A model generated the notes under the pieces. That model had not been told where the DNA came from, ran no database searches, and was given only the letters and a program-made list of their open reading frames with translations. From Rubripirellula sp. (GTDB lineage: Bacteria; Planctomycetota; Planctomycetia; Pirellulales; Pirellulaceae), in assembly GCA_012270065.1 (NCBI GenBank), contig JAAXJB010000064.1, positions 19,470 to 71,952 of the forward strand: a stretch of 52,483 bases of DNA, in the 5' to 3' direction. Below, piece by piece: positions 1 through 52,483 of the stretch; position 1 is the first letter of the stretch, and every line of letters starts with the position of its first letter. The translations under genes were made by a program, and so were the position numbers.

Positions 1-31
1 GGCAAGAAACGCTGACATTCGTCGACGGTTA

Positions 32-196
32 CTACTTTTTCTTTTCAGTATGGAAAGTGTGCTTGCGCAGGCGTGGGCAATACTTCTTGACTCGAAGCTT
101 TTCCCCGCCAGGCTTTCTCTTGAGCGAGTAGTTGTAATCGCCGCTCTCTTCGCACACGAGAAAAATCGTCTCTGCTTTCTTCTTACTTCTGGCCAT
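32..196 (-). CDS. rpmG: 50S ribosomal protein bL33
   Basis: This 54-residue protein is the small, basic bL33 protein of the large ribosomal subunit. The start is the ATG at 194-196 and the stop is TAG at 32-34. The recognisable core is the [15 protein letters not shown] stretch near the N-terminus and [17 protein letters not shown] near the C-terminus, which match bL33 position for position, and the length fits the family. Zinc-ribbon bL33 proteins carry two CxxC pairs. Here each pair keeps only one cysteine (C15 and C40), so the classical zinc site is half lost. No neighbouring ribosomal or tRNA gene is visible inside the window. Identification is confident despite the short length. Confidence 0.93.
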
Positions 197-407
197 TAGG
201 AAGGCTCGGTTCTTCGTTCAATCTGGGCAACTTGGAAATTTCGAATCAGGATTATTGCACCAGACGGGCTATTTCGGCAAGTAGAAATGGAAATGTGGGC
301 AACGAATCTTCCTCCGGCTTGCCGGAAAACCCGTTGGATCACTCCGGAAACCACCAGATCCCCGTAAAAACCGGTGAGTTTGAGGATCAGCACCACTGGC
401 AGATCGA

Positions 408-2867
408 CTATTGCTCCAGCGTATAAAGCACCAGATTGGCAACAATTTTCGCCGCATCCGACGTGTTGTAACCAGGACATTGGACTGAATTCGGGCTTTC
501 CAGGGCACAACTCAAGTCCAAAGGTGAGAAAAAGACAGCGGCCAGATCATCCACCTCCGCCAGTTCCAAATCAGGGGACCCGGTTCGTTGCGAGGCCCCC
601 TTTCCATTCTGTGCAGGCGTCCGGATGGTGACATTCCGGATGTCAAAACCTCCCGTTGCGCGTAACGCCGGGTGACTGGCAGGCATTGGTTTCAGGGGCG
701 AGCCGGGGAGTACCTTGGCGATTTCCCGCCGGAACGCATCGCTAAAGTCCTGACTTCCACAGATGGCCGAACCGATGATGATTCCCCCATGTCGAACATA
801 ATCCCGCAACACCTGACGCTGATCTTCATCCCAACTGAAATCCGTACGTCCGTGAATCCACAGAAATGGCAGGTCGGTCAACTGACTTGCCTCAAGGCCG
901 ACCGGTTGCGCCGGAGACGTCAACGCAATTGGGACACGCGATGTGATCAGAGCCATCGCGTTGGGCAAGGCGCGACTTGCCTCTTTTCCACCTGCATCCA
1001 GAGACAGCATTGCCACTTGAATCACATCTCTTGAGGCAGCAACCGGTTGTCCAGCCCGCAGAATGATCCGTTGGTCCAGCTTGTCCTTCAATTCGCGGCC
1101 GGTAGCATAGGCAATCAGGTTTTCGCCGATTCGAATCCCTGCCTGCACCTGTTCCCTCAATGCTTTCTCACCTCGATCCCTGTAAAAAAGAAGGTCGCCG
1201 TACTCCCAACGACAGGACAAGCTTTGGGGTACATAAAACACTGCAGTCCGACAACACGCCTGCACGCCATAAACCCAAAAATCCGGACCAAGCAGAGTCG
1301 GATCCACTTTGTGCTGTGCCGACCAGATCGGGTGACCCGGTGGTAAACGTTCGAGACCTGCACCCTCGAACCAGTTCTGGCAGAGCTGATTTACGCTGCG
1401 TTCAAAACCACTTGCATCCCCACAGGCATCCCCTCCCTCGGCTTCAAAGAGAATACAGCCGCCCTGATCAACGTACTCCTTGAGAAGTTCAGCCACCTGA
1501 GCCGTCAGTTGAAACGCCTCGGTTCCACTCATCACCAGCACCGGAGCCTGCAACAGGTCCTCCAGGTTCGCTGCACTTGCATCGATCGTCTGCCAGGTAA
1601 GATCCCGGCCCCAATCTTTTTCAACATGCCGCACGAGCTGGCGTAATCCATCCGAGTGCTGGTTCCACTCGGTTTCCGCACCCGCACTTTGGTACTTGAG
1701 CCTTCCGGCAACCACCTGTCGTTTTCCCTTGCTGAGAAACAGCAGTGCAAACGATGTAGCAACGTTGCTGTTTTCCATTGGACCCACATTTGACCAGAAT
1801 CCCTGGAATTCGTCCTGAGACCCAATCAGATAATCTGCACCCTCTCGATACCAGTCATGATCACCGATGAATCGACGGCCGGACAAACGACCCACACGTT
1901 CAAGCGCGTACAGGTAGTAAAACATGGTCAGTCCTTCACCTCCTGGATTCACTTCCACTGAAAAGTTTCTTCCAAGCCACTGGATTCCCTTCTCGATCGC
2001 CTCCTCATCTGTAGTATTCCCACCACAACACTGAACTTGATCTCCGGCAGCCTCGGGATCCAGTCGACTTCCAGCGATAATGACGGACGCTATACCGGCG
2101 CAGGTCATGCTGCCCGAGGTCTGTCTTCCACTACCGTAAGCCCAGCCACCGTTGCTTTGCTGGCGCTTGATCCAGTAACGGTGAGCCCGTTCAAAGACAA
2201 TCGGATCAATTTTGATGCCTCGATCTTGTGCGGCACCAAGGGCCAATAAAGCGAATTGCGAGTTGGACGGATCACCCGCGCCGCGTTGACTTCCGTAACC
2301 CCAGCTTCCAACCCGATCCCTAGCACCGGCAGTTTTCTGGCCCTGGAGCAACAATTCCACGTTTCGTCGGATTCTGGGCAGATCTCCCGCAGCACCCAGC
2401 TGACAAAAAACGAGCGTCTGCAAGGCAACCGAGTACGTTGCCCGAGGCTCGAATGCACGTAAATATCGCATGGCCCGCACAATATCGGGATCGTCTCGGG
2501 AAACCGATGCGTTCAACAAGGCAAGAGTGCAAAGGGCGGACAGACCGCAAGACTGGCCACCATATTCCTCCCAACCACCCCGTGGATTCTGCGATTTGCG
2601 AAGATAGGCAATTCCTCGGGCTATCGAACGCTCAACCGCCTTGGCATCCACATCCGCCCGAGCTCGCTGAGGAGGCAGCAGGACCAGAACCAGACAAATC
2701 ACGAAGACGCAGAATTGGACCCCCTTTCCCGCAATCTGGCCCGGCGGTCTAAGATAACGATAGCAGCCAACCCGATAGAGGCCTGCCATTGCAATTCCCA
2801 ACGGCCTGAATGCAACCTTGAATAGCATCGGTCGTGTTTCCGCAAAGGATTGTTTCATTTCCATCAT
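408..2867 (-). CDS. DUF4159 protein with N-terminal alpha/alpha-toroid repeats
   Basis: This is an exported protein of up to 819 residues. After a hydrophobic segment ending near residue 70 (CVFVICLVLVLLPP, then ARA|D) comes a region of about 330 residues with prenyltransferase/squalene-cyclase-type toroid repeats (YLRKSQNPRGGWEEYGG, QQSNGGWAYGSGRQTSGS). Two DUF4159-like regions follow, at roughly 425-600 and 625-819, the first with typical stretches such as GGCILFEAE and WEYGDLLFYRD. DUF4159 has an amidotransferase-like fold and is common in planctomycete MoxR/DUF58/vWA loci. Its biochemical role is not established. It is divergent from the moxR-like gene, and the longest start (ATG, 2865-2867) overlaps the likely moxR start. 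The true start may therefore be ATG 2826-2828 or later. I infer an envelope role together with the genes at 2866-7426. Confidence 0.85.
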   Translation of the reverse strand: MMEMKQSFAETRPMLFKVAFRPLGIAMAGLYRVGCYRYLRPPGQIAGKGVQFCVFVICLVLVLLPPQRARADVDAKAVERSIARGIAYLRKSQNPRGGWEEYGGQSCGLSALCTLALLNASVSRDDPDIVRAMRYLRAFEPRATYSVALQTLVFCQLGAAGDLPRIRRNVELLLQGQKTAGARDRVGSWGYGSQRGAGDPSNSQFALLALGAAQDRGIKIDPIVFERAHRYWIKRQQSNGGWAYGSGRQTSGSMTCAGIASVIIAGSRLDPEAAGDQVQCCGGNTTDEEAIEKGIQWLGRNFSVEVNPGGEGLTMFYYLYALERVGRLSGRRFIGDHDWYREGADYLIGSQDEFQGFWSNVGPMENSNVATSFALLFLSKGKRQVVAGRLKYQSAGAETEWNQHSDGLRQLVRHVEKDWGRDLTWQTIDASAANLEDLLQAPVLVMSGTEAFQLTAQVAELLKEYVDQGGCILFEAEGGDACGDASGFERSVNQLCQNWFEGAGLERLPPGHPIWSAQHKVDPTLLGPDFWVYGVQACCRTAVFYVPQSLSCRWEYGDLLFYRDRGEKALREQVQAGIRIGENLIAYATGRELKDKLDQRIILRAGQPVAASRDVIQVAMLSLDAGGKEASRALPNAMALITSRVPIALTSPAQPVGLEASQLTDLPFLWIHGRTDFSWDEDQRQVLRDYVRHGGIIIGSAICGSQDFSDAFRREIAKVLPGSPLKPMPASHPALRATGGFDIRNVTIRTPAQNGKGASQRTGSPDLELAEVDDLAAVFFSPLDLSCALESPNSVQCPGYNTSDAAKIVANLVLYTLEQ

Positions 2868-3951
2868 GAGCGGTACTCCTCCACCCCCTCCACCTAATCA
2901 ACCGTCACACAAACCAACATCAGCGGGGCATGCAGCGTCGCGGAACCTTGGTGATGTGTTACGTGAATTCTCCGACCATCAGAAAACCATGCGTTCGGAG
3001 CTCGCCAAAGTCATTGTTGGCCAGAACGATACCATCGAGCAACTCCTCGCTGCGATCTTCACGCGTGGGCATTGCCTGCTGGAGGGTGTTCCCGGTTTGG
3101 CGAAAACGCTCATGGTCAGCACTCTCTCGGATATCCTCGATGTTTCTTTCAAGCGAGTCCAGTTTACTCCCGACCTGATGCCCTCGGATATCACCGGAAC
3201 CCAGGTTCTGGAAGAAGACGAACAGGGAAAACGGAATTTTCGATTCGTCGAAGGACCCATTTTCACCAATATTCTGCTGGCTGACGAGATCAACCGGACA
3301 CCCCCAAAAACCCAGGCCGCACTTCTTGAAGCCATGCAGGAACGGCAAGTCACCGTCGGACGTGATACGTATACACTTCCTGCACCATTTTTCACCATTG
3401 CGACGCAGAATCCGATTGAACAGGAGGGAACCTATCCACTTCCAGAAGCTCAACTTGACCGGTTCATGTTCAATATCAAAGTCGGCTATCCGACGGCAGA
3501 AGAAGAAGAACAGATTCTGACAGCAACAACACGTGGCGAATCCGTGAAGGTCAACAAAGTGCTTTCCTCACGGGCAATCCTCAACATTCAGAAACTGGTT
3601 TCCAGCATTGCGGTCAATCCGTACGTCATCAGCTACGCTTCGAAACTGGTACGAGCCACACGACCCAAAGATGCGACAGCTCCCCAGTACGTTCAGGAGT
3701 TGGTTGATTGGGGTGCAGGTCCACGTGCGGGTCAAAATCTGATCGCGGGTGCAAAGGCGATCGCAGCCATGGATGGCCGATTCAGTATCGATCCGGACGA
3801 TATCAAACGGATTGCCCTGCCAGTACTGCGTCACCGGGTAGCGACCAACTTTCAGGCGCAGGCTGAGGGGATGGATACGGACGCCATTGTGACGCGTCTG
3901 CTGGAAGACATCCTTCCACCAGAGCCCGAAAAACTAACACCCACAAACTGA
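2866..3951 (+). CDS. MoxR-family AAA+ ATPase
   Basis: This 361-residue AAA+ ATPase belongs to the MoxR family, whose members act as chaperone-like ATPases with vWA-domain partners. With the ATG at 2866, Walker A is GVPGLAKT (74-81) and Walker B is LLADEINR (137-144). They are followed by the family-typical QAALLEAMQERQVT and ATQNPIEQEGTYPLPEAQLDRF. The first 25 residues are low-complexity, starting SGTPPPPPP. The frame stays open upstream to a TTG at 2818, but the ATG is preferred. A GTG near 2953 would give a shorter, also acceptable protein. It lies 26 bp upstream of the DUF58 gene and forms an operon with it. The cytoplasmic ATPase probably remodels or inserts the DUF58/BatA partners encoded next. 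Confidence 0.95.
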   Translation: MSGTPPPPPPNQPSHKPTSAGHAASRNLGDVLREFSDHQKTMRSELAKVIVGQNDTIEQLLAAIFTRGHCLLEGVPGLAKTLMVSTLSDILDVSFKRVQFTPDLMPSDITGTQVLEEDEQGKRNFRFVEGPIFTNILLADEINRTPPKTQAALLEAMQERQVTVGRDTYTLPAPFFTIATQNPIEQEGTYPLPEAQLDRFMFNIKVGYPTAEEEEQILTATTRGESVKVNKVLSSRAILNIQKLVSSIAVNPYVISYASKLVRATRPKDATAPQYVQELVDWGAGPRAGQNLIAGAKAIAAMDGRFSIDPDDIKRIALPVLRHRVATNFQAQAEGMDTDAIVTRLLEDILPPEPEKLTPTN

Positions 3952-3977
3952 AGACGTTTTTCCGGAACCGTCCCCGA

Positions 3978-4883
3978 ATGACAGCTCTGCTTTCACCCGA
4001 ATCGCTGCAACAGATCAAGCGACTCGATCTGCGCGCACGCATGGTAGTGAAGGGATTTCTGCAAGGGCTGCATTCCAGCCCCTTCCACGGTTTCTCGGTT
4101 CAGTTCAGTGAACACCGCCGCTACAACCGCGGTGACGACCCAAAGCTGATTGACTGGCTGGTCTATGCAAAGTCAGACAAATACTTCGTGAAACGGTTCG
4201 AAGCAGAAACCAACCTCACAGCCTACCTGGTGATTGATCTTTCAAAGTCGATGGGCTTCACCGAAAAACAGACGATGAACAAGTTTGAGTATTGTACATG
4301 TCTGGCCGCCGCCCTGACTTACTTGATGACCATGCAGCAGGACCCTGTGGGCCTCATCACTTTCGATGAGAAAATGCAGGCCCGTCTACCCGCCCGCAGT
4401 CGACGTGGACACATTGGCGAAGTCATGGGGCAACTGTCAAAACTGCAACCCACCGGCAAAACCGATCTGGCCGCCTGCATCGTCCAGTTGGCAGCAATGC
4501 TGAAACAGCATTCGTTGGTGATCCTCTTTTCAGATCTCCTGCCATCCAATGATGATGAGGGTGCTCCTGAGGAAATCATTTCTGCTTTGGCAAGGTTGAG
4601 ACATGGTGGACATGATGTCATTGTTTTCCATGTCATGGACGAAGCCGAGGTCAATTTTCCCTATCAGGGGCCAGTGCAATTCGAAGACTCCGAAAGTGGC
4701 GAAACCGTGTCTGTCGATGCGACGGGTTTCCGGGATGACTACCTGCAACAGGTGAAAGCTTTCCGGGATGCCTATCAGGAAGGACTGAATAATCTGCGCA
4801 TCGACTATGTTCCATTGGACACGAGCATGCCCTTTGACAAAGCCCTGACCGAATACCTGATCCAACGTCAAAGCCGTTTCTAG
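3978..4883 (+). CDS. DUF58 domain protein (vWA-like MoxR partner)
   Basis: This 301-residue DUF58 protein has a full-length core. It shows the family hallmark of short motifs: GLHSSPFHGFSVQFSEHRRY, GDDPKLIDW, VKRFEAE, then a vWA-like metal-site sequence DLSKSM (87-92). DUF58 proteins are encoded next to MoxR ATPases in many bacteria and are thought to be clients or partners, but the molecular function is unknown. No transmembrane segment is evident, so it is probably peripheral or cytoplasmic. It starts at ATG 3978, 26 bp after the moxR stop, and is followed by the BatA-like gene, which fits one transcript. Confidence 0.93.
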   Translation: MTALLSPESLQQIKRLDLRARMVVKGFLQGLHSSPFHGFSVQFSEHRRYNRGDDPKLIDWLVYAKSDKYFVKRFEAETNLTAYLVIDLSKSMGFTEKQTMNKFEYCTCLAAALTYLMTMQQDPVGLITFDEKMQARLPARSRRGHIGEVMGQLSKLQPTGKTDLAACIVQLAAMLKQHSLVILFSDLLPSNDDEGAPEEIISALARLRHGGHDVIVFHVMDEAEVNFPYQGPVQFEDSESGETVSVDATGFRDDYLQQVKAFRDAYQEGLNNLRIDYVPLDTSMPFDKALTEYLIQRQSRF

Positions 4884-5020
4884 TGAACGACTGGCAATGA
4901 ATCAGGAGCCAATCCTGAGACTGTTTGCCGCGAAAGTTTTCCAGAAGCGCAGCGTTCACTGGACAACACCTACGATCAAATCCACTTCCATCCCAACCCC
5001 ATCTGCAGCTGCAACACATC

Positions 5021-7426
5021 GTGACGTTTCTCAATGCAACACTGTTATTCGGTCTGGGCGCGATCAGCGTCCCGATCGCACTGCATCTGCTTGCACGTCG
5101 GGAACCGCGAAAAGTTGTCTTCCCGTCCATTCGTTTTCTGACAAAACGCATGGAATCGAACCGCAGTCGATTGCGCGTCCGCCGTTGGTGGCTTCTGGCA
5201 CTGCGAATCCTGGCCGTTGCGATGCTTGCGGTTGCTCTTGCCCGACCTGCCATACACCAGTCTCTTTCGATCACATGGCTGACAATTGGACTCTGCTCCC
5301 TCGTCGGTCTGATTCTGCTCCTGCTTGCAACCATTGCTCTTTCCAGAGGCGAAGCCAAAACGACCACATACGGGCTCGGTAGTGGCGCGACACTGCTTCT
5401 GTTCATTGCTCTGGTATGGGGTGGCTACACTTCCGCCTCCGGGCCCGCGCCATCAATCGATACGATTGAACCGGTTGCCATTGCGATCATCGTGGACAAT
5501 TCGCCGACATCAGCCTGGAAAACACCAGATGACAATCGGATCACCAGAATGAAAGATGTTGCGACGTGGATGGTCACGCGTCTGCCACGCACCAGCCGGA
5601 TTGCAATCCTTGACCGGTCATCGCAGGTGGCCTCTTTTTCCATGGATACGGCCAATGCGATTTCAAAAATCGAACAATTGCAACCCACAGAAACGAGTCA
5701 ATCAATCGCATCAAGACTCAATGCGGCGGCGCGTCTGGTGCGCGAAAGCAAACTGCCAAATCGTCAGATCCTGCTGTTGAGTGACCTGGCGGAATCAACC
5801 TGGACCGACGCGTTGGATGACAGCAGCCTGCTGAACTTGATGGAAGCGGCTCCACCGGTTGCTCTGACCATCTTTGATACCGGTGATTTCGACGGCTTCA
5901 ACCGATCTCTCTCGATACCAAAACTCTCAGATTCAACACCGCCCAGGGGGTCACCCATTTCGGTTTCGACAACCCTCAGTTTCGAATCATTCAACGAAAT
6001 GGACTCCGACTCGGTCACCGCGGATTTAAAACTTTTCAAGACAGATCCAGCGTTGCCTGCCATCCGCAATGAAGCCATCGTCCTGCCGGAAATGGAAAGC
6101 GTCGATCGAACCAGCGTCGAAATCGCAGAAGGAGTATCCACAGAATTGCTAATGACAATTCCGGGACTCGACACCGGGACACACCACGGACTCATCACGC
6201 TTGTTGGCGACGATGGAATCAAACTCGATGACCAACGCTTTTTTACGGTGCAGGTTCTTCCTCCTTCAAAAGTGTTGCTGGTCTGTGACGACCCGAATGA
6301 ATCCCTGATCATGAGTCAGATCATGACTGCTTCTGCTGGATTGGCTGACGAGGAAAACTCGGAATTCCAGGTCGAAACAGTCAGCTTTGACGATCTGCCA
6401 GCAGTGCGTTTCAGCAATTTCGAAACCATCCTGATGCTCAATCCACCCAATGCTTTTCTCGAAGACGAGAGCATTGCCGAATATGTGAAGGCTGGCGGAG
6501 GTGTCTTTGTTGCACTCGGGCCAGCAGTGAGTGGATCCAATCTCAAGTCACCGTTTGCACCCTCTCTGGTGCGACGTTGGCGAATACCTCAACCTGGCAC
6601 GTTTTTTCAGATTGCCAACACAAATAACCCCATCACTTCGGTGCTTGCTGAAAATACACCGTGGAGCGATTTTCGCGTGCAGCAGTATTGGCAACTCAAG
6701 ACAACCGACGAGAATTCAATTTTGATCCGCTATGCAGGTACAGACCATGCAGCCATGACCTGCACGGTGGTACCGACGGAGGCTGGTGGCAAGTCCGGGC
6801 GAATCATCGTACTCAGCACCCCAGTCCCCGGTCTTTCCAGTGAAACACGAAAGTGGAATTCTCTTTTTGGTAGCGACCCGTGGCCAGCCTGGTTATTGAT
6901 GAGACAAAGCATCGAATACCTGACTCAACGTGGAAGTGAGGAAACCATGCTCCTGGTCGGCCAGCCCAAAATCGTCGATGTCCCTGAATCCACGGTTGAG
7001 AGCAACTCCAGCACAACAACAGATGATCCCTCACTGACACGTAAGATTCAGATCTTTCCACCCGGCAATGAGCCACCCGTCCCATTCAATCTCAAACCGG
7101 CCAACAACCGGATTACTTTCACCGATACTTCGAGGTCAGGCATCTACTGGATTCGAGGATTGAAGCCGGGCTCAGGTTTCTCGAGCAACCTTCCCAGCAA
7201 TTCTCTTTCCCTGACACGAATAGGAGCCGATGAACTCAATCAGATTTTCGGCCCGGAGAAATACGATTTGGTGAATGATCGCGAAGGCATAGAAATTGCT
7301 GAAAATAAAGCAACTCAGCGTGTATCGTTACACTCGCCTGCCATTCTGCTCGCCCTGGCAATCTTTCTGCTGGAACAGATCCTCGGAAACCGTTTTTATC
7401 GCAGCCAAACCACAACTGCGAATTGA
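5021..7426 (+). CDS. BatA-like membrane protein with vWA domain
   Basis: This 801-residue membrane protein begins with the BatA-type two-helix N-terminus (MTFLNATLLFGLGAISVPIALHLL), followed by a conserved basic loop (RREPRKVVFPSIRFL) and two or three further helices up to about residue 135. A vWA-like domain follows, with a MIDAS-like DNSPTS near 159. A central region resembles a glutamine-amidotransferase-like fold (KVLLVCDD, GGGVFVALGPAV), and a last transmembrane helix lies near the C-terminus (ILLALAIFLLEQIL). I chose GTG 5021 because it puts the conserved MTFLN at residue 1. A longer frame opens at TTG 4925 but adds 32 unconserved residues. It forms the end of the MoxR-DUF58-BatA operon and probably sits in the inner membrane with a large exported domain. 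Confidence 0.9.
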   Translation: MTFLNATLLFGLGAISVPIALHLLARREPRKVVFPSIRFLTKRMESNRSRLRVRRWWLLALRILAVAMLAVALARPAIHQSLSITWLTIGLCSLVGLILLLLATIALSRGEAKTTTYGLGSGATLLLFIALVWGGYTSASGPAPSIDTIEPVAIAIIVDNSPTSAWKTPDDNRITRMKDVATWMVTRLPRTSRIAILDRSSQVASFSMDTANAISKIEQLQPTETSQSIASRLNAAARLVRESKLPNRQILLLSDLAESTWTDALDDSSLLNLMEAAPPVALTIFDTGDFDGFNRSLSIPKLSDSTPPRGSPISVSTTLSFESFNEMDSDSVTADLKLFKTDPALPAIRNEAIVLPEMESVDRTSVEIAEGVSTELLMTIPGLDTGTHHGLITLVGDDGIKLDDQRFFTVQVLPPSKVLLVCDDPNESLIMSQIMTASAGLADEENSEFQVETVSFDDLPAVRFSNFETILMLNPPNAFLEDESIAEYVKAGGGVFVALGPAVSGSNLKSPFAPSLVRRWRIPQPGTFFQIANTNNPITSVLAENTPWSDFRVQQYWQLKTTDENSILIRYAGTDHAAMTCTVVPTEAGGKSGRIIVLSTPVPGLSSETRKWNSLFGSDPWPAWLLMRQSIEYLTQRGSEETMLLVGQPKIVDVPESTVESNSSTTTDDPSLTRKIQIFPPGNEPPVPFNLKPANNRITFTDTSRSGIYWIRGLKPGSGFSSNLPSNSLSLTRIGADELNQIFGPEKYDLVNDREGIEIAENKATQRVSLHSPAILLALAIFLLEQILGNRFYRSQTTTAN

Positions 7427-7888
7427 TCACCGCAAAACCCAAATCGGTGCCGTTGATGCCCGTACATTGGTAATGCTTTCATTGGAAAACTGGTAATCAT
7501 CAGCCAATGGCCGTCAACCACTGCCGCGGTAACCTCCAAAAACCAGCGAAGTGCTGGAGGAAACCTGGAGGAAACGCAGTACCTGAGGAAACGACCTTGA
7601 GCAGTCCTTCTGGGGATTTGCGGACATCCACCTGCCAATTCAGGCAAGATGTAGCGGCTAAGTTGGCCTTGCAGAAGTATCCCGGCACTCTTTTTCCGTT
7701 GCGAACAACTCGAAGATGCCTGTAAACTGAACGCGACCTGAATATCCGGCAACTCGTCGGCTTTAGGTCAAGTCAGGGAGTCCGTTTGAAGTAGACCACC
7801 CGAGCTGTCGGGGGTAACTTACCGACCAACGTGACCCCATATCGAACCCGAGCCTTGTCCATCGGCTCATGCAACGTAGCGCTCCTCT
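7427..7888. other. Intergenic gap, no gene recognised
   Basis: This stretch of about 460 bases lies between the BatA-like gene and the MMPL gene, both on plus. Short frames exist on both strands but none has recognisable protein character. The only visible structure is a small repeat of GAGGAAAC at about 7557-7564, 7568-7575 and near 7584-7591, beside a CCAGC/GCTGG inverted repeat. A promoter for the downstream gene is expected here, but I cannot point to a convincing -35/-10 pair. Confidence 0.5.
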
Positions 7889-10800
7889 ATGAATCAACGT
7901 CCACTGCTTGAGCGACGTAGCCCGTTGGGGATTAGTTATGCGCTGCTGATTCTTGTCGCATTTTTCTTCTTTTTGCCGTCTGGTTTTCGTGCTGCCAGAC
8001 TGAGCCTGAACCAGAAAGAAAATGATGTCAAAGACTGGCTTCCGAGTGACTTCCCGGAGACTGCGGAACTGGAGTGGTTTGCTGAGCACTTCGCGGGTGA
8101 AAGTTTCGTATTGGCAACCTGGCCAGGTTGTGTCAGTGGTGACCAGCGTCTGAGTCTTCTTGAGCAGAAGCTGCTGCACGAGAGTGCAACCTATGACCCA
8201 TCCTCGGATCTGACACTGGAACTCGCCGAGAGCTATCAGCGAGCCAAAGCCGTAGGCAACAAACTTCAGTTACTTCAAGCTGGCAGTGACTTTTACAACT
8301 GGGGTGGCCAACAGGAAAAATGGCTGAGTTCTCCATCAGGGCAATGGTACTACATCACTCCCGAAGGCCACTTGTACCGATGGGATGAAGCGAGCAACGG
8401 ACCAACGGCTCTGGTCAGACAGATCAAAAAGTCGTTGGGCACCTATGAGTTGCAAGGTACTTTTGTGACTGGCTTTGGTGATCCCCCTGACAAGTCCCAA
8501 TTCCAGAATCCTTTTTACGCTGATCCTTCGATGATCTGCGCGAACCTGTTTCACTCAGTTCAAACCGGAGATTCAATCCTTGACGAACTGGCCCGGGAAG
8601 GCGGACCGCTGTGGCCGATCGACTTGACCGATGAAGATCGAAGGGCAACCGTCGCCCGTCGACGCGCAATGGAACGATTGACTGGAACCCTTTTCGCACC
8701 CGCAATCACTGATGATTTCGACTGGACGGCCAGCGCGTTCCGTGAAGCACTTCCCGAAGATCAGCGAACCCGATTACCCGAAGATTTTGACGCGCAGGTT
8801 GAGTTTCATCTGAATGAGATTTTGGCAGAGAAATACAACGAGTCGCTTGATGATTTGAAACAGGCAACACTGAATGCACGGACAGACGTGTGGTATTCAG
8901 TTTACGATGCTCTTGAAGTCGAACCACCACCTCGTTTGACATGCGTGCTGATCACCTTGACTGACCTTGCAAAAGACAACCTGTCCTATGCACTCGGTCG
9001 AGGAATCATGGGACAGCCGCGAGGACGATTGCTGACTCTGGCAGCCGAATCCGGCGTTCAGCCTGCTGCACCGCCATCCATGGCACCCCCACCTTTCAAT
9101 CGTCCACCGGCCAAATCAGTGGATGGCCTACCACCACTCCGCATCGGTGGTCCACCTGTCGACAATACAGCAATTGATGAAGAGGGGACCGTTACTCTGG
9201 TACGGTTGGTCGGCTACAGCATTGTGCTGGGGATCTTGCTGTCCTACATCTGTTTTAGCAGCATCAAAATCACCGTGATGGTATTCATCGTCGGCGGCTG
9301 CTCTGCCATGCTCAGCATGGCCATGGTTTGGTGGACATCAGGCAAAGTCGATGCGATTCTTCTGAGTATGCCTTCGCTTGTCTACGTGCTTGGCATCTCT
9401 GGAGCAATTCACGTTGTCAATTACTATCGCGATGAAGTGCGACTGCGCGGAAAGGCAGGTGCGCCGGGACGCGCGTTGCGACACGCCGTATTACCGTGCT
9501 CCCTGGCATCTCTGACCACGGCAATCGGACTGGCTTCGTTATTTACCAGCAACCTGGCACCCATCAGCAATTTCGGCTTTTATTCAGCGATCGGCGTGCT
9601 GATGACGCTCGCCATCCTGTTCTCGTATCTGCCTGCCGCATTGCAAGTCTTCGCCCCAAAATTCTCGCAGGTGGAGAGTGACCCGGATCCTCAGCAACCA
9701 GCACCGGAAAGTCGCCTGTCAGATTGGTGGGCGGGCGTTGGCCGCTGGATCACCGGCCACCACGCCATGGTCAGCAGTCTCTGCTTGCTGATGCTGGCAG
9801 TCTGCACGCTCGGACTATTCAACATCAAGACTTCAGTGCAGTTATTGAAACTGTTTGATCCCGATTCCCGGATCATTGACGACTATGGCTGGCTCGAAGA
9901 CAACTTCGGAAAACTGGTTCCCATGGAACTGATTGTCCGCATCCCACCGAACATGCAGGCAGAATATCAGAAGGAAACCGATACCGTCCTCGATAAGGTC
10001 GAGCAAACCGGCGCGCAAACCACTGCGCAAACCAGCGCGCAAACCACTGACCAGCAGCCATCCATTCAGGCTCTCACCATGCTGGAACGGGTTGAGGCTG
10101 TTTCCCGAATCAGCACCGTTGTCAACCGGATTCTGGGTGAGTCTGGCCGTGGTGTCGTGGGACAGGTGATGAGCGCTGATACTGTTCTTCCACCTTTGCC
10201 GGAACCCAGCAACAGCTACAGTCCGATCAGAGCGAAGTTCAACCGTGAAATTCTCGCGGGGCGCAAGGATCTGCAGGAGAATGACTACCTGCGACTCGAA
10301 ACATCCTCGGGTGAACTCGACAATGAACTTTGGAGGATCAGTCTCCGCGTCGCGGCTCTTTCGGATGTTGATTACGGCCAGTTCATTTCGACACTCAGGG
10401 AATCTGTCGAACCGGTCCTCAGAGCGTATGACACGCGGGATGCAATCCTGAAGCATCTGACGGTTGATCAGGATGGCAACCCGGGAAAGCTGGATACAAA
10501 ATCGCAGATTCTGGTCGTGAGTCCCGACCACCCAAAAAGTCTCGAAACGGCTGAACTGGTTTTAGCCGACGGTGAAATCAATCCAAAAACAACTTTCGCG
10601 GCGACACTTTCCGAGTTGCTTGATGGTGAGCGGATTGAATCCCCTCGCTGGCTTGATGTATCACAGGAAAAAGCCGACGCGATGGTCACAAATCCAAAAT
10701 GGCAGGATTCATTAAAACGATTCGATGCGATCGTGTGGCTGGGTAGCGATGTCTTCAAAATCGATGATTTTCAATCGTCGCCCAATCTGATTGACGCCAC

Positions 10801-11707
10801 CGTCATCCGCGATAAGCAAGTGAACCCACAGCTGACGGCCGCGAGAATTCCTGACGTGAAGGGTAGCGGTCCTATTCAGGTGATTTACACCGGCGTTGTG
10901 CCAGTCGTTTACAAAGCTCAACGAACACTATTGACCAGCTTGACGCATTCGATTGCGATGGCATTCGTACTCATCGCAATGGTCATGGTCTGGCTTCTGA
11001 ACCCCGGACGCCTACCAGTCGGATGGATGAAACCCGGAAACATCGGCAACGGGTTGGCAGCGGGTCTTGTTTCGATGATTCCAAACGTCTTTCCTGTGCT
11101 GGTAGTCTTTGGGATCATGTGCCATTTGAATATTGAAATTGACATCGGCACCATGATGACAGCCTCGGTAGCCATGGGCGTAGCAGTGGACGACACCATC
11201 CACTTCCTGTCATGGTTCCGGGCACATCTGGACGAGGGCATGAGTCGAGTTGAGGCTGTGATACAGTCCTATCGCCGAGTCGGACCCGCGATGACGCAAA
11301 CCACCATTGTGGGAGGCCTCGGGCTTTTCGTTTTTGCTCTGTCAACCTTCACACCAACCCAACGATTTGGAACACTGATGCTGGTCATGCTTGCCGCAGC
11401 TTTGGCGGGTGACCTGATCCTGCTGCCAGCTCTGCTGGCAGGTCCCGCGGGTCGATTTTTCAAACCTCGCGACCAAAGGGCCTCGAAACCCGGACAGTTC
11501 GGCTCCGATGCCCCATCGATATCTGCAGGATCCGACGATCAGAACGTGGTTGTTCCGGTCTCAATCGAGACGCCTCCCGGAAGTGCCCCAGCTGCGATCC
11601 AGAAAGAAACGGAAGCGGAGAACGAGACTGACGAAGAACCGATTCGTCATCTGCGTCTCCACTTTCCTCGCAAGGACCCGGCACGGCAGATCAAGCGAAG
11701 TCAATAG
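7889..11707 (+). CDS. MMPL/RND-superfamily membrane transporter
   Basis: This 1272-residue protein has the RND/MMPL layout: an N-terminal helix (residues about 13-31), a large exported loop, a membrane block around 440-600, another helix near 625, a second exported loop and a final membrane block at about 1010-1185. The second block carries MTASVAMGVAVDDTIHFLSWF, the RND signature with acidic residues in a helix. Such proteins move lipids or other hydrophobic molecules using the proton gradient; the substrate here is unknown. A 12-bp tandem repeat (10001-10048) encodes an AQTT-rich insert in the second loop. The start at ATG 7889 gives a sensible signal-anchor. It is followed immediately by a strong terminator, so it is probably transcribed alone. 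Confidence 0.9.
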   Translation: MNQRPLLERRSPLGISYALLILVAFFFFLPSGFRAARLSLNQKENDVKDWLPSDFPETAELEWFAEHFAGESFVLATWPGCVSGDQRLSLLEQKLLHESATYDPSSDLTLELAESYQRAKAVGNKLQLLQAGSDFYNWGGQQEKWLSSPSGQWYYITPEGHLYRWDEASNGPTALVRQIKKSLGTYELQGTFVTGFGDPPDKSQFQNPFYADPSMICANLFHSVQTGDSILDELAREGGPLWPIDLTDEDRRATVARRRAMERLTGTLFAPAITDDFDWTASAFREALPEDQRTRLPEDFDAQVEFHLNEILAEKYNESLDDLKQATLNARTDVWYSVYDALEVEPPPRLTCVLITLTDLAKDNLSYALGRGIMGQPRGRLLTLAAESGVQPAAPPSMAPPPFNRPPAKSVDGLPPLRIGGPPVDNTAIDEEGTVTLVRLVGYSIVLGILLSYICFSSIKITVMVFIVGGCSAMLSMAMVWWTSGKVDAILLSMPSLVYVLGISGAIHVVNYYRDEVRLRGKAGAPGRALRHAVLPCSLASLTTAIGLASLFTSNLAPISNFGFYSAIGVLMTLAILFSYLPAALQVFAPKFSQVESDPDPQQPAPESRLSDWWAGVGRWITGHHAMVSSLCLLMLAVCTLGLFNIKTSVQLLKLFDPDSRIIDDYGWLEDNFGKLVPMELIVRIPPNMQAEYQKETDTVLDKVEQTGAQTTAQTSAQTTDQQPSIQALTMLERVEAVSRISTVVNRILGESGRGVVGQVMSADTVLPPLPEPSNSYSPIRAKFNREILAGRKDLQENDYLRLETSSGELDNELWRISLRVAALSDVDYGQFISTLRESVEPVLRAYDTRDAILKHLTVDQDGNPGKLDTKSQILVVSPDHPKSLETAELVLADGEINPKTTFAATLSELLDGERIESPRWLDVSQEKADAMVTNPKWQDSLKRFDAIVWLGSDVFKIDDFQSSPNLIDATVIRDKQVNPQLTAARIPDVKGSGPIQVIYTGVVPVVYKAQRTLLTSLTHSIAMAFVLIAMVMVWLLNPGRLPVGWMKPGNIGNGLAAGLVSMIPNVFPVLVVFGIMCHLNIEIDIGTMMTASVAMGVAVDDTIHFLSWFRAHLDEGMSRVEAVIQSYRRVGPAMTQTTIVGGLGLFVFALSTFTPTQRFGTLMLVMLAAALAGDLILLPALLAGPAGRFFKPRDQRASKPGQFGSDAPSISAGSDDQNVVVPVSIETPPGSAPAAIQKETEAENETDEEPIRHLRLHFPRKDPARQIKRSQ
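10001..10048 (+). repeat. 12-bp coding minisatellite (4 units)
   Basis: Four consecutive 12-bp units (gagcaaaccggc, gcgcaaaccact, gcgcaaaccagc, gcgcaaaccact) lie in frame inside the MMPL gene. They encode EQTG-AQTT-AQTS-AQTT. Units 2 and 4 are identical and unit 3 differs at two bases, so this is a recent in-frame expansion in a linker of the exported loop. Copy number could vary between strains. Confidence 0.9.
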
Positions 11708-11709
11708 AA

Positions 11710-11748
11710 AACGCCCCTGGATCAGATACATTCCAATCCAGGGGCGTT
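11710..11748. terminator. Bidirectional rho-independent-type terminator
   Basis: A perfect 13-bp inverted repeat (AACGCCCCTGGAT at 11710-11722 and ATCCAGGGGCGTT at 11736-11748) with a 13-nt loop lies between two convergent genes. It is followed on plus by a T-rich run (GATTTTCATTTT). It starts 3 bp after the MMPL stop and ends 30 bp before the stop of the oxidoreductase gene on minus, so it can serve both. Confidence 0.88.
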
Positions 11749-11778
11749 GATTTTCATTTTCAAGTTTGAACAACCGGC

Positions 11779-13089
11779 TCAAGAAGCAAACGGATCGTAC
11801 TTGCCAGGAACAGGCACAGGATACAAACCGTTTTCATCGGGAAGAGTCGGTGGTGGGGTGTCGAGCGTGTAGTTGTCGATTCCGGGTGCCAACTCACGAC
11901 CACGTGCCAACAGGTCATCCCACTTGATCACCTTGCCGCTGTAGCAGGCTTCACGACCGAGAATGGCAGTGAAGGTCGACTTGGCACCATACTCGCCCTC
12001 GTTGTAAATCTCGCCCCGCATCAGAGCTTCGATGAGGTCATGCTGCTCTTGCTGGTGACCGTTGGGACTGTTTCCGCTGAACTTCCAGTTGGTTTCACCA
12101 GCGATCGAACCCGAAGGATCTGCGGTACCTTTGCTACCGTGAACTGCCTCTCCAACCTTATTCCACGCACCACGCAGATGCCGTCCCTGACTGAACATCT
12201 TGGTCCCGTCGGAGAACGTGTATTCGCAGAAGGTATGATCAAAAATCTGCGATTTTGATGCATCACCATCCATTCGCATCTCGCGTCCACCCATGCCATT
12301 GCATTCGACAGGGTATTCTCCCTTGACCCAGCAACCGACATCCAGGTTGTGGATATGCTGTTCGCAGATCTGGTCACCCGACAACCAGTTGAAGTGATAC
12401 CAGTTGTTGGTTTGGAACTGCATTTCGCTCATGTCAGGTGTACGGTTGCGGTACCAGATTCCACCTCCATTCCAGTAAACACGCTGAGCGATGATATCAC
12501 CAATCGCACCATCATGGATTCGTTCAATCGTCTCCATGTATCTCGGTTCGTGGCGACGTTGCAATCCGATTCCAACCATCAGTTTTTTCTTCTTGGACTC
12601 TTCCACTGCATCGAGAACACGGCGAACACCGGTCGCATCAGCAGCAACAGGCTTTTCCATGAAAACATGGCGACCTTTGCTGACCGCGTACTCAAATTGC
12701 TGGGGCTTGTATCCCGGAGGAGTAGCAATGATGACCAGATCGCAGTCAGTGTCGATTGCCTTTTTGTATCCGTCCAAACCGCCAAAAATGCGTTCCTCAG
12801 GAACATCAACCTTGTCTTTGTTGTTCCCTTTACTCAGCCGCTTCAGAGAGCCCTTGGCTTTCTCTTCAAACGGATCAGCCGCAGCCACCAGCTTGACATT
12901 TCCCTTGGTGTTCATGATCTGGGCAGCAGCACCACTGCCACGACCGCCGCAACCAATCAGTACGAAGCGAATCGTATCACTGCCTGCGGCATGAGCAGTT
13001 CTGGCGATGGCACCGCTCAACGCTGCACCGGCTGCTGCGGCAGTGGAAGTCTTGAGAAAGTTTCGACGGTTGGAATCGTTTTGCGTCAT
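11779..13089 (-). CDS. Tat-exported Gfo/Idh/MocA-family oxidoreductase
   Basis: This 436-residue NAD(P)-dependent oxidoreductase belongs to the Gfo/Idh/MocA family. The N-terminus carries a twin-arginine signal (NRRNFLK, then an Ala-rich stretch ending ARTAHA), so it is exported folded. The Rossmann nucleotide-binding motif is VLIGCGGRGSGA, and the EKP motif (HVFMEKPVA) holds the usual catalytic lysine. A plausible ribosome site (GAGG, 13096-13099) lies 6 nt before the ATG. Planctomycetes have many such exported paralogues of unknown substrate. It lies 173 bp downstream of the sialic-acid genes on the same strand. Some cytoplasmic members of this family act on 2,7-anhydro-sialic acid, so a link is conceivable but unproven. 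Confidence 0.93.
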   Translation of the reverse strand: MTQNDSNRRNFLKTSTAAAAGAALSGAIARTAHAAGSDTIRFVLIGCGGRGSGAAAQIMNTKGNVKLVAAADPFEEKAKGSLKRLSKGNNKDKVDVPEERIFGGLDGYKKAIDTDCDLVIIATPPGYKPQQFEYAVSKGRHVFMEKPVAADATGVRRVLDAVEESKKKKLMVGIGLQRRHEPRYMETIERIHDGAIGDIIAQRVYWNGGGIWYRNRTPDMSEMQFQTNNWYHFNWLSGDQICEQHIHNLDVGCWVKGEYPVECNGMGGREMRMDGDASKSQIFDHTFCEYTFSDGTKMFSQGRHLRGAWNKVGEAVHGSKGTADPSGSIAGETNWKFSGNSPNGHQQEQHDLIEALMRGEIYNEGEYGAKSTFTAILGREACYSGKVIKWDDLLARGRELAPGIDNYTLDTPPPTLPDENGLYPVPVPGKYDPFAS

Positions 13090-13262
13090 TTATGTCCTCG
13101 AATGGGTAGGTTAGTGTCAGAGGGGTGGAAGGGGAAATCCGTTTGCCATACCCGAATTGTAGACGGGAAGTGTCGAAAATTGGGGGTGGGCCACTCTGTT
13201 TTCGGCAAATTGCCCTCGATCTTATCGGTAGAACCGACGGTGAAAAACACCCCAGCAATCAA

Positions 13263-14429
13263 TCACCAGGATAAAATTGTAGTGCAGATCTGCTGCATTC
13301 TTGGCAAATGGAATGGTCCTTTCCACAAGTTTCCCTTCAAGGTGGAGGTCACCCGGCCGGTGCGGTCCAAATACCCGAACCACTCCCCGTGCTCCAAATC
13401 AGGAAAATGCTGGTAGGACCACTGATGGATTTGCTGGTGCCAATCCGCGTATTTCTGTCGTCCGGTGAGCTTGAAGGCCAGCAGAGTTGCGATGATCGCC
13501 TCGCATTGTGGCCACCAGAATTTCATGTCGTGCCAATACTCCTGAACAGCATGACCATGAACATCAGTGAAATACAGGATGCCTCCATATTCCGAGTCCC
13601 AGCCACGTTGCCACATCCAGTCCAGCATCTGACACCCCATCTCAACCAGAGTGGAGTCATTGCGGTGAGCCCCCTCCCACATCAGGAACCAGGCACCCTC
13701 GATTGCATGCCCGGGGTTGAGTGTCCGGCCATCGAAGTGGTCAATCACTTCACCGTTCATGCCCACTGTTTCCATGACACAACCAAGTTCAGGTTTGAGA
13801 TGGAACTTCTGGATGGCCTCGATACTTTGATCGATCCATGCATTGGCAGCGGTAAAGTTGATGGATTCCCGCAGCTCCTGTGCAGTAGCAATGGTGATCA
13901 TCGGAAAACCGATTGATCGCGTTTGACGGTGTTCCGTAAATTTTGCCGGTGTATTTACCGGCTTCAGATTGTGCTGCACAAATTGATCAAACGCCTCGAT
14001 TGCACGCTCGGCATAGATCGTTTCACCGCTGGCCTTGGCCAACTCTGCAAATGCGATTGCTGCAAAGCTTTCGCTGAACGCGTATCGCCGTTTCCGAATC
14101 GGCTTTCCTTCTCTGGTGACGTGAAACCACATCCGTCCATCACTTTCGTCAAAGCAATGTTTCAACAGAAAATCGGCTCCATGACGCGCCAGATCCAACC
14201 ACTCACTTCTGGCCTCCAGGTTGTTATACAGCTCACCCAAGAGCCAGGTAAAACGACCTTGTTGCCAGACTCCTTTATCAGTGTCGATTACCTGCCCGGT
14301 CTGATCCAACGCCATCGTAAAGCCACCATGCTGATGATCTACACAATGGTCCAACCAGAACGGCAGCGTGTCTTCCAGAAGACCTTCGTGGTAGATCGCG
14401 GCGAGTTCCTCTGAAGTCAACCAGCTCAT
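13263..14429 (-). CDS. N-acylglucosamine 2-epimerase (AGE/RnBP family)
   Basis: This 388-residue (alpha/alpha)6-barrel protein belongs to the AGE/renin-binding-protein family. The expected reaction is interconversion of N-acetylmannosamine and N-acetylglucosamine in the cytoplasm. Family features visible are [11 protein letters not shown] and [18 protein letters not shown] near the N-terminus, and the two segments carrying the catalytic histidines: [16 protein letters not shown] and [11 protein letters not shown] near the C-terminus. Length is normal for AGE. The start codon overlaps the stop of the upstream kelch-symporter gene by 4 bp (ATGA at 14426-14429), indicating translational coupling. 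Next to a sialic-acid lyase this enzyme would handle the ManNAc that the lyase releases. Confidence 0.92.
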
Positions 14430-17062
14430 GCCGATGTTCCATTGACCGCGTCAGCTGATCTATTTCCTGTTCCTGCCATTGTGTAGACCGTCAATCCGGC
14501 CAACTCTTCTTTGCTCATCGCTGGACGCAGAAGACTCACCAGATAACCAACGACAAAACAGACACCGATACCAACAGCGGTATAGAGATATCCATGAATC
14601 GGCGTCGCTTTCCAAACCAGGTACATCGTCATCGCCCCGACGATGGCACCAATCAGAGCTCCCGCTCCAGTAGCTCGGGTCGTCATGGCCCCAAGTACAA
14701 AAAGTCCCCCCAACACGCCCATGAAAAGACCAATGATTTTGAGAAACTCATCAAACAGTGACTTGATTTCCGGATTGACAAACAACAGACCAATCAAGGT
14801 TCCCAAAACCCCAATCAGAAGCGTAAGCAGACGCGCCGCTGTCAGGTAAGCACGATCGGTACGAAAGACATTGAGAGGTCTCAAGAAGTCGGTGACGACG
14901 GTGGTTGCCGTAGAATTCATGCTGGTCGAAACCGTCGACTGGGCAGCAGCAAAAACACCCGCAACAATCAGACCAGCGATGCCTATTGGCATTTCATGGG
15001 CAATGAATAACGGAAAGATCTGGTCGGTCGTGATACTCGGATCAAGTTTCTGTGGATTCGAGTGATAATAGGCATGCAATGCTGTTCCCAGACCAAAAAA
15101 AAGAAACGTCGCCATGATTGCCAACCCGGCGTTCAGCCAGATCGATCTGGCCGCCAGACGCGGAGTTTCAGTGGTCATGTAGCGTTGCACGACAGCCTGA
15201 TCAGCAGTGTAAGAAGATACATTCTGAGCGATACCTCCCACCACAATCACCCACAATGCGATCTGGGCACTTGTCGCATCCAATGTCAGGTTCGTCAGTT
15301 TGAACTTCCCGGATTTCCCAGAATGATCGAGAAACCCCTGCCAACCGCCATCGATACCTGAAAACAGAAGAAACAAGGCAATGAGTGCTCCACCCAACAG
15401 GATGACCGTCTGCACAGTATCCGTCCAAATGACCGCTTCAATGCCGCCCAGTGTGCAGTAAAGGATGCTCATCAGGCCCATGACAAGAACGGACTGTGTT
15501 GGTGTCAGAGGAGTCGCAACCGCCAATGCCATCCCAGTGAGTGACATGACCACCGCCATGCGAAATACATGAAATAGTGTGAAACTTGCGCTACCAAACA
15601 AACGCGTGCCGCGATTGAAACGTTTCTCCAGATACTCGTAGGCACTGGTTGCATCAATCCCGCGATAGAAAGGCAGAGCCACGTACACTGCAATGATGGC
15701 GACCAGGGGTATCATGAAGTTTCCCACCGCGTAGACCCAATCCTGGGCGTACGATTTCGACGGCACGCCGGTATAGGTCAGCGAACTGAGCATGGTGGCG
15801 AAAATGCTGCAGCCGGCAGCCCACCACGCTACTGATTTACCACCACGAAAGTAGTCATCCGTGTTTTTCGTACGCCTCGCAAAGTAAAACCCGATCGCCA
15901 CCATGCCTAGCAGGTAACCGATCAGAACAGCATTGTTGATGAATCCAAACTGTTCGGTTTTCGGATTCACACGCACCTTCCAGACATTGGGAGTCCGTAC
16001 ACGCGGTCTGATCTCACCACTTGGAATCACTATCGCACCATCCCATTCGACAGCTATTGTCGTGACCTGGTTCTGGGGCGTTTTCCCTGCTGATACCCAG
16101 GTGTCCGTGATGGTGTGGTAGATCCAAGCCTCCTTTGGAAATCCGGGATGGTCATCACGCAGTTCATCTGCTTTGTAAAACAGCGATCCGTCTGCGCCAC
16201 CAAGGATCAGCAGGTGGCTTTGTCCCCAACGGATGCCGGTACCCGCCATCACACATTTGGGTACGTCTGCTCTGGGTCGCCACGTTTGGGAACCTGGTTT
16301 GTACTGCCAGACATCAGTCAGGAACTGCACGCCGTCACCTTGTTGTCGCCGTCCACTGATGACATACAGCGAATCTTCGTAACCATCATGTTGGGCAATT
16401 GTCAGATTCAGCGCGCGGGTCGGCCCCGGACAATCAGGCTCCCGTTCCCAGCCGAACTTCTCTGGATTGTCCTGTTTTGAAAGATCCAGAGACCATACCT
16501 GATTGGTTGCTGTGTCCAGCGATGATCCCGTTTGACCGCCAGCGAGAAAAACCACTCCATTTTCTGCGTTGCCCAACAGAGCTGCCGCTCCAAAAGCGCA
16601 GGGATTGGGGAGGGCAGGGTAGTCAACAATTTTGAGCGTGTCTGACTTGGGATCCACTTGCAACAGGAATACCTCACTGTACGTGCTGTTACTGTCATTG
16701 CCTCCAATACAGAGCACACCAGCGCTGGTAGAAACTGCCGCTCCATAGGCAAGTGGGCGCCGCAGACGACCTGCTTTCTTCCAGAAGTATTTTTCGCCCT
16801 CCCTCCGCAGAATATGAATGTCATCGTGCCAGACTTTTTCATTATCCCAGACCGGTCGTGGAAAGTTGGCCCCACCAGCGACAATCAGCGTTTCACCATG
16901 CACTCCAACAAACGGACCAGCCACCCCGATCGAATCTGGCAACGGAGGAATCTCGTCGCTCCAGGTCAGCAAGTCCTGGGAAGGATCCTGCCCATGGAGC
17001 TTGATATCCACAAACAGAACGTGAACCAGAAACACACTCAAAAAGCCAAGAAGTCCGCGCAT
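14426..17062 (-). CDS. NanM-like kelch mutarotase fused to SSS sodium symporter
   Basis: This 878-residue fusion has two parts. Residues 1 to about 365 have a signal-like N-terminus and a kelch beta-propeller of the cyclically permuted N-acetylneuraminate-epimerase type ([42 protein letters not shown]). From about residue 375 the protein is a sodium:solute symporter with about 13 predicted helices ([26 protein letters not shown], then [14 protein letters not shown]). NanM speeds the anomeric conversion of sialic acid and SSS carriers import it, so the fusion probably places the mutarotase outside the membrane, directly on the transporter. The gene starts 3 bp after nanA stops and overlaps the epimerase gene by 4 bp. 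Sialic acid as substrate is inferred from the neighbours. Confidence 0.92.
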
Positions 17063-17065
17063 CGA

Positions 17066-17998
17066 TTAACTCCTCTCTTCAGCTTCGTGACCACACCATT
17101 GAAAGAAGCCGATCTGCTCAAGTCCGGTGGCCAAACTGTCCATTTCTTCTGTGGTCAGATCTTGAAGCGGCAATCGACAACCACCCACCGGCATTCCCTG
17201 CATGGTCATGATCGCCTTGAGGGCTCCGTGAAAAGCATAACGCTTCATCACATCCACCATGGCTACGGAATGATATTGCAATCCACGTGCTGTCACCCAG
17301 TCGTCGGCTTGAATCGCCTCAATGATCCGCCGATATAACGGGGCCGCGATGTTGTACGTACTACCAATGGCAGCCGCGGCGCCACTGGCAAAAGCAGCCA
17401 ACAACATTTCATCACATCCCCAGACCACATCGAACTTCCTGGATTGCGTGTTCTGGCAAGCCTGAAATTCATGAATCAGAGTGTTGGTGTACTTCAGACC
17501 AGCCAGATTCGGAATCGAGCTGCCGCCATGCTCAAGAAAATCAACCACATTGATCTGTGAGCCGGTCAAAGCCGGGATGTGATAATAGTAAAATGGCAGT
17601 TGCGGAGCAGCACTGGCAATCTTTCCCATGCAATTCAATAGAGCTTCGGTATCTCCCACCTTGAAATAAGATGGACAGGTCGCCGATACCACATTCGCAC
17701 CCGCATTCGCAGCATGTTCAGCCAACGAAGATGCCTCGGCGATACTGTTATGCCCAACCTGGACGATGACTGGCACTCGACCAGCGGTAGCTTCGACACT
17801 CGCTTCTACAACCTGCTTTCGTTCCTCGCAGGTCAAGGACATTCCTTCCCCGGTGCTGCCACAGACGTAAAGGCCATTCACACCTGATTTCAGCAAATGA
17901 TCAATCATGGGTTTGATGGCATCCAGATCAACATCACCCTCACGATCAAGAGGAGTAACAGTCGCAGCAATCAAACCCTTCAATGGTGTCTCAGTCAT
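17066..17998 (-). CDS. nanA: N-acetylneuraminate lyase (DHDPS/NAL family)
   Basis: This 310-residue TIM-barrel class I aldolase is of the dihydrodipicolinate synthase/N-acetylneuraminate lyase family. It splits sialic acid into pyruvate and N-acetylmannosamine. The sequence shows the carboxylate-binding GSTGEG, the tyrosine segment FYYYHIPALTG, which is the form typical of sialic-acid lyases, and the Schiff-base lysine in GLKYTNT. The start is ATG 17996-17998 with GAGG 4 nt upstream. It heads a tightly spaced operon with the kelch-symporter and the 2-epimerase, which supports the sialic-acid assignment over other aldolases of this fold. The methyltransferase gene ends only 48 bp upstream, with an 11-bp near-palindrome between. 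Confidence 0.88.
   Translation of the reverse strand: MTETPLKGLIAATVTPLDREGDVDLDAIKPMIDHLLKSGVNGLYVCGSTGEGMSLTCEERKQVVEASVEATAGRVPVIVQVGHNSIAEASSLAEHAANAGANVVSATCPSYFKVGDTEALLNCMGKIASAAPQLPFYYYHIPALTGSQINVVDFLEHGGSSIPNLAGLKYTNTLIHEFQACQNTQSRKFDVVWGCDEMLLAAFASGAAAAIGSTYNIAAPLYRRIIEAIQADDWVTARGLQYHSVAMVDVMKRYAFHGALKAIMTMQGMPVGGCRLPLQDLTTEEMDSLATGLEQIGFFQWCGHEAEERS
17070..17074 (-). promoter_or_regulatory. Ribosome binding site of the kelch-symporter gene
   Basis: On the minus strand AGGAG lies 7 nt before the ATG at 17060-17062 and sits inside the last codons of the upstream lyase gene, whose stop is at 17066-17068. This fixes the start and indicates translational coupling. Confidence 0.65.
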
Positions 17999-18046
17999 TT
18001 TTCCTCAGTCATGATAAAGATCAAACACAACCCGTTTAACGGCAAG

Positions 18047-19741
18047 CTAGATGTTGTGCAGGTACTCGGAATTGAGCAGCGGTTTGTCCTGATTGACTAG
18101 GAATGAACGTAACCCGAATTGCTGTTGCTCACTCTGCACGGACCAGAATCGCAATGCGTTCGGTGCAAAGTTCATCCATGCCTCTGTAGTCAACAGTTTC
18201 TCAACGCGGTCGCGAACACTCTGCGTCTCGCCGACATAGAGCACTGCATCTCCCTGCAGAACAGCGTAAACCCCGGGACAATCATATTTTTCCTTCACAC
18301 ATTGTCTGATTGCCACACGGTTCGGCGTGCGCTGCTGCTTCCAGTGTTCATACTGTTCCGCTGCCAGTTTTCGATAACGCCGGGTACCCGCCCGCTTTCG
18401 TAAAGCCAGTGCCGCCCATCGGTACTCAAACGACGAATATCCAGGCGCAAACAGACCCGCCAGCAGGTCAAACTCACTGGTTGCCTGCGGACTACACAAC
18501 ATCTCATCAAGCGTCATGCCATAGTCAATCGACACCAGCCGCATCGCCGCCTCACTGCCATCTCTGTAAGGATCCATATCAGCGTACGACAATTTGCGAC
18601 CAGGGTTGGTTGATTTTGGCAACTTACCGGACTTGCGAATTCTCAACAAAAACGAATTCCACATCCGCGCGTCACCTGGCAGTTTGCGTTCCCGACAAAC
18701 CGCCAGAAACCGTTTCGACAATTTCGGGTCGCAGAGCAGGTAGTCCGTGGAGTGACCATCGGAAGCAGCGACGAATGCCTCGATGACAGCGGCTTCTGTT
18801 TCAGCATCCAGCGAAATCACCGGTTTGCCGTTCTTGAATTTTGTCCGCTTTTTACCACGCGAAGTTTTCGGTGCACTTTTCTGTGGATCAGCTGGACCAT
18901 CAAGATCCTGGCCGACTTCGCAGGCGTTGATCCGGTCTTCGATTCGTGCAACGTACTCTCTGGAAAGTTCAAATCCATTCCATCTCCGACCCAGTTTTTT
19001 CGCTACCGCCAAGGTGGTACCGCTGCCTCCGAAAGGATCGACGACCAGATCACCCGGGTTGCTTGAAACACGGATGATCCGTCCAAGAAGTTGCTCTGGC
19101 ATCTGACAACCATGAAATCCCTCTCGTTCCTTGAAAGTGCCTGCAACCCGTGAGTAAAACCATGTGTCATGGGATGGTGAAAAACCTGGAGGCGGTGCAT
19201 CCTGGGGGCGGAGGATCCAGGTGTTATCCGGCAATCTGCCCTTGGTACTCGCCCGGCTGTCGGCATAAACCAGTTGCCGCGCAGAAGCAACACGAACAGC
19301 CGGATTCTCTCCATTGAATGTAAAGTCGTCCGGGTCTTTGACAAAATGGAACAAATGAGTGTGGGACCGGCTGAATCCACGCACACAATTCACTCCAAAA
19401 GTGTAGTACCAGATGACCCAACTGCGGGAATGAAAACCAAGTTGCTGCGACAGCACTTTCAATTCCGCGGCATACTCGTCGCCAATGGCCAGCCAGAAAG
19501 TACCGTTGGGCTTCAGCGCCGTATGGACCTCCCGGATCCATGCCTCACAAAACTCAAGATAATCCGTCGTCGTGCGTTGATCATCGTAAACATCGTACGA
19601 GTATCCAATGTTGAAAGGTGGATCCGCGAAAACCAGATCCACTGAGCCTGCTTTCAATTGTCGAAGTTTTTCGATGCAATTGCCCTGATAGATACGATTC
19701 GGCTGAAGGGTCAATGCAGGACTCCCGTGATGAGCATGCAC
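18047..19741 (-). CDS. DNA methyltransferase fused to a GIY-YIG domain
   Basis: This 564-residue protein has three parts. Residues about 15-275 form an adenine-N6/cytosine-N4 DNA methyltransferase with the catalytic DPPFNIG (40-46) ahead of the SAM-binding DPFGGSGTT (235-243). Residues about 300-470 follow a basic linker and match no domain I recognise. Residues about 485-564 form a GIY-YIG domain (GVY 490-492, YVG 502-504, R510). The glutamate that binds metal in active GIY-YIG nucleases is expected nine residues before the conserved proline (P554). R545 occupies that place, so the domain may bind DNA without cutting. The start is GTG 19741, the first start after an in-frame stop. No separate restriction or specificity gene adjoins it. 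Confidence 0.88.
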   Translation of the reverse strand: MHAHHGSPALTLQPNRIYQGNCIEKLRQLKAGSVDLVFADPPFNIGYSYDVYDDQRTTTDYLEFCEAWIREVHTALKPNGTFWLAIGDEYAAELKVLSQQLGFHSRSWVIWYYTFGVNCVRGFSRSHTHLFHFVKDPDDFTFNGENPAVRVASARQLVYADSRASTKGRLPDNTWILRPQDAPPPGFSPSHDTWFYSRVAGTFKEREGFHGCQMPEQLLGRIIRVSSNPGDLVVDPFGGSGTTLAVAKKLGRRWNGFELSREYVARIEDRINACEVGQDLDGPADPQKSAPKTSRGKKRTKFKNGKPVISLDAETEAAVIEAFVAASDGHSTDYLLCDPKLSKRFLAVCRERKLPGDARMWNSFLLRIRKSGKLPKSTNPGRKLSYADMDPYRDGSEAAMRLVSIDYGMTLDEMLCSPQATSEFDLLAGLFAPGYSSFEYRWAALALRKRAGTRRYRKLAAEQYEHWKQQRTPNRVAIRQCVKEKYDCPGVYAVLQGDAVLYVGETQSVRDRVEKLLTTEAWMNFAPNALRFWSVQSEQQQFGLRSFLVNQDKPLLNSEYLHNI

Positions 19742-19940
19742 CTCTTTTGCGACGAGGCGGCGGTATCACGCTTTGGAAGGGGGATAATCAAAAGCAAGAT
19801 CTTACCAACTCAGGGATCACTCGCGCAAGCCATGACCGGAATACAGACAAACTGGCCACCCATGAATTGGCATACCCCGAATGGTCAGGACCGATCAATC
19901 ACATCCGTATCTGGATCGTTATCGCCATCGTCAACCGCTT

Positions 19941-22900
19941 TTACTCCGCTACAAGAACGCCATTCATTACCATCCAATGCCCGGGAAACGTACACAAATA
20001 CGGATACCGGCCCGGTTCACTTGGTACACGAAAATAAATCGTATGCTCGGCGTAAGGTTCCACCACGTTGGTGTGAGCGAGAATATCACTGGAGGATGGA
20101 ATGTAGTGCTGGGCAGCTGCTTGAGGATCAGAAATCAGACGGTTGCACTGCTCTCCCACTCGCTGCAGTGTTCCGGATTTCAATAAAGCCCAGTTGTGAG
20201 GCACTGAATCAGGATTTTCAAAGGTCAGTTTTACTGCCTGACCCGCGGGCAAACGGATCTCCTGGCGATCAAACATCAAATTCTTGGCGGCTTTCAACGT
20301 CAAAGGCTGAGCGTCAGCAATTGCCTTGTTGTACGGATTTCGTCGGGATACAACCGGCCTCGACAAATCCGCCAACATCGGATGTGGCAGCACGATCTTG
20401 TCGGCCGGCTGGTAAGACGGAAATTCTCGAAATGGTTCATCCAGATGATTGACTGACATGAACAGGTCATGCTCCTGCTTTTGACCTGAAGTCACCAGAA
20501 GATGAAGTTGGTTTACCGGCTGTAAATTCGGTATTTCAAGAAAAAGGCTCTTACCATCAGGAAGGACACTGGCAGATTTCACCTCGAGCACATCGTGACC
20601 GCGCAACCCCAACTGCCGCGTTGAATACTCAGGTGAACCATAGGCGCCACTGTAGCGATAGTTCCACGCCTGAACAAAGTGTTCTTCTGGATCACAGACC
20701 ACATCACGATTCAAAGACTTCAGGAAATCAACACGAATTCCATTTTCGTGGACATGAAAACCGATGGGCAACTGTGGTTCATCCCCGTTGTATCGAACGC
20801 GTTGAAAGCAACCATCATCAGTGGTGTAAGTTCCCCATCCAGCCATCCCTGACACATACAACTGTCCATCCTTTGGATTGAATTTGGCACGATGCGCTCC
20901 AGAAGCAAATTCACCAGCAATCGGAGTCACCGCACCCTGAATCCATCCATCAAATTCGTCACGTAGCAACAGAAATGCACGACCTGCCCCAAAAGACAGG
21001 TGAACCATCTGCCCTTGCACGGGCCCCCATCGCTTGCTGTCAACATACACCTGCCCACCACTGGAATTATCAACACCGCGTGGAAGATACAGCATCGGTA
21101 TCTCCGGAGGTTGCTTGAGACTCCCACCGGGTCGACCAAAAAATGGTATTCCACGACCGTCCGGTGACTTGCCTGTCAAACGATTGAGCAGAGGTCCGTC
21201 AGGTCGAACAGCTGCAATCATTGAGGCTGGCATCCAATCACCCTCACTACTTGGAATGGTAACCAGACCATCCGGTGTCAGACCCAGACCATCGGAGTTT
21301 CGTAAACCATTTGCGATGACCTCAGCTGACTGACCATCAGCAGCAATCCGCATCACACCCTGTTTTCCCGACGCGGTGTAAAAACGACCCTCTGCATCAC
21401 GCCACAAATCACAGGTAAAGTCGTGACCGCCTGGCGAGGTTTCCAGGGCACGGCTGAAACACTCATAAAAATCAATTTCCCCATCATCATTAAGATCATG
21501 CAGACGCGTCAATTGATCTCTGCCCATGACAAAAATCTGATCTTCATGCACAGCAATGCCAAGTGGTTGAAATAACCCTGAGGCGATCCTGCGCCAACTG
21601 ACTTTCTCAAGAAGTCCATCCAAGCCTGTTGCACGCCAAACATCACCCTGCATGGTGCAGAGGACTGCGGAACCATCTGACAGAAAATCATGTCCACTTC
21701 CGTAAACCAGCGCTTTCCATGGGTTATCACTTGGCAGTGGAATCGTGTCGATAGCATAGGGTGCTGTCTTTCCAAGTTGACCCTGAACGTCCATCGTCTG
21801 CGGCCACTGGGGCTTACCACCCTGCAAATGTTCTCGGTCTGGGTGTTTCCCACGAGGCAAGGCGACACTCACAAACTTTCCATTGACTAACTGCGGAGCA
21901 TCCAGATATTCCACACCGTCAACCGCGTACGAGAAGATCAAGCGATTGTTGTAACGGTAAAAACCGAGGTATTTTTTTGTCTGCGCATTGGCGAGGAATT
22001 CGCGGTCACCAAGATCGACTTGCAAGGTCTTTCCGATTTGTCGTAACCCCTGCATGAACCCATGCCTTACCGTCGAAAACCCGACAAACCCACCCGACCA
22101 GATTCGTCGATAGGTCAAGGTATCAGGATCAAAACAGGCCGACAGGCGTCCTTCACCAGTCCCTACCTGCAGACACATTCCCCGTGTCACTCGAATCCCT
22201 TCTCCGGTAAATACTCCACACAGCAGATTTCCAAGATCTGTCTCATTCCAGCGTCCATCTGCCCAGGTTGGTTCGGACTGGTTACCCCAATGACCGTCTT
22301 CACCACCATCAAGGCCTGGAAACTCTGTCAAAAGTGTGGGTCGTGGTTCGACCTGACGGAAGTATCGCGCCTGTTTACGATAAAAATCGTAAAGCCGGTC
22401 CCGGTTGACGTTGGCCTGCCAGTTTGGCCAGCGTTCCGGCTCCAGTGGTTCGCGTGACATTTCAAAGGATTGGGGATGATGACCATGCGCGTGAGAAAGC
22501 AGGGTATCGATTCCGGCCTTGCTGAGCTTCTCATGTTTGCCGAGATCAGCCAGAAACGAAATCAAATCGTGCCTGTCCTGCAAAGAAAGCGTTGACATCA
22601 AACCTGCGGGCATTAGCGATCCAACCGGCTTGACGACCTCAACGTCATCTTTGCTGATCGTGATTGATTTGCCTGTAGCACTGTCGCGAATCACCAACTC
22701 AGTAGCGCTGTCGCTGATCCGGTATCCGCGATAGACCTGACCATCCACATCCAGAACGGAAATGGATTGGAACTCTTCTGCCACCACCCTCTGTGGCCAG
22801 AAGAGTGACTCCACAATGTGGTTCAGTTTCTGTTTCTTTCCCACATCACTCAAATCAGGACCGACCGCGCCTCCATGCTCACCAACTTTGTGACACGAAA

Positions 22901-23111
22901 GACAGGCACTGGTCGGAGCAGAATAGATCACTGCGCCGCGACCTGGATTTCCTTTCTCCAGAGACTCTGTTACCAGACGCTTCACCAGTTCAGCGTCATA
23001 CGGCAGATTTTCAGCAACTGCCTGATAATCCCGGGCGAACAGACCCGTGAGTAGAACAACGGCAATCCATGAATAATTACCACATCTGATGTTTCGAAAC
23101 CGACGTGTCAT
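19941..23111 (-). CDS. Exported cytochrome c / propeller / azurin-like fusion
   Basis: This 1056-residue protein has an N-terminal signal segment (SWIAVVLLTGLFA). A planctomycete-type cytochrome c domain follows, with heme motif CLSCH (C70, C73, H74). A long central region of about 700 residues looks like a membrane-bound-dehydrogenase-type beta-propeller (GLGLTPDGLVTIPSSEGDWMP, PRGVDNSSGGQVYVDS). The last 100 residues form a cupredoxin with azurin-type copper ligands: H972 in PHNW, then C1040, H1045 and M1049 in CTFPGHWMVM. Heme and type-1 copper in one chain suggests electron transfer from a periplasmic oxidation to a soluble or membrane carrier. The substrate is unknown. It is the last of three exported-protein genes on this strand. 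Confidence 0.88.
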   Translation of the reverse strand: MTRRFRNIRCGNYSWIAVVLLTGLFARDYQAVAENLPYDAELVKRLVTESLEKGNPGRGAVIYSAPTSACLSCHKVGEHGGAVGPDLSDVGKKQKLNHIVESLFWPQRVVAEEFQSISVLDVDGQVYRGYRISDSATELVIRDSATGKSITISKDDVEVVKPVGSLMPAGLMSTLSLQDRHDLISFLADLGKHEKLSKAGIDTLLSHAHGHHPQSFEMSREPLEPERWPNWQANVNRDRLYDFYRKQARYFRQVEPRPTLLTEFPGLDGGEDGHWGNQSEPTWADGRWNETDLGNLLCGVFTGEGIRVTRGMCLQVGTGEGRLSACFDPDTLTYRRIWSGGFVGFSTVRHGFMQGLRQIGKTLQVDLGDREFLANAQTKKYLGFYRYNNRLIFSYAVDGVEYLDAPQLVNGKFVSVALPRGKHPDREHLQGGKPQWPQTMDVQGQLGKTAPYAIDTIPLPSDNPWKALVYGSGHDFLSDGSAVLCTMQGDVWRATGLDGLLEKVSWRRIASGLFQPLGIAVHEDQIFVMGRDQLTRLHDLNDDGEIDFYECFSRALETSPGGHDFTCDLWRDAEGRFYTASGKQGVMRIAADGQSAEVIANGLRNSDGLGLTPDGLVTIPSSEGDWMPASMIAAVRPDGPLLNRLTGKSPDGRGIPFFGRPGGSLKQPPEIPMLYLPRGVDNSSGGQVYVDSKRWGPVQGQMVHLSFGAGRAFLLLRDEFDGWIQGAVTPIAGEFASGAHRAKFNPKDGQLYVSGMAGWGTYTTDDGCFQRVRYNGDEPQLPIGFHVHENGIRVDFLKSLNRDVVCDPEEHFVQAWNYRYSGAYGSPEYSTRQLGLRGHDVLEVKSASVLPDGKSLFLEIPNLQPVNQLHLLVTSGQKQEHDLFMSVNHLDEPFREFPSYQPADKIVLPHPMLADLSRPVVSRRNPYNKAIADAQPLTLKAAKNLMFDRQEIRLPAGQAVKLTFENPDSVPHNWALLKSGTLQRVGEQCNRLISDPQAAAQHYIPSSSDILAHTNVVEPYAEHTIYFRVPSEPGRYPYLCTFPGHWMVMNGVLVAE

Positions 23112-23155
23112 TGGTCACTTCGCAGGCAATCAAAGGGATGAAACAGTCATGCAAA

Positions 23156-23186
23156 CCCCATTTCATTCATGAAATTCAGAATGGGG
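23156..23186. terminator. Possible hairpin terminator
   Basis: A 7-bp perfect stem (ATTTCAT/ATGAAAT, 23160-23175, 2-nt loop) is flanked by CCCC and GGGG that can extend it. It lies between two minus-strand genes, 57 bp after the stop of the 327-residue protein. There is only a short T run after it on minus, so termination would be weak. Confidence 0.35.
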
Positions 23187-23242
23187 TGCTGATGGGATGA
23201 ATGCGGGAAACAGGATGCCTTGGTACCTGAATTCGAAGTGCA

Positions 23243-24226
23243 TCACTTCTTTCCGCTCGGGATATCAATCAGAATCGGCTTGTCTGTCCGCTCCTTGGCA
23301 GGTTCACTGACCGCCGCAGTGCCAAGCTTCTCATTCCAATCGACCGCAAGCAGCAAATCAAAACCTGGATTCTGCTCTTTGACCTGACAGGAACAGGGTC
23401 CCACCACAAATCTTGACGCCATCGCCACGGTGTCGCGAAAGATCCCTTTGCCAACCAGAGCATAAAGGACACGTCCTCGCCCAATTACCGGAAAAGCCAT
23501 GGGCTCATTGAGTGTTTCCAAATCCGGCTCACTCCCCATCAACATCTCAAGAAACAGAGATTCGTTGGGATCATTCCTATCAAGGGTAATGATGGAAAAA
23601 CCCAGTCGCAGTTCAATCGGGTTTTCTGGCTGAAAAAGGTCATCTTCCTCCAACTCTTCCTGTGGAGGCAATTTCAAAGACTGTTCGTTTTTCTTGACCT
23701 CGACACGCAACCTCTCAAGTGCGGCCTCATCCTGGGCCTTGTCGCCGCAGGGGACAAAAACCCACACAGCCGAGTCTCCTGATAATAGCCGCTTCACCAG
23801 CTGCTGCCGTACAGGCGAATCAATGACTCGCTCCGCAGTTTTGCGGCTCAGCGGGTGCACACTCACTATCCGATCTGGTACCTCCTGTGCATTGCGTGGG
23901 TAAAGCGTGACAAGGAGTGGTTCGTCACCAGCGGCATGTTTCTGCCATGCTTCCCGCAACACCGTGTCATTTGTTTCACCAATGGCAATCGTCCGCACAT
24001 TGAAATTCGCTGGTGTCTTGGCATCGATATCAGCGTTTTTCAATGCTTCGACATGAGCAAGATCTTCCGCACTGAGTGCTCCTTCATGCAGCACCACCAA
24101 TTCGTAGGGATCAGCGGGCCATCGCTCCAGTGCATACCGGAACACAGGCACATTGCAGGCGACGGCAACCGAGGCGGCCAACGTACAGACAGTCAAGAAA
24201 AGCACAGCTGTCTTGGTATTTTTCAT
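23243..24226 (-). CDS. Exported protein of unknown function
   Basis: I do not recognise this 327-residue protein. It starts with a clear signal peptide (AVLFLTVCTLAASVAVA) followed by CNVPVFRYALERWPADPYELVVLHEG. The C-terminal part holds a Cys-x-Cys pair (GPCSCQVKEQNPGFDLLLAVDW), a motif IGRGRVLYALVGKGI, and further cysteines at the mature N-terminus (ACNVP) and in FVPCGDK. The cysteine preceded by AVA is not a good lipobox. The paired cysteines could bind a metal or form a disulfide in the periplasm. It lies 41 bp downstream of the giant propeller gene and 131 bp upstream of the cytochrome/azurin gene, all on minus, so the three may be co-transcribed. Confidence 0.75.
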   Translation of the reverse strand: MKNTKTAVLFLTVCTLAASVAVACNVPVFRYALERWPADPYELVVLHEGALSAEDLAHVEALKNADIDAKTPANFNVRTIAIGETNDTVLREAWQKHAAGDEPLLVTLYPRNAQEVPDRIVSVHPLSRKTAERVIDSPVRQQLVKRLLSGDSAVWVFVPCGDKAQDEAALERLRVEVKKNEQSLKLPPQEELEEDDLFQPENPIELRLGFSIITLDRNDPNESLFLEMLMGSEPDLETLNEPMAFPVIGRGRVLYALVGKGIFRDTVAMASRFVVGPCSCQVKEQNPGFDLLLAVDWNEKLGTAAVSEPAKERTDKPILIDIPSGKK

Positions 24227-24267
24227 GGCAAGCTCAAAGCAGGAAAATCATGTGGAAGAACGTCAAC

Positions 24268-27200
24268 TCATTTCTGTTCGCCAGAGTTCTGACGAATCAA
24301 CTCCAGACCTGAAAGCAGAGGTTTGCCCTGTTTTGCCTGAAAGCGGATATCCAATTCTTCACCGACGAGGATGTCATTGAGGACAAACACACTGTCCCCC
24401 GCTTCGCCGGACGCTCCTTCAATTGTAACATCTGAAACGGCAAGCTTGTCCTGAACGTAAACGTCAAATACCCGGCGATCATCTCCATCGAGTTTGGATT
24501 GACTGAAGAAAAGCCGCAATTGGTAACGATCCTGCGGTCTCGCATCTTTTGCTTTTGCTTCTGCATCGATGATCAACCGGGCGTGATTCTGGCCGGATTT
24601 GGAGTAAGCTGCCAGCTTATGGTCACCTTCCACTGACAGCAGAAAGGCCATTGAATTTCCGGCCTTCCAGTCTTTTCTCTGTATTACCGATTGAATCAGT
24701 TCAGCCAGGTTGGGTGTTCTCTGTCTGGACCACTTCTGTTGTGTGCCGGTCTTCTGTTCGGTTTTCCACGACACCGCCCCAGTGCCGAGCTTGCGATTTG
24801 ACAGATTCCGCTCCGCCTTCGCAAAGCCCTTCGCGTTTCCAGTGTCCTCTACCGAAATTGTCATCACCGTTGATTTCTCTTCTGGTTGAACAGTGGCAAA
24901 CTCGATGTAGGCATCGCGAACCACACTGTCTTGATACATGCGAAGCTTGTTAAACCGAAGTCCCAGAAGCTGATTGCCAGACTTCTCGCTGAACTCGAGA
25001 TCTTCACTTGCCAAGTCAACCACACCCTTGCCATTTTCCATCGCATCGTCGTTGACGTGCGCGACCGGAACACCGTTTTGCAACGAGTATTCATCCCGCA
25101 TCTGCATGGAAATTTTCAAGTCCGTGATACCATCAAGCCCTGAAGACATGACCCAGGGGTACTCGGATTTGGCCGCGAAGGAAGCATGATGCCCAAACAC
25201 GCTGGCATCCTCATTCCATTTGATTTTAAGTGGTGGTGATGGACCAGCGGTAACCGGGTACTCCAACCAGAGTAAGCCATTGGGATCACGTCGATCACCG
25301 GCCGCGCCGAAATTGATTCCAACACGTTCAATACGCTCCCCATGCGTTTCTACTGATGCCGCTGTATTGACACTCCACAATTCAACTTCGGGCATGTGCA
25401 CCAAAGCGAGTGAGGTCTGATTCTGATAGGCGCAACTGCAGGTTCGTGTGTAATCCGGCGCATTCAAGACACCATTGGCGACCACCAGGTTGGATGTGCA
25501 ACCTGATTTGAAACCGCCGAGATTTCCGGTACCCGCGTTCGTCTGCAGATCGTAATACCCTGCCGCACCTGATCGGAACGTGAGCAGGTTTTCGCTGGCA
25601 ATGATATTGTTGCATCCATAGGCTCGTGTGATCTTCCATGGTTGCATTTGACCCGTGATAGGATTGGGTACCATTTTTTGCCGACCATCAAGTAGATAAA
25701 ACGCTCCACCAGACTCAGCATACGAATTCGTGTTGGTGATGATCAAATCGTTATGCAAAATGCATGGTCCGGTATATTTCAAAGACGATTTTTTCCATCT
25801 AATCGTTCCGTCGTCTGCTGAATGGACAGCCATCCCCTGACCAACTTCACTTGACAACCTGTCACTTGCAGCGGCACCTGCCTGCAGCAGCAAATCGTGT
25901 TGCTCCGAATAACCAAGCCACGATCCAAATACATCCTCATCAACCTGCCAACTGACTTTCCCGCTCAGATAGTCAACTGCGATGATGCGATTCACCGAAG
26001 CATCGAGCTTTCCCCGTCGCCTCAATGCATCTTCAACTGGAGCCGGATTTCGATCCAGACAATAGACCTGATCACCTCCTGCAACAATTCCGTTATGCCA
26101 AAAACTGTTCTGGGCATCTATTTTCCAAAGCACGTCACCACTGTGACGGTCAAAGGCAATCAGCCCCATGCTGGCTGCACGATCAAGACTCTTGGAACCA
26201 AATCCCTGTCGGTTCTTCTTCAGCTTCTTGTCTGACTCAAACGACAAACCCAGCCTGTCTCGATAGGATGCAAAGGCATACCCACCCAGTAGCACATTTT
26301 TGTAAACACCGATGTATCCCCACTGTGGATCGACTGTATCGCCGTAAGCAGGCAGCCTGATATCTTTCAGGTCCTCGCCGGTCACACTGTCCAACACGTG
26401 GCAAGTTGAACCCTCGACGATGTACACGCGGTCCTGAGTGACAACATAATTGGTTCCGCGGCCATTCGCGCCTGGAATATGGACCTGGTTGTATTTGGTA
26501 TCCAACGGTGTGTTCTCGTAGGTACTGTCAAAGTAGACATCATTGGTACCCAGATCCTTGAATTCGCGTTTCCAAAGCACTCGTCCGGTGTAAACATCAC
26601 GGGCACTGAGACTGTTCATTCCCTGGATGTACAGCCGGCCACCGATCACCTGCTCTGGTGGGCCATGCCCATGCCGCGGCAGCACATCCATATTGCTGCT
26701 GCCTCCGAACCACAGCACACCAAGTGGCAATTTAACGCGCCGGTCGTCCGACTTGATCGAGTTGGCCACGTCGCCGTATTGATGTGTCCAATCAGCTGCT
26801 CCGGGCAACGCACCGATCCGTTTGACCGAAACACCGTGCGCATGAATCTGTACCTTGGCCTGCTCCAGTTCCAGTTGCTCGAGCTGCTCTGCAATCTGTT
26901 CACGCCCATTCTTGACGAGAATGTGCAAGACACCACCATACGGACGCACAGTTCGATAAAGCCGACGAACGGCTGACGGATCAAACTCATTGGAGGAGTC
27001 ATGATCAATGAACATCATGTTTCCAACATAGCTGGGCAACATGGTCTGCTGTGGATCCCCGACATGCACCGTAACCTTGCCGTACTGGTTCTGCCGATCC
27101 AATGCCAGACGTTGTCGCCCGACTGCCTCCAGATCATCATCCATGACCACGAGCTGATCGAATGGCGAATTTGCGATGAGTGCGGCCAATCGGCCACCTT

Positions 27201-28596
27201 CGCAGTCACCAAACCAGAATGCATAGCCAGAGGCATCTCCCAAAGCCAATAACTCGTCGATTGCCATATCACGATCACGTGGCACAGCTTTTTCTGGTTC
27301 ATCCTGGACGACGCGGGTGTCCTCGGGAGCATCTTCGTCCCGCTCACCGTAGGCGGTTATCATTCCACCTGCCGTCACGGCAAAAATCTTGTCATCAGCG
27401 GCGATCAGGCGTTGTACCGGGTCTACCGTCGCAAAGCTGCCGGCGATCCTGGGTGTTTTCTTATCGGCAGGCAATTCGATGATTGTTACCTGTGTTTTAC
27501 CTGCAGCAACCAGATGCTTGCCAGCAAGAATCAAATCACCGGTGCCATCGGCTTCAATTTCCCACAGACGTTTGTGTTTTTCATCGTACGCTCGAACCAC
27601 AGACTTTCCATTGTCGAGCTCGGATGAATAAATGTGCCCGTCATGCAAGACTGGTTCTGTTGGGGTGAAAGATGTCTTCGCACCATTACTCAAGCGAAAT
27701 GCCCGTGTCCCTCGCTTGCGTGTATGCACATAGAAATGGGATTCATCAGCTGATACGAATGAACCACCATTACCTTTACCGCCTGCATCGATTTCGAAAT
27801 ACCGGAAGCTTCCATCGCTGCGGTTGAATACCGCTGGGACAGATCGGCCACCGGGGACAAGTAGCAGATCTTTGGTAGCCACGAGTGCGCCTTGCGGCGC
27901 CACACCCGCGAATGAAGGGGCACTGTGAGGCTGCTTGATGTACTGCGAGCCCGTGCTGTCGTTTACCCATTCCAGTTCGCCACTATTGGCATCCAGAGCA
28001 TAAAGAAACGTTCCCATGAAAGGCCAGATACTGGATGCAAAGTAGACCTTGCCGTCCCGAATCACAGGCCCACCACGCGCAGGCCATGCTGAGGTGACTC
28101 TGCGGTTGCCTATCGCCTGCTGACGATTTGGTGCGCCATCAAATTTCCAACGAAGTTTACCGGTAGCAGGATCAACGCAATAAAGGAAACCGTCATCACT
28201 GCAAAAGAACACACCATTCGCCGTAGCGACCGGTGGCAAACGGACTGGCGCATCGGCATAGGCTGACCACAGCTCTGTTCCGGTATCAGTATCGAAGGCT
28301 GAAACCTTGTCACGATCATTGAAACTCAAAAACAGCCGGTTTCCTGCCACGACAGGTTCAAAAACACGGTCATAGCTCATCAAGTCGAGGTTAAGAGGGT
28401 CATCCCAAGCCTGATTTCGGGGCTGCAGATTTTTCTGCCACAGAACCGCGAATTCATCTGGCAGATCACTTGCAGTGGCGGCAGTCCGTTGAGCATTGCA
28501 ACGCCACATCGGCCAATCGTCAGCAAGAAGATCGGCTTTGAGCAAACCTGGAAAGACAAACAGCAAAGGAACAAGCCGAGACCATTTCAGGGCCAT
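24268..28596 (-). CDS. Giant exported PQQ-like propeller with methyltransferase-like insert
   Basis: This 1442-residue exported protein has four regions. Residues about 25-420 form a PQQ-type beta-propeller (repeats such as FDTDTGTELWSAY, CVDPATGKLRWKFDG). Residues about 444-595 look like a Rossmann methyltransferase (WFGDCEGGRLA as motif I, LVVMDDDLEAVG as the acidic strand-2 loop, VRPYGGVLHILV late). A second propeller runs to about 1080. The C-terminus carries a CBM-like beta-sandwich (VVDLASEDLEF, LGLRFNKLRM, WKAGNSMAFLL) and a malectin-like end (VFDVYVQDKLAV). The chosen start is ATG 28596: the frame opens at TTG 28617, but the ATG gives a clean signal peptide and GAGAGGA lies just upstream. 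Catalytic function is unknown. Confidence 0.87.
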   Translation of the reverse strand: MALKWSRLVPLLFVFPGLLKADLLADDWPMWRCNAQRTAATASDLPDEFAVLWQKNLQPRNQAWDDPLNLDLMSYDRVFEPVVAGNRLFLSFNDRDKVSAFDTDTGTELWSAYADAPVRLPPVATANGVFFCSDDGFLYCVDPATGKLRWKFDGAPNRQQAIGNRRVTSAWPARGGPVIRDGKVYFASSIWPFMGTFLYALDANSGELEWVNDSTGSQYIKQPHSAPSFAGVAPQGALVATKDLLLVPGGRSVPAVFNRSDGSFRYFEIDAGGKGNGGSFVSADESHFYVHTRKRGTRAFRLSNGAKTSFTPTEPVLHDGHIYSSELDNGKSVVRAYDEKHKRLWEIEADGTGDLILAGKHLVAAGKTQVTIIELPADKKTPRIAGSFATVDPVQRLIAADDKIFAVTAGGMITAYGERDEDAPEDTRVVQDEPEKAVPRDRDMAIDELLALGDASGYAFWFGDCEGGRLAALIANSPFDQLVVMDDDLEAVGRQRLALDRQNQYGKVTVHVGDPQQTMLPSYVGNMMFIDHDSSNEFDPSAVRRLYRTVRPYGGVLHILVKNGREQIAEQLEQLELEQAKVQIHAHGVSVKRIGALPGAADWTHQYGDVANSIKSDDRRVKLPLGVLWFGGSSNMDVLPRHGHGPPEQVIGGRLYIQGMNSLSARDVYTGRVLWKREFKDLGTNDVYFDSTYENTPLDTKYNQVHIPGANGRGTNYVVTQDRVYIVEGSTCHVLDSVTGEDLKDIRLPAYGDTVDPQWGYIGVYKNVLLGGYAFASYRDRLGLSFESDKKLKKNRQGFGSKSLDRAASMGLIAFDRHSGDVLWKIDAQNSFWHNGIVAGGDQVYCLDRNPAPVEDALRRRGKLDASVNRIIAVDYLSGKVSWQVDEDVFGSWLGYSEQHDLLLQAGAAASDRLSSEVGQGMAVHSADDGTIRWKKSSLKYTGPCILHNDLIITNTNSYAESGGAFYLLDGRQKMVPNPITGQMQPWKITRAYGCNNIIASENLLTFRSGAAGYYDLQTNAGTGNLGGFKSGCTSNLVVANGVLNAPDYTRTCSCAYQNQTSLALVHMPEVELWSVNTAASVETHGERIERVGINFGAAGDRRDPNGLLWLEYPVTAGPSPPLKIKWNEDASVFGHHASFAAKSEYPWVMSSGLDGITDLKISMQMRDEYSLQNGVPVAHVNDDAMENGKGVVDLASEDLEFSEKSGNQLLGLRFNKLRMYQDSVVRDAYIEFATVQPEEKSTVMTISVEDTGNAKGFAKAERNLSNRKLGTGAVSWKTEQKTGTQQKWSRQRTPNLAELIQSVIQRKDWKAGNSMAFLLSVEGDHKLAAYSKSGQNHARLIIDAEAKAKDARPQDRYQLRLFFSQSKLDGDDRRVFDVYVQDKLAVSDVTIEGASGEAGDSVFVLNDILVGEELDIRFQAKQGKPLLSGLELIRQNSGEQK

Positions 28597-29050
28597 CAAT
28601 GAGAATCCTCTCAACAACCAGTAACAACATCAAAATACGCGGGGTCACCTGCCAATCTCCATTGGCAGCAAGCAACCTGAACAGAAGACATTGTAGTCGC
28701 ATCTGTCTCAACCAGTCGTTGGGGGAAAATCATGGTTTTTCCGGTTCCCTTCAGCGGGATAGAAATACCTGCCATGGCAAAATTTGCCGGGCTGTCAAAC
28801 CAATGAGCCCGTGATCCAGGCTTTGAGTGGACACACGTCTAAACTGTTTACGTGAGAGGGTTTGCAACCTTGTTACCTGACACAGAAGAAACGCAAAAAA
28901 CGGTTTCAGTGGGCCAAAACGCCGGTGCAATCCTGAAATCGCATTTGAACGATGCAAATGCGGACTGTTAACGCCCCTCGTTGTCATCGGATCGCATAAC
29001 TGGGGAAAACCGTCTGCCCCTCGCTCCGTTTTCGATCATGGGTCCCAATC
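28597..29050. other. Divergent promoter region, no gene recognised
   Basis: About 450 bases separate the minus-strand propeller gene from the plus-strand repair operon, so both promoters should lie here. Visible structure is a 10-bp palindrome TGCCATGGCA (28770-28779) and a 6-bp inverted repeat CGGGCT/AGCCCG (28788-28793 and 28806-28811) with a 12-nt loop. I see no convincing sigma-70 promoter, no CTGT-N8-ACAG LexA box, no tRNA and no credible small gene. Confidence 0.5.
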
Positions 29051-30304
29051 ATGGACGTCAAAGACAAGCTGGCCATCCTGGCAGATGCCGCCAAGTACGA
29101 TGCTTCCTGCGCGAGTAGCGGCTCCGGAAAAACACGAGCTGGCAGCACCATCGGCAGCACCGAGGGCATGGGAATCTGTCACAGCTACACGCCTGACGGT
29201 CGCTGCATTTCCCTATTGAAAATACTGCTGACCAATTTCTGTATCTACGATTGCCAGTATTGCGTCAATCGTATTTCCAGTGACACACCACGAGCACGCT
29301 TCTCCGTCGCCGAAGTCGTCTCATTAACGCTCGAGTTTTACAGGCGGAACTACATCGAAGGTCTGTTTCTCAGCTCGGGAATCATTCAGAACCCCGACTA
29401 CACCATGGAACAACTGACCGCTGTGGCCAAAGTTCTCAGAACGGAACACCACTACGGAGGATACATCCATCTCAAAACCATTCCAAACGCCAACGAAGAC
29501 CTGATCGAAGAAGCTGGTCGCTGGGCAGATCGCCTCAGCGTCAACATTGAATTACCAACCGAAAAGGACCTCATACAACTTGCGCCCGAGAAAAAGAAGC
29601 CGGAGATTGTCGATGCGATGCAGGGGATCTCTGAAAAGATCACTGAATCACGCGAAGACCGTAAACGGGGCTTCAACAGCCCGCGCTTCGCACCGGCTGG
29701 CCAAAGTACCCAGATGATTGTGGGGGCAACACCAACTCCCGATAAAACAATTCTGAAGACAGCAGCCGAACTGTATGACGGGCAAAAGCTGCGACGTGTT
29801 TACTATTCGGCCTACAGCCCGATTCCACATGCTGACGCAAGGTTGCCTGGGCAATCACCGCCACTTGTGCGTGAACATCGTCTCTATCAAGCCGACTGGC
29901 TCCTGAGGTTTTATGGATTTGACGCATCAGAGTTGGTAACTGAAAGCGATCAGAATCTTTCTCTGGATGTTGATCCCAAACTGGCATGGGCCCTGGCAAA
30001 CCGACACTGCTTTCCAATTGACGTCAATTCAGCCTGTCGTGAAGAACTGCTGCGTATCCCGGGCATTGGCGCAAGGAGCGTCAAACGGATCTTGAAGATC
30101 AGACGGTTTCAACACATCCGGATGTTGGACCTGAAAAAGCTGAAAGTCGCATGGAATCGCGCAAAGTACTTTGTACTGACGATTGACCATAACCCCGCAG
30201 TGAAGCAACTCGACATGCTGGATCTGCATCAGAAACTCCGACAACCAACACAACAGCTCATGCTCTTCGACGCGATTGAGTCGGCAACATCCGGTGAGGT
30301 TTGA
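29051..30304 (+). CDS. Radical SAM protein, UDG-linked, with C-terminal HhH
   Basis: This 417-residue radical SAM protein is of the family described as putative DNA modification/repair and linked to a uracil-DNA glycosylase partner. The [4Fe-4S]/SAM cluster motif CIYDCQYC gives C64, C68 and C71 (CxxxCxxC). Further conserved cysteines lie ahead of it in YDASCASSGS and GICHSYTPDGRC. The C-terminal third has a helix-hairpin-helix DNA-binding motif (RIPGIGARSVKRIL). The reaction is unknown. A radical step on a damaged or modified base is the natural inference. It starts at ATG 29051 and is followed after 6 bp by the UdgX-fusion gene, its usual genomic partner, and then by the ligase-associated module. 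Confidence 0.9.
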   Translation: MDVKDKLAILADAAKYDASCASSGSGKTRAGSTIGSTEGMGICHSYTPDGRCISLLKILLTNFCIYDCQYCVNRISSDTPRARFSVAEVVSLTLEFYRRNYIEGLFLSSGIIQNPDYTMEQLTAVAKVLRTEHHYGGYIHLKTIPNANEDLIEEAGRWADRLSVNIELPTEKDLIQLAPEKKKPEIVDAMQGISEKITESREDRKRGFNSPRFAPAGQSTQMIVGATPTPDKTILKTAAELYDGQKLRRVYYSAYSPIPHADARLPGQSPPLVREHRLYQADWLLRFYGFDASELVTESDQNLSLDVDPKLAWALANRHCFPIDVNSACREELLRIPGIGARSVKRILKIRRFQHIRMLDLKKLKVAWNRAKYFVLTIDHNPAVKQLDMLDLHQKLRQPTQQLMLFDAIESATSGEV

Positions 30305-30310
30305 CTATTC

Positions 30311-31738
30311 ATGCAATTCCTTCAGGTGGCATGTTTTGACGAATGGCGTGCGGCGGCACGAACCTTGTTGTGTAACGAGGTTCATCCCTCTGAAGTTCAC
30401 TGGACACAGGACGACAAGAGTCCAGGACTTTTCGATGGCTTCTCCCAAGTTGAACACGCTCAAAAAGAGGATGCCGATCAAGACACGCGAACGCATACGA
30501 TGCGATTCAATGTGCCTTCAGCCTTTCTCGACCTGGCTCGTACGGTTGCCTGTCATCGAAATCCATCGCGATGGCAATTGCTGTATCAGACGCTGTGGCG
30601 AGTTGTTCATGGCGAACGACACGTACTTGAACTGGACACCGATGATGATGTGCATCAATTGCAACGCATGAAAAAGGCCGTGACGCGTGACGTACACAAA
30701 ATGAAAGCCTTTGTGCGGTTTCGGAAAATCGAAGCTGGCAACCTTCCGGAAATCTACCTCGCATGGCATCGGCCAGATCACCTCATCATGCGACTGGCCG
30801 CACCCTTCTTCACTCGCCGATTCAAAGGAATGTCATGGACAATTTTTACTCCCCATGAATCAGCTCACTGGGATCAGAAGCAGTTGACCTACGGACCGGG
30901 TATCCCTGCAAGTCAAGCTCCACCACCAGACGAGCAGGAGGAACTATGGAAAACCTATTACGCATCCATTTTCAATCCGGCTCGTATCAAACTCGACACG
31001 ATGAAACGTGAAATGCCAGTCAGGCATTGGCGCACTCTCCCTGAAGCAGACCTGATCGAAGATCTGGTGCGTGACGCCCCCGCTCGGGTCAAAGTGATGA
31101 TTGATAACCACGAGGGCTTTTCCGAAACAGGAGTGCACTACCTGCCAGAGCAACGCGACCTCTCCTCATTGAGAAAAGCCGTCGGCCAATGTCAAGCGTG
31201 TGACTTGTGCCACGATGCAACGCAGGCAGTATTTGGTGTTGGCCCTGCGAACGCATCTGTTGTCCTGGTGGGAGAACAGCCTGGAGATCGCGAGGACGTG
31301 ACTGGAACACCGTTTGTCGGACCTGCAGGGCAACTTCTCAATGCTGCCCTGTTTCAAGCCGGTATCGACAGGACATCCGTCTATCTCACGAATGTGGTCA
31401 AGCATTTCAAGCACGAGCAGCGAGGAAAAAGGCGATTACACAAAAAACCTGACTCGCGGGAAATCTATGCGTGCCGACCATGGCTGGAAGCTGAAATATC
31501 GGCGCTGAAACCGAAAATGGTTATCTGTCTCGGTGTAACGGCTGCACAAGCTCTGATGGGACGCGACTTCCGACTCACTCAACAGAGAGGTGTGGTCCAC
31601 AAGACTCAATGGAGTACACGGACACTTGCAACCTGGCATCCAGCTGCCATCCTCCGAATGCAGAATGTTCAACGGAAACGTGAGATGGAAAGCCAGCTCA
31701 TTGAGGATCTCAGACAGGGCATGGAGACAACCAGATGA
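30311..31738 (+). CDS. rSAM-partner domain fused to UdgX-type uracil-DNA glycosylase
   Basis: This 475-residue protein joins two domains. Residues 1 to about 255 match the conserved partner domain of UDG-linked radical SAM proteins (function unknown). Residues about 285-470 form a family-4-like uracil-DNA glycosylase with GEQPGD (321-326), candidate Fe-S cysteines (C294, C297, C300, C388, C406), and WHPAAILR (442-449). The loop KRRLH (373-377) is the UdgX signature. In mycobacterial UdgX the histidine of this motif attacks the sugar after uracil removal and leaves the enzyme covalently bound to DNA. H377 is the candidate. The stop overlaps the start of the exonuclease gene by 4 bp (ATGA, 31735-31738). 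Confidence 0.92.
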   Translation: MQFLQVACFDEWRAAARTLLCNEVHPSEVHWTQDDKSPGLFDGFSQVEHAQKEDADQDTRTHTMRFNVPSAFLDLARTVACHRNPSRWQLLYQTLWRVVHGERHVLELDTDDDVHQLQRMKKAVTRDVHKMKAFVRFRKIEAGNLPEIYLAWHRPDHLIMRLAAPFFTRRFKGMSWTIFTPHESAHWDQKQLTYGPGIPASQAPPPDEQEELWKTYYASIFNPARIKLDTMKREMPVRHWRTLPEADLIEDLVRDAPARVKVMIDNHEGFSETGVHYLPEQRDLSSLRKAVGQCQACDLCHDATQAVFGVGPANASVVLVGEQPGDREDVTGTPFVGPAGQLLNAALFQAGIDRTSVYLTNVVKHFKHEQRGKRRLHKKPDSREIYACRPWLEAEISALKPKMVICLGVTAAQALMGRDFRLTQQRGVVHKTQWSTRTLATWHPAAILRMQNVQRKREMESQLIEDLRQGMETTR

Positions 31739-32772
31739 GCCAACTGCTGCAACAGACCAGGCGTGGCTTTTACTGCGCACAGGGTGACTTTTACATTGAT
31801 CCACATCGTCCGGTGGATCGCGCTGTAGTCACACATGCCCACGCAGATCATGCCCGTTGGGGTTGCCGACAGTACCTCGCTGCCAGATCTGGTGAACATC
31901 TGCTGCGAATGCGAATGAGCCCGGAAGCTAAATTCCAATTTGCTGATTATGGGGAAACTTTCCATCTTGGTGGTGTGGCAATCAGCTTGCATCCTGCTGG
32001 CCATATGCTTGGTTCAGCACAAGTCAGGCTCGAGTATCGCGGGCGCGTCGAAGTTGTCACAGGTGACTACAAGCTGGGTCACGACGCGACCTGTGAAAGC
32101 TGGCAACCGCTGCGCTGCCATCTCCTCATCACCGAATCGACCTTTGGACTGCCGGTTTACCAATGGCCGGACCAGCAAGCTGTTTTTGCCGCCATCAATG
32201 ATTGGTGGCAGCAGAACCGTGAAAAAGACCTATGCAGTGTGCTCTATGGTTACGCAGTTGGTAAAAGCCAACGAATTCTGGCCGGATTGGATCCACGAAT
32301 CGGACCGATATTCTGCCACGGTGCAGTCGAAAAGGGGAATGCAGCTTATCGCCAATCCGGTGTTTCGCTGCCGGATACAAGACATACCGGTAGCGTAGAA
32401 AAAACCCATTCCTGGGCTGGTGCCATGGTGGTAGCAGTCCCCAGTGCACACGGCACTCCATGGCTGAAACGCTTTGGCCGAACAAGCACAGCAATGGCAA
32501 GTGGTTGGATGGCAATCCGTGGGTCAAGACGCCGACGCTCCTTCGACCGCGGCTTTGTACTGAGCGATCATGTTGACTGGCCATCACTCCTTGCCGCAGT
32601 CGACGCTTGCAATCCGGAGACAGTCTGGGTTACCCACGGCTACACTGCCGTCGTTGCCCGTTACTTGAACGAAACGGGTCGCAACGCGATTTCACTCGAC
32701 CGATGGCAACGTTCATCCAGTGATGAAGAAGATGTCGAACCAACCAGCAGCGAGGGAGAACAGGAGGAATGA
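31735..32772 (+). CDS. Ligase-associated MBL-fold DNA exonuclease
   Basis: This 345-residue metallo-beta-lactamase-fold nuclease is of the ligase-associated exonuclease family, related to SNM1/Artemis-type enzymes. The metal motif is HAHADH (H34, H36, D38, H39). Other features are the GH-containing LHPAGHMLGSAQVRLEY, the TGDYK and TESTFGLPVY segments, and SDHVDW toward the end. Length is full for the family. The Pseudomonas putida homologue of this four-gene module has been studied biochemically as Exo beside Lhr-Core, MPE and Lig. It overlaps the genes on both sides by 4 bp, so expression is translationally coupled to the UdgX fusion upstream and to the ligase downstream. Confidence 0.94.
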   Translation: MSQLLQQTRRGFYCAQGDFYIDPHRPVDRAVVTHAHADHARWGCRQYLAARSGEHLLRMRMSPEAKFQFADYGETFHLGGVAISLHPAGHMLGSAQVRLEYRGRVEVVTGDYKLGHDATCESWQPLRCHLLITESTFGLPVYQWPDQQAVFAAINDWWQQNREKDLCSVLYGYAVGKSQRILAGLDPRIGPIFCHGAVEKGNAAYRQSGVSLPDTRHTGSVEKTHSWAGAMVVAVPSAHGTPWLKRFGRTSTAMASGWMAIRGSRRRRSFDRGFVLSDHVDWPSLLAAVDACNPETVWVTHGYTAVVARYLNETGRNAISLDRWQRSSSDEEDVEPTSSEGEQEE

Positions 32773-34385
32773 AACTGTTCGCTGAACTCTACCGGGTGCT
32801 GGATTCAACAACGCGTACGAGCGTCAAAATTGCAGCGATGGTTGATTATTTTGCTCGTGCTCAGCCTGCTGATGCGGCATGGGCTGTTCATTTCCTGTCG
32901 GGCGAAAAACTCAAACGTCTGATACCCGGCAAACTGCTGCGTCAATGGGCTGCAGAAGAAGCTGGCATACCAACATGGCTGTTCGAAGAGTCCTACAGCT
33001 CCGTGGGAGATCTGGCCGAAACAATCTCATTGGTTATACCTGATCAGGGAAGTGAACCAGAGGACTCATTGTGCCACTGGGTACAGAATCGCCTGATGCC
33101 ACTACGAGACATGGACGAATCACAACAGCGCATTGCGGTAACAGAAATGTGGCATGACAACCCCGCCCACGTCAGGTTTGTCATCCTCAAACTGATGACG
33201 GGGGCTTTCCGTGTAGGTGTGAGCAAAAAACTGGTTACGCGCGCGTTGGCAGAACACACTGGCATGCCGGTTGAGGTTGTTGCGCATCGACTGATGGGAA
33301 CGTGGACTCCCTCACCAGAATCTTTTCTGCAACTGGCTGATCCCGATATCGGAGACGCCGATGCAAGCCAACCGTATCCGTTCTGTCTGGCACATGCGGT
33401 CGATCGTGACAGCAATCCAGAAGTGCTTGGAGAATTTTCGGACTATGCCGCTGAATGGAAATGGGATGGAATACGGGGACAGTTGATTCGCCGGAAATCT
33501 CAAACGTTTCTGTGGTCCCGCGGCGAGGAACTGATGGAGAATCGCTGGCCAGAAATCGAAAGTGCTGCCACTGACTTGCCCGATGGTACTGTTCTCGACG
33601 GCGAGATTCTTGCCACGCATGCTGACGGAACAGTGATGCCTTTCGCCCAACTGCAGCGACGGATCAACCGAAAGAATGTAGGCCGTAAACTCCTGCATGA
33701 TGTTCCGGTCGTGTTTCATGTGTTCGATTTGATCGAAGAGGGAACAATCGATCTGCGATCACTTCCCTGGCAAGAACGACGCTCCCGACTTGAAAAACTG
33801 ATCGCACAACTGGAGCACCCTCAGTTGAAAATCACAGACCTGATCCCCGCAGAGTCCTGGCAGGACTGGATCGACATCAGAGGTCAAAGCCGCCAACGCC
33901 ACTCTGAAGGCCTGATGTTGAAACGTCTCTCTGCTCCCTACGATGTTGGACGTGTACGAGATACGTGGTGGAAGTGGAAAGTTGATCCCTACACCATTGA
34001 TGCCGTGCTCATCTATGCACAAAAAGGTCACGGCAAGCGGTCAAGCCTGTTCAGTGATTACACCTTTGCCGTCTGGAAAGGAGCTGAGCTTGTACCCTTT
34101 GCAAAAGCGTACAGCGGACTCAGTAACAGCGAACTACGAGAGGTTGACCGTTTTGTCAGAAGAAACACGAGAGAAGCATTTGGTCCTGTTCGGAGCGTGC
34201 AGCCAGAACTGGTGATGGAACTTGCATTTGAAGGTCTTCAAGTGAGTACGCGGCACAAAAGTGGGATTGCAACGCGGTTTCCCCGGATTATCCGGTGGCG
34301 ACATGACAAACAGGCCAAAGACGCGAACACGCTCGATGATGTCATGGCGTTGCTTCCCGAAGCTTCCGTGGGTGACACCAAGTAA
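32769..34385 (+). CDS. ATP-dependent DNA ligase, helicase/exonuclease-associated
   Basis: This 538-residue ATP-dependent DNA ligase has an N-terminal DNA-binding region (residues 1 to about 200), followed by the nucleotidyltransferase domain with the adenylated lysine K231 in EWKWDGIRG. Later ligase motifs are VFHVFDLI, EGLMLKR and WWKWKVDPY, and an OB-fold follows (residues about 410-530). It seals nicks in duplex DNA using ATP. It is distinct from the NAD-dependent LigA used for replication and from the polymerase-fused NHEJ ligases: no Ku or LigD polymerase domain is near. The stop and the helicase start share one base (TAATG, 34383-34387). Confidence 0.95.
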   Translation: MKLFAELYRVLDSTTRTSVKIAAMVDYFARAQPADAAWAVHFLSGEKLKRLIPGKLLRQWAAEEAGIPTWLFEESYSSVGDLAETISLVIPDQGSEPEDSLCHWVQNRLMPLRDMDESQQRIAVTEMWHDNPAHVRFVILKLMTGAFRVGVSKKLVTRALAEHTGMPVEVVAHRLMGTWTPSPESFLQLADPDIGDADASQPYPFCLAHAVDRDSNPEVLGEFSDYAAEWKWDGIRGQLIRRKSQTFLWSRGEELMENRWPEIESAATDLPDGTVLDGEILATHADGTVMPFAQLQRRINRKNVGRKLLHDVPVVFHVFDLIEEGTIDLRSLPWQERRSRLEKLIAQLEHPQLKITDLIPAESWQDWIDIRGQSRQRHSEGLMLKRLSAPYDVGRVRDTWWKWKVDPYTIDAVLIYAQKGHGKRSSLFSDYTFAVWKGAELVPFAKAYSGLSNSELREVDRFVRRNTREAFGPVRSVQPELVMELAFEGLQVSTRHKSGIATRFPRIIRWRHDKQAKDANTLDDVMALLPEASVGDTK

Positions 34386-36898
34386 TGAAAACCGTTGATT
34401 CATCACCATCTGAGACGGCTTCAGGTACCATCGACAGATTTTTCAAGTCGATTGGCTGGAAGCCATTCCGTTTTCAGCGTTCCACCTGGCGGGCCTATCG
34501 CGATGGTTCAAGTGGTTTGGTTCACTCCGCAACCGGAACGGGTAAAACACTCGCTGTCTGGATGGGTCCGATTCTGAAATGGCTCGATGAAAATCGTGAT
34601 CGCGACAAGTGGAATCCCAAGCGGCCACCGGGATTGCGTGTTCTCTGGATAACCCCCCTGAGGGCGCTGGCAGGTGATACCGAAGCATCATTACGACAAC
34701 CTCTGGATCACCTGAACCTGCCCTGGCGATTGGAATCAAGAACCGGCGACAGCAAAGCAAGTGCAAAGGCGCGTCAACTCAAACGCCTGCCAACGGCTTT
34801 GATAACGACCCCCGAAAGCCTCTCACTCATGCTGACACATGAGAAACTTCTTGAACAATTCAGCAAACTGGAAGGTGTGATTGTCGATGAGTGGCATGAG
34901 CTTCTGGGAACAAAACGTGGTATCCAGACAGAGTTGGCTCTGGCCCGACTGAGAAAATTGAATCCGCAACTCCGGATTTGGGGATTATCCGCAACTCTGG
35001 GAAATCTGGAACAGGCAAAACAGTCACTGATCGGCGCCGATCTGATCAACGCAGAATCGAGTCATCCAGTAAGGATCATTGAGGGTTACAGAAAAAAACG
35101 TCTGCGGCTCGAGTCAATCATTCCTGAACGCATGGATTCATTTCCGTGGTCGGGCCATATAGGGACGAAAATGGTCCCGCAGGTTGTCGACCGGATTGAA
35201 TCTGTCAACAGTACGCTGGTCTTTGCGAACACGAGATCACAAACTGAAATCTGGTATCAACAGCTACTCAAGCAACGGCCAGACTGGGCTGGTCGTATCG
35301 CTTTGCACCATGGATCACTCGACACAAGCGTCCGCCAATGGGTTGAACAGGGTCTGCGAAATGGAAGCTTGAGGGCTGTCGTGTGCACCAGCAGCCTTGA
35401 TCTGGGAGTGGACTACACAGCGGTCGACCTTGTCATCCAGATTGGAAGCCCAAAAGGAGCTGCCCGCTTGCTGCAACGGGCAGGCCGCAGTGGTCATCAG
35501 CCTGACGCAATCAGCCATTTGGCTTTTGTTCCAACCAATGCAATCGAGTTGATGGAACTGGCTGCAGCCCAGGATGCGATCCGGGCAGGACATCTGGAAG
35601 CCAGACCTCTCTTGAAAAAACCTCTCGACGTACTCGCACAACATCTGGTGACCATTGCAATCGGAGGAGGATTCCGGTCGCAGGAGCTGCTTCGCGAAGT
35701 ACGCTCAACACAAGCCTATGAATCGCTGACAGATACCGAATGGAATTGGGTGCTGGATTTCATAGTCCGCGGTGGGGCTTCACTTGATGCTTATCCTGAA
35801 TTCAAGCGGGTGGAACGGGAAGAGGACTTTTTTCACGTCACACAACGACGACTACAAACCAGCCACCGCATGAATATCGGAACAATCGTCGCCGATGCAT
35901 CGATGCATGTGAAATACCTGAAGGGAAAAACACTGGGAACAGCGGAAGAATCTTTTCTGTCAAAACTCAAGCCACAGGAAAAGTTCCTGTTTGCGGGCAA
36001 GCTCGTCGAGATGGTCACCATCCGCGACAACATTGCCTATGTCAGACGTGCCAAGGGGACACCTGACACAGTTCCGCGATGGATGGGCGGTCGCATGCCA
36101 TTATCGAGTGAACTGAGCGAAGCGCTACGTGAGAAACTGCACGAGGCTTCGCGACAGAAACTCGTGGGCCGTGAAATGAATGCACTGAAGGGTCTCCTCG
36201 ATATCCAGCAAAGATGGAGCATCATTCCACAATCAAACCAGTTGCTGATTGAGCAGATCAAAACACGAACCGGTTATCAGATTTTCATCTTTCCATTTGA
36301 AGGTCGACTGGTACACGAAGGCTTGGCGGCTTTGACTGCCTATCGCATATCAAGAAATAATAAAACTACGTTCTCGATGGCGTGTAATGATTATGGAATC
36401 GTACTTCAATCACACTCCAAAACGGAAATCGATCCAGATACTGCCAGGGTCTGGTTTTCAACCGACAATCTTGTAGCGGATATACTCGAAAGCATGAATT
36501 GTACGGAAATGGCAAAACGCCAATTTCGACAAATCGCCCGCATCGCCGGGCTGATTCAACAGGGGCTGCCCGGCATGCGCAAAAATTCGAAACAACTGCA
36601 AGCCAGCAGTAACCTGTTTTTTGATGTCTTCTGTCAATACGATCCTGACAATCTGCTACTTGAACAGAGTCGCCGGGAAGTGCTTGATCAACAGCTCGAA
36701 GCATCTCGGATGCACATGGCCATGGAACGCATCTCCCAGAGCCAGATCATGATTCAAGAACCGCCTCGAGTCACACCTCTCGCATTTCCATTACTGGTCG
36801 ACAAATTGCGTGAACGCGTCAGCAGCGAGACACTTGCTGATCGCATTGCCCGAATGCAGATGCAACTTGAAGCCGCGGCTGTAAGAACAGGAAAGTGA
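34385..36898 (+). CDS. Lhr-type ligase-associated DEXH-box helicase
   Basis: This 837-residue superfamily-2 helicase is of the Lhr-Core type. Walker A is SATGTGKT (48-55), motif II is DEWH in VIVDEWHELLG, motif III is GLSATLGN and motif VI is QRAGRSGH. The region after the RecA pair holds the winged-helix and Lhr-specific beta-barrel parts expected of Lhr-Core, and the length is right for the core form without the long Lhr C-terminal extension. Members translocate 3' to 5' on single-stranded DNA and unwind DNA or RNA:DNA hybrids. It shares a base with the ligase stop and is followed after 9 bp by the metallophosphoesterase gene. Confidence 0.95.
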   Translation: MKTVDSSPSETASGTIDRFFKSIGWKPFRFQRSTWRAYRDGSSGLVHSATGTGKTLAVWMGPILKWLDENRDRDKWNPKRPPGLRVLWITPLRALAGDTEASLRQPLDHLNLPWRLESRTGDSKASAKARQLKRLPTALITTPESLSLMLTHEKLLEQFSKLEGVIVDEWHELLGTKRGIQTELALARLRKLNPQLRIWGLSATLGNLEQAKQSLIGADLINAESSHPVRIIEGYRKKRLRLESIIPERMDSFPWSGHIGTKMVPQVVDRIESVNSTLVFANTRSQTEIWYQQLLKQRPDWAGRIALHHGSLDTSVRQWVEQGLRNGSLRAVVCTSSLDLGVDYTAVDLVIQIGSPKGAARLLQRAGRSGHQPDAISHLAFVPTNAIELMELAAAQDAIRAGHLEARPLLKKPLDVLAQHLVTIAIGGGFRSQELLREVRSTQAYESLTDTEWNWVLDFIVRGGASLDAYPEFKRVEREEDFFHVTQRRLQTSHRMNIGTIVADASMHVKYLKGKTLGTAEESFLSKLKPQEKFLFAGKLVEMVTIRDNIAYVRRAKGTPDTVPRWMGGRMPLSSELSEALREKLHEASRQKLVGREMNALKGLLDIQQRWSIIPQSNQLLIEQIKTRTGYQIFIFPFEGRLVHEGLAALTAYRISRNNKTTFSMACNDYGIVLQSHSKTEIDPDTARVWFSTDNLVADILESMNCTEMAKRQFRQIARIAGLIQQGLPGMRKNSKQLQASSNLFFDVFCQYDPDNLLLEQSRREVLDQQLEASRMHMAMERISQSQIMIQEPPRVTPLAFPLLVDKLRERVSSETLADRIARMQMQLEAAAVRTGK

Positions 36899-36907
36899 AA
36901 GCATATC

Positions 36908-37594
36908 GTGAAGATCAATATCCTGCATTACGAGCTTGAACTGCTGGCTGAAAAAGGGGTTTACTGGGACAAGCACAGCTGTCTGTTTGTTGCTGATACG
37001 CATTTCGGGAAAGAGTCGACTTTCCGGTCCCATCTCATTCCCGTTCCTGATGGATCAACGGCCGAAACGTTGAAGTCCATCACAAAAATGATCGAGCGAA
37101 CAAAGGCACAAACGCTCGTGATCCTTGGTGATATGTTTCACGCAAGGTCATCATTGTCAAAAACCACTCACGAAGAATTGCGGGTTTTCCGTGAACGGCA
37201 TGCCACTTTGCAGATCAAGCTCGTACCTGGAAATCACGATCGCCCACTGGGGACTCTGCCCAAAGCGTGGAATATCGAAATCGTTCCCTGCGGTGAATTT
37301 GCCGACGGACTTGCAATTGGCCACGAACCCGAGATCATGCCAAATCACGTGGACCTGATGTTGTGCGGTCATCTTCATCCGGCGTTGCAACTGAAATCGG
37401 CCATGGACGTGATCGGCAGGTTGCCTTGTTTCTGGTGGCACAGACAACGCCTGATTCTGCCTGCGATCGGTGACTTCACCGGATGCAGCACAATTCAGCC
37501 CACCTCTGACGATGCTGTTTGGGTCATCGCAGACGGGACTGTCATTGCTTCCCCACTTCAATCAACAAGCAACTTGAAACATTCCGCTACATGA
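36908..37594 (+). CDS. pdeM: Ligase-associated metallophosphoesterase nuclease
   Basis: This 228-residue binuclear metallophosphoesterase is of the ligase-associated family (MPE/PdeM). Motifs in order are ADTHFGK (D30, H32), LGDMFH, VPGNHDR, GHEPE and CGHLHPA, which supply the two-metal site. The Pseudomonas putida homologue is a manganese-dependent single-strand DNA endonuclease. The start is GTG 36908, giving the family-typical short N-terminus before the first motif. It is the last gene of the six-gene operon, 9 bp after the helicase. About 200 bases without an obvious hairpin separate it from the next gene. Confidence 0.94.
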   Translation: MKINILHYELELLAEKGVYWDKHSCLFVADTHFGKESTFRSHLIPVPDGSTAETLKSITKMIERTKAQTLVILGDMFHARSSLSKTTHEELRVFRERHATLQIKLVPGNHDRPLGTLPKAWNIEIVPCGEFADGLAIGHEPEIMPNHVDLMLCGHLHPALQLKSAMDVIGRLPCFWWHRQRLILPAIGDFTGCSTIQPTSDDAVWVIADGTVIASPLQSTSNLKHSAT

Positions 37595-37800
37595 ACAAGC
37601 TGAATTCGGTGACCGCTTCATCCTGAATGAGATTTGACGCTGGCAAACACAGAACTGAGCATCGCCCACCAGAAAAGTGCATTCGAGTCACACTGGACCT
37701 CTTGATTGATCCATGTAGCGCCAGCCCGTACCATGGCAAGAAGGAGAATCAAATTCGCTGGAAGAAGCGGTTTTCACCGGAATGACTTCGATGATCGATA

Positions 37801-38838
37801 ATGATGGAATTTGCTGCTGACTTCACCGCGATTGATTTTGAAACCGCAAGCCGCCAGCCGGACAGTGCATGCCAGTTGGGAGCTGTTGTTGTCCGCAACG
37901 GCCAGGTCGTAGACCGGTTCATGTGGATGATTCGACCAGAGCCGCTCTACTTCAGTCAAAGTAACATCAGAATTCACGGTATCACTCCGGCTCAAGTTCG
38001 TGACGAACCAACCTTTGGTGAAATCTGGTCCGACGTTCACGCGAAGCTCGGGGACGACTGTTTGGTGGCGCACAATGCCAGTTTTGATATCAGAGTATTG
38101 CTCGCCTGCCTACGAACGCACGGCCATCCCGTACCCGAAATGCAGTTCACATGCACTCGTGCGATTGCTCGTCGTACCTGGCCCCACCGTCATCGTTTCG
38201 GATTGAAGCCGCTTGCCCAATGGCTTGGCATACGCTTTCAGCACCATGATGCACTGGAAGATTCTCTCGCCTGTGCAAAAATTCTGCTTGCTGCTGGAAT
38301 CGATCGCGAGGTCAGTTCATTGGACGATCTCGAACAGAGCTTGAAACTGAGTCGTGGAAGGGCCGGTTCATGGGGACTCCGGGGTCCCACCACAAATTCC
38401 CGAAAACGTCCTGTTCGTAAGAATCACCAATCAACCTCACCAAAACCGGCACCTGGTCTTCCGTTTCTATTTCCGAACCAGACATCGGAAAATACAGAGC
38501 ACGCCTCCTCAGGTAATCAGCCAGAGTATGAAATTGACATGCAGCGAATCCTCATTCGTGGTGAATTCGTCCGCCCACTCCATGGCAAACGGATCGCATT
38601 TGTGGGCAAACTGAAAAGCATGAGTGACAGTGATGCAGAAATTCTGACCACCCGGCTAGGTGGCATTTGGCAGGCCAAAGTCAACGAGGAAACAGATTAC
38701 GTGGTCATTGGTTCATCCCGGAAAATGTGTGACTTCAGCCGGGAAGAGCCGCTGGAAAAAAATGGTGAAGATGACAGCAATGCTTTCCAGATTGTGAATG
38801 AGAAAGAGTTTTTAAATCTTGTCACATCCGGCGTGTGA
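37801..38838 (+). CDS. DEDDh 3'-5' exonuclease with C-terminal BRCT domain
   Basis: This 345-residue protein pairs a DnaQ-like exonuclease domain with a BRCT domain. The exonuclease motifs are AIDFETA (Exo I), IRIHGI, VAHNASFD (Exo II) and HHDALEDSLACA (Exo III, DEDDh type). After a linker with many Ser, Pro and basic residues (about 185-245), the BRCT domain follows (GKRIAFVGKLKSMSDSDAEILTTRLGG, then DYVVIG). It would trim 3' ends while the BRCT domain docks on a partner or on DNA. It lies 207 bp after pdeM on the same strand, so it may extend the repair island or have its own promoter. ATG 37804 is an equally possible start. Confidence 0.92.
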   Translation: MMEFAADFTAIDFETASRQPDSACQLGAVVVRNGQVVDRFMWMIRPEPLYFSQSNIRIHGITPAQVRDEPTFGEIWSDVHAKLGDDCLVAHNASFDIRVLLACLRTHGHPVPEMQFTCTRAIARRTWPHRHRFGLKPLAQWLGIRFQHHDALEDSLACAKILLAAGIDREVSSLDDLEQSLKLSRGRAGSWGLRGPTTNSRKRPVRKNHQSTSPKPAPGLPFLFPNQTSENTEHASSGNQPEYEIDMQRILIRGEFVRPLHGKRIAFVGKLKSMSDSDAEILTTRLGGIWQAKVNEETDYVVIGSSRKMCDFSREEPLEKNGEDDSNAFQIVNEKEFLNLVTSGV

Positions 38839-39060
38839 ATGATACGTTTTCGACCCGCCGAGTCGATTTGGTTGATCATCCAGAAGCCAATTTGCAGCTG
38901 TAGAGTGTTTTTTCCAAATTTGGCCAATATCCAGCATGACATCAAGACGGAGACGGGCTCTGAAGTGAATCGCAAAGCACGCGCAATGAACCAAAGGTCA
39001 GATCGTCATACAATCACTGCCGATCGGGCAGGACTGCCATCTAAAACAACTACTTTTCCC

Positions 39061-40071
39061 ATGCACTACAATCTCGTTCTTGCTTCTATCGGCTTGTTTG
39101 TTGCTCATCTCCTCATGCAGTACAAGCAAGTGGATGCCCAAACACCGGATCATCATGAACTGTCCGAGGAACCGGATCCGTTGAATCAGAAATCTGCCGC
39201 TGATCAGTCTGCGCCCTTCAATGTCCCATTGAAGACCTATGGGGGTACTCAATTCTGGACAGACCACCAGCACAAGCAGGGTTATCGTATTCAATCAAAT
39301 TGGGTGACAGGCCACTGGCGACTGCTGGATCGAAATGATGTGCGTCGAGCCTGGGGAACCAGACAACAGTGCAATGCTGCATTGTCGGAAATATTGGGTG
39401 ACCAGACCGAACAGCCGCAAAACAAGGAATATGTCGTTCTTTTGCATGGCCTGATGCGATCTCACCAGTCGATGCGTTCCATGCAAAAGGTGTTGCAGGA
39501 ATCAGACTGCGGAACCGTCCTGCGTTTTTCATACGCCAGCACAAGAAACACGATTGGTGATCACGCTGCGGCTCTTAACGAAGTGCTCACTGGCTTGCCA
39601 AAGGATGCAAGAATTTCATTTGTGGCTCATAGCATGGGGAATATCGTTGTCCGTCATTTGCTGGCGGACTTGAAGCAAACAGATGATCCCAAAGGCTTGC
39701 TTCAACGATTTCGCTGCATGGTCATGCTGGGACCTCCGAATCAGGGTGCCGCCATCGCTCGCAGCCTGGCTCGCACAAAAGTCTTCGGAATCGTTGCGGG
39801 GAAGAGCGGTCTGGAACTGGGTCCCAATTGGCAACAGTTGGTGGGAGATCTCGCTATTCCAGATTTTCCTTTTGCCGTCGTCGCAGGTGATCTGAGTCAA
39901 AAAAACATACGCAATCCGATTCTGGCCGAACAAAGCGATTTTGTTGTGCAGGTGGACGAAACCCATCTGGAAGGTCAGGAGTCATTCGTCACTGTCCCAG
40001 TCGTCCATAGCACCCTGATGAAGAATCCACAGGTGCAAAAAATAGTCGTTGATTTCCTGAAGTCGCATTAG
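39061..40071 (+). CDS. Exported alpha/beta-hydrolase (lipase/esterase-like)
   Basis: This 336-residue alpha/beta-hydrolase has an N-terminal signal peptide (LVLASIGLFVAHLLM, ending near VDAQ) followed by an acidic, Pro-rich stretch. Residues about 120-330 form the catalytic domain: LLHGL (127-131) as oxyanion strand, and AHSMGN with nucleophile S191. The conserved GPPNQGA stretch resembles PGAP1/triacylglycerol-lipase-like proteins. A histidine near the C-terminus (VVHSTLM) is the likely general base. I chose ATG 39061 because it starts the signal peptide. The frame stays open to 38839, but the 74 extra residues look non-coding. The substrate is unknown; an ester or lipid in the periplasm is likely. 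Confidence 0.88.
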   Translation: MHYNLVLASIGLFVAHLLMQYKQVDAQTPDHHELSEEPDPLNQKSAADQSAPFNVPLKTYGGTQFWTDHQHKQGYRIQSNWVTGHWRLLDRNDVRRAWGTRQQCNAALSEILGDQTEQPQNKEYVVLLHGLMRSHQSMRSMQKVLQESDCGTVLRFSYASTRNTIGDHAAALNEVLTGLPKDARISFVAHSMGNIVVRHLLADLKQTDDPKGLLQRFRCMVMLGPPNQGAAIARSLARTKVFGIVAGKSGLELGPNWQQLVGDLAIPDFPFAVVAGDLSQKNIRNPILAEQSDFVVQVDETHLEGQESFVTVPVVHSTLMKNPQVQKIVVDFLKSH

Positions 40072-40548
40072 ACACTCCCAGCGGCTACTTGCACTGCTTG
40101 CGATGGCAGAACGGCGTGACAGATTGCCCTGAGACTGGTTGGTAACACCTCAACCCAATGGAATCAGGCCACCACCAGCCATCCGGCAGTGCCAGACTCT
40201 TCTCATCCAAAACCCGCCATGGCTCAACAAAAAGCCAACATCGACAACGAGGGTTCATTCGCGAGGATGACTCCCGTGAAATCATCTGTACTTCACCAGA
40301 AGGTGAATGACCAAGCCGAGTCAAATGCTTCCCCCCGAAAGGGCAAGTAGAAATAGAGAACGCAGGCATCAATCGACACCTGCGTTCGCAATAGAATAGC
40401 CGCTAATATAATATTGGTTATAGATGAGATCTGGTTGCCCACCCGACACCCGAAACAATCGTTACGGCAATGTCAAAGCAATGTATGTGGCCTCACCAGA
40501 CAAGAAAATTATTGACAGGAAGCTCATCCTTGTAAAGGGTGAATCGAG
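40072..40548. other. Intergenic gap with hairpin, no gene recognised
   Basis: About 475 bases lie between two plus-strand genes. A terminator-like hairpin lies at 40358-40387. A minus-strand frame of 95 codons (40085-40372) contains many Trp and Cys residues and no recognisable family, so I do not call it. An AT-rich stretch (CTAATATAATATTGGTTATAG, about 40404-40424) could hold the promoter of the downstream gene, but no convincing -35/-10 pair is clear. Confidence 0.5.
40358..40387. terminator. Terminator-like hairpin
   Basis: A perfect 9-bp inverted repeat (GAACGCAGG at 40358-40366 and CCTGCGTTC at 40379-40387) has a 12-nt loop. It resembles the hairpin at 11710-11748 in having an AACGC/GCGTT base to the stem. 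It lacks a T run, so it may act as a weak or factor-assisted terminator, or as a messenger-end stabiliser. Confidence 0.45.
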
Positions 40549-42516
40549 ATGACATCACATGACGACAACAAAATCCCCGAATTGCTGAAAATCGGGCAGA
40601 AAATCTCTCTTCTTCCCATCATTCACGGCAGCGGGCAATTCGCCGTCACGGTGCGTCGGTGGATGCTCGAACATTCATTTGACTGCATCGCTGTCCCACT
40701 ACCTGCCTCATTTCGCAGTGCGGTGGAAGCGGCGGTTCTGGAATTGCCACGTCCTTCCATCGTGATCCAACCGCCAACCACCCGTTTGACGGCAGAGCAC
40801 ACAGATTGGCAGCTCAATCAATGGGAACCAGAAACCGACGAACCGGATGCGGCCACTTGCAGCTACATCCCGATCGATCCATGCCAAAGTGTCATCATGT
40901 CTATCCGTGCCGCCATGGGTGAACATATTCCACGAGAATACATCGATTTGGAAACAGATCCTTTCCTTCCTTACGCTACCACCATGCCAGACCCCTTTGC
41001 GGTCCGACATGTGGCACCGGAAAAATTCGCAGCGGCCGTATTGCCAACCATTGTTCCGCCAGCAGACCAACAAACTCGACAGCGGATGGTTCACATGGCG
41101 TGGCGGTTACATCAGTTGGAAAATCAATACAAGCAAATTCTGCTCGTGACCAGCGTGCTTCATTGGCCATGGATTCGAGATGCGTATAGCCAACTGGTCA
41201 GTGGTCCCGATGGGCAACCAAAAAGTGAAGTGACTGCCTCACTGGAATTGCCTGATGACGATGACGTGCAAGAACCAGTGAGATACGCGGTAAAGAATCG
41301 CACGTTGATGTTTCTGTTTGGAGAGTTGCCCTACATCACCGGACTATACGAACGCGCCAGATCAGAACTTGAAGAAGACGATGACTTGCAGATTGACGGT
41401 GTCAAGGAACTTCTGATAGCGGCACGGGAAGCTTATCGCCGTGATCTTGGGAACCGGGCCAGACGCATCACACCGCTGCACCTTTCAAAGTGCTTGCAAT
41501 ATATCCGCAACCTGTCATTGATTCATCGGAGAATGACACCCGACCTGATCACAATTGTGACCGCAGCCAAGCAGATTCTGGGCGATCAGTTTGCACTGCA
41601 TGTTGCGGAACTCGCAAATGATTACAGATATTCTGAAGCAGAAGAAGAACACACCGCGCTTGAGGAGGTCACTCTGGGAATCGATCAAGCGCGCCTTCCC
41701 GATGGAGAAATTGTCTCGCTGGTCAATCGACTTCCTGGGCCACCCATGACGTGGTGCACTCTCGAACTCAAACGTCGACCCAGCAAATCAGAAAAGGATC
41801 AATGGAAATACCGCTGGAACCCTTACAGCCAATGCAGCTATCCACCAGAAGATGACCGGATAGAAAATTTCAGAACCCGTGTGTTCGAACGCGCGCGTTC
41901 CATCATGGGTAACGACCTCGCCAAAACAGAAAAATTCACCACCAGCGTGAAAGACGGAATTGATATCCGGGATACGCTGCGGCACTGGTACGAAAAGCAA
42001 ATCTACGTCAAAGTCGTACCGCCAAGCCGCGGTACCCTCGATGCCTGTGTGATGCTGTTCGACTCGCCCTCTGATCCCCGGGATTATCCCTGGAGGACAA
42101 CGTGGTTCGCTGAACACAAAGATGAGTCGACCTTATCGTTTTATGCCACCAATTACGAAGAAGAAATGGTCGGTCCAGGAATTGGATTGAGCGTGTACGG
42201 GGGAGCTTTGTTTCTCTACCCACCAGTGGTCATTCAGGACATCTGGACCGATGCCAGATTGGATTACACCGAAACGCTCGAAGAACGTCTGGTTGCGGCT
42301 GCATGTATCCATTCACGGGGCAAGCAAATCGCAATCCTGTCGGCTCTGCCACCGGGAAATGGCTTTCGAAAAATGGCGCGCAGATACCGCAAACACCTTG
42401 TCCACGTCCCACTGAATTCTTTCAGTGATGAACAGGTCCAGCAATTACGCACAGTCCACGTTCTTAACGGCAGTGAAGTTCGAAGCTATGCCGAAGAGTT
42501 CATTCGAAAAGTATAG
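40549..42516 (+). CDS. 655-residue protein, DUF5682/TraB-clan-like
   Basis: I do not recognise this 655-residue protein with certainty. No signal peptide or membrane helix is visible. The N-terminal third has a pattern like the DUF5682/TraB-like clan: PIIHGSGQFAVTVRRWML, then FDCIAVPLPASFRSAVEAA, IPIDPCQSVIMSIRAAMG and REYIDLETD. In DUF5682 proteins comparable strands carry HHGPG, a VLVEGP strand and a FIDLP strand. The middle is helical and the C-terminal 250 residues are unassigned (a WKYRWNPYSQCSYPPEDD stretch and late YVKVVPPSRG). The start ATG 40549 has AAAGGG about 9 nt upstream. It is convergent with the next gene, with 62 bp between stops. Confidence 0.8.
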   Translation: MTSHDDNKIPELLKIGQKISLLPIIHGSGQFAVTVRRWMLEHSFDCIAVPLPASFRSAVEAAVLELPRPSIVIQPPTTRLTAEHTDWQLNQWEPETDEPDAATCSYIPIDPCQSVIMSIRAAMGEHIPREYIDLETDPFLPYATTMPDPFAVRHVAPEKFAAAVLPTIVPPADQQTRQRMVHMAWRLHQLENQYKQILLVTSVLHWPWIRDAYSQLVSGPDGQPKSEVTASLELPDDDDVQEPVRYAVKNRTLMFLFGELPYITGLYERARSELEEDDDLQIDGVKELLIAAREAYRRDLGNRARRITPLHLSKCLQYIRNLSLIHRRMTPDLITIVTAAKQILGDQFALHVAELANDYRYSEAEEEHTALEEVTLGIDQARLPDGEIVSLVNRLPGPPMTWCTLELKRRPSKSEKDQWKYRWNPYSQCSYPPEDDRIENFRTRVFERARSIMGNDLAKTEKFTTSVKDGIDIRDTLRHWYEKQIYVKVVPPSRGTLDACVMLFDSPSDPRDYPWRTTWFAEHKDESTLSFYATNYEEEMVGPGIGLSVYGGALFLYPPVVIQDIWTDARLDYTETLEERLVAAACIHSRGKQIAILSALPPGNGFRKMARRYRKHLVHVPLNSFSDEQVQQLRTVHVLNGSEVRSYAEEFIRKV

Positions 42517-42578
42517 GCAACCACAGACAGTCGCCTATTCCAAAATGAACGGTCATGTTGTCAAAACAGCATGATGGG

Positions 42579-43709
42579 CTAATTCCCCAACGAGCGCCGT
42601 TGTGCCGCTTGTTGTGCCGCTCGCTGTGCCTCGAGAACAGCATCTTCCAGCGCCCGACCACCACGTCGAGGCAAATCTTCTTCGGGAACAAGCGGAGGTA
42701 CAGTGCCACTGTTTCGTTGTCTTGCAGCAGCGCCATGCACACCAATCACGCCTGACTGCAGCGCGGGTCCCGGAGGCAGAAAAAAACGCCCTATTCCCCG
42801 ACCCTGAAAATTGACATCTTCGATGACCTGGGGGCTTTTCCCTGTTCGGTCAATGGCGACTGACTGCATCGCCCATTCATGAACAACGATTTCATATCGG
42901 ACTGCCGGTTCATACTCGGTGACAAATTCACGGATTGCAGAATAACCAAAAGGGTTCATGACTCTAAATCGCTCAACCCTTCGTCCCCCAACGTCACGGA
43001 CCAGTTCGACATCGGTCGACGCCCCAGCTTGAAGACGCATCTGGCGGGATTGTGTTGGTGCCTGCAGATCACGCAGTTCCACCTGAATCTCCCGGCGGCC
43101 ATCGTTAACCAGCTTGATCCGGGCTGGTGGCAAAGGTGGATCAGGTACAACCACCGCGTCAACCAGAATGGACTGTGGCATGGGCCACCAGCCAGAGTAA
43201 CCAAGCAAGTAGGGATCAACAGGCAGCCCGTACCACTGCCACGGCGAAAGATGTTGCCAGTGATTCAACGGACGCTGACCAAACGGATGGATCACGGGGA
43301 ACAACTGCCCAGAAAAGAACACCGGTGGGCCAAAGGTCCAAGGTGACAGAATTTGACCACGTCGCAATCGCACACTTCGCCGCGTGTTCATGAAACGTGG
43401 CTGCGGGTCACCCAAAGCTGCTGTTTGCATCATTCCCACACCAGCACGTGGAAACCGAAGCGCACGATGCATCTTCGCGCTGTAATAACCTGCAAATTCT
43501 CCACCAAGGGAATCCAGAGAGGGATCTCGACTGAAAGAAGCCTGCTGACCGGTACGGCTGCGGACCAGCATTTGACCGCCTTGAATTTCAGCTGTCGCTG
43601 TTACTTCACCCGTTGGCTCAACAAGATCAAAAATCTGCTGAGCATGAGTGGATTCCGGTATCAAGACGCCTATCAGCAGCCCAAGGCCGACAAAGAAAAA
43701 AGTCTTCAT
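42579..43709 (-). CDS. Secreted protein of unknown function
   Basis: I do not recognise this 376-residue protein. It has a clear signal peptide (MKTFFFVGLGLLIGVLIPESTHA|QQ). The mature part is rich in Pro, Trp and aromatic residues in the middle (PWTFGPPVFFSGQLFP, HLSPWQWYGLPVDPYLLGYSGWWPMP). It is followed by a region that could form a beta-sandwich (ARIKLVNDGRREIQVELRDL) and ends in an Ala/Gln/Arg-rich helix. There are no cysteines, so no disulfides or heme. A perfect ribosome site (GGAGGTT, 43716-43722) fixes the start. It lies 225 bp downstream of the giant secreted protein on the same strand, which may indicate shared function. Confidence 0.82.
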   Translation of the reverse strand: MKTFFFVGLGLLIGVLIPESTHAQQIFDLVEPTGEVTATAEIQGGQMLVRSRTGQQASFSRDPSLDSLGGEFAGYYSAKMHRALRFPRAGVGMMQTAALGDPQPRFMNTRRSVRLRRGQILSPWTFGPPVFFSGQLFPVIHPFGQRPLNHWQHLSPWQWYGLPVDPYLLGYSGWWPMPQSILVDAVVVPDPPLPPARIKLVNDGRREIQVELRDLQAPTQSRQMRLQAGASTDVELVRDVGGRRVERFRVMNPFGYSAIREFVTEYEPAVRYEIVVHEWAMQSVAIDRTGKSPQVIEDVNFQGRGIGRFFLPPGPALQSGVIGVHGAAARQRNSGTVPPLVPEEDLPRRGGRALEDAVLEAQRAAQQAAQRRSLGN

Positions 43710-43715
43710 GGAATC

Positions 43716-43722
43716 AACCTCC
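43716..43722 (-). promoter_or_regulatory. Strong ribosome binding site
   Basis: On minus, GGAGGTT lies 6 nt before the ATG at 43707-43709. It is one of the few strong Shine-Dalgarno sites in this window and fixes the start of the 376-residue secreted protein. Confidence 0.75.
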
Positions 43723-43934
43723 GGTAAACAAATTGACAGCCCACCACAGCTGTGGTTTCAGCAGAATCCAGACAATGGCATCCATCGAGGGCAACCACCG
43801 ATCATACCAAGTTGAGATCGACAAACACCAACAATTGATTCACTTGGAATCACAAAAACTGCGGAAGCATCTCATGGAGACGCCTCAACCGCGAGGTCAT
43901 TTCCCAATGCATGGAAAACAGCGACGTACCACAC

Positions 43935-46900
43935 TCAATGATTTGGTGCGGCAACATCATGCAAAGTCGCACCTTTCTCTTCACTAAGCACAAGGATCGC
44001 AAAACGGACTGCACCTTGTGCATCGGAAGCGCTCACACTCGCATAGTCGAATCGGCCCCGAGCATCTGTATATCCATCTTTGTAAAACTTGATTTGACCA
44101 TTCGGGTACTTCGCATAAACCTTGACATAAGTTGCAGGGATCGGCCGATGTGATTCGGAATCTGTCGTTTGCAATTGACCAAAACTTTCCGAAACATAAG
44201 TCGTCAAATCGCCGCCATAGTACAAAGCAGTTGAACGCGAGGCACCAGAAACAGCTTCGACAAGAAGGGTCTGACGTTGTTGATTCTCATTGAGCGGCAA
44301 CAGTCCCATGCCATTGACCGACTCAAATTTCAAACTTTCGGTGTAAGCCGGCTCGACCATCGCCATACGTTGCAGATCGCTCCTGACGAATGGTGCCTTA
44401 CTGAAAAGCAGTTCCAGATCGACACCGTAAAAATTGACATCCACCTGCTTGGTCATTCGGTGATCAATCCGCAATTGGCTGCCTTCGACGCTGAGCAACA
44501 CCTCCGGTTGCTGTTCAGCAGCACTTGCCTGCTGGGCTTCACGATCCATGATCAACAGATCACCCGTTTCGTCCTCGAAGGACTCTCGTGCTGAATCCCG
44601 ATCAGCACCCACAAGTTTTTGGGTCTGCGCCAGCAACTTCTGCTGTTTCAGCTGCGTGGACAACTGTGAAAAACGCATTTTCCAACGAGGAATGGGATTA
44701 TCTGCATATTGCACAGCAATCTCCTGTGCTTTTTGATATTCGCCCTGATGCATGGCCAAGTACGCGGCCATGTAATCATACTGCAGTCGGGTTTCTATCT
44801 TTGCCGAATCTACTTCATCAAAAGTGTCAATCGCCTCGGTGATCCGATTCTGGATCAAAAGGTAGTACGCCAATACCAGCTTGTTTTGATCATCAATGTT
44901 CTGCGAGAAGCCCAACATGCGGGCGAACTGCTCATACTGCGTGCGAAATGTTGAATTCAGTATCTGGTTGTCGTCCCCGAGACGGTGAATACGGGCCCGA
45001 ACCAGTGGCGAATACTCCAGTAACTCAAACATCCTTCTTTCAACCGGATCAATGCGCAACAGGCTGCTTTCAAGAACCGGCCCTACACGCATACACAAAT
45101 CCTGGCGGGTCGTTAAATAGGTCTGAATCGCTGCCTCATCCTGATGGGCAAATCCATAAGCCCAAAGCACCGGCTCAGAGATCTTCTCTGCCTCAAGAAC
45201 ACCAGTCACAACTTTGTAGACCTCCGCATCCTTCATGCGATACGCAATCAGTGACCAGTCAATTTCCCGCAAGTTTGCCTCGGTCAGAAATTCGCGAATT
45301 GCCTCGGGATCACCTTTGGCAACGATATTTTGCCACGTGACCTCATTGCTTTTGGTGTACTCCTCAACGACTGCGAATTCCCTGGCATCGCCCCGTGCAA
45401 GAAGTTTTGAATCCAATGCGGCGGTTGCCGGATAATGCGTGAATTTGCCTGCCTCTGGAAAATAGAACTGGTAGTAAATTGCCTGCACACCAAAAGGCTC
45501 AAGCTTAATCGTTCGGCTATCGGTAAAACGGTTTTTTCCAAGTGGCAGACTACCCGCAGGCACTTGCCAGAAAATGTCCACTGTCCGTTCTTCCACTGTG
45601 GGATTCGAAACAACGATGTGACCCTGGTAACCAACACCGACAAGAAATTCATCAGGATCACTGTTGACCTGTTTTCCTGATCCTGCCTTGATGCGTTCAA
45701 ATCGCTGACCCAGCAGAATGTTCTTTGCTTCGCCATCCACCTCGAGACGCTGAAGCTGTTTTGTAACAACAGCGACTTCATGTTCAGGTTGGTATGCACG
45801 TTTGCGATCTGCGGGCACGCTGACTTCGCCGGCTGATAATGGCAAGCCGGAAAGGGCAAGGGCTACCAACGCATCATGGCGACTGGTGACCGGCCGCAGC
45901 AAATTATCTGACACTCGTAAACTCTCGACATCCATTCCTGCAAGGTCTCTCCAGAATGGGCCTGCTGCGATCAAATCGCCAGGACTCAGACTTCCAACGG
46001 TACGGACATGATCCCACTGTGATTCAGCCCACTGTTTGGTCGGGTCCAGCTTTCTGAAAAACGGTGTTGCTGATCCGGCTTGACGTTTATCTGAACGCCC
46101 CATGTAAAGTTTGGCTTTGCTTTTCTCTTCATCGAGTTGCTCATCTGCCGATTTTCTTGACCGCTTGAAACGTGTTCTTGCTTGGTTTCCAGGAGCAGGC
46201 CGGCCACCAAATCCACCGCCTCCCATGCCTCCCATGCCGCCACCCAGCATCAGTTTTTCCTCGGTTTCCACCATGTCATCATCCATGGCATCGTCAAAGG
46301 CGCTGAGATCCATGGACTTCAAGGCGCTTTCAATACCGAGCCGCTGAAGTTCATGGTTTTCGGGTTGGGTGGCAACGATTTCGCTCAGCTGTCGACGCAC
46401 CGTCTCTCGTACCTGTGGTTCACGCATGGCAAACAGGGCGCGTTCTGCTGCATTCAACTGGTTGTAGTTCCACAACTGTTTGTAGCGTGAAAGATCGCTG
46501 CCCAATAACCAATGGTCGATGAACTGCTTTTCTTTCTTGTTGGCGAGCAGTGGTTTGACCACTTTGTCAAAGAAGTCGCGATCATGAAAACGCAGGAAAA
46601 GATGCAACTCATGACTTGCAAGTCTGGAATACACACGCAACTTGCCGGATCGGTCAAGGGTGTGCCAAGCTGCCAGTTCATCAAACTCACCCAATCGTGG
46701 ATCCGGAACCAGATTTTTGTACAGGTTCATCAGTTGGCCTACTGATCCATAGACCTGCAATTGCGCTGATCCGAGACTCGCGAGATCAAGCGGTTGATCT
46801 GGACCCGCAATCAAAACTCCGCGTTTGAACGTCAAGGGAAGCTCAGTATCGAGAGATTCAGCCAAACGTAAATCTAGTAATTTGGCTGGCTTGGCTTTCT

Positions 46901-49900
46901 GTGTGAATGTCCTCTGGATGATCACAGCCGGAGTGCAGGCAACAACCTGCAGCACAGGGAAGTCCTGAAGCAATTCCTGTGGAACGAAAACCACACCGTT
47001 TTCATCAGGTATCAGATTTGGGAGGACAAATCCGGCATCCGAAAGAAAATCATAATCCGAACCTAGTTTCTGCTCGCGGCCTTTTTCTTTTGCACTTTCA
47101 GCAAGTCGCGACATCCGGTCCATGTCCTGATTGGCCGCGGGCATTCTCTCGGATTTCTCAGGCTGTTGGCTCACATTGGATGTTTCCTCGGTCTCCCATG
47201 GATTCAACAGAACTCCGGGCTGAGGCAGCATCACGCCGGAGTATTTTTTGGCATACCTGCGTTGCAGCACATACTGATATTCATCACCCAGACGCAGATT
47301 ACTGACATAACCTGAAGGTGGCAGATAGAGACGGCGACCCGACAGTGTCTGATGGGGAAGTTCAAGATCCCGCATTGGAGATTCACCTTCCATGTAACGG
47401 GAAGCATACAGGTGAACGTGAGCCAGGTCTGTCTCGCCGGACAACTGGATTTTCAACCCTTCTGCATCTTGTTGTATTGAGGCAATGCCAAGGGGTGCGC
47501 CCAATGACATCTGCCCGTGCCGGATTTTTCCAACCACAACGGAATCAATCACTGGCCCGTCGACCACGGCAATTTTGACAATCCGCGCAGTTTCAAGATC
47601 GATCAGGTGATAGTCACCAGCAGGGACTTTCCGGATGCTGAGCAATCCACTTCCTGCTAGCAGCCGGCCCGTGCGATCAGTCCCATAAGCACCTCCCCGC
47701 AGTTCAATGAAGCGGAAACGCCCGGACGCGTCTTCCAAAAATTCGGGCAACGGAAGAACAATATCACGACCAACAGCAGCATGGATTTCATCCGCCCAGT
47801 GCGTTCCATCTCTTTGCAATTCGCGCTGATGCCTCAGACCACCCGATACAGAAAAACTGATCACATCAACGCCGGGAAGCTCACCCAAGCGGATTTTTCC
47901 CTGGTCATCTGACTGAAATGTATCGTTCACTGCGCTGTTACGTACGTTCGTGGTGAATGCAACAGAAACACTGGCTCCTGCGATTGGCTCTCCGTTACGA
48001 CCTCTTACCTCGATCAGATAGTCTTTATCATCGCGAGTAAGATACGCATCGTGAGTAAGGTTGGTCTGTCGGATACCTGAAACGTCCCAGCTTTTCGACA
48101 CTGTCAATGTCTGTTGCTGCCCGTTGGCCAGTTTGACGAGGGAACCACTCAACGTGACCTCAAGATTCGACAGTCGCAGCGGTACGCGAAGGGGAACAAC
48201 AAGGTCCTCATTCTGCTTGATTTCAAGATCACCCATTTCGTGCTTCATGACGATTCCATCAAGATCTCTTGCCGAAATCTGGACAACGACATCCTGTAAC
48301 GTTTCTGGCGCAATTGGCTGATTGCCCAGCATCAGCCGCGGACGAATGACCAAATCGGTTTCACCACCACCCTGCAAACAGGAACGATCCAGGTGAAAAC
48401 CTGCAGTTAATTCATAGTTCTCCAGCAATGCTGAAAACTGGACAGGTCTAGCGATGAATCCATCGCTGATAACGGCTTTCCTGATGCCTTGATCCACCAC
48501 AGGCGGCAAGACAATGCGCCCATTGTCATCTGCAATGAACTCCCGTGAACTCACCCACATTGTTGCGGCAGGAATCGGCTCACCGTGCTCGTCAATGATG
48601 GTGAACACCATTCCATTGGCATCCGTCGATTGCACATGACCGATCAAGCCACGCCGGATCAGCGCTCGAGCACGCAAGCCTTTGCCAAACAGGTCCACTA
48701 CCCACACGCCACGGTTCGCGACACCGGGTAGATCGATGGTCTCTCCATGCCGGATGACCGCTGGATGATTGAACCTGATTTTCTGTTCCTGCGTCGCAAC
48801 CAAACCATCAAGATCAATGTCTGTGTTCAACAACTCTGAATGATGACGGTAATACGAAGACGTGTTGATTTTGTAGGTGCGCACAACAAGTTCGGGAATA
48901 TTCTTGATGTCAACTTTCAATTGCGTTTTTTCGTCATCAGAAAAATACCTCGGGTTCTCGATTGAAAGTTGCAACTCAACACGATCACGCAGTTCTTTGC
49001 GCTGTTTCGCATCAAGCATTTTGTACCATTGCTCATCATTGCCAATTCCATTCAATAATTTGGTTTCAGCAAAGACACGCCGCAAATACTCAGGCTTGAG
49101 ATATTTTTTGAACTCATCTGAATCATTCTCGTTTTTGAGAAAATGCTGCAGATGCATGCGAACCACCGGTTCTTCATTGCCAACGGGTGGCAGTAGAGCG
49201 CGATCGGTGAAGTCATCCGACAAACGCGCTTTCTGTCCGACATTACGAACAAGATCCTCATGTACCAGAGGACTGAGACGTGGCAGCTTCAAATAGCGCT
49301 CAAACAACTCACGATCGTAGATGCCATTCTGCAAATTCACTTCAAGCAGGCGATACATTGCTGCGGCCTGCATGCCGGCATAACTTCCCGGCAATCGGCG
49401 GACATAAGCTTCAACTCGCTCAAGGTAATCGGTCTTGACATCCAATTGCTGAACAAGATCCTGATCCGCCGTCGGACGCAGACGCTGCAGCATTGCCGAC
49501 ACGAATTTTTCATCTGCTGCGACCTTCGGAACTTCTCTGCCAAGCACCTCCAGTTCTTTGCGTGTCAGAAACTGATGTGCGTTGAGATCTCCAAACACCT
49601 GTTTATTGGCAGGACGACTCTTGATTTCCCGAACGACAAGTTCTCCCAACTGATCTATGTAGGCGCCTTTTACCCTTCCGAGAAAGTCTCGCAAACTGAT
49701 ATTGAAACCAGCTGTTCGGTCTTGCAGAAAACGTTTTCCAAGGGAGCGCAATCCAGCCACTTTGATGACATCCCGTCTTTTTAGGGCATCTTTGAGCAGG
49801 ACATCTTCAGCCAGTCTGGCACTGTCCAATTCACTTGGAAAACGGCGTTCCGCTCTGGTAGTTGGCGGTGCGTGATTCAGGTCAATTCCCAAACGTCTGA

Positions 49901-50246
49901 CGAGATAGTCGATTGACCTTTTTGGCGAAGCCTCATAGGTCAGCAGACGCTGACGATCAGTCATCGCAACAATGGCTGCCGTTTCTTTTCCATTTTTGGA
50001 ATCGCGCCATTCTGCAAGCATGGCTTCACTACGTTCCAGTTTTCCGTTCGTCTGATAGAACAGGCAATGATAAAAGAAATAATCATCACTTCCGGGAATC
50101 AACTCAGCCAACATGGCCTCACGATCCTTTGCCAGAGCGTAACGCTCCATCCAGCTCACTGGCTCAGCATGAACCGCTGTGAATCCAACCAGCAAGGCTG
50201 CCAGCGGAGAAAGAACAAACCATCGAATACACGACCTGGAAACCAT
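43935..50246 (-). CDS. Giant secreted protein, macroglobulin-like without thioester
   Basis: This protein has about 2103 residues. I chose ATG 50246 (MVSRSCIRWFVLSPLAALLVGFTAVHA) because it starts a good signal peptide. The frame is open 21 codons further, with another ATG at 50252. The N-terminal 400 residues are helical and repeat-like. The middle has beta-sandwich domains like macroglobulin/carboxypeptidase-regulatory domains (NGEPIAGASVSVAF, DDQGKIRLGEL; GEPIPAATMWV), and the last 130 residues form another (DARGRFDYASV). A Gly/Met-rich hinge (LGGGMGGMGGGGFGG) and a basic stretch (RFKRSRKSADEQ) lie near residue 1410. I see no CGEQ-type thioester. A TPR-like stretch precedes the C-terminal domain. 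It may be a periplasmic surveillance or structural protein; the function is unknown. Confidence 0.82.
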   Translation of the reverse strand: MVSRSCIRWFVLSPLAALLVGFTAVHAEPVSWMERYALAKDREAMLAELIPGSDDYFFYHCLFYQTNGKLERSEAMLAEWRDSKNGKETAAIVAMTDRQRLLTYEASPKRSIDYLVRRLGIDLNHAPPTTRAERRFPSELDSARLAEDVLLKDALKRRDVIKVAGLRSLGKRFLQDRTAGFNISLRDFLGRVKGAYIDQLGELVVREIKSRPANKQVFGDLNAHQFLTRKELEVLGREVPKVAADEKFVSAMLQRLRPTADQDLVQQLDVKTDYLERVEAYVRRLPGSYAGMQAAAMYRLLEVNLQNGIYDRELFERYLKLPRLSPLVHEDLVRNVGQKARLSDDFTDRALLPPVGNEEPVVRMHLQHFLKNENDSDEFKKYLKPEYLRRVFAETKLLNGIGNDEQWYKMLDAKQRKELRDRVELQLSIENPRYFSDDEKTQLKVDIKNIPELVVRTYKINTSSYYRHHSELLNTDIDLDGLVATQEQKIRFNHPAVIRHGETIDLPGVANRGVWVVDLFGKGLRARALIRRGLIGHVQSTDANGMVFTIIDEHGEPIPAATMWVSSREFIADDNGRIVLPPVVDQGIRKAVISDGFIARPVQFSALLENYELTAGFHLDRSCLQGGGETDLVIRPRLMLGNQPIAPETLQDVVVQISARDLDGIVMKHEMGDLEIKQNEDLVVPLRVPLRLSNLEVTLSGSLVKLANGQQQTLTVSKSWDVSGIRQTNLTHDAYLTRDDKDYLIEVRGRNGEPIAGASVSVAFTTNVRNSAVNDTFQSDDQGKIRLGELPGVDVISFSVSGGLRHQRELQRDGTHWADEIHAAVGRDIVLPLPEFLEDASGRFRFIELRGGAYGTDRTGRLLAGSGLLSIRKVPAGDYHLIDLETARIVKIAVVDGPVIDSVVVGKIRHGQMSLGAPLGIASIQQDAEGLKIQLSGETDLAHVHLYASRYMEGESPMRDLELPHQTLSGRRLYLPPSGYVSNLRLGDEYQYVLQRRYAKKYSGVMLPQPGVLLNPWETEETSNVSQQPEKSERMPAANQDMDRMSRLAESAKEKGREQKLGSDYDFLSDAGFVLPNLIPDENGVVFVPQELLQDFPVLQVVACTPAVIIQRTFTQKAKPAKLLDLRLAESLDTELPLTFKRGVLIAGPDQPLDLASLGSAQLQVYGSVGQLMNLYKNLVPDPRLGEFDELAAWHTLDRSGKLRVYSRLASHELHLFLRFHDRDFFDKVVKPLLANKKEKQFIDHWLLGSDLSRYKQLWNYNQLNAAERALFAMREPQVRETVRRQLSEIVATQPENHELQRLGIESALKSMDLSAFDDAMDDDMVETEEKLMLGGGMGGMGGGGFGGRPAPGNQARTRFKRSRKSADEQLDEEKSKAKLYMGRSDKRQAGSATPFFRKLDPTKQWAESQWDHVRTVGSLSPGDLIAAGPFWRDLAGMDVESLRVSDNLLRPVTSRHDALVALALSGLPLSAGEVSVPADRKRAYQPEHEVAVVTKQLQRLEVDGEAKNILLGQRFERIKAGSGKQVNSDPDEFLVGVGYQGHIVVSNPTVEERTVDIFWQVPAGSLPLGKNRFTDSRTIKLEPFGVQAIYYQFYFPEAGKFTHYPATAALDSKLLARGDAREFAVVEEYTKSNEVTWQNIVAKGDPEAIREFLTEANLREIDWSLIAYRMKDAEVYKVVTGVLEAEKISEPVLWAYGFAHQDEAAIQTYLTTRQDLCMRVGPVLESSLLRIDPVERRMFELLEYSPLVRARIHRLGDDNQILNSTFRTQYEQFARMLGFSQNIDDQNKLVLAYYLLIQNRITEAIDTFDEVDSAKIETRLQYDYMAAYLAMHQGEYQKAQEIAVQYADNPIPRWKMRFSQLSTQLKQQKLLAQTQKLVGADRDSARESFEDETGDLLIMDREAQQASAAEQQPEVLLSVEGSQLRIDHRMTKQVDVNFYGVDLELLFSKAPFVRSDLQRMAMVEPAYTESLKFESVNGMGLLPLNENQQRQTLLVEAVSGASRSTALYYGGDLTTYVSESFGQLQTTDSESHRPIPATYVKVYAKYPNGQIKFYKDGYTDARGRFDYASVSASDAQGAVRFAILVLSEEKGATLHDVAAPNH

Positions 50247-50351
50247 GAACATGGTAAATATTTCCGTTGAAAAGAACGCAGGAACCGGATGCCGAACGAC
50301 GCCATACACCGTGACACTCTCTGGCTAATGATTTTTCACCACCACATCAAA

Positions 50352-50389
50352 CCGTCACAAAACCACCAGTCCCGTCACAAAACCACCAG
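50352..50389. repeat. Two 18-bp direct repeats
   Basis: CCGTCACAAAACCACCAG occurs at 50352-50369 and again at 50372-50389, perfectly repeated with a 20-bp period. It lies about 105 bp upstream of the chosen start of the giant secreted protein. The spacing, two helical turns, would suit a protein-binding site, but it may be only a small tandem duplication. Confidence 0.85.
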
Positions 50390-50532
50390 ACAGCCAACGA
50401 AGCAACGCCCCACTTCTTAGGAAAGATATGCGATTTGAAAGTGTTGGAGTTCGACTCACATTATCGCAGGAAAAGTCATCATTGCGAAAAAAAACAGGTG
50501 AAGCCCGTGTAATACGCAGCCTGAGGTATGGA

Positions 50533-51717
50533 TTAAATCAGCTTTCGGATCTTGACCAATAACTCGTCGATCATCTCGCTGTGATGCGCGGCGGAAAGAG
50601 AAATCCGCAATCTGGCTGTTCCCTTTGCCACAGTCGGTGGTCGAATTGCTGGCACATAAAATCCATGTTTCGCCAACTCCGCTGACACCTCAACCACTCG
50701 GGAGTCCGAGCCGATGATTAGCGGAATGATGGGCACAGACGCCTCCAGATCGCTCCGGGTCTCAATGGAAAGTTCCGACCTGACATGGCGTGCCAACTGC
50801 TGGACCCGTTCCCGACGTTCAGGTCGATTGACGATATCACTGATGCCAGCCTGGGCAAATGCAACTGCTGCGGGAGTCAGAGACGTGCTGTAAATCAACG
50901 GTCGACAATGATTGATCAAGTGATCAACCACGATACGTGGAGCTGCTACGAAGCCTCCCTGACTGCCAACCGCCTTACTCAATGTGCCGATTCGTATCAA
51001 AATCTGATCTTTCACGCCCAACGCATCACAGACACCTGAACCATCTTTTCCGAGCACGCCTGTACCGTGTGCTTCATCTGCAATCACACAGGCATCATGC
51101 CTTCGCGCCACCTCCTGCAAATCGCAAAGAGGTGCGATGCACCCATCCATCCCAAACACCGTGTTCGTCAGTATCCAGACTCGACCATACTGATGGCGTT
51201 TCTGTTGCAGGAGACAGTCAACTTTCCGCCAATCGCCGTGCGGATACACCACGCACTCCGCCCGAGCCAGGCGGCATCCATCAATCAATGATGCATGATT
51301 GAGTTCATCACTCAGAATCAGGTCTCCAGACTCTGCCAAAGCACTGATCGTGCCGCTGCATGCCGCATAGCCCGAAGGAAAAAGGACGACTGCTTCCGTT
51401 TCCTCGAACCTGGCAAGTTGCTTGCTCAACAGCTCATGTTCCATGCTCCATCCAGACAATAGCGCGCTTGCACCACTGCCAGCCGTTGCTTTCGAATCCA
51501 GATCGCCAAAGCTCGTCTTTGGCAAAGCATTCTTATCACCCCGCCCGCGCATCTCCATCGCCAGACCCAAATAATCGTTTGACCCGAAATCCAGAACGCG
51601 GCGGCCATTCGATTCAACCAGATAAACACCTTCGCGCTCGCGCGGAATCAGCGTTCGGAAACGCTGTGATTCCCTGAGACTCTGTTGGCGCTGCTGCAGG
51701 TAATCAAAACTGGTCAT
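50533..51717 (-). CDS. bioF: 8-amino-7-oxononanoate synthase
   Basis: This 394-residue PLP enzyme of the alpha-oxoamine synthase family would join pimeloyl thioester and alanine to give 8-amino-7-oxononanoate, the first committed ring-building step of biotin synthesis. Visible features are FGSNDYLGL, GSGASALLSG, DELNHASLIDG, DEAHGTGVLG (D214, H217), and the PLP lysine K248 in GTLSKAVGSQGG. Length is full for BioF. Related enzymes (Kbl, HemA, SPT) share these motifs. The FGSNDYLGL and HASLIDG forms fit BioF best. No other bio gene is visible; a HIT-family gene lies 49 bp upstream on the same strand. Confidence 0.88.
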   Translation of the reverse strand: MTSFDYLQQRQQSLRESQRFRTLIPREREGVYLVESNGRRVLDFGSNDYLGLAMEMRGRGDKNALPKTSFGDLDSKATAGSGASALLSGWSMEHELLSKQLARFEETEAVVLFPSGYAACSGTISALAESGDLILSDELNHASLIDGCRLARAECVVYPHGDWRKVDCLLQQKRHQYGRVWILTNTVFGMDGCIAPLCDLQEVARRHDACVIADEAHGTGVLGKDGSGVCDALGVKDQILIRIGTLSKAVGSQGGFVAAPRIVVDHLINHCRPLIYSTSLTPAAVAFAQAGISDIVNRPERRERVQQLARHVRSELSIETRSDLEASVPIIPLIIGSDSRVVEVSAELAKHGFYVPAIRPPTVAKGTARLRISLSAAHHSEMIDELLVKIRKLI

Positions 51718-51766
51718 CGTTCATCGGGGCTCAATATTGGGCGAATGAAAAGATCTGCGACGATGA

Positions 51767-52105
51767 TCATCCCGGTGGCCAGCCCAACTTGCGACCACCC
51801 AAAACATGAAAATGCAAGTGCATCACTTCCTGACCACCATCCTCGCGAGTATTCGCGATAAGACGATAACCTCCTACCAAACCTTCAGATTCTGCTACCT
51901 GGGATGCAACCAACACGCAACGTCCCACGATCGCCTCATCTTCATCTGATAGATCAGCCAATGATACGATTTCTTTTTTGGGAATCACAAGAAAATGCGT
52001 CGGGGCTTTCGGATTGATATCCCGAAATGCAAGGCAAATGTCATCTTCATAAAGTACATCAGCAGGAATCTCCCCCGCGATGATTTTTGAAAAAACTGTT
52101 GTCAT
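51767..52105 (-). CDS. HIT-family nucleotide hydrolase (HinT-like)
   Basis: This 112-residue protein of the histidine-triad family hydrolyses phosphoramidates or nucleoside phosphates. It begins TVFSKIIAGEIPADVLYEDD, continues AFRDINPKAPTHFLVIPKK, and ends with the histidine triad HLHFHVLGGRKL. The start is ATG 52103-52105. The frame continues 33 codons further upstream, but the added residues are not typical and HinT proteins start at this point. Length equals that of bacterial HinT. It precedes bioF by 49 bp on the same strand. Confidence 0.94.
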   Translation of the reverse strand: MTTVFSKIIAGEIPADVLYEDDICLAFRDINPKAPTHFLVIPKKEIVSLADLSDEDEAIVGRCVLVASQVAESEGLVGGYRLIANTREDGGQEVMHLHFHVLGGRKLGWPPG

Positions 52106-52331
52106 CAAAACTCTCTGAAAAATCTCGGCAGGAAGTTTCGCAAGCCTCAAAAATGCAGCAACAGAACGGCAAATCTGCTCGCACGACATAGTGCCACTTT
52201 TCAATGCAGCTCATTGCAAGTGCCAACCCCTCTTCCCAACTTCCATCCAAAGCGAGGTGCTGTCAGACTAGCAGATCAGGGCCCAAGACCAAATCAGTAC
52301 ACAAACAAACTGAGTACTTCCAACGGAAATC

Positions 52332-52483
52332 ATGGCATCAGTCCACGCCATCGTTCCAATTTCTTCAAATGTAGCGTCGAAAATTCAAGGCGAATCGTTA
52401 AACGACGACTGTTTGCAGATGTCATGGCTGAATTTGCACGATGCTGTGATCTCCAGTACGTGGGATCTCCAGTACGTGGGATC
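52332..52483 (+). CDS. Possible partial gene running off the right edge
   Basis: From ATG 52332 a frame stays open for 50 codons to the window end, beginning MASVHAIVPISSNVASK and running on through the tandem repeat at the edge. An in-frame stop lies 18 nt upstream of the ATG, and the sequence before it (CGGAAATC) is only a weak ribosome site. I see no family signature. It could be the start of a real gene or a chance frame in the region upstream of the HIT gene. Confidence 0.25.
   Translation, partial: MASVHAIVPISSNVASKIQGESLNDDCLQMSWLNLHDAVISSTWDLQYVG
52448..52483. repeat. 16-bp tandem repeat at window edge
   Basis: GATCTCCAGTACGTGG occurs at 52448-52463 and again at 52464-52479, and the third unit begins (GATC) at the last bases. 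The copies are identical, so more units may follow outside the window. The 16-bp period is not a multiple of three, so expansion would shift any reading frame. Confidence 0.9.

Follow-up and report, generated by a model that had tools for sequence, protein, structure and literature searches.

A putative six-gene operon coupling a radical SAM/UdgX pair to a ligase-associated DNA repair module in the Pirellulaceae

The window, a 52,483 nucleotide stretch of a contig from Rubripirellula sp. (JAAXJB010000064.1), harbours six tightly packed genes on one strand that constitute a putative single operon. The first two, termed the 'head', encode a radical SAM protein with a helix-hairpin-helix (HhH) and its TIGR03915 partner, here also bearing a UdgX-type uracil-DNA glycosylase; the remaining four, termed the 'tail', encode a metallo-beta-lactamase exonuclease (Exo), an ATP-dependent DNA ligase (Lig), the helicase Lhr-Core and a metallophosphoesterase nuclease (MPE). 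The cautiously preferred explanation is that these form a facultatively coupled damage-repair operon, in which a lesion-specific head is combined with a general processing tail. No description of the coupled operon, nor any paper treating UdgX together with radical SAM, was found in a search of openly accessible papers. The repeated physical linkage described below ties the UdgX, radical SAM/TIGR03915 and Lhr-Core/MPE/Exo/Lig systems together.

The six genes and their products

All six genes are intact, lie on the plus strand and are separated by distances of 6, -4, -4, -1 and 9 bp, confirming the coordinates and spacings originally reported; the junction between the two modules, at 31735, is one of the 4 bp overlaps. 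Terminator-like sites are as frequent between 28500 and 38000 as expected (10 against 10.2). Each of the six products passed the curated NCBIfam cut-off in a profile search of the window and contains the catalytic motifs of its family, such that the proposed identities, including those of an adjacent UDG-linked radical SAM pair and of a contiguous Exo-Lig-Lhr-MPE module, were all upheld.

The first gene (29051..30304, +) encodes a radical SAM protein with a C-terminal HhH, matching the TIGR03916 (rSAM_link_UDG) profile with 589.8 bits against a cut-off of 343.5. The CX3CX2C cluster motif is present at residue 64 as CIYDCQYC, and fold comparison placed the protein within the radical SAM fold, with HydE, lipoyl synthase and BioB as its top matches. 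Cysteines at residues 20, 43 and 52 predict that an auxiliary Fe-S cluster may be present as well. As with the spore photoproduct lyase (SPL) SplB, DNA has been proposed as the target of this radical SAM protein, and the DUF4130-associated protein has been termed SplB-like (PMC3765255). SPL is not among the 50 fold matches listed; the comparison speaks neither for nor against direct reversal of the SplB type.

The second gene (30311..31738, +) had been predicted to encode a fusion of a radical SAM partner with UdgX. This holds in the form of a single chain joining a TIGR03915/DUF4130 domain (residues ~1-246) to UdgX (residues ~248-469), the latter accounting for the C-terminal half only; the scores are 222.5 bits for TIGR03915 (cut-off 112.25) and 268.1 bits for TIGR03914 (cut-off 189.95). 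The UdgX signature comprises motif A, GEQPG, and the R-loop KRRLH carrying the cross-linking histidine (His377), a position occupied by histidine in all 59 aligned rows having a residue there. The UdgX half adopts the family-4 UDG fold in fold comparison and takes up all of the listed matches of the whole product. For the TIGR03915 domain, a sequence search of the PDB at E 0.01 gave no relative.

The tail begins with Exo (31735..32772, +; TIGR04122, 456.4 bits, cut-off 325), in which the HxHxDH motif appears as HAHADH and which has distant beta-CASP kin in the PDB (best E 2.6e-7). This is followed by the ligase (32769..34385, +; TIGR04120, 'cisplatin damage response', 629.6 bits, cut-off 400), with its KWDG motif in the sequence KWDGIR, and by the DEXH helicase Lhr-Core (34385..36898, +; TIGR04121, 1093.9 bits, cut-off 850). 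The latter contains the helicase motifs GTGKT and DEWH and matches the Lhr winged-helix and DEAD_assoc domains; its structural kin are 5v9x and 7lhl, with residues 307-802 forming the best-matching stretch. As the TIGR04121 match spans residues 16-829 of the 837 aa protein, there is no room for the long, glycosylase-like C-terminal region of full-length Lhr. Those relatives of Lhr-Core that have been studied are 3'-to-5' translocases. The final gene encodes MPE, or PdeM (36908..37594, +; TIGR04123, 200.5 bits, cut-off 150), containing the motifs GDxxH (as GDMFH) and GNHD, and closely related to the solved 'Nuclease MPE' structures 6nvo and 6nvp (E 1.3e-37), which we take to be those of the P. 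putida enzyme. A DnaQ/BRCT gene at 37801 was considered as a seventh member of the block and rejected, because it was found near none of 11 other linked loci (phmmer, 1.2-8 kb of flank) and is retained in genome G289, from which the block has gone.

Linkage of the modules within and beyond the Pirellulaceae

Adjacency of the two modules in related planctomycetes, the absence of which had been named beforehand as a refutation, was indeed found: all six genes occur in the same order in 12 of the 149 genomes sampled from the window's family, representing six genera, and the two modules overlap or touch in five of these 12 complete loci. Neorhodopirellula pilleata has five of the six genes, lacking Exo. 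In a tree of the radical SAM proteins, from which the frame-split L193 was omitted, all linked planctomycete rows fall within one 22-row clade (SH-aLRT values within it mostly 80-94), a pattern consistent with a single origin of the planctomycete block followed by loss and splitting. Exo is absent at E 1e-20 from seven of the 22 genomes in this clade, all seven of which keep the UdgX fusion, and in a further three both modules are present but apart. Across the family, linkage was not seen in 10 of the 22 genomes having both modules, and one genome of the same genus as the window is without the block, although 47 codons of the radical SAM gene persist at the syntenic position. Since the flanks of the window gave no tblastx match at E 1e-15 to those of the 11 other loci (1.2-8 kb per side), the block is conserved while its surroundings change.

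Outside the family, the coupling takes several forms. In five of 148 genomes from the Pseudomonas family, Exo-Lig-Lhr-MPE lies 79-104 bp upstream of the radical SAM pair, the reverse of the planctomycete order, and the Lhr and Lig proteins branch separately from their planctomycete counterparts, on long branches. In the verrucomicrobial Pelagicoccus (L102), a 1433 aa full-length Lhr is encoded 148 bp upstream of a radical SAM-UdgX pair on the same strand; no Exo passed the cut-off, and Lhr is the sole tail component near the pair. The planctomycete UBA11363 (L084) has a lone, divergently oriented Lhr-Core gene beside that for the radical SAM protein, with Exo-Lig elsewhere, while Luteimonas (L113) has a 145-codon piece of Lhr-Core, also divergent, just before the radical SAM gene. 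In total, an Lhr-family sequence, in one case a fragment, lies directly beside the radical SAM gene or pair in five of 80 named loci. Two flanking ORFs, one in L159 resembling a ligase (57 bits) and one in L195 resembling a helicase (28 bits), gave matches too weak to be counted as links.

Judged from these sequences, couplings of head and tail have arisen separately in other bacteria, and an Lhr helicase recurs in all linkages seen. UdgX was considered as the link between the modules, but as no UdgX domain is detectable in the partner protein of the five linked Pseudomonas-family loci, UdgX is ruled out as the shared element; the constant partners pointed to are instead the radical SAM protein, TIGR03915 and an Lhr-family helicase. 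Linkage is nevertheless the exception, with the two sets usually apart. Judged by coordinates alone, it was not seen in 48 of 53 Pseudomonas-family and nine of nine alphaproteobacterial genomes having both modules, counts in which contig ends can hide linkage, with at least two genomes, G473 and G633, undecidable.

Co-occurrence, regulation and alternative explanations

Exo is found more often in genomes with the radical SAM gene than in those without it in the window's family (22/33 against 20/116, Fisher p 1.4e-7), the Pseudomonas family (53/64 against 8/84, p 1.4e-20) and an alphaproteobacterial sample (9/11 against 46/189, p 1.8e-4), these tests ignoring kinship. In the phylum sample the ratio depends on the radical SAM threshold: Exo is present in 6/7 genomes against 11/239 when counting only the seven strongest rows (E<1e-150), in 6/8 of those over the cut-off, and in 6/19 when all rows below 1e-40 are included, the 12 weaker rows being without any Exo over the cut-off. 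Among the six genomes of this sample with both genes, that of the window alone has them linked. As proof of a single pathway such co-occurrence was weakened by a control with Ku, which in the Pseudomonas family is likewise associated with the radical SAM gene (54/64 against 21/84) and present in all 61 Exo genomes. The association in that family is therefore confounded, accessory repair genes co-occurring there whatever their pathway. In the window's family, Ku is not associated with the radical SAM gene (3/33 against 7/116).

The principal alternative, possible if distinctly less probable than the preferred reading, is that the modules share regulation only: both would be damage-inducible and neighbours because joint induction is useful, acting on different lesions through separate pathways. 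The COG1573-COG4277 pair has been reported to be under SOS regulation in several phyla (PMC8565304), and each module is found singly in the window's family, where 11 genomes have the radical SAM gene only and 20 have only an Exo over the cut-off. The modules also differ in their distribution on plasmids, the radical SAM gene being found in 158 plasmid records (E 1e-40) and Exo in nine (E 1e-60). Plasmids were rejected as the place of linkage, the only record with both genes among the 40 of the 158 radical SAM records listed, Shinella PSBB067, having them 1.5 Mb apart. Against shared regulation alone, linkage to an Lhr-family gene arose more than once and in differing orders. Likewise, a count of exact gapped palindromes upstream of 43 radical SAM and 30 Exo genes gave no LexA-type half-site common to more than seven of the former or six of the latter, a result that also counts against the preferred reading, and the association of Exo with the radical SAM gene remains when only unlinked genomes of the family are considered (10/21 against 20/116, p 0.004, kinship uncorrected).

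A second alternative assigns the tail to UdgX itself, which bonds covalently to DNA at abasic (AP) sites (PMC10776899, PMC10359453); having capped such a site, it would be removed as a crosslink by Lhr-Core, MPE, Exo and the ligase, which would then reseal the strand. The invariant cross-linking histidine accords with this, as does the closeness of the tail nuclease to nuclease MPE, whose active site has been likened to that of Mre11 (PMC7437997). Nevertheless it is unlikely, as the five linked Pseudomonas-family loci have no UdgX domain, the seven genomes of the linked clade without Exo all retain the UdgX fusion, and Mycobacterium smegmatis UdgX has been studied as a ~209-residue protein without the head and tail partners seen here. 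A related version, to which slightly less credence is given, has UdgX turning a damaged base, which the radical SAM protein may have converted beforehand, into a protein-DNA crosslink that shields the abasic site until the tail excises it and reseals the strand; where UdgX is missing, some other suicidal or bulky radical SAM/TIGR03915 intermediate would take its place. A merely chance juxtaposition, in which two accessory repair cassettes capable of transfer stay together through drift or joint travel, would fit their patchiness, their presence on plasmids in some bacteria, the loss of the whole block from a same-genus genome and the dissimilar surroundings across genera, but is highly improbable, since the recurrence of the block, in constant order across six genera and with the modules in contact in five of 12 loci, together with the separate linkages in the Pseudomonas family and Pelagicoccus, exceeds chance.

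A proposed pathway and its relation to known systems

Under the preferred explanation of a facultatively coupled repair operon, the radical SAM/TIGR03915 unit would recognise a damaged, probably pyrimidine, DNA base and chemically alter it or reverse the damage, while UdgX would excise a uracil-like base and cap the abasic site through its active-site histidine. Lhr-Core would then open the strand, MPE nick the single strand and Exo trim the resulting end, with a host polymerase filling the gap and the ligase sealing it. The capping step cannot be general, because UdgX is missing from the partner protein of the Pseudomonas family. The separate emergence of comparable couplings in other bacteria suggests that the two modules aid each other in DNA repair. 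The original prediction of a single pathway gains from this recurrence (12/149 family genomes, 5/148 in the Pseudomonas family, and Pelagicoccus with full-length Lhr only), but does not extend to an obligate one, given the 7/22 Exo-less genomes of the linked clade, the three with separated modules and the linkage seen in none of the nine alphaproteobacteria with both.

Both halves of the locus have been described individually. The tail consists of the same four contiguous genes as the ligase-associated module (TIGR04120-04123) known as the nucleic acid repair gene cluster of P. putida, here forming the 3' part of the putative operon behind the radical SAM/UdgX pair. The head corresponds to the UDG-linked radical SAM pair (TIGR03916 with TIGR03915/UdgX; COG4277-COG1573), published as a two-gene operon (PMC8565304), which in the window is directly followed by the ligase-associated module.

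The locus may represent a further association of a helicase with a glycosylase, beside E. coli Lhr and lhr-nei2. By analogy, the nearest precedent for such a pairing is mycobacterial lhr-nei2, which counters interstrand crosslinks and in which an Lhr-family helicase shares an operon with a protein of the DNA glycosylase type (PMC11323726). It differs in its partner, being Nei2 rather than UdgX, in the length of its helicase (1507 aa Lhr rather than 837 aa Lhr-Core) and in the absence of the four further genes seen here; no Nei/Fpg-family match was listed among the window's six products, nor is there a full-length Lhr with its C-terminal domain. E. coli full-length Lhr itself includes a uracil-DNA glycosylase domain (PMC10953399), and in both cases a Lhr helicase core is tied to a uracil-DNA glycosylase, here identified by sequence and associated in trans through the operon. 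The E. coli domain has been described as AlkZ-like, unlike the family-4 UDG fold of UdgX. The accessible part of a review covering Lhr, radical SAM and uracil-DNA glycosylase draws no link among them, while genes of both sets appear in one genome table of a paper on Sphingomonas.

The two modules in a single gene cluster

Six intact plus-strand genes lie where the original prediction had placed them, with intergenic gaps of 6, -4, -4, -1 and 9 bp. Each product scores above the curated NCBIfam cut-off of its own family: a radical SAM (rSAM) protein (TIGR03916, 29051..30304), a fusion of TIGR03915 to UdgX (TIGR03914), an exonuclease (Exo, TIGR04122), a ligase (Lig, TIGR04120), an Lhr-Core helicase (TIGR04121) and a phosphoesterase (MPE, TIGR04123). 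Catalytic motifs are found in all six; UdgX has a match in M. smegmatis UdgX (2.5e-77), MPE in the nuclease MPE of solved structure (1.3e-37) and Lhr in 5v9x. The closest named relatives of the rSAM protein come from Stieleria sedimenti (81%) and Neorhodopirellula pilleata (77%), so a Pirellulaceae origin of the window is probable. Its cysteines at residues 20, 43 and 52, N-terminal of the CX3CX2C motif, are invariant (53/53 rows), which, together with a lipoyl-synthase-like fold match, suggests the presence of an auxiliary Fe-S cluster.

Both modules are individually known, and a literature search found no report of the two being linked. The link between them is real but facultative, and it arose on more than one occasion. 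The proposal that the two act in one repair pathway is plausible, but was over-specified.

Conservation and loss among related planctomycetes

Among 149 sampled genomes of the window's family, rSAM is present in 33 (32 over the cut-off and one frame-split) and Exo exceeds its cut-off in 42, with both found in 22. In 12 of these 22 the two matches are on the same strand, 1.5-1.7 kb apart, and the flanking sequence of the 11 loci other than the window contains the six genes in identical order. The 12 genomes span six genera (g1, g196, g210, g218, g226 and g235). With start codons picked by script, five of the 12 loci have UdgX and Exo overlapping or directly abutting, and the other seven have 9-226 bp between them. 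The window's flanks match those of none of the other 11.

In an rSAM tree of 51 rows that excludes the frame-split L193, a single 22-row clade contains every linked planctomycete row, with moderate support (SH-aLRT mostly 80-94). The clade comprises 11 six-gene rows, the five-gene row of N. pilleata, three rows holding both modules apart (L082, L167 and L191) and seven in which Exo was not detected at E 1e-20. The simplest reading of this distribution is a single origin of the planctomycete linkage, followed by splitting and loss. In N. pilleata (L083 and L219) rSAM-UdgX-Lig-Lhr-MPE remain together, and Exo is elsewhere with no other tail genes nearby. The rSAM gene of L193 (genome G358) and the Exo gene of the Pseudomonas-family locus L205 (G531) are each split into two frames, through either decay or sequencing error.

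A natural deletion is apparent in the same-genus genome G289, which is collinear with the window across 19251-28524 and 37789-47714 (67-75% DNA identity on both sides). Between these flanks lie 0.8 kb (L200, 9275-10075), against 9.3 kb in the window (28524-37789); the six-gene block is missing, and no Exo was detected in the genome at E 1e-20. A 47-codon rSAM remnant at this spot shows that the gene was formerly present, and as G374 and G385, of the same genus, are linked, we infer that the other five genes were lost together with it.

Linkages in other lineages

An Lhr-family sequence directly adjoins the rSAM gene or pair in five of 80 named rSAM loci from a species-genome scan, many of which end at contig ends. 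In N. pilleata, Lig-Lhr-MPE are beside the pair; in the planctomycete UBA11363 (L084, L220), Lhr-Core alone is divergent from rSAM, with Exo-Lig elsewhere in the genome; and a Pseudomonas MAG has the order Exo-Lig-Lhr-MPE-rSAM-TIGR03915. The Pelagicoccus locus L102 encodes Lhr (5551-9852), rSAM (10001-11269) and the UdgX fusion (11303-12805) on one strand, with no Exo, Lig or MPE near the pair; this Lhr is full-length (1433 aa), has a C-terminal WH4_Lhr domain and stops 148 bp 5' of rSAM. In Luteimonas wenzhouensis (L113), a divergent, minus-strand 145-codon Lhr-Core fragment (~9456-9899) just before rSAM is perhaps the relic of an earlier link.

The family of the Pseudomonas MAG (148 genomes) has rSAM in 64, Exo in 61 and both in 53. 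Judged by coordinates, with G473 and G633 undecidable on short or cut contigs, a reversed six-gene cluster occurs in five of these 148, and linkage was seen in none of the nine genomes with both modules among 200 from the Bradyrhizobium class (Alphaproteobacteria). All six genes were confirmed on reading the five Pseudomonas-family loci, Exo of L205 being frame-split; MPE and rSAM are 79-104 bp apart, and no UdgX domain was detected in the five. Their Lhr and Lig form long branches apart from the planctomycete sequences, and the rSAM of L106, the sole linked row of this family tested, groups with P. alcaligenes, which argues that this linkage, of opposite gene order, formed independently.

Co-occurrence and genomic surroundings

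Uncorrected for kinship, Exo is found with versus without rSAM in 22/33 versus 20/116 genomes of the window's family (10/21 versus 20/116 excluding linked genomes, p 0.004), 53/64 versus 8/84 of the Pseudomonas family and 9/11 versus 46/189 of the alphaproteobacterial sample. Exo is also over its cut-off in 30 of 50 named rSAM genomes taken from the 80. As a control, Ku showed no association with rSAM in the window's family (3/33 versus 7/116) but was strongly associated with it in the Pseudomonas family (54/64 versus 21/84). Because of this latter association and the uncorrected kinship, adjacency rather than co-occurrence was weighted as evidence. All 61 Exo genomes of the Pseudomonas family hold Ku, and 14 Ku genomes are without Exo.

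Around the window's cluster, a perfect inverted repeat (CGCATTTG-N7-CAAATGCG, 28940-28962) was noticed by eye ~90 bp 5' of the first gene, and was not seen as a common upstream site in relatives. A DEDDh exonuclease with a BRCT domain (37801..38838), 206 bp 3' of MPE, is probably not an operon member, since it is retained in G289 without the block and did not turn up in the vicinity of any other linked locus among the 11. Two further ORFs (40549..42516, 655 aa; 42579..43709, 376 aa) have no Pfam match at 1e-5. Elsewhere, the rSAM gene is found in 158 plasmid records, and an rSAM/UdgX pair (L222) is carried by a 70-kb Leisingera caerulea plasmid with repABC (NZ_CP081068.1).
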